In this document: positions 1-57,111 of the stretch, piece after piece
How the letters are laid out: the number at the start of each line of letters is the position of its first letter
How positions within the stretch are numbered: the stretch's first letter is position 1
Program-made: the position numbers and the translations under genes
The notes under the pieces: generated by a model
The model's input: only the letters and a program-made list of their open reading frames with translations
Database searches by the model: none
What the model was told of the DNA's origin: nothing
Virus record (IMG/VR): IMGVR_UViG_3300038552_000393
Coordinates: 1 to 57,111 of that record
Source of the DNA: a virus
Length of the DNA stretch: 57,111 nt
Reading direction: 5' to 3' (one strand)

Positions 1-984
1 TTATTCAAATTTCAGCTTGCCCATCTCCCTGGTCCTGACCTCATCCATTACCTGTGCGTAAATCTGAGTGGTCCGGATATCGCTATGCCCCAGGATGCGC
101 TGGACCACCTGGAGAGGTATCCCGCTGCTGATCATATAGGTTGCGGCCGTGTGCCGTACCGAATGAAACCTGGCCCACCCTACGCCACAGGCCCTTGCGG
201 CCGCCTTGAAACGGTGGCTCAACGTATCCTTGTGCCACGCGCAAAACACATGCCCCAGATCACGCGCGGACCCCATAGCCTCCAGCGCGCCAGGCAGCAG
301 ATCTATTTCGCGCTCTTTGTCTCCCTTGCCAATGATCCGGGCAACGGCCCGGGGTACGCACACCATCGGCCAGGACAGCCCCAATATCTCGGAGCGCCGG
401 CATCCAGTCCACAGAGCGAATTGGATAATCCGCCACAGCTCCGGATCGCGCTCGCGTGTGTGAGCGAGTAGCGCTTGAATGGCCTCCCTTGGCAGCACAT
501 GGGGGAGGCGGGAGGCGGTCCGGAGCATTTTTATCTGAGGCACACGCTTGATATGCCACAACTGCACGGCCTCATGCAATGCGGCTTTAATATGCCGCAA
601 ATAGGTATTAACAGACACCGGCCGCATCCCGCGGGCCAGGCAAGCGGCGACGAATGATTTAACCTTTGATAAATCAAGCAGGCGCAGAGGGCACGACTCA
701 CCCACAACCGCGATCAGGGCATTGATTGCGGTCCCGTCGGCCCGCAATGTATCGGGCGATAAATGCTTACGGCCGGCCAGGTAAGCATCCCTATAGGCTG
801 ATAGGGATATGCGCTCCGCATCGTCCAATTTTTTGATACGATCCTCGACGGCCTGGCGCTTGAGAGCCGCAAAAAGAGCCCTGGCGTGGGCGGCGTCCTT
901 AGTTTTCAACGAACGCCGGACACCGCCCCCCAAATGCACGTGCCAATGGCCATTACGACGATACAACCGCATACCGACATCCAT
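1..984 (-). CDS. int: Tyrosine recombinase (phage integrase)
   Basis: Site-specific recombinase that would integrate and excise the phage. The 327-residue protein has an N-terminal SAM-like DNA-binding half (about 45-150) and a C-terminal catalytic domain. The catalytic set is visible: Arg in TGCRRSEILGL (about 196), Lys in IGKGDKERE, His-x-x-Arg in FHSVRHTAA (about 274-277), His in LGHSDIRTT (about 300) and the Tyr nucleophile in QIYAQV (about 309). The start is the ATG at 984, 11 bases after GGAGG; a longer reading begins at a TTG at 1002 whose own codon overlaps that ribosome site. The gene ends at the window edge, so attP is probably just outside or at the circular junction. No att repeat could be found inside the window. 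Confidence 0.95.
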   Translation of the reverse strand: MDVGMRLYRRNGHWHVHLGGGVRRSLKTKDAAHARALFAALKRQAVEDRIKKLDDAERISLSAYRDAYLAGRKHLSPDTLRADGTAINALIAVVGESCPLRLLDLSKVKSFVAACLARGMRPVSVNTYLRHIKAALHEAVQLWHIKRVPQIKMLRTASRLPHVLPREAIQALLAHTRERDPELWRIIQFALWTGCRRSEILGLSWPMVCVPRAVARIIGKGDKEREIDLLPGALEAMGSARDLGHVFCAWHKDTLSHRFKAAARACGVGWARFHSVRHTAATYMISSGIPLQVVQRILGHSDIRTTQIYAQVMDEVRTREMGKLKFE

Positions 985-1042
985 TACCCGACAAACCTCC
1001 AAATATCAATCCCGTTTTCGATTCCGTCCAGCTAATCCCTTG

Positions 1043-1309
1043 TTATCCGTAAGGCTTGACTTCGACCAGTTTAATGTCCCCGGCTTCGCTCCGCGTAACT
1101 TGCAAATCGTATTCTGGAATTTCCATACCAATAGGCACTTCCGGGAACCGCTCGGAGATGGCTATATACTCAAACGCCGGAACCGCATACAGGAGTTCGC
1201 ATCGCACAGGCACGATCTTTAGCAGCGCAAATAACTCTGCGACACGCTCCGGTTCTTGCTCTACAAAATGCACCCTGATTCTAAATTTACCGAGATTTCT
1301 ATTTGTCAC
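1043..1309 (-). CDS. Small hypothetical protein
   Basis: An 88-residue protein of unknown function. The start is set as the GTG at 1309, preceded by a strong AAGGAGG five bases upstream. The reading frame is open for 27 more codons upstream, but no comparable ribosome site is present there. The sequence mixes charged and hydrophobic residues (RIRVHFVEQEPERVAELFALL) with no signal peptide or known motif. It lies just upstream of the integrase on the same strand and follows a small membrane protein gene, so it is probably the last of the early-operon small genes. Confidence 0.6.
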   Translation of the reverse strand: MTNRNLGKFRIRVHFVEQEPERVAELFALLKIVPVRCELLYAVPAFEYIAISERFPEVPIGMEIPEYDLQVTRSEAGDIKLVEVKPYG

Positions 1310-1322
1310 TCTTTCCTCCTTG

Positions 1323-1544
1323 TTATGAATCCTTTCTGTGAAAATCCGGATAACCGGCAGGGTGGCGTTTCCGCTTATATTCCCCACCAAAATACCAATC
1401 CATGCTTGGCAACCGATACGCTATATCCAGGATGGTTGAGCACACATAGTGGATAGTTGCCAGCGATCCAGCGCATGCGGCCAACAGTATTTCAAACAAC
1501 CCCGCCGGCACAAACAGAAGCCATCGCAATTCTTTCATAACCAT
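1323..1544 (-). CDS. Small predicted membrane protein
   Basis: A 73-residue protein with one or two hydrophobic stretches near the N-terminus (LRWLLFVPAGLFEILLAAC, then a second weaker one) and a basic C-terminal tail (YKRKRHPAGYPDFHRKD), suggesting an inner-membrane protein. GGAGTGA lies directly upstream, and the ATG at 1544 abuts the stop of the preceding gene (TGA-ATG), which indicates translational coupling. An internal ATG two codons later has better spacing. Function is not recognised. Confidence 0.6.
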   Translation of the reverse strand: MVMKELRWLLFVPAGLFEILLAACAGSLATIHYVCSTILDIAYRLPSMDWYFGGEYKRKRHPAGYPDFHRKDS

Positions 1545-1739
1545 TCACTCCAACGGACACGCAAGGAGGTGTCTGGTGATTTCAACATTGCTGGTCACAA
1601 CCTCACACGGAACTCCGTCAAGTAATAAACCCCATAATTCCCCGCGAGTTTTAGGGCGGGCATAACCAGTAGCTTCACAGCCGACCGCCGGAACGCTGGC
1701 GGTTTTATCACAGTTCGTGGCTTCGGTATTGCCTTTCAT
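1545..1739 (-). CDS. Small hypothetical protein
   Basis: A 64-residue protein starting at the ATG at 1739 with AAGGAGA eight bases upstream; an open frame extends 14 codons further without a good site. The sequence is hydrophilic at the N-terminus, with three cysteines and a C-terminal region GLLLDGVPCEVVTSNVEITRHLL. No family is recognised. It abuts the next gene, so the two are probably translated from one message with the methyltransferase upstream. Confidence 0.55.
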   Translation of the reverse strand: MKGNTEATNCDKTASVPAVGCEATGYARPKTRGELWGLLLDGVPCEVVTSNVEITRHLLACPLE

Positions 1740-1787
1740 TATTTGGGTCTCCTTGCCGCCTATCCGGCGGCGGGTGAACAATTATCG

Positions 1788-2528
1788 TTAGAAAGCGCTT
1801 AGCGCATAGAATACATTTCGTACCACGATTGGTACTTGGCCATTTCCAACGGCCTTAAGTCGCTCCACATTATTGGCCACCCCATTACCGCTTCCTGCAT
1901 TTCTGGACACGGTTTCCATCCAGTCTGCAAGCAGCGCTCTATGGTGCCTTTCCGGTAACGTCCTCGGCCAATGGTGCTGGTGCTGAATCCCCAACCATGA
2001 CGAGACATGGCAGCCGTTGGGGTAGGCCAAAACGAACACTCTTTTCCGTGTTTGTGGTGCACCGAACATGCACGCCGAAAACACGTCCCAGACAGCATCA
2101 TACCCGATCTCGGCCAGGCCCCTGAGAATATGGCCAAAGTATTCGTGATTAAGGAGATTTGCGGAGTTCTCCAAAAGCACTCCCCGGGGACGGACAAGGC
2201 GAATGCATTCAAGCGTTTCCGGCCAGCGGTTTTGTTCGTCGTCTGCACCAAGCCCTTTCCCGGCCACGGAGAAGGGCTGGCAGGGGAAGCCGGCGGTAAG
2301 GACATCAACCATTCCCGAATATGCGCTGGCGTACCCGCCAGCAATGAATGCTCCGATATCGCCAAAGATGGGGGCGTCATCGAGGAGACCATCGATAATT
2401 CGCTGTTTGATAACTCGCTGACAGTATTCATTTCGCTCCACGTATCCGATATGACGGAACCCAAGAAGCTTGGTACCCAGAAGTCCGCCGCCGGAGCCCG
2501 TAAAAAGGCTTAATTCAAAATGTTTCAC
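1788..2528 (-). CDS. DNA cytosine-C5 methyltransferase
   Basis: Transfers a methyl group from S-adenosylmethionine to cytosine C5. Family motifs are visible: I (LFTGSGGG, near residue 9), IV with the catalytic Cys in AGFPCQPFS (about Cys83), VI as LLENSANLL (about 120), VIII QTRKRVFVLA (about 159) and X KAVGNGQVP (about 225). Motif VI reads ENS rather than the usual ENV. At 246 residues it is short, leaving only about 50 residues for target recognition. The start is taken as GTG 2528 (GGAGA upstream); a GTG at 2552 is in frame but lacks a ribosome site. No partner restriction enzyme is adjacent, so it is probably an orphan phage methylase protecting the genome. Confidence 0.9.
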   Translation of the reverse strand: MKHFELSLFTGSGGGLLGTKLLGFRHIGYVERNEYCQRVIKQRIIDGLLDDAPIFGDIGAFIAGGYASAYSGMVDVLTAGFPCQPFSVAGKGLGADDEQNRWPETLECIRLVRPRGVLLENSANLLNHEYFGHILRGLAEIGYDAVWDVFSACMFGAPQTRKRVFVLAYPNGCHVSSWLGIQHQHHWPRTLPERHHRALLADWMETVSRNAGSGNGVANNVERLKAVGNGQVPIVVRNVFYALSAF

Positions 2529-2587
2529 GCGATCTCCAACCAATCGGCTCACCAGGCGGCGGGGGGACGGCGCTGCCTTTTAACCAT

Positions 2588-2836
2588 TCAACGCCTAACA
2601 CTGGCCAATATCTCCCGCGCCTCAATCTCCACCCCACGTCCAGGATGCAGCCCCTCCCGGTACCGATCCAGAGACAACCGATCGAAAATCCAGGGCGCTC
2701 GACCGTCCGCCGGGTCCTGGTACCCCACCACAGCGCCGGCCTCGGCTAACCGGATCAACCGTTTCTGTCCGATGCTGGCATAACGCGCGGCTTCCGGCAG
2801 CCTGAGCCAGCGCGGCGTGATATCCTCAATACCCAC
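2588..2836 (-). CDS. Excisionase/MerR-like helix-turn-helix protein
   Basis: An 82-residue small DNA-binding protein. The segment RLPEAARYASIGQKRLIRLA, followed by a short wing (GYQDPADGRAPWIFDRLSLDRY), matches the layout of excisionase-type HTH proteins: helix-turn-helix, a substrate-specific wing, then a 'hydrophobic-DRL-DRY' helix. The start is placed at GTG 2836, eight bases after GGAGA; an in-frame GTG at 2851 is possible. It overlaps the zinc-ribbon gene upstream. It may act as excision or early transcription factor; a second protein of the same type lies at 8812-9054, so which one is Xis is unclear. Confidence 0.7.
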   Translation of the reverse strand: MGIEDITPRWLRLPEAARYASIGQKRLIRLAEAGAVVGYQDPADGRAPWIFDRLSLDRYREGLHPGRGVEIEAREILASVRR

Positions 2837-3134
2837 TCTGCCACTCTCCACAATTCGGACAATATATCCCGTCCGGGGTCATATGAAACAGCTCGTTGCC
2901 GCATCCGCAGATCCAGTGCGGATCAGGCCGCTCGCAGGGATAAACAAACCTTCCCCGCAACAACCCGCACGCCGGGCATTCCAGCCACACCGTCCCCGTA
3001 GGCGCCACGGCCTCCCATTGCCGCTCGCAACTGATGCACCGGGCAGTCCCTGAAAGGCGTGTCGATTCAGTTTCTGCCGCGATCTTTTTAGCAGCGGCGG
3101 CTGCCAGATCGATTACCCTTGGGCCTGCCATCAT
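2826..3134 (-). CDS. Double zinc-ribbon protein
   Basis: About 102 residues. Two zinc-ribbon knuckle pairs are visible: CISCERQ with CPACG (residues about 33-57), and CGCGNE with CPNCGEW (about 78-98). The N-terminal 25 residues are an Ala/Lys-rich helix. Such proteins often bind nucleic acid or act as small phage regulators, but no specific function can be given. Its ATG overlaps the TGA of the HNH gene (ATGA), and a second ATG three bases later has better spacing from GAGGAGG. Confidence 0.65.
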   Translation of the reverse strand: MMAGPRVIDLAAAAAKKIAAETESTRLSGTARCISCERQWEAVAPTGTVWLECPACGLLRGRFVYPCERPDPHWICGCGNELFHMTPDGIYCPNCGEWQSGY

Positions 3135-3469
3135 CCCTCCTCTTTAAAATGCACCAGGCCGGTGCGCTGCTTTTCCTGGCGCGTCCGACGGGCATTCTTA
3201 ATATGGTGCTCAAGGTCATATCTCAGGTGGCACCGCTGGCACCACGCCCGCAGATTGCCTGAATCGCAGTTTTCGGGATTGTGGTCCAGATGCGCAATCG
3301 TGAGCACCACGCGGCTGAACGTTACCGGGTGCGTCAGATAGTTCGCAGCCCGGCATTCGGGATACGCCGGGCTGCCCTCGCAGCAATGTCCGGCGCGCTC
3401 TAAAATCTCGGCCCGAATCTGATCCCAATTGGCCGGGTACCTGTGTTTATTCTGCGGCTTTATTGGCAC
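3131..3469 (-). CDS. HNH endonuclease
   Basis: A 112-residue HNH-fold nuclease. The core is VLTIAHLDHNPENCDSGN followed by LRAWCQRCHLRYDLEHH, giving the expected His-Asn-His arrangement, with structural Cys pairs at CCEGSP...C and CQRC. A basic tail follows. GTG 3469 is preferred because GGGAGG lies seven bases upstream; the frame stays open to 3484. The gene is far from the terminase, so it is not the packaging-associated HNH type. It may be a homing-type or host-directed nuclease of the early operon. Confidence 0.85.
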   Translation of the reverse strand: MPIKPQNKHRYPANWDQIRAEILERAGHCCEGSPAYPECRAANYLTHPVTFSRVVLTIAHLDHNPENCDSGNLRAWCQRCHLRYDLEHHIKNARRTRQEKQRTGLVHFKEEG

Positions 3470-3599
3470 GGGCACACCTCCCATCGGTCACGGACTTCGC
3501 ACCGCCGGCAAACAAAGCGCACAACACAAACCCGGCGACAAACGAGACAAACGAAGATACCACCGCCGTTACAATCGAAATCGACACGTTCAACCCCAT
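3447..3599 (-). CDS. Small single-pass membrane protein
   Basis: A 50-residue protein with one clear membrane segment (VSSFVSFVAGFVLCALFAGG) followed by a short polar tail. The start at ATG 3599 is decided by GGGGAGGTGTCCT upstream; longer readings to 3653 lack such a site. It overlaps the 5' end of the HNH gene by about 23 bases. Function unknown; small membrane proteins in early phage operons can be superinfection-exclusion or host-takeover factors, which is inference only. Confidence 0.55.
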   Translation of the reverse strand: MGLNVSISIVTAVVSSFVSFVAGFVLCALFAGGAKSVTDGRCARANKAAE

Positions 3600-3613
3600 A
3601 GGACACCTCCCCT

Positions 3614-4390
3614 TCAAATTTTTTCTTTTACCGAACACTCTCCCGGCTCCCACACAAGGGACCGCTCAATCTTAAAATACGGCTCGCCGGCCTGGCGCTC
3701 GCCGCGCGGCGCAGCATAGGCTGCCTTGAACTTTTCGACCATGTCAGCCTCGCTGGCAGCCCTCGCAAATTCCCCGCGCACAGGCATCTGCTCAACGGGA
3801 AGATCCGGCGCTTTTTTGCGCTTGCGGCGTGGCTCGCAAAAAGGCCGTGGCTTCAAAATTGCGGGCGCGGGCGCATCGTGCGTAATGGCCACAACCGCCG
3901 CTACGGGTTTCGATTTTATTTTTTTAGCCTTCTGCGGCCGCTTTTGCTTGCGCCTGGCTGCCCGGAGCGCATTTTTACGCGCCGATTTTAAATCGGCCAA
4001 CTGCTCGGGCGCCACATGCCTGCTGATATACGCATACAACGCCTGCGACGATACACCCAGATCGGCGGCAATGACCGCGGCAGCCTCACCGCTGGCCAAA
4101 CGCCGCACAATCTCGGCGTGGCGCCCGGCCATACGGCTGGCCGGACCGCGAGGTCTCCGTGCAAACGCGAGGCGGTGGGATTTGCAAAATTGGTATACGG
4201 CGTGCTTCGACACACCCCAGCGCGCGGCGATATCGGGCACGCTGACCCCGGCCGATATCGCCTTCACAACCGCTTCTTTATCCACCATCAAGGGATGATA
4301 CTGACGGCGATCGCCGGGGTCTGCCTCAGCCGACGCTTTGATCAGCCGCAGCCCGACGGGCTTTCCACAATGCGGGCAATTCACGTTCAT
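3614..4390 (-). CDS. DNA-binding protein with zinc knuckle and two HTH units
   Basis: A 258-residue protein. It begins with a CPHCGKPVG zinc knuckle, followed by two helix-turn-helix-like segments (VPDIAARWGVSKHAVYQFCKSH, split around residue 55; and AAVIAADLGVSSQALYAYIS, about 105). A strongly basic stretch follows (RAARRKQKRPQKAKKIKSK). Both HTH units resemble those of resolvase or terminase-small-subunit proteins. It may be a replication-associated or regulatory DNA-binding protein; no named family was recognised. GAGGA precedes the ATG and the gene overlaps the upstream stop region. Confidence 0.65.
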   Translation of the reverse strand: MNVNCPHCGKPVGLRLIKASAEADPGDRRQYHPLMVDKEAVVKAISAGVSVPDIAARWGVSKHAVYQFCKSHRLAFARRPRGPASRMAGRHAEIVRRLASGEAAAVIAADLGVSSQALYAYISRHVAPEQLADLKSARKNALRAARRKQKRPQKAKKIKSKPVAAVVAITHDAPAPAILKPRPFCEPRRKRKKAPDLPVEQMPVRGEFARAASEADMVEKFKAAYAAPRGERQAGEPYFKIERSLVWEPGECSVKEKI

Positions 4391-4393
4391 CGC

Positions 4394-4660
4394 TCAATCC
4401 TCGATTTCATCAATATGGTATACAGGGCTTCCGCCGATATCGCGGGCCGAGACCGTGGCGACGGCCTCGAACAAGGCAAAATCGTTATACGGATACTTTT
4501 CTTTCAGCCGCAGCATCTCGGATTCCGCGCGCGCCCGATCCTGGTAATAAATACGAGATCGATACTCGCTCATCATGCGCCGGCAACCGGCTGGCACAGT
4601 GTGCAACAGGCTGCCGTCATCCTCCATCCCGTCCAAATTGGCGATAGTCCAATACTTCAT
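4394..4660 (-). CDS. Hypothetical protein
   Basis: An 88-residue acidic protein starting at ATG 4660 after AGGAGGGGGTG; a GTG at 4666 is also in frame. It contains the pattern RAESEMLRLKEKYPYNDFALFEAV, like small phage proteins that carry a short helix then a beta strand, but no named family was recognised. It lies directly after the primase-helicase gene in the transcription order, with 17 bases between them. Confidence 0.6.
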   Translation of the reverse strand: MKYWTIANLDGMEDDGSLLHTVPAGCRRMMSEYRSRIYYQDRARAESEMLRLKEKYPYNDFALFEAVATVSARDIGGSPVYHIDEIED

Positions 4661-4677
4661 AACCACCCCCTCCTGCG

Positions 4678-7344
4678 CTAATCTGTCAGCGCCGTCTCCA
4701 GCGCCTTCAAAATTTTATCCCGTCTCCGCGCCCCGTCCGGAGCCGGATCTGGTTGCTCCAGGGACATAATCACCCGCACGCCCAAAAAATGCGGCAGCCG
4801 CCGCTCGCCGATGGGTTTTTTCTTGATGTGAGGAAAATTCATCATTAGCTGATCGTAAAATTTATTGCGCGACAACGGCCGGTTGCCGCCACTGTGGCAC
4901 CAGCGCTTATAGGCATCGTAGGTCGTCTGAGGGTGAGATGTATAATCGGCGTCACCGGCCGGCCCCATCTCCAGGCATTCGTCCACAAAGGACAGCAATG
5001 GATACAACCCCTGCAGCCATTTGCGTTTTTCGTCGGCCACCTGCTGCGGCATGGCAAACCCGTCGTGGGCCAGCAACTCCTGCAGGCCCAGCAGAGACCA
5101 GAAAAAAATGCCGTCCCGCTCGGCCTGCAGCTTGGCCGACAGGCATGGATCCATTTCGTCCTCCTCGAAACGGCGCGGAAAATCCAAAATAATGATACGC
5201 CGCTCAAACCCATACGATTTGTCGGGGATAACGGGCGTGTCGTTCATCGCCATCACAAACTTGGCATACGGCCGAAACTGATACGGCTCACCGTATTTGC
5301 GCTCGGCCTTGATCGGGTCGCCGGCCACGGCGGCCTTGAATATCTCAGTGGAAAGCGGATCGCGCGACGATGTTTCGGTGGCGATATTGACCAGCTTGTT
5401 TTGCAGAAATTGGGTGTTAAACCGTTGCCCCAGGTCGCCAATGGACAGCGTCGATACGTTATCCCGGCCCACGACATCCTCCAGCACCCCCATGGCCGTA
5501 CTTTTGCCGTTGGCGCCCGTGCCGTACAAAAACAGCGCCTTGTCGTAGCGGCAGTCGGCCAGCAGACAGTATCCGAAAAACTGCTGCAATACCGTCTGCT
5601 TAGGAAATCCGGTGCCCTTTTTGATGTTCTCCTCATTGCCATCGTCCGGGAAAATTTCCAGCAGAAACCGTGCCCAGCGGTCCCACAGGGAATCCGGATT
5701 AAACGTGCAGGGCACCTGCACCCGGCTGCCGTACCGGGGGTCATGGGGTAACAGGCAATCCTCGATATTGTCGCGCAGCCGCGTCAGATCGATCATGCCG
5801 GAGACACAATTAATATACCCCTGGCAGTCCTCCCACTGATGGGCCTCCTTGTTAATATGGCCTACCAAGAGCCTGATCCCGCGTTCGACAAACTCCGGCT
5901 CGCCCAGTACATCCATGGCCCGCACACCGGCGGCATAGATCGCCGAGCGCGGAAACACCCGCCACACCCCCGCATCGTAGCGGTAAAACTCGCCATCCGT
6001 GTAAACCAGCGGGCAAAAAAGCTGGTAAAGGTAGTTGGCCATATACAACGGCACGAATTTCGGCCGGCCCTTGGTGCCGGGCTCGAAAAACACCATGGGA
6101 TCGACCGTTTCCGGCGCCGGGCTGGGAACATCCGGGTGATTCTCGGACTGTTCGATGCGGCAGGTGCGCACCGGGTTCTCGTCGTGGCGCTGCCGCCAAT
6201 TCGGATCATAGCCCTCGCAAAACGGGGCCAGGCTATCGGAGCCCGAGATCTGATGCTTGGCGTCCTTCCAGGTCTTTCCCCGGCACGAATCGTGAAAACA
6301 CTGGTAGGTCATATACGGCCGGTTCGGACCTTGCCAGATACCGGCCTCCTTTTCGTGGGATGGATCGAAAACGCAGTGCGCCAGGCAATACAATATGCCG
6401 TTATCGCGGCTTTTTTCCTTGATCACCTCGACCCCGTAGTGATCGAGGTATGCCCGCATATTCATCGGCCCCAGCTTGGAGCCCGTTTTTTTGGCTGGCA
6501 CGGCAGCGCGGCCGAGGGTTGAGGACGGGCCCGGCGTCGGATGGGCGCCGACCGGCGGCGATGGGTGCTTGCCTTCGTCGGCCGGCGCCAGGTCCGCCAG
6601 CTTTTTTATACTGTCGATGCCCGTCACCGACACCTCGGACAGCGTTTGCGGACCGCCCGGCATCAGGGCCGATTGCCGATGGGGGCGGTTGGACGTGGAA
6701 TCCCCCTTGCGCGCCATCGTACCGTACAATTTACAGATCCGGGCCGGGTTGAAGGTCGTTTCGTCCACCTTGATCTTTGTGTCGTCGGCCGGAAATCGAT
6801 GCGCCAGCGCCTTTAAACACCTCCGGATCAATTCCCGGTTATCGTCGCTGGGCGCAAGGTCGGGCAGCCGGTATAAAAGGTGGAATCCATTGCCGCTCTT
6901 GGCCCGGATCGCACGGGAAAACCCCATCTCGCCTTCCAGCCACCCGACAATCGCCTGGGCCGTCGTGCGCGCCTTTGCCAACTCGGTGTCGCTGGCCGAT
7001 ATCTCGGCCGGCCGCTGCGGGTCCAGGTCCACGTACAACCAGCGCAGACACACGATATCCTTGTCGGCCGTCGTGCTCTTGGGAGAGGCCTTCAGCCGGT
7101 TGGCCGCGCGCGCCACGAGATCCGGGTTGACCGGATTGAGCGTAAAATAGACCCCCTTGGCGCCCGCGGCGTCCACCGCGTCCGCGCATCGGGCAAAATC
7201 GGCCGCGTTATCGAAATAACCCGATACGGTGCCGTTACCCCCGCAAAATCCGGCCCATGCCGGAGATGTGCGCTTGCAGCCGATGGCCCGAATCTCCGCC
7301 GCCTCGCCGGGGGCAAAGAACAGCTCGAAAACTGGTTCCGTCAT
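4678..7344 (-). CDS. AEP primase - SF3 (D5-type) helicase
   Basis: The replication initiator of the phage (888 residues). The N-terminal third is an archaeo-eukaryotic-type primase: LYVDLDP supplies the catalytic Asp pair (about 105), SGNGFHLLYRL the SxH motif (about 150), and KVDETTFNPARICKLYG the third acidic motif. A zinc-binding stretch follows (CLAHCVFDPSH ... YQCFHDSC). The C-terminal half is a D5-N plus SF3 helicase: Walker A GTGANGKST (about 611), Walker B region KLVNIATE, and motif C AMNDTPV. It would open DNA and prime synthesis. The start ATG 7344 overlaps the upstream stop (ATGA) and follows GGGGGG; a longer frame reaches 7374. Confidence 0.92.
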   Translation of the reverse strand: MTEPVFELFFAPGEAAEIRAIGCKRTSPAWAGFCGGNGTVSGYFDNAADFARCADAVDAAGAKGVYFTLNPVNPDLVARAANRLKASPKSTTADKDIVCLRWLYVDLDPQRPAEISASDTELAKARTTAQAIVGWLEGEMGFSRAIRAKSGNGFHLLYRLPDLAPSDDNRELIRRCLKALAHRFPADDTKIKVDETTFNPARICKLYGTMARKGDSTSNRPHRQSALMPGGPQTLSEVSVTGIDSIKKLADLAPADEGKHPSPPVGAHPTPGPSSTLGRAAVPAKKTGSKLGPMNMRAYLDHYGVEVIKEKSRDNGILYCLAHCVFDPSHEKEAGIWQGPNRPYMTYQCFHDSCRGKTWKDAKHQISGSDSLAPFCEGYDPNWRQRHDENPVRTCRIEQSENHPDVPSPAPETVDPMVFFEPGTKGRPKFVPLYMANYLYQLFCPLVYTDGEFYRYDAGVWRVFPRSAIYAAGVRAMDVLGEPEFVERGIRLLVGHINKEAHQWEDCQGYINCVSGMIDLTRLRDNIEDCLLPHDPRYGSRVQVPCTFNPDSLWDRWARFLLEIFPDDGNEENIKKGTGFPKQTVLQQFFGYCLLADCRYDKALFLYGTGANGKSTAMGVLEDVVGRDNVSTLSIGDLGQRFNTQFLQNKLVNIATETSSRDPLSTEIFKAAVAGDPIKAERKYGEPYQFRPYAKFVMAMNDTPVIPDKSYGFERRIIILDFPRRFEEDEMDPCLSAKLQAERDGIFFWSLLGLQELLAHDGFAMPQQVADEKRKWLQGLYPLLSFVDECLEMGPAGDADYTSHPQTTYDAYKRWCHSGGNRPLSRNKFYDQLMMNFPHIKKKPIGERRLPHFLGVRVIMSLEQPDPAPDGARRRDKILKALETALTD

Positions 7345-7547
7345 TCGCCCCCCGCTTCGAAGGATCGTTGGCATTCAATGCAGCGCCGGCAATGCGGTAC
7401 GGCCCGGCGCCGGGCCTCCGGTATCGGCTCCTCGCAATCCACGCAAATATCCGACCCGGCACCGGCCAACTCTCGACCAACCGCCAGCACGCCCATTTGG
7501 ACGCTAAAATCGGCCATCGCCTGGGCATCGTCTGCGATATCGGTCAC
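7341..7547 (-). CDS. TraR/DksA-type zinc finger protein
   Basis: A 68-residue protein with a C-terminal C4 zinc finger of the DksA/TraR type: CVDCEEPIPEARRRAVPHCR then CIECQRSFE. The family binds RNA polymerase at the secondary channel and changes promoter use; short phage and plasmid members act without ppGpp. It starts with a GTG that overlaps the stop of the 57-residue membrane protein (GTGA) and its stop overlaps the primase start, so three genes are coupled. A role in redirecting host transcription early in infection is inference. Confidence 0.85.
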   Translation of the reverse strand: MTDIADDAQAMADFSVQMGVLAVGRELAGAGSDICVDCEEPIPEARRRAVPHCRRCIECQRSFEAGGE

Positions 7548-7717
7548 TGGTCGTCTCCTCGCGCCCCGAAGTTTACCTGATCAACATTGGCCCAGAATCG
7601 TTCTTTTCCAAGCCGCGCGCGCCGCTTGGCGCGCGCATAAACGCCAATGGACAATACGATCCCGAACGACATACCGGCGAAGACACCTATTATTAAACCC
7701 CAGATAAAATCAGTCAT
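7544..7717 (-). CDS. 57-residue single-pass membrane protein
   Basis: A short gene with one membrane helix (FIWGLIIGVFAGMSFGIVLS) followed by a positively charged cytoplasmic tail (YARAKRRARLGKER). It has an excellent ribosome site (GGAGGTGATCA) directly before ATG 7717, overlaps the end of the DHH gene by eight bases, and its stop overlaps the next start. The topology would place the basic tail inside by the positive-inside rule. Function unknown. Confidence 0.7.
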   Translation of the reverse strand: MTDFIWGLIIGVFAGMSFGIVLSIGVYARAKRRARLGKERFWANVDQVNFGARGDDQ

Positions 7718-8600
7718 TGATCACCTCCACGAATCCCGCGGCGCCCCGATGGCCGCCGCCGCCATGCCACCGGCAGAACTCGGATACGTCGATATCCTTA
7801 CTATAGAGATTATTGCGACGCCGCAGGACTCCGTCCTTCTCGCGATACTCGGTATAAAGCCAGGCCACCGCGTAACCCATGTCGTTGTTGATCAGCGCAC
7901 CCATGTCTCCCGAGGCCGGATAATTGACCCTCAAAACCTTTGCCGGCGGTTTTCCGGACTCGATGATCACGGAATCTTCGTACCCCAGCCGATTGGCAAA
8001 TACCTTCAAGCCGCCGATGCGCGTCTCGTACAAATACCGGCCGAGGTGGGCCTCGACGTATGATTCCAGGATGGGACGGTCCATTTTAAACCACCGGTCC
8101 CAGATTGGCGACGCCGGAGACGTATCCTTTTCGGCCCGGTAACACTCGTAAAAATGCCGGGCCAGGTCGCCATAGGTAAACGCCCACACATCGCGGTCGG
8201 CGATCAGGTCCACGGCGACCGGCGGCAGCAGGGCTATCTGGTCGCGGCAGTACCACCACACGGCAGCGCACGAGGCCAGCCCGTCCAGGCGCACACCGGG
8301 CAGGTTTTTAAGCACGGGATCGTCACAAAGAGAATCGATCGCGGTCCGGTGATGGTCGAACCACCACATGCGATCGGGAGAAAACAGATCCGCCAATGTG
8401 AGCATGATGCCCTTGGGAAACGAAAAATCGACGATCCACAACTGGTCGTCATCCTTGGGCAAGCCGAAGGGCGGCACCGGTTGCCCGTAGTCGATGGCAA
8501 AGTAAACGGGATCATATCCATTGTCATCGCCGTCTCTTCCGGCAATGGCCGCGGCGCACCGGCCGTCGGCATCGTTGTGATAAACGATGAATCTTTCCAT
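7710..8600 (-). CDS. DHH-family phosphoesterase
   Basis: A 296-residue metal-dependent phosphoesterase of the RecJ/NrnA superfamily. Motifs: HNDADGRCAA (residues 8-17), IVDFSFP (about 58), FDHHRT with the name-giving DHH (82-84), LIADRDVW (motif IV), and the C-terminal DHHA1 substrate-binding signature GGGGHRGAAG (280-289). Family members act as 5'-3' exonuclease, nanoRNase or cyclic-dinucleotide phosphodiesterase; the short length fits the NrnA/GdpP side more than RecJ. In a phage it could recycle short oligonucleotides or remove defence signals; that choice is inference. The ATG follows the preceding TAG directly, with AAGGAGAA upstream. Confidence 0.88.
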   Translation of the reverse strand: MERFIVYHNDADGRCAAAIAGRDGDDNGYDPVYFAIDYGQPVPPFGLPKDDDQLWIVDFSFPKGIMLTLADLFSPDRMWWFDHHRTAIDSLCDDPVLKNLPGVRLDGLASCAAVWWYCRDQIALLPPVAVDLIADRDVWAFTYGDLARHFYECYRAEKDTSPASPIWDRWFKMDRPILESYVEAHLGRYLYETRIGGLKVFANRLGYEDSVIIESGKPPAKVLRVNYPASGDMGALINNDMGYAVAWLYTEYREKDGVLRRRNNLYSKDIDVSEFCRWHGGGGHRGAAGFVEVIND

Positions 8601-8834
8601 CTAATTCTCCTTTTTCTGATGTTTCAATCCACGCCCACGTGGGGAAGACTTTATCTGAATTTTTCTGCTCAACCACATCGGCACCACCACCCGGCCCGGC
8701 CACAGTTGTACATATTCCCGGTTGGGCAGGTTCAACGCCTTGCCGGTCTCGGCCACGCGCACAACGATCTTGCGCGCATCGATGGACAAAAGATCGCTGA
8801 TAACAATCACGTCAACCGCCCGGGTTCGCCGCAT
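8601..8834 (-). CDS. Small hypothetical protein whose 3' end contains a CRISPR-like repeat
   Basis: A 77-residue protein. The N-terminal 55 residues look like a small beta-rich domain (VDVIVISDLLSIDARKIVV, then LNLPNREYVQLWPGRVVVP). The last 15 residues (SSPRGRGLKHQKKEN) are coded by a 29-base sequence closely resembling a type I-C CRISPR repeat plus the ribosome site of the next gene. Such an ending is what a repeat gives in this frame, so the tail is probably not functional as protein. GGAGAGACAGG precedes the ATG, which overlaps the preceding gene. Function unknown. Confidence 0.6.
   Translation of the reverse strand: MRRTRAVDVIVISDLLSIDARKIVVRVAETGKALNLPNREYVQLWPGRVVVPMWLSRKIQIKSSPRGRGLKHQKKEN
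8621..8649 (-). repeat. Solitary type I-C-like CRISPR repeat
   Basis: On the minus strand the sequence begins GTCTTCCCCACGTGGG and ends GCGTGGATTGAAAC. The last 14 bases equal the 3' part of typical type I-C (Cas5d-processed) repeats, including the ATTGAAAC handle, and the 5' GTC...CCCCACG also fits. A short stem (CCACG with CGUGG, loop UGGG) can form just before the handle. There is only one copy: no second repeat within several hundred bases on either side and no cas gene in the window. It lies in sense in the mRNA of the early operon, just upstream of the DHH gene. Resemblance is from memory of repeat families, not from a search. Confidence 0.82.
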
Positions 8835-9054
8835 CCTGTCTCTCCCGTATCAGCAGCCGGTCGAGATCGGCCGCGTGGTACAATTTTACCCGGCCGCAGA
8901 CCCGGCAACAGACCTGCCCGGACAGCCGGTCGAAGTAGGCCGGCGACATATTGCAATAAATCGCCGCCTCTTCGCGCCTCAGCCAGGGGCTGACGATCCG
9001 GGTGGTCTGCACCTGGCCCGACCGCTCTTGTTGGTGGCAGATAACCTCTCTCAT
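8812..9054 (-). CDS. Excisionase-like HTH protein
   Basis: An 80-residue protein. WLRREEAAIYCNMSPAYFDR is a typical HTH_17/excisionase helix pair, followed by a Cys-containing wing (CCRVCGRVKLYHAADLDRL). The final 'hydrophobic-HAADLDRLL' helix fits the Xis/AlpA pattern. Start ATG 9054 is chosen for AAGGGTGG upstream; the frame stays open to 9147. With 2588-2836 it is one of two excisionase-type genes. Either could assist the integrase or control the early operon. Confidence 0.72.
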   Translation of the reverse strand: MREVICHQQERSGQVQTTRIVSPWLRREEAAIYCNMSPAYFDRLSGQVCCRVCGRVKLYHAADLDRLLIRERQDAANPGG

Positions 9055-9251
9055 TGGACCACCCTTAGTCGTTGCCGCCGGGCGCGCTTGGCATGCTTGA
9101 TCAGTGCTCGCCCGATGGCCTCCGCTACCGGGATGGGCATCACCCATTCGGCCTGAAGGTGGGAGTCACGCATCGTCACCCGGCCAAGAGCGTTATGCGA
9201 TATGCTGATCGTCGGTTGCGCGGTCTCGTTTTCCGCCGGTTTTTCGTCCAT
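9051..9251 (-). CDS. Small hypothetical protein
   Basis: A 66-residue protein with a good ribosome site (AAAGGGGTGAAGA) before ATG 9251. The acidic N-terminus (MDEKPAENE) leads into a short strand region and a basic C-terminal helix (RALIKHAKRARRQRLRVVQ), suggesting nucleic-acid contact. Its stop overlaps the start of the excisionase-like gene, so the two are coupled. No family is recognised. Confidence 0.55.
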   Translation of the reverse strand: MDEKPAENETAQPTISISHNALGRVTMRDSHLQAEWVMPIPVAEAIGRALIKHAKRARRQRLRVVQ

Positions 9252-9254
9252 TCT

Positions 9255-9497
9255 TCACCCCTTTCTTGATCGGGCTGCCAAAAGCCCTTCTTTTATCAGC
9301 AACCACGTCACGGCCCGGTAATCCAGCCGGACAGAGGCGCAGAAAAAATGATGCAACCGCTCGTCGAAAAAATAGCCGGCACCATCCTCGCCACGCCCCA
9401 AATCCTTGATCGCCGTCAGCAGGACGGCCAGGCAGAGCCGCTGCCAGGGGCTCTGCCGCATGGCCAGCCGGCTTACGCGATGTATAACTCGATGCAT
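9255..9497 (-). CDS. Small hypothetical protein
   Basis: An 80-residue basic protein. ATG 9497 follows GAGGGATGACGCC and lies four bases after the stop of the HTH gene. It contains MRQSPWQRLCLAVLLTAIKDL, an amphipathic to hydrophobic helix, and a C-terminal region YRAVTWLLIKEGLL. A longer frame upstream overlaps the HTH gene and lacks a ribosome site. The pattern is similar to small phage proteins of unknown role; no function is assigned. Confidence 0.55.
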   Translation of the reverse strand: MHRVIHRVSRLAMRQSPWQRLCLAVLLTAIKDLGRGEDGAGYFFDERLHHFFCASVRLDYRAVTWLLIKEGLLAARSRKG

Positions 9498-9501
9498 GGC
9501 G

Positions 9502-9768
9502 TCATCCCTCTTCGTCGGCATCGGCCGCGCCATTGATATGTTGTGAAATTCCGTCCGCAATCACCGCCATGTCCTTAGTCATCCAGACCGCCAGCGGCAC
9601 CCCGGACACCTCGGCCAAGAGCAGGGCACGCTCATAACTCGGCCTGATCTTGGCCGTCAGGACCCTGGATACCCAGTCCTTTCGGTATCCGGTCTGCTCT
9701 GATAGATACGTGGCATATCCCCGATCTATGCCCTTATTAACCATGATGCCTGCACCTGTTAACACCAT
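9502..9768 (-). CDS. Cro-like helix-turn-helix regulator
   Basis: An 88-residue protein with the HTH-like core RGYATYLSEQTGYRKDWVSR followed by VLTAKIRPSYERALLLAEVSGVPLAVWMTKD. This core is clearly paralogous to the C-terminus of the BRO protein at 10478-11284 and more weakly to 11806-12024. Two starts are possible: ATG 9768 and ATG 9744, each preceded by a copy of AACAGGTG. A perfect 24-bp palindrome lies about 30 bases upstream of the first, where an autoregulatory operator would sit. It may be the first gene of the early operon. Confidence 0.72.
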   Translation of the reverse strand: MVLTGAGIMVNKGIDRGYATYLSEQTGYRKDWVSRVLTAKIRPSYERALLLAEVSGVPLAVWMTKDMAVIADGISQHINGAADADEEG

Positions 9769-9795
9769 TGATTTACACCTGTTAACTATTCGTGT

Positions 9796-9819
9796 TTTCG
9801 CAATTTGCAAATTGCGAAA
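9796..9819. promoter_or_regulatory. 24-bp perfect palindrome, candidate operator
   Basis: The arms are TTTCGCAATTTG and CAAATTGCGAAA, perfectly complementary over 24 bases. The element sits upstream of the HTH gene at 9502-9768 and just beyond the end of 9828-10043. A 22/24 match lies at 56561-56584 and a shorter form (TTCGCA-TAT-TGCGAA) at 56073-56087. Perfect dyads of this type normally bind dimeric HTH regulators; which protein binds is not known. Confidence 0.6.
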
Positions 9820-9827
9820 TGCCATTT

Positions 9828-10043
9828 TCAAGGGCGTTCAAAGTTGCGCCGCACGCAACTTTCATTGGCACTCAAAGTTGCGTGCGACGCAACTTCAGGC
9901 TCAAAGTTGCGTCGCACGCAACTTTCGTTGGCACTCAAAGTTGCGTGCGACGCAACTTTGAGTGCTTGCGTAACGTCATCGAATCCGATTACCCTTGAGC
10001 GAATCCGGCTGGCCAGAAGGTGCTGCAGATCTGATATCCGCAT
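9828..10043 (-). CDS. Small protein with repeat-derived C-terminus
   Basis: A 71-residue ORF with a strong site (AAGGAGTACCC) before ATG 10043. The first 30 residues (MRISDLQHLLASRIRSRVIG...) look like an ordinary short phage protein. The remainder is translated from the palindrome array and repeats itself: VASHATLSANESCVRRNFE occurs twice. The array has therefore probably inserted into, or expanded at, the 3' end of this gene. The original length and function cannot be seen. Confidence 0.5.
   Translation of the reverse strand: MRISDLQHLLASRIRSRVIGFDDVTQALKVASHATLSANESCVRRNFEPEVASHATLSANESCVRRNFERP
9840..9959. repeat. Array of four 23-bp palindromes
   Basis: Four copies of a dyad with arms AAAGTTGCGT and ACGCAACTTT around a 3-base centre: 9840-9862, 9874-9895 (one base short), 9903-9925 and 9937-9959. 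Centres alternate in orientation (CGC, GCG, CGC, GCG), and copies 1-2 and 3-4 form two near-identical units sharing the linker TTGGCACTC. Spacings of start points are 34, 29 and 34 bases. It looks like a duplicated palindrome pair rather than a CRISPR array. Each copy could fold as a strong hairpin or bind a dimeric protein. Confidence 0.85.
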
Positions 10044-10114
10044 GGGTACTCCTTGTCGGCTATTGGGTTGGCATTGACCCTCGCGAATCGTGAGGGCCAT
10101 TCTATCTGATGGAA

Positions 10115-10145
10115 CGCCGCGCCGCCGGATAGCAGCGGCGCGGCG
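10115..10145. terminator. Strong G+C hairpin, possible terminator or attenuator
   Basis: CGCCGCGCCGC and GCGGCGCGGCG form an 11-bp perfect stem with a 9-base loop. It lies in the 169-base gap between the membrane protein gene ending at 10213 and the start of the next gene at 10043. No clear T tract follows on either strand, so factor-independent termination is doubtful. A second small dyad (CCCTCGCG-AAT-CGTGAGGG) lies at about 10078-10096. Otherwise the gap 10044-10212 holds nothing recognisable. Confidence 0.45.
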
Positions 10146-10212
10146 GGGGTGCTTCCGTTCGCAGGCGGCTGGAACATGCAAGGGACCGCCGCTACTTTAC
10201 CCGTCGGAAGCC

Positions 10213-10488
10213 TTACCGGGGAGGAGGCACTTGCGCATACACCGGCTCGCGAGCTTGCCGCACGGCATCCGGCAAACTCGCGGCCGAAAAGAAGAGGCCG
10301 GCGACCAGGGCCACAACCAGCGCCATACCCATGGCCTCGGATATCAGGCGCATGACAATCTGCGGCATCCGGCTGGCGTCCGGCCTGTTGCGGGCTTGTT
10401 GCCGCAGGCATACGGGCACATGATCGACGGCGGGAATAGTCTCGTTCAGAAATGTGATGCGGGTCTTTGCCGAGCGGTTAGTTGGCAT
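10213..10488 (-). CDS. Small membrane-anchored protein
   Basis: A 91-residue protein with a basic, soluble N-terminal half and one membrane segment (MGMALVVALVAGLFFSAAS, about residues 53-71), ending in a proline-rich tail. Its ATG overlaps the end of the BRO gene (ATG within the last codons), so it is probably translated after it. No family was recognised. Confidence 0.55.
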   Translation of the reverse strand: MPTNRSAKTRITFLNETIPAVDHVPVCLRQQARNRPDASRMPQIVMRLISEAMGMALVVALVAGLFFSAASLPDAVRQAREPVYAQVPPPR

Positions 10489-11284
10489 CCTGCACCGCCT
10501 TTCCGATTAAATCCTCATCCTTGGACATCCAGATGGCCAAGGATATGCCGGACACCCTGGACAAAATGACCGCGCGGTCGAAACTGGCGCGGGATTTTGC
10601 GTTGAGCACCTTTGAAATATAGCTTTGGGTAAAGCCGGTCTTTTGTACCAGTGTCTGCGCGTAGCCACGCGGGGTTTTACCGCCGCCCGTAAACTTGCGC
10701 GGCTCTGAATAGGCCTTCGCCGGTTGCGCGGGTTTAGCAACCGGCGAAGGCGCATCGCCGGGCGGATTAATCTTAACCCCTACCATTTCCAGCACATCCA
10801 CCCCGTGAAGTTCCTTGACCATCTCGTTGGCCTTCAGCCGGCACTCGTCGATCGTCATGCCGGCCCGCTGGCAAACCCGGATGCCGGCGCCGAAATCGCG
10901 ATCCAGAATGGTCAAGGGGACTTGATCGGGACGGGGAGGGGAGGAGGGGCGGGGAGCCTGGTAGCCGCCGGTCTTGCGGATCGAGGGCAGGACCTCGTGG
11001 GTCACCCAGCGCCGGAAGGGCTTGGCCTCCGGTTTGTTGCTGCGCATGATCAGGGTGTAAAGACCGGATTCGCTGATGGTCGTCACGTCGCGTTGCTGAC
11101 CTGCACCGTATATTTTACGGTTCAGCTTTTCGTCCTCATCCAATTTTTCACACGCTTGCCAAGAATCGGCTATGCCCAACACGTCGCAAACATCCTTGGC
11201 CACCCACCATGGGTTGCCGGCTTCATCCATTAAAACCCGGACCGATTGATCGTTGTAACTGAATGCCATTAAATCGCCTTGCAT
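10478..11284 (-). CDS. BRO-family protein with C-terminal HTH
   Basis: A 268-residue regulator. The N-terminal 110 residues form a Bro-N domain (YNDQSVRVLMDEAGNPWWVA KDVCDVLGI in one run, then ESGLYTLIMRSNKPEAKPF and HEVLPSIRKTGGY), a DNA-binding domain common in temperate phages and large DNA viruses. A Pro-rich linker leads to a C-terminal HTH unit (RGYAQTLVQKTGFTQSYIS ... SGISLAIWMSKDED) closely similar to the protein at 9502-9768. ATG 11284 follows an excellent GGAGGTGATTTT; the open frame extends 64 codons further but is not supported. Upstream dyads (11316-11367) suggest regulation. Confidence 0.85.
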   Translation of the reverse strand: MQGDLMAFSYNDQSVRVLMDEAGNPWWVAKDVCDVLGIADSWQACEKLDEDEKLNRKIYGAGQQRDVTTISESGLYTLIMRSNKPEAKPFRRWVTHEVLPSIRKTGGYQAPRPSSPPRPDQVPLTILDRDFGAGIRVCQRAGMTIDECRLKANEMVKELHGVDVLEMVGVKINPPGDAPSPVAKPAQPAKAYSEPRKFTGGGKTPRGYAQTLVQKTGFTQSYISKVLNAKSRASFDRAVILSRVSGISLAIWMSKDEDLIGKAVQDAN

Positions 11285-11315
11285 AAAATCACCTCCATCA
11301 TGTTGATTTATTGAT

Positions 11316-11367
11316 GGTTCACCTTGCTGACCCCCGCAGATCACCAAGGTGAACACAGGTGAACTTG
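11316..11367. promoter_or_regulatory. GGTGAAC dyads upstream of the BRO gene
   Basis: GTTCACCTTG (11317-11326) and CAAGGTGAAC (11345-11354) are perfect 10-base inverted repeats 18 bases apart, and a third half-site ACAGGTGAACTTG follows at about 11355-11367. They lie 32 to 83 bases upstream of the BRO start codon, where an operator would be expected. The regulator is unknown; the BRO protein itself or a Cro-like paralogue are the natural candidates. Confidence 0.55.
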
Positions 11368-11389
11368 CCGTGAATAAAAATTCACGGCA
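11366..11389. terminator. Hairpin at the end of gene 11382-11663
   Basis: TGCCGTGAAT and ATTCACGGCA form a 10-bp perfect stem with a 4-base A/T loop. It overlaps the last codons of the gene at 11382-11663 and sits before the BRO promoter region, so it would mark the 3' end of that transcript. No long T tract follows. Confidence 0.5.
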
Positions 11390-11663
11390 GACTGCTGAGC
11401 AATGCCACAACGGCCTGCTCGTACCGCCACAATCTTTCTTCAATTGGAAGGATCCGCAATTGAGTCTCGATCGCACGGCTGATGAACGTCGAAAGTCCGA
11501 CTCCCAGTTCGGAACAGACAGCCCGCAGAGCGGCCTTCTGTGTCTCGGTCAGCTTGACCTGGCACCCGTCTGTTTTCGACTCGCTCCGGGGTGCGTCCCG
11601 GTAAGCTTCGAGAGTTTTTTCGATGTTCACGGTCCCGCCAAACACACAATTTTCAATCTTCAT
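11382..11663 (-). CDS. Small putative ribbon-helix-helix-like protein
   Basis: A 93-residue protein. The segment QVKLTETQKAALRAVCSELG followed by VGLSTFISRAIETQLRIL has the strand-helix-helix layout of MetJ/Arc or MobC-type DNA-binding proteins. A short C-terminal helix follows. Start ATG 11663 (AAAGGGGAAAAGCAGA upstream) is preferred; another start at 11756 also has a good GGGGAG and would add 31 residues. Likely a transcriptional regulator of the immunity region. Confidence 0.55.
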   Translation of the reverse strand: MKIENCVFGGTVNIEKTLEAYRDAPRSESKTDGCQVKLTETQKAALRAVCSELGVGLSTFISRAIETQLRILPIEERLWRYEQAVVALLSSLP

Positions 11664-11805
11664 TCTGCTTTTCCCCTTTGTTTGTTCACCCCCTTGCCTA
11701 CCTTTTTCGATCGGACGGGGGACTCTCATTGGATGGTTTGCCATTGCCATCATCATCTTCACTCCCCTCATTTGCCCGACCGTTTTTGCTGTTTTTTTTA
11801 ACCTA

Positions 11806-12024
11806 TCAATAATCAAGCTGATTCATTCTTATCAATTCACGCTTGATCTCTTCGGAGGAACCAAACAACCAGATGCACGCAGTAACTCCAGTCACATCTT
11901 CAAGCACCTTGGCGCGCAATCTTCCAGGACGTTTTCTGGTCCCGGCATAATCGGAAAGCTCCTGAGTTTTTATCCCTGTTTGTTTTTTGATATTTTTTAA
12001 TAACCCGTAAGGAAGCCTAAGCAT
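11806..12024 (-). CDS. Cro-like HTH protein divergent from the repressor
   Basis: A 72-residue basic protein. PYGLLKNIKKQTGIKTQEL then SDYAGTRKRPGRLRAKVLED matches a short XRE/Cro-like HTH, and its end (VTGVTACIWLFGSSEEI) resembles the SGxxLAxWMxKDE ending of the two other HTH proteins nearby. ATG 12024 is eight bases after AGGAGA. The gene is the first minus-strand gene opposite the plus-strand repressor, with 126 bases of dyad-rich sequence between them, the usual cro position. Confidence 0.7.
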   Translation of the reverse strand: MLRLPYGLLKNIKKQTGIKTQELSDYAGTRKRPGRLRAKVLEDVTGVTACIWLFGSSEEIKRELIRMNQLDY

Positions 12025-12040
12025 GAGCACTGTCTCCTAT

Positions 12041-12091
12041 TGCACTTTTTAAATGCACTTATACACGAATAACGTGTATATGTCAAGTGCA
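12041..12091. promoter_or_regulatory. Operator cluster between cro-like gene and repressor
   Basis: The central dyad has arms TATACACG and CGTGTATA with a 5-base spacer (12060-12080). It is flanked by TGCACTT (12041-12047), ATGCACTT (12053-12060) and the inverse AAGTGCA (12085-12091), followed by ATGCAT. The whole is symmetric around the central dyad and lies between two divergent HTH genes, the classical arrangement of a lysogeny switch. Divergent promoters must overlap it; no convincing -35/-10 pair can be assigned by eye. Confidence 0.65.
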
Positions 12092-12150
12092 AAAATGCAT
12101 TTATTTTGCGCATTGCGTAAGCGATGTACACCGTGATAGTGAAATATGTT

Positions 12151-12708
12151 ATGGACCCAGTTGATATTTTTAGAGAAAAACTGAGAAAAATCACCCTTGG
12201 CAAAAATCCTAGTCAGGCAGAAATTGCCAAATCGATTGGCATCACAGCAAGAGAGCTGAATGCGTTTATTCATAGCAATCGCCGCAAAACACCTAAGAAT
12301 TTGGGCACCGGGAAGCTCCTGGATATTTGCGAATTTCTTGGCGTCCGTTATGATGAGATGGTGCGGCCAGATGATGTTAATTGCCAACTCCTGGAAGATG
12401 CGGAGATAATTGACAACGTTATTGAATCCGAACACTTCGCCATCCTGAAGCAGTTCAAGGACAAATCAGCCGCCAAGAACATCAATGCAGATTTGTTGGA
12501 ACTGGAACGGATGGACCCTCTGGCCTTCCAGGAGACAGCGGCTTACATCAGGGGGATGGTCAAGGGGCTGAAGAAAGCCCGCGATATCCAGCGTCGGCCC
12601 GAGCGCCGCATCGCGCAACGCCGTGGCGCTGCTGACGACACCTCGAACCCGGACAAGATCAACCGCAGGTTGCTGCCGGACCGCCGAAAAAACGGCTCGA
12701 CCGGGTGA
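12151..12708 (+). CDS. XRE-type repressor (CI-like)
   Basis: A 185-residue protein with an N-terminal HTH (NPSQAEIAKSIGITARELNA, about residues 28-47, then FIHSNRRK), a central acidic region, and helices suited to oligomerisation (EHFAILKQFKDKSAAKNINA, LAFQETAAYIRGMVKGLKK). There is no S24/LexA-type peptidase domain, so RecA-driven self-cleavage is not expected. The C-terminus is Arg-rich (QRRPERRIAQRRG, RRLLPDRRK). ATG 12151 is chosen because the protein then starts in typical repressor style; the ribosome site is weak. It is the likely lysogeny repressor. Confidence 0.75.
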   Translation: MDPVDIFREKLRKITLGKNPSQAEIAKSIGITARELNAFIHSNRRKTPKNLGTGKLLDICEFLGVRYDEMVRPDDVNCQLLEDAEIIDNVIESEHFAILKQFKDKSAAKNINADLLELERMDPLAFQETAAYIRGMVKGLKKARDIQRRPERRIAQRRGAADDTSNPDKINRRLLPDRRKNGSTG

Positions 12709-12791
12709 TGGGGAGACGCTTGAATATCGTCTATGTGCGCTTCAAATAAAACGAAGTCATGGAGGCTCAATTGATTATTGCGAAAGGATCG

Positions 12792-13217
12792 ATGCTATTT
12801 TCGGCTTTTATCTTTTATTTCCTATTGGCCGTTCCATTTTCATTCGCTGATAAATGGTCCTGGGCCGATTACTGGCATAATTTAAGCGCGCTAGAAAAAT
12901 CGATATTTTTGGCTGGCTTTTCTTCCGGTAGGGCTGAAACTTATAACCAAATAACTGGCCATTTATGGGATGACTGTCGCAGAAAAGCTCACGAATCATA
13001 CCTGATCAATAGTAAACTTTTTACAGAATACAAAAATGACAGAATCATTGAAGGGTTCGATGCCTTCTATTCAATAAATAGCAATAGAAATATCCCCATC
13101 GAAATCGCGTTTCTTTTTGTTACCATGCGGTTGTCTGGGGCAAGTGACGATAGCTATAATAAATCCCTATCAGAAATTCAGCAACAATTCCCGTGGTGGG
13201 TTAATTCATCAAGGTAA
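12792..13217 (+). CDS. Secreted protein of unknown function
   Basis: A 141-residue protein with a signal peptide (MLFSAFIFYFLLAVPFSFA, cleavage before DKW). The mature part is hydrophilic and rich in aromatic and Ser/Asn residues, with two Cys-poor helical stretches. GAAAGGATCG precedes ATG 12792; a longer frame starts at 12759. DNA here is visibly more AT-rich than the phage genes on either side, and the gene is plus-strand next to the repressor, so it is probably a lysogenic-conversion (moron) gene. No family recognised. Confidence 0.65.
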   Translation: MLFSAFIFYFLLAVPFSFADKWSWADYWHNLSALEKSIFLAGFSSGRAETYNQITGHLWDDCRRKAHESYLINSKLFTEYKNDRIIEGFDAFYSINSNRNIPIEIAFLFVTMRLSGASDDSYNKSLSEIQQQFPWWVNSSR

Positions 13218-13221
13218 ATAA

Positions 13222-13929
13222 ATGCAAAATTCTAACGGATTGAAAACGCTTTTTGTTAGTGTAATTTTTGCAATAATTTTATCACTTTCCACGACTACAA
13301 AAGGATGGTGTGACGACTCTTGGCAAGGAAAGGTTGTCGGCATTTCAGACGGGGATACCATAACGGTGCTAAATGGCGGCATTGGCGAAAAAATTAGGCT
13401 CTATGGAATTGACTCGCCTGAAATTGGGCAAGATTTCGGGAAGAAGGCCAAGTCTTTTACGTCCGGTCAAGTGTTTGGAAAAATGGTAACCGTAGTACCC
13501 ATAGACCATGACAGGTATGCCCGAACGGTTGCGGTAATTTATGCCGCACCAAACGAAGAAAGCCTGAATGAAAGCATTTTGCGAGCAGGCTATGCCTGGT
13601 TATATAGCAAATACTGCAAGGCTCAGTTTTGTTCCGACTGGATTAAAATGGAGCAAGCTGCAAAAGAAAGCGGAATTGGCCTATGGTCCCAAAAAAATCC
13701 GGTCGCGCCTTGGGTCAGCAGGACAAGGAAGAGCACTTCTAATAGCGTGCCTGGTCTCGATAGCAACTCACCCGCAACCGAAACGATATATCATGGTAAC
13801 ACCCAATCCCATATCTTTCATAGCGCAGGATGCAAGCACTTTAATTGCAAGGCATGCACTGCCTCTTTTAGCGGCAGGGATGAGGCCATCACCGCTGGCT
13901 ATAGACCATGTAAAGCCTGTAATCCTTAA
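13222..13929 (+). CDS. Secreted thermonuclease (SNase-like) with Cys-rich C-terminal module
   Basis: A 235-residue nuclease. Signal peptide about 1-30 (FVSVIFAIILSLSTTTKGWC). The SNase domain shows VVGISDGDTITVL (calcium-site Asp), IRLYGIDSPE (catalytic Arg), HDRYARTVAVIY (second catalytic Arg) and a C-terminal ESGIGLW. After a Ser/Thr-rich linker comes YHGNTQSHIFHSAGCKHFN followed by CKACTASFSGRDEAITAGYR and PCKACNP, an Ada-type four-Cys metal-binding module. The same module ends the virion-operon protein at 41717-42247. Expected to act outside the cytoplasm on DNA or RNA. AAGGTAAATAA precedes the ATG. Confidence 0.9.
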   Translation: MQNSNGLKTLFVSVIFAIILSLSTTTKGWCDDSWQGKVVGISDGDTITVLNGGIGEKIRLYGIDSPEIGQDFGKKAKSFTSGQVFGKMVTVVPIDHDRYARTVAVIYAAPNEESLNESILRAGYAWLYSKYCKAQFCSDWIKMEQAAKESGIGLWSQKNPVAPWVSRTRKSTSNSVPGLDSNSPATETIYHGNTQSHIFHSAGCKHFNCKACTASFSGRDEAITAGYRPCKACNP

Positions 13930-14005
13930 GCAATAGCGGCGATGGATAGGCGGGATTAGTAAAAGGGAAATACCTTGGTTCTTGCTTTGAAAAAAAGGAG
14001 GGTAT

Positions 14006-14257
14006 ATGTCAAAATCCGTGGTTGTGTTCGCACTCTTGCTCGCCTTGCTTCCAATCTCAGCCATTGCCAGCGATCTTCCTGACATTTACCAGGACAAATC
14101 CGACGGCGTTTGCATGGAATCGCCTTCGGATGAGAATGTCATTCTGGCCGGACGCGGCTGCTGCTCGTATCATGACGGCGAGTGCGGGTGCGATGATTTC
14201 ACCGGCAGAACAAAATGTTGTGACGGCACGTTGAGCCCGTCTTGCCGATGTGATTAG
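14006..14257 (+). CDS. Small secreted Cys-rich protein
   Basis: An 83-residue protein with a signal peptide (VVVFALLLALLPISAIA) and a mature part with nine or so cysteines in a repeated pattern (RGCCSYHDGECGCDD, TKCCDGTLSPSCRCD). The spacing resembles small disulphide-bonded periplasmic proteins found in Geobacter and other environmental Gram-negatives; no function is known. AAAAGGAGGGTAT gives a strong start. It closes the plus-strand cargo cassette and faces the minus-strand late genes. Confidence 0.75.
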   Translation: MSKSVVVFALLLALLPISAIASDLPDIYQDKSDGVCMESPSDENVILAGRGCCSYHDGECGCDDFTGRTKCCDGTLSPSCRCD

Positions 14258-14323
14258 ATCGATAGAACAGGCCGCCTTGAACTACCTGCGCGCTCATAAA
14301 TAGGGGGCGGAGAGGGTGGAGTG

Positions 14324-14833
14324 TTACACCCGCCGGCGCTCCACCTCCACTCCCAGCTCGGCGTACAGTTCCAGCAAGCGCCGCTCCACCTCGCAGCGCA
14401 GCGTCAGGTCCTGGTCCCGGAAGCCGTCGTCGGTGCAGTAGGGATTATCCGCGGCGCCGTGGAATATAACTCGCTCGTAGATCGACACATGGTGCCGCGC
14501 CAGGGAAAGCTGCCCGAAGGCCAGGTCGTGAAAGCCGGCTACGGAGCTATAGGCGATGGAATCGACGATCGTCCGGTCGCTGACCACCCATTCGTAGCGC
14601 TGCACGGCTTCGATTTCGGCCCGCACCTGCTCGACGAATACCCAAAGTTGGGCCTGGCGCGTGGTCGCGTTGTGGCCGATCCGGTAAACGGGCAGGGGAC
14701 ACCGCCGGGCCACCTCGCACACCACGCCCACCTCGCCGGCCTGGCTGCGCTTCAGCTCGGCCGCCAGCGCATAGGCCGCCGTGGTTTTGCCCGTGCCGTG
14801 CGATCCGGATATGGCGATTATTTTTCCGTCCAC
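14324..14833 (-). CDS. P-loop nucleotide kinase-like ATPase
   Basis: A 169-residue P-loop protein of the AAA_28/NadR-like kinase group. Walker A is ISGSHGTGKTT (8-18); VVSDRTIVDS supplies a DRT/D region like the acidic motif of nucleotide kinases; a lid-like region ends with RDQDLTLRCEVERRLLELY. It starts with GTG four bases after the holin-like gene's stop. It lies at the end of the late lysis unit, an odd place for a nucleotide kinase; it could phosphorylate deoxynucleotides or a cofactor. Substrate not visible. Confidence 0.75.
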   Translation of the reverse strand: MDGKIIAISGSHGTGKTTAAYALAAELKRSQAGEVGVVCEVARRCPLPVYRIGHNATTRQAQLWVFVEQVRAEIEAVQRYEWVVSDRTIVDSIAYSSVAGFHDLAFGQLSLARHHVSIYERVIFHGAADNPYCTDDGFRDQDLTLRCEVERRLLELYAELGVEVERRRV

Positions 14834-14836
14834 GGC

Positions 14837-15385
14837 CTACTGATCCTTCCTGGCGGCCAGCAATGCGGTCTTGTCGCTGCTGCCCTTGCTGCTGCCAAAA
14901 AAATAGGCCACCACCGACCCGAACGCCCCGGAAAGCGCGCCGAAAAGCAGAAACACCGCTTCGGTCGATCCAGCCGGCAACGGCCGCACCATCATCACCA
15001 CCGTCAGCAGGAAAAACCCGACCACGATCACGGCCGCCAGCCCGTACATGGCCACATCACGCGTCCCGGTGGCTTTGACCTGCTCGGTGGCCGAGGCCCT
15101 GGCGCTCTGCCGGTCGTAAAGGACCTGGCCGTCGGACGCCAAGGAAAGCTCCTGCAGCTTTTCCTGGTGCCGGTATTCGACCTCGCGCAGCTTCATCGAG
15201 GACTGCGGATCGGCCATGATCGCTTCCAACACCCGCTGCGGGTCGGCGTCCTCGTCTTTGATCCCCAGCGCGCTGCACAACAGTGCGATCGCTCCGCCGG
15301 CAGCCGTCCCCGCCGGACCGCCGATAACGGTCCCCAGCAAAGGCGCAAATTCACTGACCTTTTTGGCAACGTCTTTCCAGTCCAT
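14837..15385 (-). CDS. Holin-like membrane protein (GTA 3TM type)
   Basis: A 182-residue protein. An N-terminal glycine-rich hydrophobic segment (LLGTVIGGPAGTAAGGAIAL) is followed by a charged helical region and two membrane helices (MYGLAAVIVVGFFLLTVVMM, AVFLLFGALSGAFGSVVAYF) and a short basic tail. This layout fits the holins of three transmembrane segments seen next to phage or gene-transfer-agent endolysins. AAAGGAGTGTTG precedes ATG 15385. It lies two genes after the endolysin in the same transcript. It would form the lesion releasing the endolysin. Confidence 0.7.
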   Translation of the reverse strand: MDWKDVAKKVSEFAPLLGTVIGGPAGTAAGGAIALLCSALGIKDEDADPQRVLEAIMADPQSSMKLREVEYRHQEKLQELSLASDGQVLYDRQSARASATEQVKATGTRDVAMYGLAAVIVVGFFLLTVVMMVRPLPAGSTEAVFLLFGALSGAFGSVVAYFFGSSKGSSDKTALLAARKDQ

Positions 15386-15552
15386 CAACACTCCTTTCTT
15401 TTTCGCACAAGCGGCCGGCGTTCCCCGCAATGCCGGCAAGGATAACGCAGGGCGCGCAACCGGGGCGCATTAACGGCATTAATCCGGTACTCGTAGCGCA
15501 GGCCGCGCAGATCAATTGCACACGCGCCTGCCTCACGGGCTTTGCTTTGCCA
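15385..15552 (-). CDS. Possible small Cys-containing ORF, no normal start
   Basis: Between the 15533-15853 gene and the holin, one frame is open for 55 codons and ends at a TGA that overlaps the holin start (TGATG). It reads AGACAIDLRGLRYEYRINAV followed by RYPCRHCGERRPLVRKRKEC, with a CxxC knuckle and basic tail that look coding. There is no ATG, GTG or early TTG. It could be reached by a +1 shift at the CCG-TGA end of the preceding gene, or be a decayed gene. Treat as tentative. Confidence 0.35.
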   Translation of the reverse strand, partial: WQSKAREAGACAIDLRGLRYEYRINAVNAPRLRALRYPCRHCGERRPLVRKRKEC

Positions 15553-15853
15553 TCAGCTTGATCCCCTTCCACACGGCGGCCAACACCCCGGATGTCAGGG
15601 CCGTAACGATCAACAAGACAATGGCAAACCCGAGCCGCTCGCCGACCTTGCGCATCCGATAGAGCACCTGCAAGGACAAGCGCATCTGCTCGATACCCTT
15701 GGCGTAGTTGCCATCACCCTGGTCGCGCACCATGCCCATCAGGTGCGGCAATTCGTTTAACCCGTCCGTGTCCAGCCCGCACAAACACCCGGATTCCAAG
15801 GCCGCGCGGATCGTTTCGGTGATCTGCTGCTTATCTTCTTTCGTCAATGCCAC
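15533..15853 (-). CDS. Single-pass membrane protein of the lysis block
   Basis: A 106-residue protein. A soluble helical N-terminal region (KEDKQQITETIRAALESGCL) is followed by a C-terminal membrane helix (LGFAIVLLIVTALTSGVLAAV) and a short Lys-rich end. It starts with GTG nine bases after AGGAGG, directly after the endolysin gene. Position and topology suggest a spanin-like or second holin component, but no spanin motif or lipobox is present, so the role is inference. Confidence 0.65.
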   Translation of the reverse strand: MALTKEDKQQITETIRAALESGCLCGLDTDGLNELPHLMGMVRDQGDGNYAKGIEQMRLSLQVLYRMRKVGERLGFAIVLLIVTALTSGVLAAVWKGIKLMAKQSP

Positions 15854-15874
15854 CTCTTCGGGCCTCCTTTCGGT

Positions 15875-16354
15875 CTACCTGGCCAGCCGCGCCAGCCAGC
15901 CGGCAATATACAATGGTTTTCCAAGCTCTAAATAATATCGCCCGGCCATTATCCGATAGGCCATTAAAAGCGCCTCGGGGTGAGGATAGCGGTTGACCGC
16001 GCCCAGGGTCTTGGGTCCGGCCAGGCCGTCTTCCTTCAACTCTGCGCCCAAACTATTGCACGCCCGCTGCAGCAGCCGACAGGCTGTAGGCACCCACAGG
16101 TTGACACACAAATCGAAATGTTTGCAGGCGATGTCGAACGAAAGGATGCGGTCGGCCCCGCCGGCCTTCCAATATTCGGTCTGGTAAATCCGCCTGGCAG
16201 TCTCGACCGTCAGATTGGCGATATCCAGCCCCGGATGCGCCGACTTACAAATCCCGTAGCGCGTCAGCCCGCCCGGATCATGGGGATCGTCCGATCCAAC
16301 CCCCTCGTTTTCAAGCGTCTGAGACAATGCCAAGTCAAAACAGTCTCGCCACAT
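15875..16354 (-). CDS. GH108-family endolysin (muramidase)
   Basis: A 159-residue peptidoglycan hydrolase. The GH108 signature is visible: LENEGVGSDDPHDPGG with the catalytic Glu at about residue 17, then LTRYGICKSAHPGLDI. A second half (VNLWVPTACRLLQRACNSLG, LKEDGLAGPKTLGAVNRYPH) matches the family's C-terminal peptidoglycan-binding-like region. No signal peptide, so release needs a holin. The two membrane-protein genes that follow complete the lysis unit. Confidence 0.9.
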   Translation of the reverse strand: MWRDCFDLALSQTLENEGVGSDDPHDPGGLTRYGICKSAHPGLDIANLTVETARRIYQTEYWKAGGADRILSFDIACKHFDLCVNLWVPTACRLLQRACNSLGAELKEDGLAGPKTLGAVNRYPHPEALLMAYRIMAGRYYLELGKPLYIAGWLARLAR

Positions 16355-16408
16355 TACGGGCTCCAGGTGATAACCTTATCATGCGGATACATATCGTTCC
16401 TTATTATT

Positions 16409-17860
16409 TTAATTAGCCACATAACCAGACCTAACAATGCCCCGGATGGTCGTGGGCGCAGTTGGGTCTTCCGGAGGAGGACCGTCCCCGCTGTATCCTA
16501 TTTGAGTGACACCCGTAACCCAAGCCCCAATATCAGCGCCTGCCCGGCCAGCGCCCAGGGCAGGGCTTGATCCTCCAAGCTTTACATCTTCCGGCTCATC
16601 GTAGTCGAGAACGCCATCGTCCGGGTCGAATTCTGGATCGTCGATTGTTGAATTCTCGTCGAATCCTCCCGCGGCGACGGTGTGGGACGCTGTGGCAGTT
16701 TTCCAGGCCGAAAGATCGGTATATTCGGTAAAAGCGATTTCAAAAATATTTCCAGATCCACCATAAAAAATGTTATTGTTAATCACTGGGTTGTTCATCA
16801 TTGCAGCGGCCGGCACCCTAATGTAATCCTTATTGGTTGCAGTCATTACGACAATATTATTGTATGTGTCCATATCAATTGACCACAACACTTCGCTGCC
16901 AGGATCAAACTTTATTCCCTGGTCGGCAGATCTGATCGTGTTATTGCTTATCGTTAGACTATAGGAATGCCCGCCAGCGCTTCCGTTCTGATCAACATCC
17001 CCAAAAGCCAACGTGATTACATTGATCACGTTGTATCGGACTATATTATACTCACAATCAGGCCCCTTGGAGTTCTCAAGAATCCCGTTTATCATGTTAC
17101 CGGAGATAAAATTCCTCTCTACAGTAACGTGGGCGATATTATCCTTAAGGTAAAATCCAGTAACCGAATTTGTAACTGTATTCTGAATTATATCAATATA
17201 ATCACTATCATATATTTCTACTCCAGATGGGTTTACACCGGTTGCCTGATCCCCGCTACGCCCATTATCGAAAAGATAGTTATTGTAAATCGTAATATGA
17301 TCGCAGTTTTCAATACGAATCGATGCAGTATTGCTGGTTCCAGTTGCAGCCCCGGATAGCTGGCAGTTCTTGTAGGTGACATAAGATGATCCGTCAGAAG
17401 TAGCGGCTTTCGCAATTCCACCAGCGTCCTTTTCTCCGGCGGCCTGAAACCCATCAAAGGTTATGTAATTCTGCCCATAGGTACCGAACGTAGGGACTGT
17501 TGAAGAAGACCCTGCATTTGCAGAGTTATCAAATATTACTACCTCGTTTGTGTACCTCTGGAAGGTAATAATATGGCCGGACGAACCACTATTAGTTGGA
17601 TAAAATGACGGCCTATTGCCGTCTCCAGATGGCGTAACCGTAGGCGCAACATAGGTTCCCGCCCTGAAATTAATGATATCGTCATCGTCTGCGTTTGCCA
17701 GGGCGGTCGCTATCGAGCAAGCCGATGCCCCTGATAAAGGTGTTTCTCCGTCACAATTAGCCCATGATGCGCCTCCATTATCATCAACCCAATAGGTTGC
17801 TGCGTTTACAACTGGTGAGAAAACAAGCAGAACGGCAATAAGTAAAAGCTTTTTTATCAC
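16409..17860 (-). CDS. Secreted right-handed beta-helix protein (putative tailspike/fibre)
   Basis: A 483-residue protein with a Sec signal peptide (KKLLLIAVLLVFSPVVNA). The mature chain has repeated short strands with Asn ladders (ITIYNNYLFDNGRSG, YIDIIQNTVTNSVTGFYL, VTVERNFISGNMINGILE, SLTISNNTIRSADQGI), typical of parallel beta-helix polysaccharide-binding or -cleaving proteins. GTG start overlaps the stop of the preceding gene. It is AT-richer than neighbouring genes, suggesting exchange. The signal peptide is unusual for a tailspike; secretion as a free enzyme is the alternative. Confidence 0.75.
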   Translation of the reverse strand: MIKKLLLIAVLLVFSPVVNAATYWVDDNGGASWANCDGETPLSGASACSIATALANADDDDIINFRAGTYVAPTVTPSGDGNRPSFYPTNSGSSGHIITFQRYTNEVVIFDNSANAGSSSTVPTFGTYGQNYITFDGFQAAGEKDAGGIAKAATSDGSSYVTYKNCQLSGAATGTSNTASIRIENCDHITIYNNYLFDNGRSGDQATGVNPSGVEIYDSDYIDIIQNTVTNSVTGFYLKDNIAHVTVERNFISGNMINGILENSKGPDCEYNIVRYNVINVITLAFGDVDQNGSAGGHSYSLTISNNTIRSADQGIKFDPGSEVLWSIDMDTYNNIVVMTATNKDYIRVPAAAMMNNPVINNNIFYGGSGNIFEIAFTEYTDLSAWKTATASHTVAAGGFDENSTIDDPEFDPDDGVLDYDEPEDVKLGGSSPALGAGRAGADIGAWVTGVTQIGYSGDGPPPEDPTAPTTIRGIVRSGYVAN

Positions 17861-18432
17861 GGTGTATCCGCCGAGTTGTTTACAGTAATTGTTATGGCTG
17901 CGTTGGATTCGAGTGTGGAGGCGCTGTCTGGGTCAAAGTTTTCAAGAGATGAGTCGCACGGCATGGCTATGAATTTTATTGTATACCCGGTTGCCGATGG
18001 GTTGCGGTACATACGCGCGCTGGTGGCCCTGGTGTGGGTTATCCCGACTAAATAATTTGTCGTGGCCAGACATAGCTCAGATGGCAACTGCCAATGCTTC
18101 CAGCCATCCGCCCCGGCGTCTGCCGTGTAATATTCTTTAAGCTTTACTCCTGCGGTGGTGTAAACTGCTGTGTTAACACCATAGTTATCAAGGTAGTTCG
18201 CATAGACATGGATATAGTTTGCGGCTCCGGCAGTAGCGGTGAATTGGGTGTAATATAGAGTATTATTTGCAGTAGTTGGATACCCGGATGATATCGATTG
18301 CCCGAGGGTGCCACTGCCTGAGCACCCCCCACCATCTACAGCCACCACTCCGCCGATTACCCTGTAGCCAAATCCACCAAAGCAAGCGGCGAAGATGAAA
18401 AGCGCGGCGAAAACACCATATATTTTTTTCAT
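17857..18432 (-). CDS. Secreted beta-sandwich-like protein
   Basis: A 191-residue protein with a hydrophobic leader (IYGVFAALFIFAACFGGFGY) that could be a signal peptide or, through FAAC, a weak lipobox. The rest is rich in Thr, Tyr and Gly strands (NTLYYTQFTATAGAANYIHV, WKHWQLPSELCLATTNYLVG), resembling a jelly-roll or carbohydrate-binding fold. AGGAAGTAGGG precedes the ATG. It sits between the collagen-like fibre and the beta-helix protein in one transcript. Probable surface-binding accessory; no family recognised. Confidence 0.6.
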   Translation of the reverse strand: MKKIYGVFAALFIFAACFGGFGYRVIGGVVAVDGGGCSGSGTLGQSISSGYPTTANNTLYYTQFTATAGAANYIHVYANYLDNYGVNTAVYTTAGVKLKEYYTADAGADGWKHWQLPSELCLATTNYLVGITHTRATSARMYRNPSATGYTIKFIAMPCDSSLENFDPDSASTLESNAAITITVNNSADTP

Positions 18433-18441
18433 CCCTACTTC

Positions 18442-20172
18442 CTATTGAGTAAAGCCGTATCGAATTGTTAAAGGCCCAGAAATACTATCTACTATTGATC
18501 CATCATTGGCGCTGTCGCCGTCGCGGGCAATCCGAACTACCCACTTGGACCCAGGAGTGAGAGCAGCCGCCCATCCGGTCAATGTGTTTCCGCCGGCAGT
18601 TTCAACATCACCTGAGGCCCCAGAACCATCTGCGGTATAGTTAAGGTTGATTGCATCGCCTACCGCCGTGCCGTTATCTGCCGAAGCCGCAATATCGATC
18701 ATAGAAATCACATAATCATGATCCGCAGTATCTGCATCGGAAAGCACAAAGCTGAACCAAGCTACTAAATCAACGGAAGTATCCAAATCGCGCGGGACTT
18801 CGAGGATATATTCAACGTAATTGGTAGCAACGTCCGCGTCATCGGCAAATAGCGCTTGGCCGTAGCTTCGAGCCGTTACCGTTGTCTGCTGTGTCACACC
18901 GGATGCGTAAACATTCGGGGTTGATAGGGTGATATACCCGTAACCCTTCAGGACGTTGCCGGTGCCGTTGGCGTCAATCGCCGCACCCGTTACCGGAGCA
19001 CTGTTTAAGTTGATGCCGGAAGAATTCTGGCCGATCTGAACTATATCGGAACCATCTACGGCCATAGGGATATCATCCCCCGAGGCCGCTTTCCAGTAAA
19101 TGGCCATATTGCTGCCAAGTCGCGGGCCGCCGCCGCCGGCAACAGACGGGTTGGCACCGAAAGAAATACCAGCCATGTTGGGGCTGGCTGTCGATTTGAA
19201 CGTCAGTGCCGAGCCAGAAACCTGAAAAAGAGGGTCGAGCGTGATAAACGGTACTTGGTGGATGTACGGGTCTGCTGCCGTACCAGTGCCGCTTCCTTGA
19301 GCACCCCACACCTCAATGGACGCTTCGGCGGGTCCTGCATTGGCGTACTGACCGCGATAAGCGCCGTCACCGGTAATGCTGGCCGGCCCGCGCCTTCCTG
19401 CGGTGTGAGTGTCGGTACTATTGGCTTCGTAAAGACCGAAATCACCGGCAACTCCGCTTTGTTTCGCTACCGTGCTCACTCCAGACGGTGTAATTGTCAT
19501 AACTAGCGCGCTGGAATGATATAAATATAGGGTACCGTCGTCTGTATCCTGGCACCATCCCTCAGTTGTGCTTGAGCAGTCAGATGCTTGATCTATCCCA
19601 TATCCTTGCTCGCCCTGAATACCTTGCTCGCCCTGAATACCTTGCTCGCCCTGAATACCTTGCTCGCCTTGAATGCCTTGCGTCCCCTGCAGGCTGTACG
19701 GACCAAGCCCGGCCCATGTCCCAGCAGCCTTGGGACCGTAATAGGCGTGGTTCGTTGTATCTATATAAAAATCGCCGTTATTTCCGACGCCGGCCGCTGG
19801 AGCGCCAGCCCCGGCGTGCCATTGCGTCCCGGCGGCACCGGCTGGTCCTTGCTGCACGCCAACATAGGATGTCCATGCGCTGTCCTCGTAAACCTGGTAC
19901 ACACCATTCGATGTTACCCGTACCGATTCAATCAATTCCGCCGGGTTGGCGGCGAAATATGTGTCCCTGGCCGTATCGTCGGCGAAACGATAGCTTGATG
20001 GTACACTAATGATAACCGGAGCCCCACTAACGGTTACCGATTCAAACTTCGCGTGATCTGGAAGACTATGAGTCTGACCCGTCAGAGGATCAACCCACAC
20101 CTGACCACAAAAACACTCCCCCGCGCCAAACGCCAACGCCAGCAAAATTATAAAAATCTTTGCGAGTTTCAT
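18442..20172 (-). CDS. Tail fibre-like protein with collagen-like repeat
   Basis: A 576-residue protein. It starts with a signal peptide (KLAKIFIILLALAFGAGE), then a small head domain, then a collagen-like Gly-X-Y stretch (GPAGAAG..., and GIQGEQ units four times at about residues 165-190), and a long C-terminal beta-rich domain typical of phage fibre tips (SPNMAGISFGANPSVAGGGG, VTQQTTVTARSYGQALFADD). Collagen-like trimers give shaft rigidity in fibres. AGGAGGTGCG precedes the ATG. It is the first large gene of the second late unit. Confidence 0.78.
   Translation of the reverse strand: MKLAKIFIILLALAFGAGECFCGQVWVDPLTGQTHSLPDHAKFESVTVSGAPVIISVPSSYRFADDTARDTYFAANPAELIESVRVTSNGVYQVYEDSAWTSYVGVQQGPAGAAGTQWHAGAGAPAAGVGNNGDFYIDTTNHAYYGPKAAGTWAGLGPYSLQGTQGIQGEQGIQGEQGIQGEQGIQGEQGYGIDQASDCSSTTEGWCQDTDDGTLYLYHSSALVMTITPSGVSTVAKQSGVAGDFGLYEANSTDTHTAGRRGPASITGDGAYRGQYANAGPAEASIEVWGAQGSGTGTAADPYIHQVPFITLDPLFQVSGSALTFKSTASPNMAGISFGANPSVAGGGGPRLGSNMAIYWKAASGDDIPMAVDGSDIVQIGQNSSGINLNSAPVTGAAIDANGTGNVLKGYGYITLSTPNVYASGVTQQTTVTARSYGQALFADDADVATNYVEYILEVPRDLDTSVDLVAWFSFVLSDADTADHDYVISMIDIAASADNGTAVGDAINLNYTADGSGASGDVETAGGNTLTGWAAALTPGSKWVVRIARDGDSANDGSIVDSISGPLTIRYGFTQ
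19604..19675 (-). repeat. Four tandem 18-bp units (collagen-like coding repeat)
   Basis: Four near-identical direct repeats, plus-strand unit CCTTGCTCGCCCTGAATA, at 19604, 19622, 19640 and 19658 (the last with two changes). They code for Gly-Ile-Gln-Gly-Glu-Gln on the minus strand. In-frame copy-number changes would lengthen or shorten the fibre shaft without frameshift. Confidence 0.9.
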
Positions 20173-20184
20173 CGCACCTCCTCT

Positions 20185-20439
20185 TTAGCTATAGCTGTAG
20201 CCCGCATAATCGTTCCAAACCTTGTCGTAGAGGTTTGACCCGGAGGCAAACTGGGTATCGGTTACAAGCCCGCCGGCGTCATAGGTCAGCTTGCGGATCT
20301 GCCACCCCGCGGTGGCCTTGGAAGTGCCCGGGGTGGCATATCCGATGTACTCCGGCCGATCGCTGGCGTCATAGACAATGACCTGGATAAGATCGCTTTT
20401 TTCAAAAGGATAGGCGACGGTGTGCATGTTCAGCGGCAT
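20185..20439 (-). CDS. Small virion-associated hypothetical protein
   Basis: An 84-residue protein with the look of a short tail or fibre-assembly protein (MHTVAYPFEKSDLIQVIVYD, IGYATPGTSKATAGWQIRKL). It is similar in style to small proteins placed before fibre genes in podoviruses: a beta-rich chain with no charged tail. AGGAGG lies ten bases before ATG 20439; a TTG three codons earlier is too close to it. It is the first gene after the shared late element at 20536-20597. Confidence 0.65.
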   Translation of the reverse strand: MPLNMHTVAYPFEKSDLIQVIVYDASDRPEYIGYATPGTSKATAGWQIRKLTYDAGGLVTDTQFASGSNLYDKVWNDYAGYSYS

Positions 20440-20535
20440 GGCGGGCAAGCCTCCTTGTTGGGTAAAGTTAGGTTAAGTTCGAAGACTTCGCCTTATTTTA
20501 ACACGCACGAAAAAGCAGCATGGCGGGATCGGTTG

Positions 20536-20597
20536 CCCGGTAGGACTCCATGGAACCCCATGGAGTCCGGTAGGATGAAAAAAAAGGACTTGACAAG
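20536..20597 (-). promoter_or_regulatory. Shared late element, copy B (candidate late promoter/terminator)
   Basis: Directly after the giant gene's stop, the minus strand reads CTTGTCAAGTCCTTTTTTTT, then CATCCTACCGG, then an 11-bp hairpin (GGACTCCATGG, loop GGTT, CCATGGAGTCC) and TACCGGG. A shortened copy occurs upstream of terS at 54854-54902. Here GACTT-GTC-AAGTC plus eight T could also be a terminator of the giant gene, but copy A lacks that dyad, so the conserved part is more likely a promoter or protein-binding site for the transcript starting at 20439. Confidence 0.55.
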
Positions 20598-23500
20598 TCA
20601 GCGCTGGGTCGCGCGAAGCTGCCGGCTGACCTTTTTGCGAGCCCTGGCGCGGGCGTTTTCGATAATGCGCGCGATCTTGCGCGCCCGCGTGGCATCGTCC
20701 CACTTTGCGTAAATGCCGGAGGCGGCCAGCGTTTCGATGCGCGCGGCGGCATCGGCCGACGAGCGCGATAGGTACTCCCGGTACTGGGCCTTGTCCATCT
20801 TGTGCGGCACGCCGCCGATGGTCATGTTGGGGGATGGCGGGCCCATGCGCAAAATACCACCCTTCTGCAGGCGCTCGATCTCGGCAAAGCCCTTGCCGGC
20901 AACCGCGGGTGCCTCGATGGGCGTGGCCAGCTTCGGTTGCCAGGCCGTGGCCACGTGTATGCCGGCGCTGTGCAACAGGGCCGAAAGCCCGTCCTCTTCG
21001 CCCTGCAAAAAGCGCAGCATTTGGCCCACTTGAATCGGCTGCATGTTGATCGCCTGGTTGACCACCACGGACGGCAACCGGTTGAAGCCCGACTCGATCG
21101 GTTCGTGAGACGACTTCTTGACCGTCTTGCCCGTGGTCAAAAGCTCGCCTGCCCCGGTAAACGGCCGGTCGGCCCAGTCACTGCCCGAAAATCCGGCGCC
21201 CATGGCCCGCATGAAGGGCGAGGCCTTGCCCTTGATCAATTTCACCGGATCCAAAAGTTTCAACGGGTCGAAGAAATGCCCGCCCAAGGAAAAGGTCTTG
21301 CGCTCACCGTCAAGTTCAATACCCAGCATGCGGTACAGCTTGGAAATATCGATCTCGGTCCAGCGGAACTTGCTCCAATTGCCGGCGCGCAGTTGCTCGT
21401 CTATGTGCTTTTCCGTATCGTCCTTGCCGTTTAGCAATAACTGCGCAATGATCGTGGACACGGCAATGCGCAAAATCACCCGGCCCATGAACTTGCGATA
21501 CATCGGCGCCATACCCGGAGTCGGGGCCACGTCGCCGATGGCCTTTGAAATCTTCTCGTTCAGCCCTGGAATCATGCCGGTCACCATGCGAAAATTGCTC
21601 TCGGTCCAGTCTGGCGCCAGCAGCATCAGCCGCGACAAAATCTGCAACGTCGGGTTGCGGCCCATGCGCTTTAAGTGCAGCCCGCCGAAGTCCTCATTGA
21701 TCAACCGCGCCACCCGCTCGGCAATCAGGTCCGGATCGGGCGCCGCGGCGCCGGCATGATGCAAATCCTGGGCCTTGGCCAATTCATGCACGTACTCCAC
21801 GCAAAAAGCCTCGGCCTTAAGCCCGGCGAAATACCGCTTGAACAACGAGTTGGTCCAGCGCTCGCGCATGAATTTGCCGCGCGCGATCATGTCTGTGGCC
21901 TTGTCCCATCCAAAATGAGCGGCGATCCGCTCGGCTATGCCAGGGTCCCGGGCCAGGATCTCGTCGGACCAATCCTGCATCTCTCCCAGGGTCAACCCCT
22001 GCCGCACGCCCAGGCTGATCAAGGGATGCAGATCGAACACTTTGTCCAGGCCCGCCTTGTACGCCCGAAAGGGCGCGGCCTTGGCCGGAGCGAGCACGAT
22101 GCCGTCAACCCCGGCCGCCTGCCGGGCCTCGTCTTTTCCGGCAAACTCGCCGATCACGCGGTCCCCGTCACCGGACAGCGCCACATACTTGCCCCGGCCC
22201 CAACCGTGATGCACGCCGAACACCCAACTCCTGGCGCCGGCCAGGTGGTGAAAAAACGAGGACATCAATACCCAGCCCTTGATGGATGAGTTGAACCGCG
22301 AAAGCAGCTTTAAGACCGGCGTATTGGCAAACAAGGGGTCGCTGGCGGTCATCTTATTGATCATCTCGGCCAGGGACGCCGGAGCATAAAGCTTTTGCTT
22401 CTGAAACAGCTTGGAAACCTCCGTGGCCGGACGGTGCTCGATGCGCGCGTAGCCCTGCTCGTCGGCAAAAGTCTTTGCCTGTCGCTCGTCGGTAAATACC
22501 CTGGCGGCCCGGGTGGCCGTGGCATCGGCAAAGACCGCCCAGGTCTCGGGCACCTGCTCGGGGGGCGCCAAAAAGACCTTCTTGCCCCATGAATTGGTCT
22601 CCAGCACGCCACCGAGGCCGGTCATGTCAACGGCCTCGGCCGCCCCGGCCAGTTGCCACACGGCAAAACCCTCGGCCTTCAACTCGCGGTAGTTCTCGTA
22701 GCCCGGTACCCGGCTGGTGTTGGTGGTAAACAGGCTGCGGCCGGAGGCGTCCTTCGTGCCGGCCCCGCGCTGGATGAAGGCCCGGTTGGCCAATACCGTG
22801 ACCAGCTCCTTCATATATTCATGGTAGGAATTGGTGATCCCGGACACGGCCAGTTCGTACCCGTCGGCAATGGCATCCAGGGCCGTCTCGTAAGTCCGCG
22901 GCCGGGCCGCGCCATGGGCCGTCTTGAACCCATGACCGGGGCCGCTCCAGCCCGACATGACGTTAACCCCGTCCTCTCCCGGACGTTTACGGTAGATGCG
23001 CCGCACGTAGTTATCGACATGGCTTTGCACCACCTTGTGATCACGCGCCAGATCGTAAGCCGCTTCGAAGTGCTCGCCCATCCGGTCGGCAAACGCCTTC
23101 TGCTCGTCGGTCAATTGAGAGGCCAAATCCAGAGCCTTGACCACCCCCTGGAGATAAACCCTTCGGGCACCCGAGATCTCCTTATCTTCGAGCTGCAGCG
23201 CGGCCGTTTTTTTAAAACCATCGATCTTGGACATGTCTCCGCCGGCATCGCGATAAAAAAACAGGGCCTGGTCCAATAGCCGGCTTTGCATCGACTCCTT
23301 GATCTTGGGCCGGTAGCCGATGCCAAGATGGATCCGCTTGCGGCTGGCCGGCCCGGCCAGCGTCTGGACCTGTTCCTGCAGCTTGGCGGTCATCACGCTA
23401 ACATTCTGCCGCGCCTGGTCGGCCATCTCGAACAGCTTGTTGGCGAAGCTGCGGTCCTTCTCCAATTCCGCCGTCACCGCCGGCCCGGACGGCTGGGCGG

Positions 23501-26500
23501 CCACCAGGGCGTACTGCGGCATGCTGTCGCGCAGGGCACTCTCCGATCCGTCCGCCGGCCGGCTAAAAAGGCTCCCGCTCTCAATTCCGCGCACCACGGA
23601 ACGGGCCGAGACCGACCGCCGCACCAGATTGGCCAGGGCATCGATCAAATCGGCAATCCTCTGCAAAGTCTTGCCCACGATCCCGGACACCGCCGCGCGT
23701 TTTTTAAGCTGCTCGGCTACCCAGGCGGCCCGGTCTTCCGGCCCGCCGATGTCCTTTTTATTCAGGGCGCTCCACTTTCCGTTGGCGCTAAGCTGCTTGA
23801 TGCGCTGGCGCAACGCGGCCACCTCGCGCGGCGTGATCAATCCGGCGTCTTCCAGAAAATGCACGCTCTCATGGGTCAGTATCCAGCGGTCGGCAAGGTG
23901 CCGGGACAGTTCGATGGTGCCATCCTGGTATCTGCCGGCAACCAGCACGCCGTCATCTGCCATCGCCCCATATCCAAGATTGACGGCAACACGGTTCGGG
24001 TCGATCTTGTCAACCTTGCGGATCTCGATCCCCCGGCCATTGGCCAGCCTGACCCAAATCACATCCGGATCATTGACTGAAACGCCCACTGCCTGGCCGG
24101 GAAAGGCGGCTTGCACGTCGCTTAAAGTCACTTCGCCGGATCGAACCTCCCCCGGCCGGGAAATGGCAAATTGCGGTGACTCCTCGGGCTTGACCCGCGC
24201 CGGTGTCACCTCATCGCCGGGCTCACCTTGCCCGCCCTCATCCAGTTGCGTCAGTTCGCGGTTGATGGCCGCGATGCGCCGGCGGATCTGCTTCAATTCG
24301 TCCCCGTAGCGGAATTTCTCCTTGGCAATGGCGGAAAACTCGGCCAACTCTTTTTGTGCTTCGTCCATCCGTCCCTGGAGATACCGCGGCCGATCGGCCG
24401 CCGCCTCCAAGAACTCGTTAAACGGCCTGGACAGCGCCCCGGGTAGGGTGTTGGCGGATACCTGCCGGCTGTCCAGCCGCCGTCCCTTATGCGATACGAC
24501 AAAAAAAGCGTTTTGCAGCGGCCGCTCCTGCACCGTGCCATCGTCCTTTTCCACCGTGTAAAACGCGAGCGGCGTGGATGGCTTGGCACCGCGATCGTAG
24601 TTCGTGCGGGCGGAAAACGCCAGTTTGACGGCAAAATCTCCCATCGCAAAATCAATGGCTTCGACCAATTCCGGCCCGTGCATGCCGGAAGGGGCGCCCT
24701 TCTTAAAATCGCCCATGGGCTTGCCGACAAATTGCGCCCGCCAGCCGGCCACGATGGCTTCGATTTTCCCGGCAAGCCTGGCAAACGCCTCCTTGCGCGG
24801 CAATGTTTCGCCGTCGATGGTCAGCTCAACAACCTTGTGCCCGGCAAAATGCGTCTCGATATAATCCGCCACGCCGGTCGCCGTGTTTTTTTCGGCCGCG
24901 AGGCGCTCGATTTTCTCCGGCAGTTCAGCCGCCTGGCGCCGGGCCGCGGACACCCGGCGCACATGGCTCTGCTCGGCGATCTGGTACTTGTGCTGCTTGT
25001 GCAGCAAATCGGTCTTTTCGAACAGCAGTTTTCCGGCCTTGCCCGAAGCCGCCGCGGCAAACTCGCCGAAGGTCGCCTGCTCGACCGAAAACGGGTCATC
25101 GAAGTCCCGGCCAGAAATATCGCCCGTCAGCACCTGGTCGGCCCCTTTTTGCTTGCGCATCAGGCGCTGAAACATGACCGAATCCAGGGTATCCTTCGTA
25201 CAGTAATGATAGATCTCGACTTCCTCATTCTCGTTGCCCTGGCGGACGATACGGCCGTCGCGCTGCTCGATGTCCATCGGCCGGTCCGGCACGTTCATAT
25301 GATGGGCCGCCTTCAGCTTTTTAGCGATGTCCACGCCGATGCCCAGCTTGGCCGTGGTGCCGACGATCACGCGCGCTTCGCCTTTCCTGATTTGCTCCTT
25401 CATGCGCGCTTGCAGCTTTTCGTTGGTGCCGGTCTCGGAAAAGAGCAGCACCTCCTTTTCCGGTATGCCCAAGGCCACCAGCTTTTGCTTCAAATTTTGA
25501 TGCAAATTGAACTTGGGCCTTTTTGCGTCATCCTTGATCAGGTCCAAAAAAACGATCTGCGTACTGCGCGCGGATTTGGTTCTTTCCCAAATTTCGTGTA
25601 TTTTTTTGGCGGCTGCATTGGTTTTGCTGGTGGGTTCGTCCGGGTAGTAATCCGGGTCGATCAGCCGCAAATCCACCGCGGCCTTCTTGGCCTGGTTGTA
25701 AAGGGTCAAAGGAACATGCCGTTGCTTGCGCTTTTCACGCCCGGGTAGCTTCTCCCATGCCCGCCATTGTTCGATAATGCCCTTGACAAAGGCCGTCAGC
25801 TCGGGACTTTTTTCGTTGACCACGATGGTCGGTTTGCCCCCCGCAATCTTCGGCAGCGCAAGGTTGGCATCCCGTGTCAGGCGCACATCGGCCCCGGAAA
25901 AAAACATCGACAGCAGCTCCGGGCCATTGATGTATTTTGCAAATCGTTCGACCTCGCGAAAACCCGATGCGGTCTCCTCGGTGTCCTCCACGACATCGCC
26001 AAAATCCGTAGCAAAGCTGTCGAACTGCGCAACACCGTATTCCTTCAAAAGGTCGGGACGCACATAGCGCAACATGGTCCACAATTCGGCCAGGGTGTTT
26101 GATATCGGCGTGCCGGTGGCCGTGATCACGTTCTTGCCGCCGGTCTTCTGCCGCACGAATTCGGCCTTCAGAATCAACCCGGTGCTGCGCTGCGATGATC
26201 CGTTGTCGATCCCTTTGACCTTGTTCAACCGGGTGTAAAACTCGCTGCGCTTGTAAGAATGGACCTCGTCGATCAAAATGGCATCGATCCCCATCTCCTC
26301 GAAGGTCAAGACCTCATCCTTGCGCCGGTCCAACAGCGCTTCCAGTTTCTGCCGCTTGCGCTCCATGAGCTTCACCAGGTCCTTGACCGTAAACGAGTCA
26401 CCCCCCTCGCCGGCCTTGGCATCCTCGATGGCATCCTCGATGGCGGCCAACTGCTCATCCACGAAGGCCCGCTCCCGGCCGGGGTCGTTGGCGATGCCGT

Positions 26501-29500
26501 CGAAAAATGACTGGGGCAGCACGATGGCGTCCCAGTTACCCGTGGCCATGCTCACCAGGGTTTTCTTGCGCATCTTGGAAGAACGCTGGTCCATATCGGG
26601 AATCAGCACCCGGGCGGAAGGATAGAGCAGTTTGAAAGTGTTGCGGTACTGATCGATGGTCTGGTTATGGACCACGATCACCGGCTTGCGGGCCGTGCCG
26701 ATGCGCCGCATCTCCATGGCCGTGGTGATTAAAATTATGGTCTTGCCCGTGCCGACCCCATACGCCAAAAGCACCGATTCCTGCAACGCGCGCGAAACCG
26801 CGATCTTTTGAAGAGAGCGAAGCTTGATGCCTCGCGCGGCACCCGGGTAGTAATCGATGGCAGGCTCGCTATGCCGCCGCAGGATCGTGCCGTTTTTCTC
26901 CTCGTTGTAGACCCTGGCCAGTTCCTTGCCCCATTTCGGATGGGTCTTGGCCCAGCGCACGAACTCCTCGTTCAACTCCTTGCGTTTGAGTTCCGCCTCC
27001 TTGGATGCGTCCTTATCTTCGTAAGTGTGCTTGTTCGCATCGGTTTTCATCACCCTGGGATGATGCAGATTGAGCGACATTTCGACCAGCTCGTCGGCCC
27101 GGTAATTGCGGTCCCCGAAGGTCTCGCGGCTCTTGACCCCGTATTGGCCGCCTTTTACCTTCAAGCTCCAGCCGGCGCCGGTTTCGGTGTTGCGGCGGGA
27201 CACCTCGGCCGTAACTTCCAGGACATCTTGCATGAAGTCCTCGACCGCGCCGGGCAAGACCCAACTCGATCCGAGCCGGAAAGTAATGAACTCGATATCA
27301 AGGTCGGGGGGAATGACCTTTTCAAGCGCTTGGACATTGGCGGTAAAAGACGGGTCATCTTCGGCGGCAAGCCGCGCGCGGGCGAGCTTTTTCTTCACAT
27401 TGCCGGAAAGATACAGATCCCGCGGCTCAATGAGCCCGGTCGCGGGGTTGATGAACCCGAGGCCTTTTTCCACCAGGTCTTTTTTGATTTTTTCAAAATC
27501 CGTCTCGCCCAGCAGATCGGCGATGTAATAAGGCGAAAGCTCGCCGCGGTAGATGATCGACAGGCTGGCGGCGTCCTCGATGCCGCTGGCGGTATCCGGC
27601 TCGACAAACGGGTAAATGGTTCGCGTTTCGAACACCGGCGCCTTTTCGTACCGTATCGCCTCCCCGTCGCCGGGGGCTTCGACTTCCAGCGCATCCACGA
27701 CGGCAAAATCGTTATCCAGCTTCCTTAAAAAGGAATTGGCCGTATTTCCGTTGAACCGGCCGTACTTCGCGACAAAGGCATCATAGCGGTCGTTAAGATC
27801 GCGCTGCAGCCCGGCGATTTCGTCATCCGTGGCCGATTCGGCATTCATGGCGGCAAAGAGCCGCACCGTCAGGTCCCGAATATCCAGATAGGCCTTGACC
27901 CGCTGCATCTGGGCCGGGCTGACCTTTTGCATCTCGCCCTTGCTGTTGGCATACTGCGGGTGGATCAGCCGTCCGTTTTCGATCAGGCGCACCTGCCCGT
28001 CCTTGATCGTCAGGGTGCCCTCCTTGGCCGAAAGTTCGGCGATTTCGACCTTCTCGATTCCGGCCAGGCTCGTGCCCTCGCCGGCAATGTTTTCGGGCAA
28101 CGTCTCGATGGCCGCGGCCAACTGCTCGCTCAATTTTCCGGTCGGCTCCACCGTATAGGTATCACTGCCGTACATCGAACCGCTCATGGCGTGTTTGCCA
28201 AGGACCATCTCGGGGTGCCGGTGAAAATACTCGTTTACCGGGTGCAGCCTGCGGATTTCATCGACCGCCTTGTCAAGCTCCCCTTTCGCCTTGTCCCGTT
28301 CCTCATTGTAGCGCGCCTTGCTGTTTTTACCGGCGTCCTTGGCCGGCTTGCGCGCTTCGATTTCGTTAAGCGCCGCGCGCGCCGCTTCCATCCGCTGATA
28401 GGCTTCTTCGGCGGCCGGCCCTTCCAAGTGCAATGTGGTGCGAAAGTCTTCACCGCCCGAGGTCGCGGTCGAATCTTTTTTGCGCAAAATCAGGATATCG
28501 GTCACTACTTCGGTGCCCGCGTTGGACGCAAAGGCCGTGTTGGGCAGCCGCAACGCACCGATCAGGTCCGCCTGGCCGGCCAGATAGCCCCGCGCGGGTC
28601 CGGCGGCCTTGGCGTCCAATGACCAGTTGGACGTGATGGCGATCATCATCCCGCCCGGCTTGACGGCCGAAAGCGACCGGGCCAAAAAATAATTGTGCAG
28701 TTTCCACCCGTCGTATTCCGGGTGGCGCTTGTCGGACACCTTGATGTCGCCAAAAGGCACGTTGGTGATGGCAAGATCGATGGAGTTATCCAAAATGCCC
28801 TTTGATTTTTCAAAGGGACTGATCTGGATATTGGCTTGGGGATAGAGCTTTTTTAGGATGCCGCCGGAAATGCTGTCCATCTCGACCCCGAACAGGCTGC
28901 TTTTAGCGGATAGATCGTCCGGCATCAACCCGAAAAAATGCCCCGCCCCGGCCGCCGGCTCCAGCACCGTGCCGCCGGCAAACCCCAGGCGCCGCGCCAT
29001 GGCCCACATGGCATCGATCACCTCGCGCGACGTGTAGTGGGCGTTGATCGTCGAACGCTCGGCCGAATCCCACTCTTCCGGGGTCAGCAGACCGCCCGGG
29101 GCCGGGTGCAACTTCTGTCCGTATTTTTCCTTCCAGGCAAGGTAGGCCTTGCCCCGATCCGCATAAAAATAGTTATCCGGGGAGATATGCGCGTCGCGCT
29201 TGAGGTACCTGGTGAAATCGCGGTTGAAGACTTTTTGGGCAAACGCCCCCCAACCCGTGTAGCGGGCCAGGACCTTCTTTTCATCCGGGGCGGGGTTGCG
29301 GTCTTCCTGCTGGAGCAGCTTTAAAAGCTGGATGGCATCGATATTGGCCTTGATCTTGCCCTCGACGCCGGGGGGCACAATCACGTCATCCGGCGCGATG
29401 ACGTGATTGCGGTCTGGCGGGGCTAACTCTCGTTTGCTTCCGGCGGGTTCCGGGCCCACTCCCAGATCTGGAGCTGCAGGTCTTCGTCGATGGGATCGGC

Positions 29501-32500
29501 TTCCGGCACGTCGGTCGGGGACACCATGTTCTGCACGATCTCCTCGATTTCTATCTGGTTCAACTCCCCTTGTTCCTTGAGCCTGGCCCGGTGCCGGAAG
29601 GCCGGCGCCGTCGCTTCCTTGATCTCCGTAAACAGCGTCTTTCGGTCGGCCTGGAACTTTTCCGCCGTCTCCTGCGGGTAGCAGTTGAGCAGATGCAGCA
29701 CCCTGGCCCTGAATAGGCTGTTCATAAGAAACCTCCTGTTTTTTATCAATCGTAGTACTTGCCGGCGCCGGCGTCAAGTCTTTCTTAGGGGCTTTTTTGC
29801 CGGTCAAAGTGGTAACGGCGGAGGGTTTTTCAGCGGTTTCGGTCGCTTCAAGTTGCGCTGCGGCGATCTCGTCGGCCGGCGACATCTCCTTAGCCATCTC
29901 CTCGACACCTGGAAAATAGCGCGCCCCTTCGTAAAACGACCGCAAGAACGGCTTGACCTTCTCTCCCAAGTCGGCAATCATCGCTTTGGCAAAATCGCCG
30001 AACTTCCGCGCCCCGGCCTCGACATGGTAGACGGCAAGCTCCGTGCCCCAGGCCAAAAGCTCGGGGTCGATGCCGGCCGAAAGCTGGTTGAGCTTGGCCC
30101 GCAGCTTGGCCCGCAACTCCTCCGCCCGCTCGCTGGTAACCAGCTTGTTCTTGGATCCATACTCCGCCGGTCTTTTTTTAGCCGCCTTGCCCGCAAGCGT
30201 CCGGACCCCGGCACCTTTGTTTTTTTCCTCCAACGCCGTTTGCGCCCAGACGTTATTCGAATACGCCTTCAACACGGCCGCCGGCACGTCCTTGCCGTCT
30301 GCCACGGCCCGCTTGACGTGCAGGGCATGGGCCGCCTGCCTAACAGATAGCTCATCGCTATCCTTGGCCCCGGACAGGTATTCAAGCTTGGTCATCTGCC
30401 AGGGCTCTTTTGGCGCCGGAACCTCGGCAGGTGTTTCAACCCGGGTTGAACCTGCTGGGCGTTCCGGCGCGGCTGTGACGGACGCAGTCTGAGAACCGGC
30501 TTCTTTTGCCTCGAACCCGGCCAGTTCTTCTTTTGTCAGATATTCGTTGCGCCCTTTGCTGCGCAACACCCCTGGCGAATCGGCAGGTTTCTTTGCGCCC
30601 CAGGGGGTGATACCGCGCGGCGCTTCGATGGCGATACCGTTTTCGATATAATACCGATGTCCATCTTCTTTTTCATAAACCTGAAATCCATCGCGGTTGA
30701 CACCGATCCGGCGCTCGGCGGGAGCGGCCGGGAGCTTTTCTTTCTTGACCAGCGGCTGAACGATAAATTCTACTCCGCCGGCCTTAATGGTCTGCGCAGG
30801 CACCAGGTTGTTTTTGGCGACAGGCTCACCGGCCGGAGCTGTTGCCGCTTCGGCCAATCGTCGGGTGATTTTTTTCAGCAAAAGACTCGGCTGCCGGGGA
30901 TCGGGCTCGATCAAATCCGCGATCCTCGCCTGCTGTTCGCCGGTCAAGCCGGCAACATAATCCCTATACTCCTGCAGGGCCTTTTCGCGCTTGGATGAAG
31001 GAGCCGCGGGCATGGGCTGGCCAAGCTTTATTTCATGCAGCTTACCGTCCTTGGCGCTTAACTGCACGCTGTCAAATGTGACTTCTCGCCCCTCAAGCGT
31101 TGCGTCTCCGACATATTTCTTACCTTCCCCTTTCTTCACATACGCGATGGTCACAGGCGGCTGGTAATCCTTGAACGTCTCGCCGGGCAAATCCACCGTT
31201 TCCCCAACCTTGCGGTTGGCCTTGCGAAGGTCGGCGCTGTCGATATCCGCCTTGACCACATCATGATCATCGGCTTCAAAAATACTGACCTTTCCGATCC
31301 TGGCCTTGATCGGCCCCAGGCCGGCAAAGGCCGGGGCGATTTCCTTGGGGTCCACCGTCTCCATGCCGTAGCGCACCGTGATATGCGGCTGCCTTTCGCG
31401 GCCATAAGAATCGTCGTCTTTGCGAGTATAGATTTCCTTGTCCGGGATCTTGCTGCCAAACGATACGACTTCCCGCGCAACATCGGACGGCAGGCTGACC
31501 TGAGTCGAACTGTAATCATGCTTGACTGCGGCGGCTGGCTTCTTGCCTGTCAAGGTCGCTACCGCCGATTTCGACACGGCTGCAACCGGACTTTTTAGCG
31601 TCCCTGCGGCATCCGCCGCACCCTGCGCGGCCGGGTTGCTTCTGCGGCCAGTCAACGAAGCCACTCCTTGCCCGCGCACCGGTGCTATCCGCTGACCACC
31701 TTGCAATTGCGGCCCGGGGCTGGATGGTTGAGGAAGGGCTTCGGAGGCCTGCTGTTGCGGTGAAATTGCGCCCGAAGGCGTCGCTGTGGCAGACGCCGGA
31801 CCGGGTTGAGAAGCTTGTTGAGGTTCCGTTCTCACCGGGGCCAGTCGCGGGCCTCCTTGCAATTGAGGCTCGGGAATAGCTGTGGCAGAAGAGGATTCGG
31901 CGGGTTGCACCGGTGGCGGACCGTCATTCGAAAGCTGCGCGGTACCGGCCGCCGGACCGGAAGCCTCGGCGGATACCGGCATTGTGCGCATCGGCGCCAC
32001 ACGAGGACCGCCTTGTAACGGCGCGGCACCGGCGGTCTGAGTGGTTTTTTCCTGCTCTTCGGCATTCTGTTCCTGGATCACCGAGGCCAACATCGCTTCG
32101 GCTTTCTTGCGCGCGGCGTCCTTGCGCGCGGCGTCCCGGTTGCGCGTGTCCGCCGGGCTGGCCGCCAGGGCCGTGGCCGAACCGGTTTCGTCCAGCGATT
32201 GCCCGGAAGAAGGCGGTGGCGTTGCAATGCCCATATCGCGGGAGGCAGCCGCGGCCGGGTCGATACCCGCGTCCGCTTGCCCGGGCTTGACCACGGCGCC
32301 GGCGCCGGCGCCCAGCACCCCGCCGATGATCCCGGACTCGAGTAGCCGGCCGATGTTATCTGAAAACGTCTGGTCGGGTTTATGCCCTATTTTTTCGGCC
32401 AGGATGTTGACCGCCTCCTGGGCCGTCTCGGTCGATCCCTCCACCACCGCCTGGCGCACGATGCGCTTTAGCAGCCGATCGGTGCCGGCCTTTTTCAGCA

Positions 32501-33248
32501 CCAGGTTGTCAAATGGCAACACCTCCAGAATGCCGTTGACGATGCCCACCGTCACCCCCTCGGCGGCGGCGATGGACTCGATCTCCTCGTCGGAGTAGCG
32601 CTTTTCGGCCTTCATTTCGTCTTTGGCCTGGCTGTAGGCGCTGCCGGCCTCGATAGTCGCGGCCCCGCCCCAGGCACCCGCCCGACCGGCCCAGGCGATG
32701 ACCTTTTCTCCGGCCCCCAAGGCCTTGGCCCCCTTCATGGCCCCGACGCCGGGCAACATCATGGCCGCCATGTTGGGCAGGTTTTCTCCGATGGCCCGGA
32801 TCCACCAGCGCAAATCGGCGAGCCGCTCGGGATGCTCCCATACCGTGCCCTCGCGCAAATCCGCGGGCCGGGCCATGAATCCCTCCTGCCGGGACTTGGT
32901 CATCAACTGTCGGGCGCTGGATACGGCATCGGTCAGCTTCGAATCCGGGGCGATTTGGTTGAGCCCCATCTCGGCCACGCCCGCGATGGATTCTTCCACC
33001 GCCAGGGCCCCGGAGGTCAGGGCGCTGGCCGCTTCCTTGATCAAGCCGCGCTCTGGGGGCAGGGGAGCCGGAAAATGCTGCTCGACGAAGTTGTTCCGCG
33101 CACCCTCCTGGATATCTGGCGGTTGACGGTAGTATTCGGCGTCGGTCAGGTTCTGCTTGAAATATTCCTCGACGGCCTGTTTGCGAACGGTTTCGGGAAG
33201 GGCGGTAAATTCCGGGTCTTTGAGCCACTTGGCAATGACGGGATTCAC
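20598..33248 (-). CDS. Giant polyvalent virion protein (DarB-like methylase-helicase)
   Basis: A single 4216-residue ORF. From the N-terminus: a helical head, then glycine-rich hydrophobic segments (AAMMLPGVGAMKGAKALGAG; GIIGGVLGAGAGAVV); Pro/Gln-rich linkers; a 2H phosphoesterase-like domain (HITVRYG about 623, VTIAYV about 699 with its His lost); several polyvalent-protein domains; an N6-adenine methylase (LEPAAGAGHF about 1431, TNVPFG about 1496); an SF2 helicase (GVGTGKT about 2166, LIDEVHSYKR about 2326, TATGTPISN about 2380, QRDGRIVRQG about 2664); a zincin motif THESVHF (about 3126); and long helical C-terminal regions. P1 DarB-type proteins are packaged, ejected and protect DNA from restriction. 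Start GTG 33248 has GGAGG seven bases upstream; the frame stays open to 33410. Confidence 0.9.
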   Translation of the reverse strand: MNPVIAKWLKDPEFTALPETVRKQAVEEYFKQNLTDAEYYRQPPDIQEGARNNFVEQHFPAPLPPERGLIKEAASALTSGALAVEESIAGVAEMGLNQIAPDSKLTDAVSSARQLMTKSRQEGFMARPADLREGTVWEHPERLADLRWWIRAIGENLPNMAAMMLPGVGAMKGAKALGAGEKVIAWAGRAGAWGGAATIEAGSAYSQAKDEMKAEKRYSDEEIESIAAAEGVTVGIVNGILEVLPFDNLVLKKAGTDRLLKRIVRQAVVEGSTETAQEAVNILAEKIGHKPDQTFSDNIGRLLESGIIGGVLGAGAGAVVKPGQADAGIDPAAAASRDMGIATPPPSSGQSLDETGSATALAASPADTRNRDAARKDAARKKAEAMLASVIQEQNAEEQEKTTQTAGAAPLQGGPRVAPMRTMPVSAEASGPAAGTAQLSNDGPPPVQPAESSSATAIPEPQLQGGPRLAPVRTEPQQASQPGPASATATPSGAISPQQQASEALPQPSSPGPQLQGGQRIAPVRGQGVASLTGRRSNPAAQGAADAAGTLKSPVAAVSKSAVATLTGKKPAAAVKHDYSSTQVSLPSDVAREVVSFGSKIPDKEIYTRKDDDSYGRERQPHITVRYGMETVDPKEIAPAFAGLGPIKARIGKVSIFEADDHDVVKADIDSADLRKANRKVGETVDLPGETFKDYQPPVTIAYVKKGEGKKYVGDATLEGREVTFDSVQLSAKDGKLHEIKLGQPMPAAPSSKREKALQEYRDYVAGLTGEQQARIADLIEPDPRQPSLLLKKITRRLAEAATAPAGEPVAKNNLVPAQTIKAGGVEFIVQPLVKKEKLPAAPAERRIGVNRDGFQVYEKEDGHRYYIENGIAIEAPRGITPWGAKKPADSPGVLRSKGRNEYLTKEELAGFEAKEAGSQTASVTAAPERPAGSTRVETPAEVPAPKEPWQMTKLEYLSGAKDSDELSVRQAAHALHVKRAVADGKDVPAAVLKAYSNNVWAQTALEEKNKGAGVRTLAGKAAKKRPAEYGSKNKLVTSERAEELRAKLRAKLNQLSAGIDPELLAWGTELAVYHVEAGARKFGDFAKAMIADLGEKVKPFLRSFYEGARYFPGVEEMAKEMSPADEIAAAQLEATETAEKPSAVTTLTGKKAPKKDLTPAPASTTIDKKQEVSYEQPIQGQGAASAQLLPAGDGGKVPGRPKDAVYGDQGSDGAGLPAPGQAQGTRGVEPDRNRGDRAEHGVPDRRAGSRSHRRRPAAPDLGVGPEPAGSKRELAPPDRNHVIAPDDVIVPPGVEGKIKANIDAIQLLKLLQQEDRNPAPDEKKVLARYTGWGAFAQKVFNRDFTRYLKRDAHISPDNYFYADRGKAYLAWKEKYGQKLHPAPGGLLTPEEWDSAERSTINAHYTSREVIDAMWAMARRLGFAGGTVLEPAAGAGHFFGLMPDDLSAKSSLFGVEMDSISGGILKKLYPQANIQISPFEKSKGILDNSIDLAITNVPFGDIKVSDKRHPEYDGWKLHNYFLARSLSAVKPGGMMIAITSNWSLDAKAAGPARGYLAGQADLIGALRLPNTAFASNAGTEVVTDILILRKKDSTATSGGEDFRTTLHLEGPAAEEAYQRMEAARAALNEIEARKPAKDAGKNSKARYNEERDKAKGELDKAVDEIRRLHPVNEYFHRHPEMVLGKHAMSGSMYGSDTYTVEPTGKLSEQLAAAIETLPENIAGEGTSLAGIEKVEIAELSAKEGTLTIKDGQVRLIENGRLIHPQYANSKGEMQKVSPAQMQRVKAYLDIRDLTVRLFAAMNAESATDDEIAGLQRDLNDRYDAFVAKYGRFNGNTANSFLRKLDNDFAVVDALEVEAPGDGEAIRYEKAPVFETRTIYPFVEPDTASGIEDAASLSIIYRGELSPYYIADLLGETDFEKIKKDLVEKGLGFINPATGLIEPRDLYLSGNVKKKLARARLAAEDDPSFTANVQALEKVIPPDLDIEFITFRLGSSWVLPGAVEDFMQDVLEVTAEVSRRNTETGAGWSLKVKGGQYGVKSRETFGDRNYRADELVEMSLNLHHPRVMKTDANKHTYEDKDASKEAELKRKELNEEFVRWAKTHPKWGKELARVYNEEKNGTILRRHSEPAIDYYPGAARGIKLRSLQKIAVSRALQESVLLAYGVGTGKTIILITTAMEMRRIGTARKPVIVVHNQTIDQYRNTFKLLYPSARVLIPDMDQRSSKMRKKTLVSMATGNWDAIVLPQSFFDGIANDPGRERAFVDEQLAAIEDAIEDAKAGEGGDSFTVKDLVKLMERKRQKLEALLDRRKDEVLTFEEMGIDAILIDEVHSYKRSEFYTRLNKVKGIDNGSSQRSTGLILKAEFVRQKTGGKNVITATGTPISNTLAELWTMLRYVRPDLLKEYGVAQFDSFATDFGDVVEDTEETASGFREVERFAKYINGPELLSMFFSGADVRLTRDANLALPKIAGGKPTIVVNEKSPELTAFVKGIIEQWRAWEKLPGREKRKQRHVPLTLYNQAKKAAVDLRLIDPDYYPDEPTSKTNAAAKKIHEIWERTKSARSTQIVFLDLIKDDAKRPKFNLHQNLKQKLVALGIPEKEVLLFSETGTNEKLQARMKEQIRKGEARVIVGTTAKLGIGVDIAKKLKAAHHMNVPDRPMDIEQRDGRIVRQGNENEEVEIYHYCTKDTLDSVMFQRLMRKQKGADQVLTGDISGRDFDDPFSVEQATFGEFAAAASGKAGKLLFEKTDLLHKQHKYQIAEQSHVRRVSAARRQAAELPEKIERLAAEKNTATGVADYIETHFAGHKVVELTIDGETLPRKEAFARLAGKIEAIVAGWRAQFVGKPMGDFKKGAPSGMHGPELVEAIDFAMGDFAVKLAFSARTNYDRGAKPSTPLAFYTVEKDDGTVQERPLQNAFFVVSHKGRRLDSRQVSANTLPGALSRPFNEFLEAAADRPRYLQGRMDEAQKELAEFSAIAKEKFRYGDELKQIRRRIAAINRELTQLDEGGQGEPGDEVTPARVKPEESPQFAISRPGEVRSGEVTLSDVQAAFPGQAVGVSVNDPDVIWVRLANGRGIEIRKVDKIDPNRVAVNLGYGAMADDGVLVAGRYQDGTIELSRHLADRWILTHESVHFLEDAGLITPREVAALRQRIKQLSANGKWSALNKKDIGGPEDRAAWVAEQLKKRAAVSGIVGKTLQRIADLIDALANLVRRSVSARSVVRGIESGSLFSRPADGSESALRDSMPQYALVAAQPSGPAVTAELEKDRSFANKLFEMADQARQNVSVMTAKLQEQVQTLAGPASRKRIHLGIGYRPKIKESMQSRLLDQALFFYRDAGGDMSKIDGFKKTAALQLEDKEISGARRVYLQGVVKALDLASQLTDEQKAFADRMGEHFEAAYDLARDHKVVQSHVDNYVRRIYRKRPGEDGVNVMSGWSGPGHGFKTAHGAARPRTYETALDAIADGYELAVSGITNSYHEYMKELVTVLANRAFIQRGAGTKDASGRSLFTTNTSRVPGYENYRELKAEGFAVWQLAGAAEAVDMTGLGGVLETNSWGKKVFLAPPEQVPETWAVFADATATRAARVFTDERQAKTFADEQGYARIEHRPATEVSKLFQKQKLYAPASLAEMINKMTASDPLFANTPVLKLLSRFNSSIKGWVLMSSFFHHLAGARSWVFGVHHGWGRGKYVALSGDGDRVIGEFAGKDEARQAAGVDGIVLAPAKAAPFRAYKAGLDKVFDLHPLISLGVRQGLTLGEMQDWSDEILARDPGIAERIAAHFGWDKATDMIARGKFMRERWTNSLFKRYFAGLKAEAFCVEYVHELAKAQDLHHAGAAAPDPDLIAERVARLINEDFGGLHLKRMGRNPTLQILSRLMLLAPDWTESNFRMVTGMIPGLNEKISKAIGDVAPTPGMAPMYRKFMGRVILRIAVSTIIAQLLLNGKDDTEKHIDEQLRAGNWSKFRWTEIDISKLYRMLGIELDGERKTFSLGGHFFDPLKLLDPVKLIKGKASPFMRAMGAGFSGSDWADRPFTGAGELLTTGKTVKKSSHEPIESGFNRLPSVVVNQAINMQPIQVGQMLRFLQGEEDGLSALLHSAGIHVATAWQPKLATPIEAPAVAGKGFAEIERLQKGGILRMGPPSPNMTIGGVPHKMDKAQYREYLSRSSADAAARIETLAASGIYAKWDDATRARKIARIIENARARARKKVSRQLRATQR
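29423..29725 (-). CDS. Nested gene inside the giant ORF, different frame
   Basis: A 100-residue ORF on the same strand as the giant gene but in another frame, covering its residues about 1174-1275. It has a strong AGGAGG six bases before ATG 29725. The protein looks natural: LFRARVLHLLNCYPQETAEK, then an amphipathic helix region (LKEQGELNQIEIEEIVQNMV) and an acidic C-terminus ending IWEWARNPPEANES. In contrast, the giant frame here is a Gly/Arg/Pro/Asp-rich linker (PDRRAGSRSHRRRPAAPDLG). It may be a real overprinted gene or a remnant of a gene once lying between two polyvalent genes that later fused. Function unknown. Confidence 0.6.
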   Translation of the reverse strand: MNSLFRARVLHLLNCYPQETAEKFQADRKTLFTEIKEATAPAFRHRARLKEQGELNQIEIEEIVQNMVSPTDVPEADPIDEDLQLQIWEWARNPPEANES

Positions 33249-33304
33249 GGGCAAACCTCCACTTGAACGTGTTTGGTTTTTTTTGTGGGAAAAAAAGCTG
33301 GCAG

Positions 33305-34828
33305 CTAATAGCCGCGCGGCGCGGGTGCCTGCCGCGATGTCACGGCCCCGCGGGCGGGCTGTGGCGTGCCCCCGGACAGCAGCCAATCGACAACGCCGGT
33401 ATCGCGCCACTTGCGAACCTCATCCGCTGTGGCCTGGCGCTGGCTGCCGTCGGGCATGACGATTATATACTGATTGCCTTTTTGCACCATCTGCGGGCCG
33501 GGCGGTTCTGCCGGGGCTTGGGCCGGGGCCGCCGTACCCGCTTTGGCAGTGGGCACGATACCGCCCTGGGATTCATTGCGGGCGATACCCACCTCGTTCT
33601 GCGGACTTGCGGCTGTCGGCGTATGGGCGGCCATCATCTGATCGCTGCCGGCGCCGAGATCGGGAACATAGCTGCGCCAGTCACCGGCCGATTTTGTGCC
33701 GGACGGCTGCGATTTCACACCTTGCGGCAGCGGTGCGCTTGGCCGCAGGCGACGGTAATAGGCCGTGGCATAATCTTCCTTCCACTGGCTTTCATCGACT
33801 GCGGAGGGGTCGATGGCGTCTTGCTTCAGATTTGATTCCCACGCTTTTTCTGCCGCCTCGATAGCCCCTTCCCAGGACTTGCGCTCGTCTCCGGACAGGG
33901 CCTGGACAGACTTCCAGTAGGCCACCGATCTGAATTCCAGGCCGCTTTGAACCTCTTTCTTTGTCTCCGGGTCGAAACCCTTGAGGGTTTTTCCCGTCTT
34001 GGGATCGATCCATGTCTGCCGAACGCTGTAATCTCCGCTGGCGTCTGGATCGGCGAATACCACGTAGAGCGCCTCCTTGCCGTCCGCCGTCCTCTGTCTC
34101 ATGGCCGGGTCGGTGGCTGCCGCGATCATCTGCTGGGTATTGAACTCCTTGATCTTCTGGCGTGTATCGATAAAGATCTTCCGCTGCTCCTTGGAAAACG
34201 GCACCGCAATCTGAAACAGCGCCTTTTCAAGCGGCGGCGCGGCCATCTCCTGTTCTTTCCCGTTGGCGTCGGTAAATACCAAAGAAGAGCGCGATTCGTC
34301 CTTAAAACGCATGTTCTTGCCGCCATCCGGCACGTGTTCGTAGACCGGCAAAAGCGCGTCATAGGCGCGCCGTTCCAAGTCCTGGCGGTCTTCCGGCGTC
34401 GTAGCCCGCTTGGACTTATAGTAATATACCTGGGCTTGTGAAATATGCTCGTTGACCTTCTTCTCGGCCTCCTCGGCAAGCTTCTGGTCGTTTGCCAACT
34501 TCTGCGACCGGTAGCCCTCGTCATCCTGGGCTTTTCGAAGAATAATGCCCTGGGCCGCCAGGTGGGACGCACCGTCGTAATCCGCTTCACCGGTATCTAT
34601 TTTTTCTCCGCGCAGACTGCGGTTGACGTAACCTTCGATCTTCTGGCGCTGCTGCACATCGCGGCGCCGCTCATCGATGATCTGACGGCGATCCTCCATC
34701 TGCAGCGCACGATCTTCCATGCGCTGGTCCCGCTCTTTCATATCCTGCTGCTGGTCGCGGATCCCGCGAAACGCTTGGGCGATGCCAAGCCCGTCTTCCA
34801 GCGAAAAACGCCCGGCTCGATCAGGCAT
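33305..34828 (-). CDS. Putative internal virion / ejection protein
   Basis: A 507-residue protein. A coiled-coil-like, Arg/Glu/Gln-rich N-terminal region (RDQQQDMKERDQRMEDRALQ, IIDERRRDVQQRQKIEG) is followed by a mixed central part, and a Pro/Ala-rich C-terminus with a short conserved domain (NQYIIVMPDGSQRQATADEV). Such helical proteins preceding the giant polyvalent gene are typical of podoviral core proteins ejected with the DNA. AGGAGGATTAACTC precedes the ATG. Family not recognised, so the role is from context. Confidence 0.65.
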   Translation of the reverse strand: MPDRAGRFSLEDGLGIAQAFRGIRDQQQDMKERDQRMEDRALQMEDRRQIIDERRRDVQQRQKIEGYVNRSLRGEKIDTGEADYDGASHLAAQGIILRKAQDDEGYRSQKLANDQKLAEEAEKKVNEHISQAQVYYYKSKRATTPEDRQDLERRAYDALLPVYEHVPDGGKNMRFKDESRSSLVFTDANGKEQEMAAPPLEKALFQIAVPFSKEQRKIFIDTRQKIKEFNTQQMIAAATDPAMRQRTADGKEALYVVFADPDASGDYSVRQTWIDPKTGKTLKGFDPETKKEVQSGLEFRSVAYWKSVQALSGDERKSWEGAIEAAEKAWESNLKQDAIDPSAVDESQWKEDYATAYYRRLRPSAPLPQGVKSQPSGTKSAGDWRSYVPDLGAGSDQMMAAHTPTAASPQNEVGIARNESQGGIVPTAKAGTAAPAQAPAEPPGPQMVQKGNQYIIVMPDGSQRQATADEVRKWRDTGVVDWLLSGGTPQPARGAVTSRQAPAPRGY

Positions 34829-34855
34829 GAGTTAATCCTCCTCGTAACATATAGT

Positions 34856-35173
34856 CTAGTCCCCCAAATACATAGCCAGACCGCCAATAGCGCCGATGGC
34901 GGCCGACCACCAGCCGCCGGCCGGCGCGATACTAACGCCGGCGGCAGCCCCCCCGGCAGCCGCACCCAGGGCGCCGCCGGCGGTCTTTTCCGGGGCCGAA
35001 GTCTCCTGCTTGGAATTCGGATGGATCATGCCACGGGCCTGAACGGCCCGGTCGGCGTATTGGCCCGACATCTTCCGGCCGATGCCGATGTCCTGTTGCG
35101 GCACGATACCGGCTTCACCGCTGTACCGGGTCGGCATGCTAAGCCCGCGCTGACTGCTGTTATAAATTTCCAC
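34856..35173 (-). CDS. Small glycine-rich membrane-seeking virion protein
   Basis: A 105-residue protein starting at GTG (GGAGGGACAG upstream). The N-terminal half is polar; the C-terminal half is Gly/Ala-rich and hydrophobic (TAGGALGAAAGGAAAGVSIA, WWSAAIGAIGGLAMYL), like glycine-zipper membrane segments of internal virion proteins that help DNA cross the envelope. It lies between two putative core proteins. No family recognised. Confidence 0.6.
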   Translation of the reverse strand: MEIYNSSQRGLSMPTRYSGEAGIVPQQDIGIGRKMSGQYADRAVQARGMIHPNSKQETSAPEKTAGGALGAAAGGAAAGVSIAPAGGWWSAAIGAIGGLAMYLGD

Positions 35174-35182
35174 CTGTCCCTC

Positions 35183-36397
35183 CTAACTTGCGCCCACGGC
35201 AGACTGCAGACGCTTGAACATCTCCCCTTCGGCAATGGTGCGGGCCTGGGACCTGGCCCCGGCGATCCCCTTGGCCTTGGCCATCGCTTGCTCGTTTAAA
35301 GCCGCCGTGTAGGCGTCCCCGCCGGCCCTGGCCCCGGAAGCGAAAATCCCGCGTTCAAAATCCTTTTGCGCCAGACCGAAGGCGTGTTCCACATCGGCCT
35401 GGCCCTCGTTCATGCGCCGGTTGACATCGACCCCGGAAAGCGCCTGGGCATAGAATTCCTTTCTCACCGGCGCGCGCTCCTTCATCCCGGTCATGGTGTC
35501 GGCGATGGTGGCCGACTCCAATTCTCCGCGCTGCGGGATCAGGCCAAGCTCGGAGCGGATCTGCGCCGATTCCAACTGTCCTCGCTGGGGGATCAGCCCC
35601 ATCTCGGTACTGATCTGCCTCGATTCCAACTGATGGCGCTGGGGGATCAGCCCCATCTCGGAATCGATCATGGTCGATTCCAGCATGCCGCGCTTGGGGA
35701 CCAGGCCCCGCTCGGTTGTCAATTGGGTCGATTCCAGCGCCGCCCGTTGAGGCACCAACCCCAATTCGGAGTCGATCTGGGACAGGGAAAGCTGCGTTTG
35801 GCGCGGGATCAACTGTTGGTCGGCGGCGATCTGGCTTTTGGCCAAGGACGTTTGCAGCGGCAACAGTTCGGACTGGGAAGCGAGGTTTTGGCCGATCAGT
35901 TGCATCTCGCTGACCTGGGCATTGGGATCATACCCGTTGATATCGCCGATGGTGCGGGTCTCGATCGTGAGACTCGGATCGACGATATATTCCGGCCCGC
36001 CGCTGCTGGTTTTAACGCCCGTAGAGGATACTCCTATGGCGCCTAAACCGTAAGGATCGGAGTTCCCGCCCGATCGGGGCGGTCGGTAATCCGGGTTCTT
36101 GACCTTCGGCAGATCGGCCTCGTTGACCCATTGGCCGTTGACCATGGCCCCGCGTACGGATTCGTTGGGATTGTAAGTGACCCCGAATTCGGCAAAGTTG
36201 GCCCACTTTTGCGCGACGGCCCACTCCTGTTGCGAAAGGTTCAGCACGCCGGCGTTATATTTAGGATCGTAGCTATTGGTTACCGTGCTGCCGCCCTTGG
36301 CCAAGGCAACCGGCCCGCGGTATTCCCGGGCAACTTCGGCGAGCACCTCCCAGGTGCCCATGTCCATCACGATTTTATGGTAGACTTTCATCGTCAT
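35183..36397 (-). CDS. Putative internal virion protein with 21-residue repeats
   Basis: A 404-residue protein. After a polar N-terminal part comes a run of about six 21-residue repeats of the pattern 'GLIPQRxxLESxxIxSEx' (for example SEMGLIPQRHQLESRQISTE), and then a helical Ala-rich C-terminus (FGLAQKDFERGIFASGARAG). The repeats predict a long helical rod. Position, just before the core-like genes, suggests an internal or tail component. ATG 36397 or 36391 both follow GGAGGGGCG. Frames open further upstream overlap the acetyltransferase gene. Confidence 0.65.
   Translation of the reverse strand: MTMKVYHKIVMDMGTWEVLAEVAREYRGPVALAKGGSTVTNSYDPKYNAGVLNLSQQEWAVAQKWANFAEFGVTYNPNESVRGAMVNGQWVNEADLPKVKNPDYRPPRSGGNSDPYGLGAIGVSSTGVKTSSGGPEYIVDPSLTIETRTIGDINGYDPNAQVSEMQLIGQNLASQSELLPLQTSLAKSQIAADQQLIPRQTQLSLSQIDSELGLVPQRAALESTQLTTERGLVPKRGMLESTMIDSEMGLIPQRHQLESRQISTEMGLIPQRGQLESAQIRSELGLIPQRGELESATIADTMTGMKERAPVRKEFYAQALSGVDVNRRMNEGQADVEHAFGLAQKDFERGIFASGARAGGDAYTAALNEQAMAKAKGIAGARSQARTIAEGEMFKRLQSAVGAS
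35515..35800 (-). repeat. 63-bp imperfect tandem repeats
   Basis: About five degenerate copies of a 63-base unit within the gene at 35183-36397, recognisable on the plus strand by the recurring GGGGATCAGCCCCATCTCGG core and TTCCA-ACTG starts at a 63-base pitch. They code the 21-residue LIPQR/LES units. Divergence between copies shows they are old and kept in frame. Confidence 0.75.
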
Positions 36398-36932
36398 CGC
36401 CCCTCCGCGTGTAAGAGATGATCGCGCCAGCCTCGCTGCGTTTTTCCGCCGCGTTCCAGATATATCCGGGGATCGTGCCGCACAGGACCCCGCCGCACGC
36501 CAGGGCGTATTCCAGCGCCCGGCGGTTGGCGGTTGGCACAATACCCCAGATCACATCCATCAAATACCCGTGCTCGTCCTTGAAATGAATCAGTTGATCG
36601 AGCACCTGTTTGCCGACGGGCACCGTCCATTCGCCCCAGATCGTCGCAAAAGTGCAAAAATGCAAGTGCGCCCGTCGGCCGGCGTAGCGGTTGAGCCACA
36701 CCACGGCCACGGCTTCGCCGTCCGATTCCACCGCGGCAAAGTAATCGGCCCCCCTGGCAATGCGAACAAAAGCGGCCACGTCCGGAACCTGCCCTTCGTA
36801 GTTGATCTCGGCTAATGTCCCGTCTCTTTGCATGCGCTCGTAAAAACCGACGAGCACCCGGTCCGGGCACAGTCTTTCGCCAAGGTAGGGAACCCCTTCG
36901 TACACGAAATAGCGCTTCAAATTGACGTTCAT
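36375..36932 (-). CDS. GNAT-like N-acetyltransferase
   Basis: A 185-residue protein with the strand-helix pattern of GNAT acyltransferases: AADYFAAVESDGEAV-like beta strands (GADYFAAVESDGEAVAVVWL), HLHFCTF, then WTVPVGKQVLDQLIHF in the acetyl-CoA loop position and a terminal strand region NRRALEYALACGGVLCGTIP. Such enzymes occur among virion genes of many podoviruses with unknown target. TAGAGGGTCT precedes ATG 36932, which overlaps the stop of the small gene before it; its own 3' end overlaps the next start. Confidence 0.75.
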   Translation of the reverse strand: MNVNLKRYFVYEGVPYLGERLCPDRVLVGFYERMQRDGTLAEINYEGQVPDVAAFVRIARGADYFAAVESDGEAVAVVWLNRYAGRRAHLHFCTFATIWGEWTVPVGKQVLDQLIHFKDEHGYLMDVIWGIVPTANRRALEYALACGGVLCGTIPGYIWNAAEKRSEAGAIISYTRRGDDDESLP

Positions 36933-37129
36933 AGACCCTCTATTTCTGCCTGGCTGGCCAGGCCCAGGGTAACGAGGTCCTGGCCCGTGATAGACCGCTC
37001 CAATTTGGGCGCTCCGCTCTGTCCCTGGCCGACCAGGCTTTCGACGGCCATCTTCAGGTCCTGCAGGATTTGCCGCATTTCTCCGGCATTGGCCGGTATA
37101 CTGGATATCGCAAAATTATTCGTTGCCAT
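36929..37129 (-). CDS. Small virion hypothetical protein
   Basis: A 66-residue protein with a helical central part (AGEMRQILQDLKMAVESLVG) and no Cys. GGAGTTGATGGGTT precedes the ATG, which lies within the last codons of the 623-residue gene; its own stop overlaps the acetyltransferase start. Coupling suggests it is made in the same amount as its neighbours. Function unknown. Confidence 0.6.
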   Translation of the reverse strand: MATNNFAISSIPANAGEMRQILQDLKMAVESLVGQGQSGAPKLERSITGQDLVTLGLASQAEIEGL

Positions 37130-38987
37130 AACCCATCAACTCCTCGTATGAGCTGGCGACGCCGGCCAAAAGCACGGGCGCATAACCGGAAACCTCGATT
37201 TCCCAGCTCGTTGCCATATAGTCCGAAGGCAGCCCGAAATACTCGTCAACGCTATCCGTCTCGTAGGCGTGGCGTAAAACTCCGTCGGCATACAATTGAA
37301 AGACGACCCGGTTGCTGACTGAAAAACCGGACAGGCTATAAAGATCGTCTCCGCGCAGCGGACGGTCGCGAAGCCCGTCGTCGCGCAAGGCACCGCCGAT
37401 GTCGCCCGCAAAAATGTCCTCATTGAGCGCGGCAAGATTTACGAAGCTGTCGGCCATGGCATAAAACTCGCGGTCCAGCATAATCCGGCCACAGGCCAGG
37501 TTGGACAGGTGCGGGACGATATGCAGCCGGCCGCGCCAGGTGTAAAGCAGGTAACCCTGCGTATCCCCCTCCCAGCGATGTATGAAAACCGTCGTGCCAA
37601 GCGCCATGGCAAGATAAAGCGCTCCGTCAACCTTGCTTAAACATCCGGCCGTGGCCGCGACGGAAAGCGTGCCGCAAGAACGGCGCCGCAAATCGATGTA
37701 AAATCCACCCGCCGCATTGAATCCGAAATACAGGTCGCTGTAAAAAAAACCGTGCGAAGGGTTGAAATCCGACTGCCAGCGATCGCTATCGATAATCGGC
37801 AAAGCGTCGCCTTGAGCCAGCGTGATGATGCGCGCGCCGCCAGGGCCCACCTCGGCCAGGCCCAACGTGCTGCGGTAGTAGAGCGTGTCCTTCCATACGG
37901 CTGCCGTGCGCTTGCCGACACATGGCAGCATATCGCCGTAATCGAAAACCGCCATGGCCCATGGGCTTTGGCCATAGACACGGTAAGGGTTTCCGGCCGT
38001 GGCCACGTAAATCTCAGTACCAATGGACTTGATGGCCACGATGGCCCGAGAGAAATGCTTGCGGTAGGCTACGGGGTAGGCCCAGGGTTTGCCGGGATGG
38101 CTGATATACAGGGTGTTGCCGTAAAATCCGGCGGCAACTCCATTGGACAGCACAACCAGTCCGGAAAGCCCGTCTGGCGGCGGAAGATAGTCGGAATAGG
38201 CAAACACGCTGCCCAGGCTGGCATCGGGCACCTGTTCGCCAAGGATAAAATGAGCGGCGTTCCAAGCCCCTGTATGGGCCGTCGTACACTCGTATAGCTG
38301 AGAGCTATAGAACACAAAATCGCCCACGGCATAGCTGGCCGTGGAGCTGAATATCATCGCCTCGCATACTAATTGAAACTCGGCACCCGAGGAGGAAGAA
38401 TTTGTACGCCAGATCCTTATCCGGTCAATAGCTCGACTGGCGGGCGTGTTCAGGACAATGTTAAATCTTATCCGGCCGCTTGAATAATCGCTGATCGTGC
38501 CGATCGGACTTGCCGGCCCGCAATCCCCGTAACGGTTGAAAAAGTTGCAAAAATAGGCCCGGAAGGACGATCCGGCGGACCCCTCGCGGGAAATGACCGG
38601 AGTGTTGGTCGGGGCGGGAATTCCGCCTATGAGATAATCCACGGCAGGATCGAACCCGCCGCCGGAAATATTGTCGTTGGCAAAAAAGCGTAACTCTCCC
38701 TCGCCGGTGAACCACAGGCGCTCATAGGGGTCGTTATCCATGAAATTGCCGGCGGCGTCCACGTCATTGGCCGACGCCACCCAATGCGTGTTGCCGTTTT
38801 CCGTGTACTGGAAAATGGATAACGCACTGGACAGAGGCAGCGCCTGCACGGATAACGGCGCTCGGAAAGACTCCAGCCGGCCATTGTCCAACTTGCAATT
38901 GTGGCACACCTGGGCCTCGTTCTGGCCCAACAGATGCGAGGCAATGCCGGGCCGCGATCCTTGAAACGACGGGTGGATAATTTTCAT
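37116..38987 (-). CDS. Putative tail/nozzle structural protein
   Basis: A 623-residue beta-rich protein without signal peptide. It opens with a conserved-looking segment (GSRPGIASHLLGQNEAQVCH), and the central part has regularly spaced strands with 'VYVATAGNPYRVYG'-like blades (TEIYVATAGNPYRVYG, KTLYYRSTLGLAEVGPGG) that suggest a beta-propeller. Large single proteins of this kind after the connector genes act as tail nozzle or hub in podoviruses. No family name was recognised; assignment is from context. Confidence 0.6.
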   Translation of the reverse strand: MKIIHPSFQGSRPGIASHLLGQNEAQVCHNCKLDNGRLESFRAPLSVQALPLSSALSIFQYTENGNTHWVASANDVDAAGNFMDNDPYERLWFTGEGELRFFANDNISGGGFDPAVDYLIGGIPAPTNTPVISREGSAGSSFRAYFCNFFNRYGDCGPASPIGTISDYSSGRIRFNIVLNTPASRAIDRIRIWRTNSSSSGAEFQLVCEAMIFSSTASYAVGDFVFYSSQLYECTTAHTGAWNAAHFILGEQVPDASLGSVFAYSDYLPPPDGLSGLVVLSNGVAAGFYGNTLYISHPGKPWAYPVAYRKHFSRAIVAIKSIGTEIYVATAGNPYRVYGQSPWAMAVFDYGDMLPCVGKRTAAVWKDTLYYRSTLGLAEVGPGGARIITLAQGDALPIIDSDRWQSDFNPSHGFFYSDLYFGFNAAGGFYIDLRRRSCGTLSVAATAGCLSKVDGALYLAMALGTTVFIHRWEGDTQGYLLYTWRGRLHIVPHLSNLACGRIMLDREFYAMADSFVNLAALNEDIFAGDIGGALRDDGLRDRPLRGDDLYSLSGFSVSNRVVFQLYADGVLRHAYETDSVDEYFGLPSDYMATSWEIEVSGYAPVLLAGVASSYEELMGYGNE

Positions 38988-38988
38988 A

Positions 38989-39813
38989 TCAGTTTCTTCT
39001 TAAAAAAACGGCCCGGGCTTGGTTTCCGGTAAGATCTGTTTGTTGGCCGGCTAACCCTGTGAATTTCAGGTTAAGAATTCCTCCTGATGTAATTTTGATC
39101 AGGACCTTTTCGCGCAAAAAATGATTGGACGTGTTGGCGATTACATGATGATGTAGATGACCGCCCGATGGTTCCAGCATGGACTTTATGGCGGTAATTC
39201 CGGTATTGCCCAAGATTCTCAATCCCACGTAATTGACCCCTGCGATGAAGCAAGTCGCCTTTGTAATCGCCTCGATATCGATCAAATCTCCGGCGTTCAC
39301 AGTTCCGATGTTCATGGCAACCAAGATTGTTTCGGTCAATACAGCATTCTGATCGCTGCCCGAAAATGTCAGGATATCGCTATCCAGGCTGTCTCTCAGA
39401 TCCGTTATAGCACTTTCGGCCACATCGATTTCGGCCTGGGCCGTCGCAAGCCCGCTGGCAACCGTAGCCAGCGCGGCGGACGCTTCGCTGCCGATCGCCT
39501 CCAAGGCCGACTTGCTCAAACAAAAATGCAAGATATCGTTCTGCGCCCATTCCCTGGCAACATCGCCCGTATCGGCGGCCCGCTGGCCAAGCGTCAGGGT
39601 GTTGACCGAAACGCCGGTTACCTTCACCGTCTCACGATTGCCGGCATCGTTTTTAAAAACTCCGTAACAATAATCACCGGCGTTGATGTCAGGTATTTGC
39701 GCCAGTATTTTTGCCCCGTCTCCGGCCGTAATCGATACCGAAGACGCTCCGGCCGCAATCCCGCCAACATCGGTGATGCGCGTCTGGATGTCGTTGACAA
39801 ACTTGACGGGCAT
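38989..39813 (-). CDS. Putative virion/fibre-like protein
   Basis: A 274-residue protein with an N-terminal beta-rich domain (AGASSVSITAGDGAKILAQI), a short coiled-coil-like part (ATAQAEIDVAESAITDLRDS region) and a C-terminal beta domain (LHHHVIANTSNHFLREKVLI). The layout, head then coiled coil then tip, is that of small trimeric fibre or appendage proteins. CGGAGGGATAAC precedes the ATG. Not assigned to a family. Confidence 0.6.
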   Translation of the reverse strand: MPVKFVNDIQTRITDVGGIAAGASSVSITAGDGAKILAQIPDINAGDYCYGVFKNDAGNRETVKVTGVSVNTLTLGQRAADTGDVAREWAQNDILHFCLSKSALEAIGSEASAALATVASGLATAQAEIDVAESAITDLRDSLDSDILTFSGSDQNAVLTETILVAMNIGTVNAGDLIDIEAITKATCFIAGVNYVGLRILGNTGITAIKSMLEPSGGHLHHHVIANTSNHFLREKVLIKITSGGILNLKFTGLAGQQTDLTGNQARAVFLRRN

Positions 39814-39814
39814 G

Positions 39815-40480
39815 TTATCCCTCCGTTTTTTTAGGCATCAGCTCTTTTTTCAAAAGGTCCATGCGGCCCAATGCCGATACGAATTTGTTCCAATGCTTGA
39901 CCGAGCGCGCGGCGGCGTATGGATTGACGTACTCCTCGACCTCGCTGACGGCATACGCCATGTAATCCACCAGGGCATCGGAATACACATCGTCGATATT
40001 GATCGGCGAATCCGGATCACTCACGGGGACCGCGGCAGATCCGTAGACTTCCCGCACATATCCCATGCCGCTGGACGGTTGGGGCGGGTAGATGTAAAAA
40101 TTTCGCGGGTCTTCTTTTATATAAAGATAATAGCGCACTACCGGCGAAGGATCGGAAGTCTGCCAAAACGGGTTGCGCTTCGAAAATCCGTCAAAGTCCT
40201 CATACTGGATCGCGCGCCCGGGGGTTGCCCCGCCACCCATGTTGCAGGTCAAACGGACAAACGCCGTGCCGTCTGCGGGGATCGCTTGCAACGGGCCGGC
40301 AACCAACTGCACGACCGCGTTTTTTACCGATACGTCCGGCTTGAAGATGGCGGCCTGGCGTTGGCCTGCGTTCAGTAAGGCCAATAGCTCTAAATCGCTC
40401 CAGCGCTGACTGGCCGGGTTCTTGTCAAAAATAGGATCTCGGACGGCCGCGATCAGCTCGCTGGCCAGGATGGTCCCCAT
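39815..40480 (-). CDS. Phage adaptor-like protein (head-tail connector)
   Basis: A 221-residue protein. The N-terminal part (ASELIAAVRDPIFDKNPASQ, RWSDLELLALLNAGQRQAA) is the helix pair typical of the phage adaptor family (DUF6682-like), followed by a beta core and a C-terminal helix bundle (VYSDALVDYMAYAVSEVEEY). Adaptors attach below the portal. Its ATG lies four bases after the preceding gene's stop. The family call is by recognition of layout, not by search. Confidence 0.7.
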   Translation of the reverse strand: MGTILASELIAAVRDPIFDKNPASQRWSDLELLALLNAGQRQAAIFKPDVSVKNAVVQLVAGPLQAIPADGTAFVRLTCNMGGGATPGRAIQYEDFDGFSKRNPFWQTSDPSPVVRYYLYIKEDPRNFYIYPPQPSSGMGYVREVYGSAAVPVSDPDSPINIDDVYSDALVDYMAYAVSEVEEYVNPYAAARSVKHWNKFVSALGRMDLLKKELMPKKTEG

Positions 40481-40483
40481 AGG

Positions 40484-41392
40484 TCAACACCCCTCGATGC
40501 GCCGGCGCGCCAGCTTGTAGCGCTCGGCTTTAAGGGCATCCATGAAGATCGTATGATGCCCCTGGTTGGCCCGGCCCGGCCGGGCCGACATCTGATGCAA
40601 AAATGCCGCCTCGTAGGCAATGGCGCGGCAGGCGACAAAATCCAGCCGCCAGGCGTCCAGCTCGGTGTACACCGGCGGCGGAGACGCGATATAGGGCACG
40701 CTGATCACCCCGCCGTCTTCGGCGCTGGGCGCGTCCAGATGGATTTGCTTTCGCGCCTGGGGCTGGATGATATAGCTATCGCCGCTGGCCCACGAGTTGA
40801 TGCCCTCCGGAAACAATGCGCAATTCAGCGTTTGCCCGTCCACATACCGGACAATCAGCCCCGAGCTTTCGCGGCTCAGGTTCAGCACCGTATCTCTGGC
40901 GGTCACGAATCCGGAAAACTCGGCGGCGGCATCGATCAGTTGCGCTTTGCCGTTTAAAACGGCACCGGCAGCACTGGTAAATCCGGAAATAGTGGCGCCG
41001 GAGGTGGCCTTGTCTACGATGGCAAATGCGCGAGGAGAGGTTTGCGGATCGCTAACGTTCAAGCGCCAGATCGTCTCGTAGGCCGTCAGTACGGGATATA
41101 CCGTCGAATTGCCGTCTGCCGAATCATGCCGGATCACATACCGCGGATTGGATTGATGCGCGCATTGCTGGCGCACATACAGTCCCAGAAAATCGGCCGG
41201 CAGGTCGTAGGCCTGCTGATTGGCCACGGTCGTAATCGTAGCCGTTGACCGGATGCTCTTGGTTTCGCGCACCCATATCTGGGCCGCCTCATCGAGGCGC
41301 GAGTAAATCGAAAACAGATCGACGGCGATCATGTCTTCCTGGGCCTCGTTGAGCGCCGACAGAAACATTTTTTTGAGCATCAACCCGTTCAT
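40484..41392 (-). CDS. Putative connector/adaptor-related structural protein
   Basis: A 302-residue protein with the same overall plan as the next gene's product: an N-terminal helix pair (LNEAQEDMIAVDLFSIYSRL), a beta-rich insertion, and a C-terminal helix region (WRLDFVACRAIAYEAAFLHQ). It probably forms another ring of the neck or tail. It starts at ATG 41392 with AAGGGTGTAG upstream. No named family. Confidence 0.6.
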   Translation of the reverse strand: MNGLMLKKMFLSALNEAQEDMIAVDLFSIYSRLDEAAQIWVRETKSIRSTATITTVANQQAYDLPADFLGLYVRQQCAHQSNPRYVIRHDSADGNSTVYPVLTAYETIWRLNVSDPQTSPRAFAIVDKATSGATISGFTSAAGAVLNGKAQLIDAAAEFSGFVTARDTVLNLSRESSGLIVRYVDGQTLNCALFPEGINSWASGDSYIIQPQARKQIHLDAPSAEDGGVISVPYIASPPPVYTELDAWRLDFVACRAIAYEAAFLHQMSARPGRANQGHHTIFMDALKAERYKLARRRIEGC

Positions 41393-41398
41393 CGGCGA

Positions 41399-41704
41399 CT
41401 ACACCCTTACCTTGCTGGCCTCGATGGCATCGTCCATGCTCTTGACCGGCTTGTTGGGGCCATCGACGACACAGGATGTCGGCTCGATTTCGATCGTTTT
41501 GCCGCTATCCCAATCGTACTCGGTCCTCTCCACCGAACGAATCTCAAGCACCTTGCCGTGCAGGGTCACGGACGCGGTCTGCCCCACCGCCGCCGTTTCA
41601 AATCCCTTGAAATCCAATTTGGCCCCCTTGGGGATGCGAATGCGAACCCGGGGCGATTCCTGTGGTTGTTTATCTTTGGCCGGTGCGGTTTGGAGTTTCG
41701 ACAT
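41399..41704 (-). CDS. Small virion hypothetical protein
   Basis: A 101-residue protein, basic at the N-terminus, with a compact beta-rich core (VRIRIPKGAKLDFKGFETAA, VTLHGKVLEIRSVERTEYDW). AAAGGAGAATGCG gives a strong start. Located between the fibre/depolymerase genes and the connector genes. Function unknown. Confidence 0.6.
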   Translation of the reverse strand: MSKLQTAPAKDKQPQESPRVRIRIPKGAKLDFKGFETAAVGQTASVTLHGKVLEIRSVERTEYDWDSGKTIEIEPTSCVVDGPNKPVKSMDDAIEASKVRV

Positions 41705-41716
41705 CGCATTCTCCTT

Positions 41717-42247
41717 TTACGGTTTGCAGATCCCGCAAGGCTTGTACCCGGCGGCGATCGCATCTTCGCGCGTTTTAAACGACACGGTGCAGTCCTTACA
41801 GTCATAATAGCGGCAACCCGGCTCATGAAACGTTTTACTTACCGTGTTGCCATGATAGACAACGGCCGGGACGGGAGGCTTGGCCGTCACGGTCCAGCCA
41901 TCGATCACATGCGCCCCCTGGGCCAGTTTCTGGCATACATTGACGGTGGGCACATCGGAGACATCCGGGGCAATATACTCGGCCTCGTTGGAATCTGCGC
42001 TCTCAAGTTTTCCACGATATGCCCGGGCCACGAAGTAATAATGCCCACCGACCGCAAGACCGCTGATATTAGCCGGTGGGGTTTTGATTTCGGCCGCCGG
42101 GTGGGCATAATCATATACTGCTCCGGCCGACCGCTGATAAATTCTCACCCCATCGACATCATTTATCGGGTCCCACGTCAGGCTGATACTGCCGGCCTGC
42201 GCAACCCCGGCCAAAACCAAAACAACCAGAGTGATCAATGACTTCAT
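41717..42247 (-). CDS. Secreted fibronectin-III protein with Cys-rich C-terminal module
   Basis: A 176-residue protein. Signal peptide KSLITLVVLVLAGVAQA; an FN3-like domain (ISLTWDPINDVDGVRIYQRS ... GGHYYFVARAYRG); then YHGNTVSKTFHEPGCRYYD and CKDCTVSFKTREDAIAAGYK with PCGICKP. The last module is nearly the same as the C-terminus of the thermonuclease at 13222-13929 and resembles Ada-type four-Cys zinc domains. GGGAGGTGGCGAAA precedes ATG 42247. Placement in the virion operon suggests a surface or accessory protein. Confidence 0.75.
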   Translation of the reverse strand: MKSLITLVVLVLAGVAQAGSISLTWDPINDVDGVRIYQRSAGAVYDYAHPAAEIKTPPANISGLAVGGHYYFVARAYRGKLESADSNEAEYIAPDVSDVPTVNVCQKLAQGAHVIDGWTVTAKPPVPAVVYHGNTVSKTFHEPGCRYYDCKDCTVSFKTREDAIAAGYKPCGICKP

Positions 42248-42260
42248 TTTCGCCACCTCC

Positions 42261-43919
42261 CTATGGCTCCACACCAATAGCGTTTTTAGATGGTCCGATG
42301 CCGGTTGCCTTCACCCCGGCACGCTGCCCGGCCAACCGGAACCCACGTATGGTTGGCAAAACAGGGGGAATATTAACTGGAAGGCCATGCAGTTCGATCT
42401 CCCTGACCTCTGGCATGCCGGTGCTGCTGGTGAACTCAAACCGCACATAGCGGGCCTGCACCCCGGAAAGCGCCTGATCGAACCATTGCGTGCCGTCACA
42501 GCTCTGCGCGTCGACCGCCGTTATCCATGCGTCCCCGCTATGTTGCTTGTGACGCATCGTCCATGTCGTGCAGCGATAATAAGCTCCCTCCGCGTCGCCG
42601 AAGACACGGGCCATTGACAGATCATATAGCCCGGGCAGGCCGATTTCGTAGTTTAAGACGTTGCTGCTCATGGCCGTGCACTGAGACTCCACGCAGCCGT
42701 CGAATACTTTTGCCCAGTTAGCACCGGCCGCATGCATGGTAATGGTGTTGGCGTTGATCAGGTTTTGCGCGCCGCCTTGCATGTCATCCACTGTGAACTG
42801 ATGCACATATTCATCGCTCTCGTTACCGGACGTATCGCGGCACTTATAGTATGAGCGGTAGGTATTTCCGGGCGACAAACCGTTAATCGGCCAGGAATGT
42901 GAAAGCGTCCCGTCGCCACTGATCGGTGTCATGCTGGCCCACGGTACGGCGGCGGTCAACGCCCCCCGGCAGGACGCGACTTCATCAGTCCTGAACGATA
43001 CCAACTGAACGGCCGTGTTTGCTGGCAAAGCACCGGTAGGCGTGAACCCGCTTAATATCGGCGAGTCGGTATCGGACAATCCCCCCGATCGGGGCGCCAC
43101 CAGGCCATACGATCCTCCAACGGCCCCGCGCAACTCGTCGAAATAAAGCACATGCGTCTTCGTCGAAACACCGTAGATTCCCAATTTAAAATAGGGCCCC
43201 AGTCCATCGTAATGCGCGTTCGGGCCACTGGCAGTGTATTTTATCCCGTTAACCCACAATTCCGTAACAGCCGTGCCGTTATCCAGATAAACCGGGCGAT
43301 AGTGCAACACAAAGGTATTCCAATCGCCCTTAATAATTGGGAAATACGTATCTTTACTATTATTGTAATTAGTTGTACATCCTGAACCCGAATACACTGC
43401 CTGGCATAAAAGCGCGCTTCCGGTGATGTGCATTTTCATTTGCGGTGCGGCCGATGAACCTGCCCAAAATATCATTAAAGGCTGATGCATGGCGGAGGCT
43501 GGCGGACGCGGGCACTGGTCGCACGGATTCTTCCAATCCGTTACACCCTGTGAGTTATGGCTCACCGCATGAAATTGCCCCGATAGTGCATAGGCGGTCG
43601 GCAGCTCGAAATCGGACGGTACGTACATGGCCCAGCCATACCAATAATCCTGCCCGTAAACTAGATGCACGTCCGGAAGCGGCACGATTTCTACTCGCTG
43701 GTTGCCCTTGATACCTTTACCGATAAACGTGATTTTGTAACTTTTGTCGCCGTTATAACTTCTCTCCGATGATGGTGCGATCGTGCCGGCCGCGGGGAAT
43801 ACGGCCCATTTTGTCGTATCGATAGGGCTTTCGCAATCATCATAAAACATCAGCCCGGCCGAGCACGGCAAAACATAAATCCATACCACCCCCACTATGA
43901 TCCATAACCATTTCTTCAT
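42261..43919 (-). CDS. Secreted polysaccharide lyase-like depolymerase
   Basis: A 552-residue multidomain protein. Signal peptide about 1-22 (WLWIIVGVVWIYVLPCSAG). Residues about 23-270 match the heparin-lyase-I-like jelly-roll fold (YWYGWAMYVPSDFELPTAYA; FVLHYRPVYLDNGTAV; KLGIYGVSTKTHVLYFDEL). An FN3-like domain follows (GLSPGNTYRSYYKCRDTSGN) and a C-terminal discoidin/F5-8-type domain (QWFDQALSGVQARYVRFEFT ... MPEVREIELHGLP). It would bind and cut capsule or exopolysaccharide. ATG 43919 follows GGTGAT; the frame stays open upstream to 44012. The signal peptide is unexpected for a virion enzyme. Confidence 0.78.
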   Translation of the reverse strand: MKKWLWIIVGVVWIYVLPCSAGLMFYDDCESPIDTTKWAVFPAAGTIAPSSERSYNGDKSYKITFIGKGIKGNQRVEIVPLPDVHLVYGQDYWYGWAMYVPSDFELPTAYALSGQFHAVSHNSQGVTDWKNPCDQCPRPPASAMHQPLMIFWAGSSAAPQMKMHITGSALLCQAVYSGSGCTTNYNNSKDTYFPIIKGDWNTFVLHYRPVYLDNGTAVTELWVNGIKYTASGPNAHYDGLGPYFKLGIYGVSTKTHVLYFDELRGAVGGSYGLVAPRSGGLSDTDSPILSGFTPTGALPANTAVQLVSFRTDEVASCRGALTAAVPWASMTPISGDGTLSHSWPINGLSPGNTYRSYYKCRDTSGNESDEYVHQFTVDDMQGGAQNLINANTITMHAAGANWAKVFDGCVESQCTAMSSNVLNYEIGLPGLYDLSMARVFGDAEGAYYRCTTWTMRHKQHSGDAWITAVDAQSCDGTQWFDQALSGVQARYVRFEFTSSTGMPEVREIELHGLPVNIPPVLPTIRGFRLAGQRAGVKATGIGPSKNAIGVEP

Positions 43920-43923
43920 GATA

Positions 43924-44652
43924 TCACCATTCCACGGGCATGCTCGCCCCATTAGCCAACCGGATTTCATCAAAAATAAATGTCTCGGCGCTTGGCGCAG
44001 TGATCCTGCCATACACTAGCACCAGAAAGTCGCCGGGGATGATCGTGGCGGTTTCGATTGAGTAATCCCAGCCAGTAACGCTGTTCACAGCCACCTGAAT
44101 GGTCTCTGCCCCGGATGCAGCTAATTTGATATGAATGTACACATGCTGATAAACGCCGGTGCTAAGTGTCACGCCGGTATCGTAGGTGTTGGTACCGTCC
44201 GTAATGCGCAGTTGCTCAAGATTCGTCACGGACGCATATATCCACGACCCTCCGCCGGTGGCGTTTAGTTTCCAAATTTGGTGTACGGAGCCTGTTTCAC
44301 TGGCAAGATAGACCCAAAAATCGGCCCAGATCTCGGTCTGGGCCGCCGGCAGTGTTTTGGTCATGTATTCGACCGCATCCGTGGACATCGCCACACTGCC
44401 TTGTGCTACCGGGCTGCCAACGGCGGTTGGAGTCCCCGAAACCGAAGTCCAGTTGCCAAGATTCGACGGCGGGTTCCACGGCGACTCGAACCCATCCGTA
44501 AACATCCAGGCCGTGCCGCCGGAGTGTGAGATCCCTTCCACTGTCGGCGCGGCCTGACCCTCCACAGTGGGCGTGCCCAGCCCCTCGACGTCGGCCTGGC
44601 CCGAACCAGCCGCCAGCAACACGGCAATGATGACGGTCAAGAGCCGGATCAT
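43924..44652 (-). CDS. Secreted LamG/ConA-lectin-like protein
   Basis: A 242-residue protein with signal peptide (RLLTVIIAVLLAAGSGQA), a short repeat EGLGTPTVEGQAAPTVEG, and a concanavalin-like jelly-roll (FTDGFESPWNPPSNLGNW, TEIWADFWVYLASETGSVHQ, FLVLVYGRITAPSAETFIFD). This 'sandwich' fold usually binds carbohydrate. ATG 44652 overlaps the stop of the preceding gene (ATGA) and follows GGAGGTGCC. It is translated together with the lyase and is probably a polysaccharide-binding partner. Confidence 0.7.
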   Translation of the reverse strand: MIRLLTVIIAVLLAAGSGQADVEGLGTPTVEGQAAPTVEGISHSGGTAWMFTDGFESPWNPPSNLGNWTSVSGTPTAVGSPVAQGSVAMSTDAVEYMTKTLPAAQTEIWADFWVYLASETGSVHQIWKLNATGGGSWIYASVTNLEQLRITDGTNTYDTGVTLSTGVYQHVYIHIKLAASGAETIQVAVNSVTGWDYSIETATIIPGDFLVLVYGRITAPSAETFIFDEIRLANGASMPVEW

Positions 44653-45830
44653 GGCACCTCCACCAGTTGCAAAGATCCGAAATAAAACTCCACTTCGTCC
44701 TCGTCGATCAGGTCCCCGGCATGCACGATCTTGTCGCCGCTTCCGGACGGACGGGCCAACTGAATGCCGCCGGCCGTCGTGTCGCTGCAAAACACGCGCT
44801 TTCCCTCGTCCTGGGCGTTGGCGAACGTCCATGCATCGTTGCGAAGGACCCCGTGTCCGATGCCGGCCGTAAACGTATTTCCGGCGGCAAGCGGCCATGT
44901 CTCTACCCCGCTGACTTCGTGCGACACGGCCACGCCGCGCGGTGCGTAAGTCTCGTTATCCGTGGCCGCGCTGTCGGCCGAATATTTATAGGCCCTCGGA
45001 CCGTCGGTGTTGTATTTGAGATAAAATATTTGCCCACGACTGATCGCCTCGCCGGCCACGTACTCGGCAGTTGATCCCTGCCATAGAAAATCGCTGTCAG
45101 GAGTGGCGTCAAACAGGTAATTGACTGCCGCGCGAATGTGAGAAAGCAGCAGCGATGCGTCGCCTTGATCGATCTTCAAAAAGGCGCGCCAGGTGCCGGG
45201 CGTACCGGTGGCGACACAATACGCCCAGTAGGACCCGTCAAAACCCTGATCATGCATGCTGGCCGGATCGGCCGCGGACCCGGCCGAATAGCCGGCAAAA
45301 TATGCGCACTGACCTACCCACTCGTTGGCCGGCTCGGCCAGAAGCGCGGTTGCGTAGCCGAAATAGGTTTTTAAATACGAATATACGGCCCGCCAAACAA
45401 ACTGAGGCGCCCATTTGTAAGCGACAGCGTCACTCTCGTCATCGGCCTTGGCTTCGTCGGCCTCTGTGAGTATCGGCTCATAATTATCGGTGATTGTCGA
45501 AAGGCTCTCGATTACCGGATAAAGCGCGCTTTTTGATGCCGGACGCGGGTCGGTCTCCCAATCCAAACCATACGGCGTATCATCCGGCAATATACTTGAC
45601 GGAAGGTTGCCTTGATGGATATCGATCCCGATATCGCTTTCCAGAAGATTAAGAATACTGCCGACCGTGGACTTGTAATTGTCGAACTGGGCCGACGTTC
45701 CCAGGTTTGGCAGATAATCGTCGGTCGTCGGCGGCCTTGTCGGAAACTCGCTGACCCTGAGTCCCCATGCTGGCTGGCATGCAATCAAACAAGCACAGAT
45801 GGCAAAAAACAGACGCAATATCCGTTTCAC
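44649..45830 (-). CDS. Secreted fibre-like protein
   Basis: A 393-residue protein. N-terminal signal sequence (RILRLFFAICACLIACQPAWG) that also contains LIAC, a possible lipobox. A coiled or helical part follows (KSTVGSILNLLESDIGIDIH), then a long beta-rich region and a terminal domain like those of fibre tips (GDKIVHAGDLIDEDEVEFYF). It heads the block of secreted, putative receptor/polysaccharide proteins placed after the capsid genes. Function from context only. Confidence 0.65.
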   Translation of the reverse strand: MKRILRLFFAICACLIACQPAWGLRVSEFPTRPPTTDDYLPNLGTSAQFDNYKSTVGSILNLLESDIGIDIHQGNLPSSILPDDTPYGLDWETDPRPASKSALYPVIESLSTITDNYEPILTEADEAKADDESDAVAYKWAPQFVWRAVYSYLKTYFGYATALLAEPANEWVGQCAYFAGYSAGSAADPASMHDQGFDGSYWAYCVATGTPGTWRAFLKIDQGDASLLLSHIRAAVNYLFDATPDSDFLWQGSTAEYVAGEAISRGQIFYLKYNTDGPRAYKYSADSAATDNETYAPRGVAVSHEVSGVETWPLAAGNTFTAGIGHGVLRNDAWTFANAQDEGKRVFCSDTTAGGIQLARPSGSGDKIVHAGDLIDEDEVEFYFGSLQLVEVP

Positions 45831-46063
45831 GACTCACCCTCCCAGTATCCCGATCCATCCTCCAACTCCCAATGCCCGGACCCGTCCTCCAATTCCCAGG
45901 CCCCGGCCGGAACGCGGCCGGAGGCACTCCTGCCACCAATCCCGAAGAGGACCGGGCGCTCTAGGACGCAAACCCCGCAGGCCGGGCAACGGTCGGTGTC
46001 AAGGTACATGCGGTCATCTTCGACATAGATGCCGCCGCACGCCGGACACCGCCGGATGCTCAT
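45827..46063 (-). CDS. Small zinc-ribbon protein
   Basis: A 78-residue protein with two CPACG knuckles (RCPACGGIYVEDD and RCPACGVCVLERP) forming one zinc ribbon, and a short Trp/Glu/Gly repeat at the C-terminus (AWELEDGSGHWELEDGSGYW). The start is uncertain: ATG 46063 has a weak site; a TTG at 46084 overlaps the stop of the preceding gene. Function unknown. Confidence 0.55.
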   Translation of the reverse strand: MSIRRCPACGGIYVEDDRMYLDTDRCPACGVCVLERPVLFGIGGRSASGRVPAGAWELEDGSGHWELEDGSGYWEGES

Positions 46064-46080
46064 ATCGGCGATGGTTCCGC

Positions 46081-46692
46081 TCAAAAGCTGGCCTCATCGC
46101 CTTCATCGGTCGATGAATGCAACGCAATCGGCGCGGTGGCATTTTCTTCGCCACCTTCGGTAACGCCCGCTTTCTCGTCACGCGCCACCTGCTCGATGGC
46201 CTCCGGATCGACCCGTTCATAACGCCATTCGCCGATCTCGATCACGTTGGCCGCGCCCCACCAGTCCGGGCGGCGGTCGAAGAACGAACTCCAGGTGGCG
46301 GGGTCCGAAAACGCCGACCGGGCACGGTTTTTGACCGGCCGGCGCATATAGTAGATCTGGTCGCACCCGCTGTTGTCTCCCGGTGCGGCCTGACCGGCGG
46401 CCCGGGCCGCAAGGCGTTCCAGATGTTCTCCCTGCTTGCGGTAATACTCGTCCGACAAAAGCTTGCCGTTGCTGTTCCACCAGAACACGGCAAGTTTTTT
46501 GGAATAGGGGTCCGAGATCGTGTCCAACTCGCGCAGGTCCTTGACCGGTGAACCATCCTTGTAGCCGTAAACGCCATTTTGGTGCAGATAGATGATCCGG
46601 CCCGAACCTTCGTGCCAGGAACGCACGATGGTCACTTTTTTTCTGCCGGCGGTGCCATCGGGGTTGACGATTTTAAGATAAAGGGTTTGCAT
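46081..46692 (-). CDS. Virion-cluster hypothetical protein
   Basis: A 203-residue soluble protein; the first 80 residues form a likely beta-barrel domain (TLYLKIVNPDGTAGRKKVTI, GYKDGSPVKDLRELDTISDP), and the C-terminal third is acidic. GGAAGGGAG precedes the ATG. It is one of three genes between capsid and fibres and is conserved in position with small head-completion proteins, but no family was recognised. Confidence 0.6.
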   Translation of the reverse strand: MQTLYLKIVNPDGTAGRKKVTIVRSWHEGSGRIIYLHQNGVYGYKDGSPVKDLRELDTISDPYSKKLAVFWWNSNGKLLSDEYYRKQGEHLERLAARAAGQAAPGDNSGCDQIYYMRRPVKNRARSAFSDPATWSSFFDRRPDWWGAANVIEIGEWRYERVDPEAIEQVARDEKAGVTEGGEENATAPIALHSSTDEGDEASF

Positions 46693-46723
46693 AAAAATTA
46701 ACTCCCTTCCTGCCTTCCGGGGC

Positions 46724-47260
46724 TTATTCGCCCAGCATCAGCATCTTGAGCGTGGCCTGGGCCGGCGTTGCGACGCCGCCCACAAGTTCTTCCACCAGCC
46801 CCACGCAGGTCCACACGGCCGTGCCGTCGGTCGTCGTGCCGCCCAGGGTCGTGCCGAGCGTTGGCGGCGAGGCGGCCGATGTGCCGGCCGTCGAACATCG
46901 GTAAAGATAGCCGTTTGCCGTCGCCGGGATCATCAAATCGCCCAGGCTGTAGGCCGTGCTGTTTTGCCTGGCCGTGTAGGTGGTGTCTTTTAAAGTGAAA
47001 ATTCGTATGGTGTGCCGGGCGGCGTCGTACTTGTAAATTTTTCCATCAACGGCGGCCTGAATAAAAACCCCGGACAAAACCTTGACGAAATTGAAGTTTC
47101 CCATCGCCGGAACCGGCACCCCGCCGACGGGATAGGTCTTTGTCCCGTCGCCAAAGACGGCCTGGGCGAATACGAGCTTGCGCGAAAGCGCTCCCGCCCC
47201 GATATCACGGTCGCGGGCGGCTAATGTGATGGCGACATCGGTCGCCGCTAAATCTGTCAT
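46724..47260 (-). CDS. Putative head/structural protein
   Basis: A 178-residue protein, beta-rich, Ala/Thr/Gly-dominated (ATDVAITLAARDRDIGAGAL, GGVPVPAMGNFNFVKVLSGV), like virion decoration or stopper proteins. The C-terminus carries a carbohydrate-module-like stretch (YLYRCSTAGTSAASPPTLGT). AAGGAGATGCGACC precedes the ATG. A 7-bp hairpin lies just before it at about 47281-47307. Confidence 0.6.
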   Translation of the reverse strand: MTDLAATDVAITLAARDRDIGAGALSRKLVFAQAVFGDGTKTYPVGGVPVPAMGNFNFVKVLSGVFIQAAVDGKIYKYDAARHTIRIFTLKDTTYTARQNSTAYSLGDLMIPATANGYLYRCSTAGTSAASPPTLGTTLGGTTTDGTAVWTCVGLVEELVGGVATPAQATLKMLMLGE

Positions 47261-47325
47261 GGTCGCATCTCCTTAAGGTGTCACCCGCCGGCATTCCCGA
47301 CGGGTGAGAGTTGAGCTGCCGTAAA

Positions 47326-47790
47326 TTAGGTGGTCTCGACCGCGTTGGCCATATTAGCCATGGTTTCGGGCACCGGAACGACCAGCAGCACCGGGTTGAA
47401 CTGCCCGGCCGGACCGGTCACCGGTTGCGTGGCGATCTCCACCACGACCTGCTCGCCGGGGTTAAGCACCGTGCCTCGGCCCGCGACATCGTACAAGAAT
47501 TTTCCGGCGGCCGTGGTGCCCATGTTAAACGTCGCGATATCGCCATTGCCACGGTCGGTATCGGAGCCGGCCGTCGGCCGCTTGTCCATCTTCACCACGC
47601 CGGGCGTGGTGCCGGCGCAGGTTTCGGTGATCTCAAGGCCGGCCAGATACACCTGGCACTTGAAGGGGATCGAAAAATAGCCGACATCGGCGGCGGTCTG
47701 GTCAAGGTCTACGCCGGCGGCCACAACCCCGGCGGCATCGTAGTCGGCGTGCCGGAAGGTCAAAGGAATGGGTACCTGTTCTGCCAACAT
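47326..47790 (-). CDS. Putative capsid decoration protein
   Basis: A 154-residue beta-rich protein without Cys clusters (IPLTFRHADYDAAGVVAAGV, VDLDQTAADVGYFSIPFKCQ). Its position directly after the major capsid gene is where decoration or cement proteins of N4-gp56-type phages are found. ACGGAGGAACCTATT precedes the ATG, and a strong hairpin lies between it and the capsid gene. Assignment is by context. Confidence 0.6.
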   Translation of the reverse strand: MLAEQVPIPLTFRHADYDAAGVVAAGVDLDQTAADVGYFSIPFKCQVYLAGLEITETCAGTTPGVVKMDKRPTAGSDTDRGNGDIATFNMGTTAAGKFLYDVAGRGTVLNPGEQVVVEIATQPVTGPAGQFNPVLLVVPVPETMANMANAVETT

Positions 47791-47816
47791 AATAGGTTCC
47801 TCCGTTTATGATGGTT

Positions 47817-47840
47817 GCCGCCGGCCGGTCGGCCGGCGGC
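47817..47840. terminator. Strong hairpin between capsid and decoration genes
   Basis: GCCGCCGGCC and GGCCGGCGGC form a 10-bp perfect stem with a 4-base loop. There is no T tract, so it is more likely a transcription attenuator or an mRNA-stabilising 3' structure that raises capsid protein relative to downstream genes. This is inference from position. Confidence 0.5.
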
Positions 47841-47875
47841 CGTCAATGTCTCATGCCACGATATCAACCGGGTGC

Positions 47876-48841
47876 TTAGCCGCTGGTGATATGGACCCCG
47901 CGCGCTTCGCGGTCGTTGGCGCTCTGGAATTTGACCCCGAAACCAACGATCCCGTACCAGGCCGCGGCACCCCGCCGGCCAAAGTCGCCCTTATAGTTGG
48001 GTTGCGCGCGAACCTCGGGGGCTTCCACTTCCGCCCGGGCCACGGCATCGTCTCCGAAGACGACGCCTTCGCCCAGCACGTTGCTCGCGCCCATGGAGTT
48101 GGAAAGCGCATCGTCGTTGGTGATCTCGGAGCAACGAATCGAGTCGATCTGCCCGAATTCTCCGCGATAGAGAAGGTCCCCTTTGCGCAAATACATATGC
48201 CAGGCCTCGAGCCGGCGGTCCTGCTTCAGGCCCCGGCAAGCCTTGGTTGCAAAAAGGCCGATATAGTGCTCGCCGTCATAAAACGGAACGTGCAGGTCCT
48301 TTGCCATATAATCGCGCACAACACCCAGATGGTCGGCGGTAACATTGACCAACGCCTGGGTCGAGGGAGTGCCGTCGGTGTCGAAAGTGCCGCCGGTCAG
48401 GGTTGTCGGGATGAACTTGATCTTCATGTTGCTGCTGGTAAACTCGGACGCTGCGGCCACATCCATGACCTGGTTCATCTGATCGGTCAGGGCTTTTTGA
48501 GTGGCGTTCTTGGGATCGAATTTGCCCAATTGCTGGGCAAAATGCGTCCACTCGACACCGCGGCCCCATTCGAAAACAGAGATGGAGCTTTGCCCCATTT
48601 CAAGCTGATCGATGGGGATGCGGGTATCTTCTTCCAATTTTCCGGAAGTCGGGTCGGCCACCGGCTTATAGTAGATCAGGGTCACGGACTGGCCCATCAT
48701 CGGGCCGTAGTCATCGACCTTCTTGGTGAATGGCACGAACTTCCAGGCGCGCGCAGATACCATGAGAAGCTTTCCGGAAAGCGCGCTGTTCTTATAAACT
48801 CCGCTCGCGGCATCATATGTCCAGGTAAACGTGTTTGGCAT
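47876..48841 (-). CDS. Major capsid protein (N4-gp56-like)
   Basis: A 321-residue HK97-fold capsid protein of the N4-gp56 type. Recognised by the N-terminal segment (SARAWKFVPFTKKVDDYGPM, GQSVTLIYYKPVADPTSGKL), the conserved GQSSISVFEWGRGVEW-like strand and helix (ALTDQMNQVMDVAAASEF), and the sequence of the A domain (KDLHVPFYDGEHYIGLFATK, ending DREARGVHITSG). No N-terminal cleavage region is evident. TAAGGAGGACTT precedes ATG 48841. Between scaffold and decoration genes, as expected. Confidence 0.85.
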   Translation of the reverse strand: MPNTFTWTYDAASGVYKNSALSGKLLMVSARAWKFVPFTKKVDDYGPMMGQSVTLIYYKPVADPTSGKLEEDTRIPIDQLEMGQSSISVFEWGRGVEWTHFAQQLGKFDPKNATQKALTDQMNQVMDVAAASEFTSSNMKIKFIPTTLTGGTFDTDGTPSTQALVNVTADHLGVVRDYMAKDLHVPFYDGEHYIGLFATKACRGLKQDRRLEAWHMYLRKGDLLYRGEFGQIDSIRCSEITNDDALSNSMGASNVLGEGVVFGDDAVARAEVEAPEVRAQPNYKGDFGRRGAAAWYGIVGFGVKFQSANDREARGVHITSG

Positions 48842-48865
48842 AAGTCCTCCTTAAGACTTGCCGTC

Positions 48866-49939
48866 CTACAACCGCCGTTCGGCCTCGATCGCATCGAGCG
48901 CATCCGAGATTGCAATCCGCCGTGCCGGCGCAGGTTGCGCCGGGGCCGGCACGCGGGCCGGCGATGCCCCCATGGGCTGGTTGACCTCCTGGTGCTGGCG
49001 GGCCAACCCGGCGGCGGCAGTCTCGGTTTCGCGCGCGAAACGCTCGCGCTGACTGCGGTGGTAGGATTGGGTATCTGTGATCACCTGTGACACCATTTCT
49101 TGCAAGGTGCGAAGACGGCCGTCGGCCGCACGGCGCGGAACGCTTTTGCAGGCATTGACAAAGAAAAGATCGCCGGGATCGATCCCTGCGGCCACCGCCT
49201 GGGCATTGGCATAGTCCATCGGATCGGTGGCCGGATCGGAGCCGGCAGTCGATGGCGGTTGCCCGCCATCGACTGCCTCCGGGATTGCCGGAACCGCTTC
49301 CGGCGCTGGGGGCCCTGGGCGGTGCTCGTCAACCCAACTTGCGACATCGACATCTTTTTTGGCCCAAATGTCGGCCACCTTTTCCTGGTACCCGGGGTCT
49401 TCCGGGTCAAGGGTGTCGATCTCTTTTAAGGCCTTTAGATGCGCAGTCTTGGAATAACTGCTCAACTCTCCATGGAAACCGGCCAGCGTCTCTGCCTGGC
49501 GGCTGGCCTGCTCGCGGGCCAGCCTTTCGGACCGCAATCGGGCAAGCTCCTGTTCGGTGCGCGTGGCCTTGGCCTGCAGATTGCGATAGCCCTCTTCGGC
49601 CGCCAGGTGGTCCTTGAACCTCGGCGCAGGGGGTGTTGGGCCAGGGGCAGGTTGATCTTTATCCTTGTCGTTGCCTGGTGCGCCGCCAGCCGGCGGCTCG
49701 CCTTCGCCGCTTGCCGGCGGCGTCACAGTCTGATCTGGGGTGATAGTTTTTGTCGGATCGTCTCCGGCGGAAAGTGTGTCCGCGCCTTCCTCAGAGTCAA
49801 ATGAACCTTCTCCGGGGTGGCCCGAAAGGGCCGGGCCGGAGGGGAGAAGATCGTCTTCTCCGACTCTCTGAATACCGGCGTCGATCGCCTGGTCGAGGCT
49901 GGTCACGGTGGTTGATTCTCCTGTTTCTACTCCTGGCAT
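48866..49939 (-). CDS. Putative scaffolding protein
   Basis: A 357-residue acidic, low-complexity protein. Pro/Gly/Asp-rich N-terminal half, then a coiled-coil region (EEGYRNLQAKATRTEQELAR, LRSERLAREQASRQAETLAG), a central helical part and a basic C-terminal end (RIAISDALDAIEAERRL). This composition and position, just before the capsid gene, fit a capsid scaffold. ATG 49939 follows AAAGGAGCGGCCCC; the open frame to 50008 is not supported by a site. Confidence 0.75.
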   Translation of the reverse strand: MPGVETGESTTVTSLDQAIDAGIQRVGEDDLLPSGPALSGHPGEGSFDSEEGADTLSAGDDPTKTITPDQTVTPPASGEGEPPAGGAPGNDKDKDQPAPGPTPPAPRFKDHLAAEEGYRNLQAKATRTEQELARLRSERLAREQASRQAETLAGFHGELSSYSKTAHLKALKEIDTLDPEDPGYQEKVADIWAKKDVDVASWVDEHRPGPPAPEAVPAIPEAVDGGQPPSTAGSDPATDPMDYANAQAVAAGIDPGDLFFVNACKSVPRRAADGRLRTLQEMVSQVITDTQSYHRSQRERFARETETAAAGLARQHQEVNQPMGASPARVPAPAQPAPARRIAISDALDAIEAERRL

Positions 49940-50033
49940 GGGGCCGCTCCTTTCAGCGTGATCCTTGCCTGTCTGCGGGGCCTGACTGGCGTAACCGCAT
50001 CGGGCCAAGGGGCTCGTAGAATAAGCCGCGTTG

Positions 50034-50354
50034 TTATTCCTGGTCGGCGATATACATCGCCGCCAATCTCTTTACGGCCGCTTGGGCCGAGTGGTATTTA
50101 ACACCCATTTCCTTTAAAACATCGATCAAGGCGCAAGACCGGGGGTCTTCTTCCATGAGCTCGATCAGCCGCGCCTCCAAGCGCGCCTTGATCAACGCGA
50201 TCACCTTTTGGCCTTCGGATGATGACACCAGGGCAATATCAGACATTGCCTTTTTCAGACGCTCTGTGTCAGCCTGCCTGGACCGGATAAGATCCCGGGG
50301 CTGTGTCAGACTGGGGCGCAACGTTTGCGGGTCCACCGCCGTTCCCTGTTCCAT
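50034..50354 (-). CDS. Small helical protein between portal and scaffold
   Basis: A 106-residue protein, mainly helical with charged residues (DTERLKKAMSDIALVSSSEG, KVIALIKARLEARLIELMEE). It overlaps the last 86 bases of the portal gene in another frame, and GGAGAAGACGGACG precedes ATG 50354. It may be a head-assembly or scaffold-associated protein. No family recognised. Confidence 0.6.
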   Translation of the reverse strand: MEQGTAVDPQTLRPSLTQPRDLIRSRQADTERLKKAMSDIALVSSSEGQKVIALIKARLEARLIELMEEDPRSCALIDVLKEMGVKYHSAQAAVKRLAAMYIADQE

Positions 50355-52299
50355 CGTCCGTCTTCTCCATGCCAATCTGCCCGGACATCAGGCGGATCTC
50401 TTCTGCCGCCTGCCGTATGTCCTCGGCGTCTATTTTCTGCAGGCGCTCGATGATATCGGTGATGCCAAGCACTTCTTTCAGCCTGGCCAACTTTTCGAGT
50501 GCATCGCCTTCCCTGGCAGCAGCCAGGCGCTCCTGCAAGTCAACTATCTTGGATTCCTCATCACCGACGAAAATGCCCTCGTCGGTCAGGTTGACCCGGC
50601 TCTCGATAGCCTTGATGACCCCGTAGGGCTTGATGTATTTGCCGAAGCGAGGCGATTCGGCCATGGGGATAACCACCTCGCGCAGGGTTTTTAGCGCCTC
50701 GGCATCACGCATCAGACTCTGCATGCCGGAGATATGGCAGCGGCCTGAAAACTCCGGTACGCCGACGACTCCGCGGCTGGCATTGGGGTTTGCCTGGATG
50801 CCATAGAGCTTAAGCTCCTCTTCCGAAAAAATTTCCTTAAGATCGGCGTACCCGATGTTATTGAAGATCACGTCGATGGACAGGTCGGTGATATCCACCG
50901 CCCCTTCCTCCAGGGATTCGCCCATCAGGCCGAACACCCCCATGGCCTGGTCCAGGTTCATGGACGCTTCGCGAAACGTCATGTCTTTGCGATATCCCGG
51001 CAACCCCTGCACCGCGTCGGTGACAAACGCGCCGCGCTGAAAGTTCTGATCCAGGTATTGCTGGTTGGCAAGGATCTCGTTGGTTCGGCCGCGGCGTTCG
51101 TGTTCGCGCAGCACCTGCTGGCCATTGGCCGTGTCGCGCGTCAGCCATCGTTTACCCGGCGTATCGTCAACGTCCTCGGGGTCCAGCAGGGCATCCACAT
51201 TGATCTCCTTGGACGGGCTGGTGACCCACTTCAAGGCGTCCATGTGCAGACACATGATTTCGTTGATCGCGTCCCATAGCCGAACCACCCCCTCCAACAA
51301 GCCGCGGCCGCCAAAGCGCAATAGGTTCGGCAACGGCGAAAACGATGTCCCCGGCCAGCGCCGGCGGGTTGTAACCGCGGTCGGTAGCTGTATCACCCGC
51401 CCGCCGGCTACCGTGAAGGTGGCCGACGGCAATAAAATATTTCCCTTGGGGTCCAACACCATCCCCCAAAATTCGCGCGTCAAGATCATGGCCCGGTAGG
51501 GGGACCGCGACACAACCATCTTGCGCCGCTCGGCAATGGCCTCCTTGGTCATCAGGGGATCGTCGATCCCGCCGCTATCGGACACGTTCTTGGCGCGGGC
51601 CACATCAAAGTACCGGCCGCGCTTCTGGCCATCCAACAACACATGGTAATCGAGCCACTCCTCATGGATCCAGTACATCCCGCTTTGCGGCTCGCGGCTC
51701 ATGGCGTCCGGGTCGCGATGGATTTTCCAGGGTTCGACCAGGGAAAAGTGCAGCCCGCGGCCGGGAAGCCAGCGGGGGATGATCTCCATCGTCTGACCTA
51801 CGGCAAACCCCATGATATTGGCGTCCCCGAAGCGGGACACGAATTTTCCCTTGTCCACCGAAAAAAGATCGTCCAGCACCTTTTGCCAAAATGATCCGGT
51901 CAGCTTGTCGAGACTTTTGCTGATGGAAAGATAATTCGGAGAAAATGCCTTCTTCACCGAAGCCGCGCCGAACTGCACGGTCTGAAACGGCTTGGGAACC
52001 ACGATCCGGCTTTGCCAGAACTCTTTATTCTGGTAGGATTTCGGCTCAAGCTCGTTATATGCCCGCCAGCATTCGTCCTGCGCCTTTCGGATATCGTCGC
52101 TGGCATCGTTCGATTCCTTGACGCAGGCCTGGCAGTAATCCACATAGTGCTTTTCGTTTTCTCCGAAATAGGCCTGCGCAGCCTCCTCGCGTTCGGCGGT
52201 CTCCTTTTCGTCCATCGGAAGCGCGTAAGGATCGGCGGTCGCCATTTCCCTGGCGCGGTTCCGCAGCTCGTCGCGCGGGTCTTGGATTGCAATCGGCAT
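50269..52299 (-). CDS. Portal protein
   Basis: A 676-residue portal of podoviral size. Family-like segments are visible: WRAYNELEPKSYQNKEFWQS near the N-terminus, the clip/stem-region sequence DLSIDVIFNNIGYADLKEIF, and the long helical C-terminus (VDLQERLAAAREGDALEKLA). It would form the dodecameric ring through which DNA enters. The ribosome site is weak (GGGGCTGTAA), suggesting coupling with the gene before it. Terminase and scaffold genes on either side support the call. Confidence 0.85.
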   Translation of the reverse strand: MPIAIQDPRDELRNRAREMATADPYALPMDEKETAEREEAAQAYFGENEKHYVDYCQACVKESNDASDDIRKAQDECWRAYNELEPKSYQNKEFWQSRIVVPKPFQTVQFGAASVKKAFSPNYLSISKSLDKLTGSFWQKVLDDLFSVDKGKFVSRFGDANIMGFAVGQTMEIIPRWLPGRGLHFSLVEPWKIHRDPDAMSREPQSGMYWIHEEWLDYHVLLDGQKRGRYFDVARAKNVSDSGGIDDPLMTKEAIAERRKMVVSRSPYRAMILTREFWGMVLDPKGNILLPSATFTVAGGRVIQLPTAVTTRRRWPGTSFSPLPNLLRFGGRGLLEGVVRLWDAINEIMCLHMDALKWVTSPSKEINVDALLDPEDVDDTPGKRWLTRDTANGQQVLREHERRGRTNEILANQQYLDQNFQRGAFVTDAVQGLPGYRKDMTFREASMNLDQAMGVFGLMGESLEEGAVDITDLSIDVIFNNIGYADLKEIFSEEELKLYGIQANPNASRGVVGVPEFSGRCHISGMQSLMRDAEALKTLREVVIPMAESPRFGKYIKPYGVIKAIESRVNLTDEGIFVGDEESKIVDLQERLAAAREGDALEKLARLKEVLGITDIIERLQKIDAEDIRQAAEEIRLMSGQIGMEKTDDGTGNGGGPANVAPQSDTAPGSYPVQAG

Positions 52300-52635
52300 T
52301 TACAGCCCCGATCCGGGAGCGCCGGGAAAGACGGCGTCGAAGTTTTGCTTATAGCGCTGGATGGCCGACGGCTCGTCAGCCGGAGCGCCATCCTTTGCCG
52401 CGGGGTTGAACGCGATGGTCTCAAAATTTCTCAAATACTTGCTGCTCACCCGTCCCGGACGCCAGTCGCTGGAACGCGATGGGCATTCGCCGTGGCACAG
52501 GTGCGTATCCGGTTCTCCATCCCACCCTTCTTGCGCGTGCGTCTCGGCCCCGCAGTCGCGGCACTTGAAGACCTTATTGGGCTCATCGTATGGCCCGCCT
52601 TCTTTCATCTCCCAGTATCGATCGAAATGCCCCAT
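52300..52635 (-). CDS. Small zinc-binding protein between terminase and portal
   Basis: A 111-residue protein with a CRDCGAETHA knuckle and a second Cys/His pair (HLCHGECPS), giving a likely zinc site, and a polar C-terminal half. Small zinc-finger proteins at this position occur in many phages with N4-gp56 capsids; their role is not established. Its stop is one base before the portal start. Confidence 0.65.
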   Translation of the reverse strand: MGHFDRYWEMKEGGPYDEPNKVFKCRDCGAETHAQEGWDGEPDTHLCHGECPSRSSDWRPGRVSSKYLRNFETIAFNPAAKDGAPADEPSAIQRYKQNFDAVFPGAPGSGL

Positions 52636-52637
52636 AC

Positions 52638-54101
52638 CTACCTCATCCCGCCAGGTGCGGACCTTGAAAAATTATTACCGGAATAACCCAATGCCCGCCG
52701 CCGGTTCATCTCTCGAACGGTAGCGGAAACCTTTGCAAACTGCTTCGACGCGCTGTAGGGCATCAACAGCGAAATGCCGTATGAAAAAGCCATCCCCGGA
52801 TGGTCATGCTGGTTCTTGACCGGCATGTCACCAACGACCTTGCCGTTGTTGTCTTTTTTGTAATGCCAGCCGCCCTTCATGGCCCGGTGCAGGGCCACGG
52901 CCGCGCCCGACACCATCACCGCCGGCTGGCCGTCGTTTAAGAGCCGTTTCCAACACTGGTTGACCGCGTCTTTTCGCGCCGGCCAGCGCACCGGCCCGCG
53001 CTCGAATCTCGGCCGGCCGTACCGGGCGAACTTGGCCTCGATGATGCGCGACGACACACGGTGTACGCTGCTCTGATCCGGAGTGGCCATGGAGGGATCG
53101 CCGATCACGCGCGCCTCTATGATCTTGCCGGCGTATTTGGGAGACAGCAAAACCGGCTCAACCACCTCGTCGAACAGGTCCTCCGGCCCCAATCCATCGA
53201 CATAAAAAGCGTCGTGGATCACAAGCTGCCCCGATGGCGTGTATTGGGCAAGGATGCAGGCCGGGTGCTGATACGAGTCCCACATGGATATCAATGTCTG
53301 GCGCGGATAGACCGGCAACACCTTGTCCGTGTGATGGATGGCCTCGCTGTAGGCCGGCGCCACCGCCACCCCCTGGATGACGGAGGCCTTCTTGCCCTCC
53401 ACGTAGCGCGCCCACTTGCCGGGATCATCCTTGAACGCGGCCCGGTTGGCGGCCCGCGTCAACCCGGGCAAATACTTGTTCTCACCGGGCCGGATGCGAA
53501 ACGATTTCTTCAGGATCACGAAGCGCTCGCCGGTCTCGGAATCGGTGTAGTCGGCGTACTCTTCCGGCTCGTCTTCAAGCTCGGATGTCCAGTGCTCGTC
53601 TTCTCCCGGGTTCTGCGTGATCTGCACCCGCAGCACGGTGCGGCGCTGCCGTGCCGCGCGGGCCACGGCAAGATTGAAGACATCCTTGGGAAGTCCGGCG
53701 TTGATCTTCTCGACGATCGGCGCCGGCTCTTCCAGCCAGATGATGGCGTATTGCGGACCCTGCAGCTTGGATATCGAAGCCGCGTCGTCGATGCCGAACA
53801 TATCCAGCTCGACCTTGGGCTGCGACATGATGGTCGCCTTCTTGTCGCCATCCGAAAAACGAACGAAATCACCCAAATAATCGCGCATGTCGGGAATGGT
53901 GGAAGTCTTGATGTTCTGGAAGGTATCCCGCACCAATGCCCCGCGAATATCCGTGCCGCATCGCTCCGCATGCGCAATACACCCCGCCACGCCAGCCACG
54001 GTTTTCCCTTCTCCCATCGGCCCCATCAACTGGACGATGTGTGCAGGGCACATGGCAAAGGCATACTGGGTAGGGGAGAGATCGAACACGATGTCTGCCA
54101 T
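52638..54101 (-). CDS. terL: Terminase large subunit
   Basis: A 487-residue packaging motor. ATPase: Walker A GPMGEGKT (27-34), Walker B YAIIWLEEP (about 120), coupling region around VLRVQITQNPG. Nuclease domain: SMWDSYQHPACIL with the first catalytic Asp (about 270), VIGDPSMATPDQ with the second (about 333), and a C-terminal acidic/His region (KNQHDHPGMAFSYG). It cuts and pumps DNA into the prohead. Its ATG overlaps the TGA of the small subunit (TGATG). Confidence 0.92.
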   Translation of the reverse strand: MADIVFDLSPTQYAFAMCPAHIVQLMGPMGEGKTVAGVAGCIAHAERCGTDIRGALVRDTFQNIKTSTIPDMRDYLGDFVRFSDGDKKATIMSQPKVELDMFGIDDAASISKLQGPQYAIIWLEEPAPIVEKINAGLPKDVFNLAVARAARQRRTVLRVQITQNPGEDEHWTSELEDEPEEYADYTDSETGERFVILKKSFRIRPGENKYLPGLTRAANRAAFKDDPGKWARYVEGKKASVIQGVAVAPAYSEAIHHTDKVLPVYPRQTLISMWDSYQHPACILAQYTPSGQLVIHDAFYVDGLGPEDLFDEVVEPVLLSPKYAGKIIEARVIGDPSMATPDQSSVHRVSSRIIEAKFARYGRPRFERGPVRWPARKDAVNQCWKRLLNDGQPAVMVSGAAVALHRAMKGGWHYKKDNNGKVVGDMPVKNQHDHPGMAFSYGISLLMPYSASKQFAKVSATVREMNRRRALGYSGNNFSRSAPGGMR

Positions 54102-54757
54102 CAGCCACCACTCCCGGGCACGACAAATAGTCGCCGCTGATCTTTTGAAGCAGATGCCGGCGCATCTTCGGCCGGCTTGGAGCCGTCATACGGCTTGATG
54201 ATGATCCGGCCTTTCTCGTTATCGCCGAGCAGCCCGGCGTTTCTCAGCTTGACCTCGATGATGCCGGTCGCCATCTTCATGGCAGATAAGCGCTGCTTCT
54301 GGCTGTTGATATCGCTGATGATCCATTGCAGCACCATCTTGTAAATCCGTTCTACCACTTGCCGGCGGCCCTTTTCGTCCTGGTGGGGAACACCTGTCAC
54401 AAGCTCGACGAAATCGTCCAGCGAATCGGCTACACGCGTCCAGGCGGAAATGCGTTGCGCCTTTGCAGCCGGCTCTTCCCCTGACCAGGAAAGACATAGG
54501 CGCTCCATCTCTTCAAGCGCTGCCAGGTCCTTGGGAAGCTCACGGTCCACATGCTCGGAGAAAACCTGCTCGGCCCGGCTCAGATTCTTTTCCCGCTGCT
54601 CTTTTATCCAGCGGGCCACTACCGGCTGGCTGATATTAAATCCGTCGGAACGCAACGCGCTGGCGATCTGCCGGCTAGTCTGCCCGGCATCGAGCCCGGC
54701 CACAATCCGTGGCCCTAAATTGAATTGCTCGATTTTTCCCGCCCTGGTTCTTGCCAT
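54101..54757 (-). CDS. terS: Terminase small subunit-like protein
   Basis: A 218-residue protein. The N-terminal HTH (VAGLDAGQTSRQIASALRSD followed by NISQPVVARWIKE) binds DNA in small terminases; the centre is helical, suited for ring formation; the C-terminus is polar and may contact the large subunit. It is the first gene of the virion operon, directly before terL, with overlapping stop and start. The pac or cos site would be expected in or near this gene. Confidence 0.8.
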   Translation of the reverse strand: MARTRAGKIEQFNLGPRIVAGLDAGQTSRQIASALRSDGFNISQPVVARWIKEQREKNLSRAEQVFSEHVDRELPKDLAALEEMERLCLSWSGEEPAAKAQRISAWTRVADSLDDFVELVTGVPHQDEKGRRQVVERIYKMVLQWIISDINSQKQRLSAMKMATGIIEVKLRNAGLLGDNEKGRIIIKPYDGSKPAEDAPASASKDQRRLFVVPGSGG

Positions 54758-55121
54758 TCAAACGCCCCCGCCTTGATTCGCACAATGCACGTTTTATAGC
54801 TGAATCATACCACACGGCGCAGCGGGCAAAGTGGTCCGGAAGCGTTCGTATGACCCGGTAGAACTCCATGGAGCTGAGTAGGAAGAAAAAAAGGCTTGAC
54901 AAAATTGGCAGGAGGCCGTTCAGACACCCGACGGCCACTTTAAACGCATCAATCCACACTCCCCGTCTCCCCCATAACCATCCCATCGGCTGCTCGTGAT
55001 CATGTCGCCCGACGCTGAATTTGACTGAAAATTACATACCCATCATGATGATGACGGGGGGAGGGGAGTCCCGTCCCGGCGAACGCCGCCACCACTGACG
55101 GCATCCGCCGGACTCGGAGGT
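54758..55121. other. 364-base gap upstream of terS
   Basis: No supportable gene. It contains copy A of the shared late element (54854-54902) and otherwise G-rich stretches such as GATGACGGGGGGAGGGGAG near 55050. As the region upstream of the terminase genes, it should hold the late promoter and may hold the packaging site, but no further motif was recognised. Confidence 0.6.
54854..54902 (-). promoter_or_regulatory. Shared late element, copy A (upstream of terS)
   Basis: On the minus strand: TTGTCAAGCCTTTTTTTCTT, then CCTACTCAG, then CTCCATGGAG (a 10-base palindrome), TTCTACCGGG. It is the same sequence as copy B at 20536-20597, except that B has a second CCATGG arm making a longer hairpin and one more T. 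Each copy is located about 100 bases upstream of the first gene of a late unit on the same strand. That makes it a candidate late promoter or activator site. Confidence 0.6.
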
Positions 55122-55778
55122 CTACGCGGTGGGGTTGACTGGCTGGCTTGCATCGCGATCCTTCTTGTTCAGCCCCCGGCGCCGCAGCCAGTGTCTAAGG
55201 TTTGCCTCGGTCGTACCAAGCCGCTCGGCCAACCTTTTGCGTTTGATCCCAAGCGCCAGCAACTCGACAATCTCGTCCCGGGATTTGTCCAATTTGGATT
55301 TCCCCGGCCCCGGCGGCCGGCCCAACCGGATACCCAAAGCCTTGCGGGTCGCAAGCGCCGCCTTGGTCCGCTGGCTGATAAGGTCCCGCTCGATCTCGGC
55401 CGCCATGGCAAAACACATGGCAACCAACTTGGATTGCATCGATCCATCCAGCGACCACGACCCTTTGGCGGCAAAAACCCTGACGCCAGCCGTAGTGGCG
55501 ACCGACAAAATCTCCATCACCTCCAACATCGACCGGCCCAGCCGAGACAACTCGGCCACCACCAGGGCATCCCCGGATGAGAGCCCATCCATCACCCCGG
55601 CAATCTCCCGTTGCCGCCACGGACGCCGGCCCGAAACCACCTCATCGACAAACTCAATTTCACCCAACCCCCGCGCGCTGGCCAGCTTGACAATCTCCAG
55701 TCGCTGATTGTCAACGTCCTGCCGATCGGTCGAAACCCTCACATAGGCCACGACCCGTGTTCCGTTTTTTTGTTTCAT
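55122..55778 (-). CDS. Serine recombinase (resolvase/invertase family)
   Basis: A 218-residue small serine recombinase. Catalytic core: VAYVRVSTDRQDVDNQ with the Ser nucleophile (VRVST), SGRRPWRQR, VVAELSRLGRSMLEV with the Arg pair, and the long E-helix (KLVAMCFAMAAEIERDLISQ RTKAALATRKALG, read as one). A C-terminal HTH (LGIKRKRLAERLGTTEANLR) follows. It can catalyse resolution or inversion at short inverted-repeat sites. ATG 55778 has GGAGGCCAAA; a start at 55790 is possible. It stands alone, next to an AT-rich region with dyads that could be its own sites. Confidence 0.88.
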   Translation of the reverse strand: MKQKNGTRVVAYVRVSTDRQDVDNQRLEIVKLASARGLGEIEFVDEVVSGRRPWRQREIAGVMDGLSSGDALVVAELSRLGRSMLEVMEILSVATTAGVRVFAAKGSWSLDGSMQSKLVAMCFAMAAEIERDLISQRTKAALATRKALGIRLGRPPGPGKSKLDKSRDEIVELLALGIKRKRLAERLGTTEANLRHWLRRRGLNKKDRDASQPVNPTA

Positions 55779-55813
55779 TTTGGCCTCCATGTAATAAAAA
55801 AGCTTTTTAATAT

Positions 55814-55902
55814 CGTTTTCATGATAAAATTATCATTATTAAAATAACGTTGTCAACAAATTTACTTTTCCATATCAAAAAAATAAAAACGATCGTTTTC
55901 AT
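55814..55902. promoter_or_regulatory. Dyads upstream of the recombinase, possible res-type sites
   Basis: ATGATA-AAAT-TATCAT (55821-55836) and AAAACGATCGTTTT (55886-55899) are perfect palindromes, and CGTTTTCAT occurs as a direct repeat at 55814-55822 and 55894-55902, 80 bases apart. They fall within 125 bases upstream of the recombinase start, where resolvases of this family usually bind and control their own transcription. A promoter for the gene must also lie here. Confidence 0.5.
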
Positions 55903-56853
55903 TTGCGCTTTGTGTCCAAAATTTTCGGCAGCAAAAAATCCCGCTTGACACCTATCCGTTGATCCAGATAAACAAATCAATAGTGTTTTCTGCAGCTTCC
56001 ACACTCCCCCACCCCCCTCCGGCATATCCAAAAACATATGATCATGGATGCGCCCGCTGGCAGCGCTAAGTTTTCGCATATTGCGAATACAAACAATAAA
56101 ACTCCATCCCCCCGCCGTGATTTGATTCGAGCGCCGGCACGCACTCAGCCGTTGGTATCGATATGACACTGCTGACACCCTCCTGGTTACTCGAAAATAT
56201 TCTGCAGGGCGAAAGGTTTTTTACCTTAAGTAACTTATTGATTTAATTACGCTTGAAATCAACTCGATAAATCGAAAGGTTTTTGTAAAGCTTATAAATC
56301 AACATAACCATTTGAATTTAATCAGTTTGAAGTTTTGCAATGCTTTTCCGCAACAACCTTTCTTCTGGTTTCTTCATTTTATTTCTTCTGTTTTTTTTTC
56401 CACTCCTGCGATAGTTATAGGAAAAAAACATATAAAGAATTCAAATAAAATAAAATCAAGAAGTTAAGGCCTGTTTCAAAACTTCATAAACATTTCGCTT
56501 TTACCTATAAACCTTTCGCGTGTAATGAAAACAATTACTTATAAAATCGCCAGCGAAAGCTTTTGCATTTTGCAAATTGCGAAACACCCAAAATACTTTA
56601 ACACCACATTGTGGCCTTTAGAAAATCAAATGGTGCCAGGATTCTGGTTAGCAGATCAAATTTTGAGCGGCGGCAGGCTGGATCGGTTGACAGGTTGAAG
56701 TGCGTTTGAAAGATCCTGGCTTCCTTTTTTGACATCCTTTAATAAAGAAAGGGGAGGCGGGGAGCGGGGAGCGGGTAAAATGAAAGCGCGGCAAAAACCT
56801 CCTCTTTCAAGGGGAGGCGGGGAAGAAGGGGAAAGCCAAAAAAGGAAGTCAGA
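55903..56853. other. AT-rich, apparently non-coding region
   Basis: No ORF with plausible protein and ribosome site. Contents: the dyad TTCGCA-TAT-TGCGAA (56073-56087); short CGAAAGGTTTTT repeats at 56210-56221 and 56273-56284 with inverted forms near 56355 and 56509-56518; a 22/24 copy of the 9796-9819 palindrome at 56561-56584; and a G-rich tract with GGGGAGGCGGGG twice after 56751. The repeats might mark a replication origin or regulatory sites. It could also be flanking host sequence. Confidence 0.55.
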
Positions 56854-57111
56854 ATGCCCCCGCCGCGCACATACCTCTCGGCACGCATCGCAGGCGCAAC
56901 CTCACGCCCATCGTCCAACAAAACCGAGCAATGGGCATCCTGGACATCTATTTTATATCCTAATGGCCATGGCTGGACGGAGGCCGATTACAACGCACGT
57001 TTCTACGCGAATAACTCACGCCACGTCCGACCTAAACCCTTAATTATTCACGCAGCGGCGGCGGTCACATTTCATTTTTTTTGTGCCTTTTTTGTGCTCA
57101 AATTGGTGTGA
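56854..57111 (+). CDS. Hypothetical protein at the right edge
   Basis: An 85-residue ORF ending exactly at the window edge with TGA. AAAAGGAAGTCAGA precedes the ATG. The N-terminal part (MPPPRTYLSARIAGATSRPS, then SNKTEQWASWTSILYPN) is low in features; the C-terminal part is hydrophobic (AAAAVTFHFFCAFFVLKLV). No family recognised. It could be a phage end gene, a host gene beyond the attachment site, or chance. Confidence 0.35.
   Translation: MPPPRTYLSARIAGATSRPSSNKTEQWASWTSILYPNGHGWTEADYNARFYANNSRHVRPKPLIIHAAAAVTFHFFCAFFVLKLV

Follow-up and report, generated by a model that had tools for sequence, protein, structure and literature searches.

We identified a solitary 29-nucleotide CRISPR-like repeat, GTCTTCCCCACGTGGGCGTGGATTGAAAC, on the minus strand of a 57,111-base virus record from IMG/VR, the whole of which is referred to here as the window. 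The first 12 bases of the repeat coincide exactly with type I-E repeats and its last 16 with type I-C repeats, and the canonical I-C hairpin is lost. Our preferred reading, held tentatively and with somewhat less than even confidence, is that this 29-mer is a real hybrid repeat unit that arose by recombination and that, if it works, would serve as a decoy in the manner of an RNA anti-CRISPR. An initial annotation had placed a 29-base solitary CRISPR repeat at this position, inside a phage early operon and in the direction of that operon. Direct reading of the sequence bears out the placement, and the core idea stands. The features on which the analysis draws are as follows.

1–1002: integrase
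4678–7374, minus strand: primase, used as an anchor for finding relatives, which were without the repeat
7710–8600, minus strand: DHH phosphoesterase gene (phrog_4771, E 6.8e-26), directly downstream of the 77-aa ORF
8601–8834, minus strand: 77-aa ORF of no known family, whose 3' end passes through the repeat
8621–8649, minus strand: solitary 29-nt CRISPR-like repeat, read directly and detected with a covariance model
8621–8636, minus strand: 3' part of the repeat, 16 nt, GGGCGTGGATTGAAAC, an exact match to type I-C repeats that holds the 11-nt I-C 5' handle
8638–8649, minus strand: 5' part of the repeat, 12 nt, GTCTTCCCCACG, an exact match to type I-E repeats in the arrays of L002 and G076
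8812–9054, minus strand: small HTH-like gene that precedes the repeat in their shared operon
52638–54101: TerL

The window encodes an integrase, TerL, a primase, a Bro-N antirepressor and an internal virion protein akin to that of BcepMigl-type podoviruses, and it has an early operon that runs leftward; this gene content indicates a temperate phage of podovirus-like type. The repeat is located in frame among the final codons of the 77-aa ORF, whose TAG abuts the ATG of the DHH gene (8600–8598), and an SD-like AAGGAG sits within the 20 bases between the repeat and this ATG. An HTH-like gene that looks similar to the one upstream of the repeat, as judged from ORFs compared by eye, is located upstream of the primase in two other phages (L003 and L004). 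No sigma-70-like promoter beyond chance expectation was found upstream on the strand of the repeat, which is without a promoter of its own, and no terminator was found after it.

Several additional features of this phage were observed. Four near-identical palindromes of ~23 nt (AAAGTTGCG...CGCAACTTT), spaced by ~31–32 nt, lie at 9838–9961, immediately ahead of the leftward early genes, and this set looks like an operator array. A similar-looking HTH segment is common to the genes at 9502–9831, 10478–11476 (C-terminal part) and 11806–12030, where it ends in SGVPLAVWM / SGISLAIWM / TGVTACIW; these genes are possible paralogues that read the array. A thermonuclease-like gene (13222–13929, plus strand; EcnA/NucI models, PADLOC SNc+LTD) is found in the rightward region, close to the repressor, and one ORF of 4270 aa (20598–33410, minus strand) takes up more than one fifth of the record.

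The 29-mer is present once in the window. The next best ungapped match agrees at 19 of 29 positions, nothing conspicuously repeat-like occurs within 400 nt, and scans of the main ORFs with PHROGs, Pfam, NCBIfam and PADLOC revealed no cas genes. The absence of both a second repeat and cas genes, as stated in the initial annotation, is thereby confirmed for these searches.

A single crossover from a type I-E repeat (5') to a type I-C repeat (3') explains 28 of the 29 bases. Like type I-C repeats, the 29-mer ends in GTGGATTGAAAC, but it differs from these Cas5d substrates in having GTCTT rather than GTCGC or GTCAC, in its length of 29 nt, and in having no stem that abuts GTGGATTGAAAC. Like type I-E repeats, which are Cas6e substrates, it falls within 28–29 nt and has a GTCTTCCCC-type 5' half, whereas the I-E 3' half and its 8-nt handle (GTGAACCG type) are replaced by their I-C counterparts. 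The description of the repeat as 'type I-C-like' in the initial annotation therefore holds for the 3' 16 bases and not for the 5' 12 bases. Throughout, we take the array types I-E and I-C to follow from the repeat sequences alone, as established knowledge would have it.

The I-E assignment of the 5' part draws on arrays in two genomes. An independent genome (G076) carries I-E arrays with ~32-nt spacers and the 29-nt repeat GTCTTCCCCACGCACGTGGGGGTGAACCG, which shares both its first 12 bases and its total length with our 29-mer, such that GTCTTCCCCACG recurs at 61-nt spacing. A Planctomycetota MAG contig (L002, JACPCR010000093) also has an I-E array with 29-nt repeats and ~32-nt spacers. A search with the 12-mer GTCTTCCCCACG itself is what revealed the I-E half and also led to this contig, and independent support is limited to the arrays of these two genomes and to the absence of GTCTT from the I-C arrays seen. 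Because a 12-mer of this kind is expected by chance about once per genome, the support comes from the arrays and not from single matches.

Identity to known repeats had been proposed as a check on the CRISPR assignment. Among 84,980 species genomes, the exact 29-mer is absent and a gapped search returned a single match, an I-E/I-C junction repeat in L002 (3891–3922), so the match exists only in gapped, hybrid form. This repeat likewise consists of GTCTTCCCCACG followed by GGGCGTGGATTGAAAC, but it is 32 nt long and is located between two arrays. In the 10 matching genomes of 294 Planctomycetota, all listed I-C repeats have GTCGC except one, and this sole GTCTT exception is the same junction repeat (genome G001). 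The I-E identity of the 5' part, the I-C identity of the 3' part, the rarity of GTCTT and the match to the junction repeat together lead us to read the solitary 29-mer as an I-E/I-C hybrid unit.

On the MAG contig itself (L002:3585–3986; G001:C59), the I-E array runs via the hybrid repeat into an I-C repeat, which may reflect array recombination or an assembly junction. Planctomycetota are an unlikely host group for the phage, judging from a TerL search in this phylum that gave no close relative (1/392, 32% identity). Searches of phage and plasmid collections for a host yielded distant matches only.

It is very unlikely, judging from the sequence, that the 29-mer arose by chance and is not CRISPR-derived, because both of its halves match CRISPR repeats exactly. 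The 19-base 3' pattern CGNGGGCGTGGATTGAAAC matched 52 IMG/VR stretches, mostly arrays or solitary type I-C repeats, with ~36 distinct solitary copies among them; the same pattern reversed gave no match across all of IMG/VR. A covariance model built from 16 other 32-nt I-C repeats, with the window sequence left out, scores the 29-mer at 23.4 bits (E 5.6e-5 in the window, where the next best place reaches 9.1 bits), although its E-values are rough and a score of ~23 bits alone is not decisive over the whole collection. This score is below those of nearly all other solitary units. Rfam gave nothing at gathering score at this site and only weak matches to CRISPR-DR7, DR9 and DR10 (E 5–10), and IMG/VR holds no exact or near-exact 26-mer.

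The bases might otherwise be explained by chance or by the coding need of a gene whose product ends in SSPRGRGLKH, given that the repeat is in frame within an open ORF. The exact matches of both halves, the empty result for the reversed pattern and the composition of the ORF make this explanation very improbable. Third-position GC is 0.74 in the body of the 77-aa ORF, which is coding-like, and 0.47 in the repeat plus tail, which is not, as measured over 51 bases only. These values agree with the earlier proposal that the SSPRGRGLKH C-terminus is simply the translated repeat. A search for homologous proteins with this tail but different DNA found none.

Among the collected I-C repeats and solitary units, a hairpin nearly always forms directly between GTC and GTGGATTGAAAC. 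Its pairs covary (alignment A2), with 94.8% of cells paired and a covariation score of 0.419 compared with 0.291 (sd 0.031) in shuffles, and in other phages, units that begin with GTCTT carry compensating changes in the 3' arm (TTCC...GGAA; L068 and L070). In the 29-mer, only C7–C9 can pair with G14–G16, which yields a 3-bp stem that does not touch the handle, and three of the six model pairs are mismatched or lost. Cas5d leaves an 11-nt 5' handle and remains on the 3' hairpin (PMC5965380). Because the canonical I-C hairpin is lost, both cutting and tight binding of the 29-mer by Cas5d appear doubtful. The initial annotation had envisaged such cutting, which would sever the mRNA ahead of the DHH gene; this part of its proposal is not supported, as the structure does not predict it.

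These findings bear directly on whether the 29-mer might be a canonical I-C RNA anti-CRISPR that Cas5d would bind and cut, severing the early mRNA ahead of the DHH gene. The 11-nt handle is intact, the placement at the 3' end of a small gene recalls the acrIC5-racrIC1 locus (PMC10651486), and several viral I-C units stand just before an SD and a start codon. However, the hairpin adjoining the handle is lost here, whereas other I-C units, even those starting with TT (L067, L068, L070), keep their stem. Moreover, an SD and start within 70 nt are not enriched among the solitary units (8/36 versus 5.0 expected, sd 2.0). We consider this explanation unlikely.

The best fold of the isolated 29-mer (-7.0 kcal/mol) is CCACG-UGGG-CGUGG followed by AUUGAAAC. 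It leaves an 8-nt 3' tag in the I-E register (G21/A22) and, together with the 29-nt length and the 5' half identical to I-E repeats, could be taken to indicate a decoy for the type I-E enzyme Cas6e. This explanation is improbable, since the AUUGAAAC tag does not correspond to an I-E handle and the fold is no better than those of shuffled sequences (z -0.54) and is not favoured in its sequence context (z 0.89). There is a similarly slight chance that the unit is a dual-type RNA mimic hidden in a coding frame, which would engage both I-E and I-C proteins in hosts carrying both.

A degenerate ectopic repeat is also typical of CreA antitoxin RNAs (PMC9458426), and the handle plus the following bases might by this comparison direct Cascade to a phage promoter. 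In contrast with CreA, no target was found for the 29-mer, as its best TTC-adjacent seed is 5 nt and shuffles reach 8, and the phage has no second degenerate repeat. Since CreTA loci are recognized by a second degenerate repeat and a spacer-like promoter match, and neither is present within this phage, a guide function and a partner repeat were both rejected; we regard such a function as extremely improbable.

Relatives were sought with four proteins. None were found with the DHH protein or the 77-aa protein. The primase identified relatives (L003–L005, the nearest at 39–47% identity) and TerL identified others (L007–L012), in all of which the repeat is absent. A 13-bit match in L003 (14817–14849) lies in an unrelated place, appears chance-like and was discarded. 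In the phages nearest by primase, the 77-aa gene, the DHH gene and the repeat were all not seen, which indicates that the repeat lies in a variable cassette with these two genes. Conservation of the 29-mer in related phages had been suggested as a check on function; there is no sign of selection on the repeat, because no relative that was found carries it.

Under the decoy reading that we prefer, repeats of types I-E and I-C would have recombined, before or after capture by a phage. The hybrid would be transcribed, if at all, within the leftward early-operon mRNA, and the transcript would carry the intact handle UGGAUUGAAAC and be able to form the 5-bp hairpin CCACG/CGUGG ahead of its 3' tag. 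By analogy, the intact handle of this early mRNA might tie up Cas proteins and draw them away from genuine crRNAs, with inhibition as the possible outcome. Against this reading stand the broken I-C hairpin, the lack of favoured folding in context, the lack of a promoter and terminator belonging to the repeat, its absence from the relatives that were found, and its position below the published SRUFinder thresholds.

Alternatively, the repeat could descend from an array of the host, or from a recombined one, and be decaying without function, with the ORF reading through it by accident. We judge an inert remnant of this kind to be only a little less likely than a weak decoy. It would account for the broken I-C hairpin, the missing promoter, the conservation that was searched for and not found, and the composition of the repeat plus tail, which is not coding-like. 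However, it leaves unaccounted for the perfectly intact 16-nt 3' part, including the handle, the placement of the unit in a compact early operon, and the wide retention of such units by other phages.

Solitary repeat units of types I-C, I-E, I-F and V-A inhibit CRISPR interference (PMC10651486). Among these RNA anti-CRISPRs (Racrs), RacrIF1 inhibits by occupying Cas6f and Cas7f, and RacrIC1 follows the small gene acrIC5 on one bicistronic RNA (PMC10651486). The 29-mer resembles RacrIC1 and other Racrs in being a single phage repeat for which no cas genes were found, in its sense orientation relative to the upstream small gene, and in its intact I-C handle. It differs in its lost I-C hairpin, its I-E-type 5' half, its lack of a promoter of its own and its location inside an ORF. 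SRUFinder masks ORFs and demands at least 90% identity and at least 90% coverage to a known repeat, a bit score of at least 41.1, and the absence of any further repeat, complete or partial, within 100 bp (PMC10651486). No such neighbour lies within 100 bp of the 29-mer, but its best collected repeat agrees at 24/29 positions ungapped (~83%, 32.2 bits), below the identity and score thresholds, and it is probably not intergenic, as it lies inside the 77-aa ORF, though the tail of this ORF is not coding-like. The 29-mer would thus act, if at all, like a Racr, but it cannot be filed as one.

RNA anti-CRISPRs were discovered with ORFs masked and with 90% identity to one known repeat demanded. Such searches probably miss this unit because it is inside an ORF, is a hybrid, and is without the standard hairpin. 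If units of this type work, the RNA anti-CRISPRs known so far are a biased set, and a single unit might be active against two CRISPR types. If they are inactive, they show the recombination and decay of captured repeats.

Other solitary units were observed among the viral matches. The I-C-type unit GTCTTCCAATAACAAGGGAGTGGATTGAAAC of a 42-kb phage (L067:595–625) comes right after a near-consensus promoter (TTGACT...TATAAT) and precedes a terminator-like hairpin, which makes it a candidate textbook RNA anti-CRISPR. Solitary I-C units stand 12–34 nt before an SD-equipped start codon in seven further cases (L013, L014, L021, L024, L042, L057 and L062), where Cas proteins could act on translation; six proteins tested downstream of such units matched no PHROGs family. 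Units before an SD were rejected as a regulatory class, as they are not enriched relative to random positions. A phage with I-C arrays (L068, L070; IMGVR_UViG_3300020048_000033, 143 kb) has some repeats with the compensated TTCC...GGAA stem, two of which come after a recurring ATTAATATAATATTAGTACTG sequence, as though each were equipped with a promoter. Finally, one phage contig (L034) carries two separate solitary I-C units, at 7999–8030 and 2627–2660, one of which has diverged.
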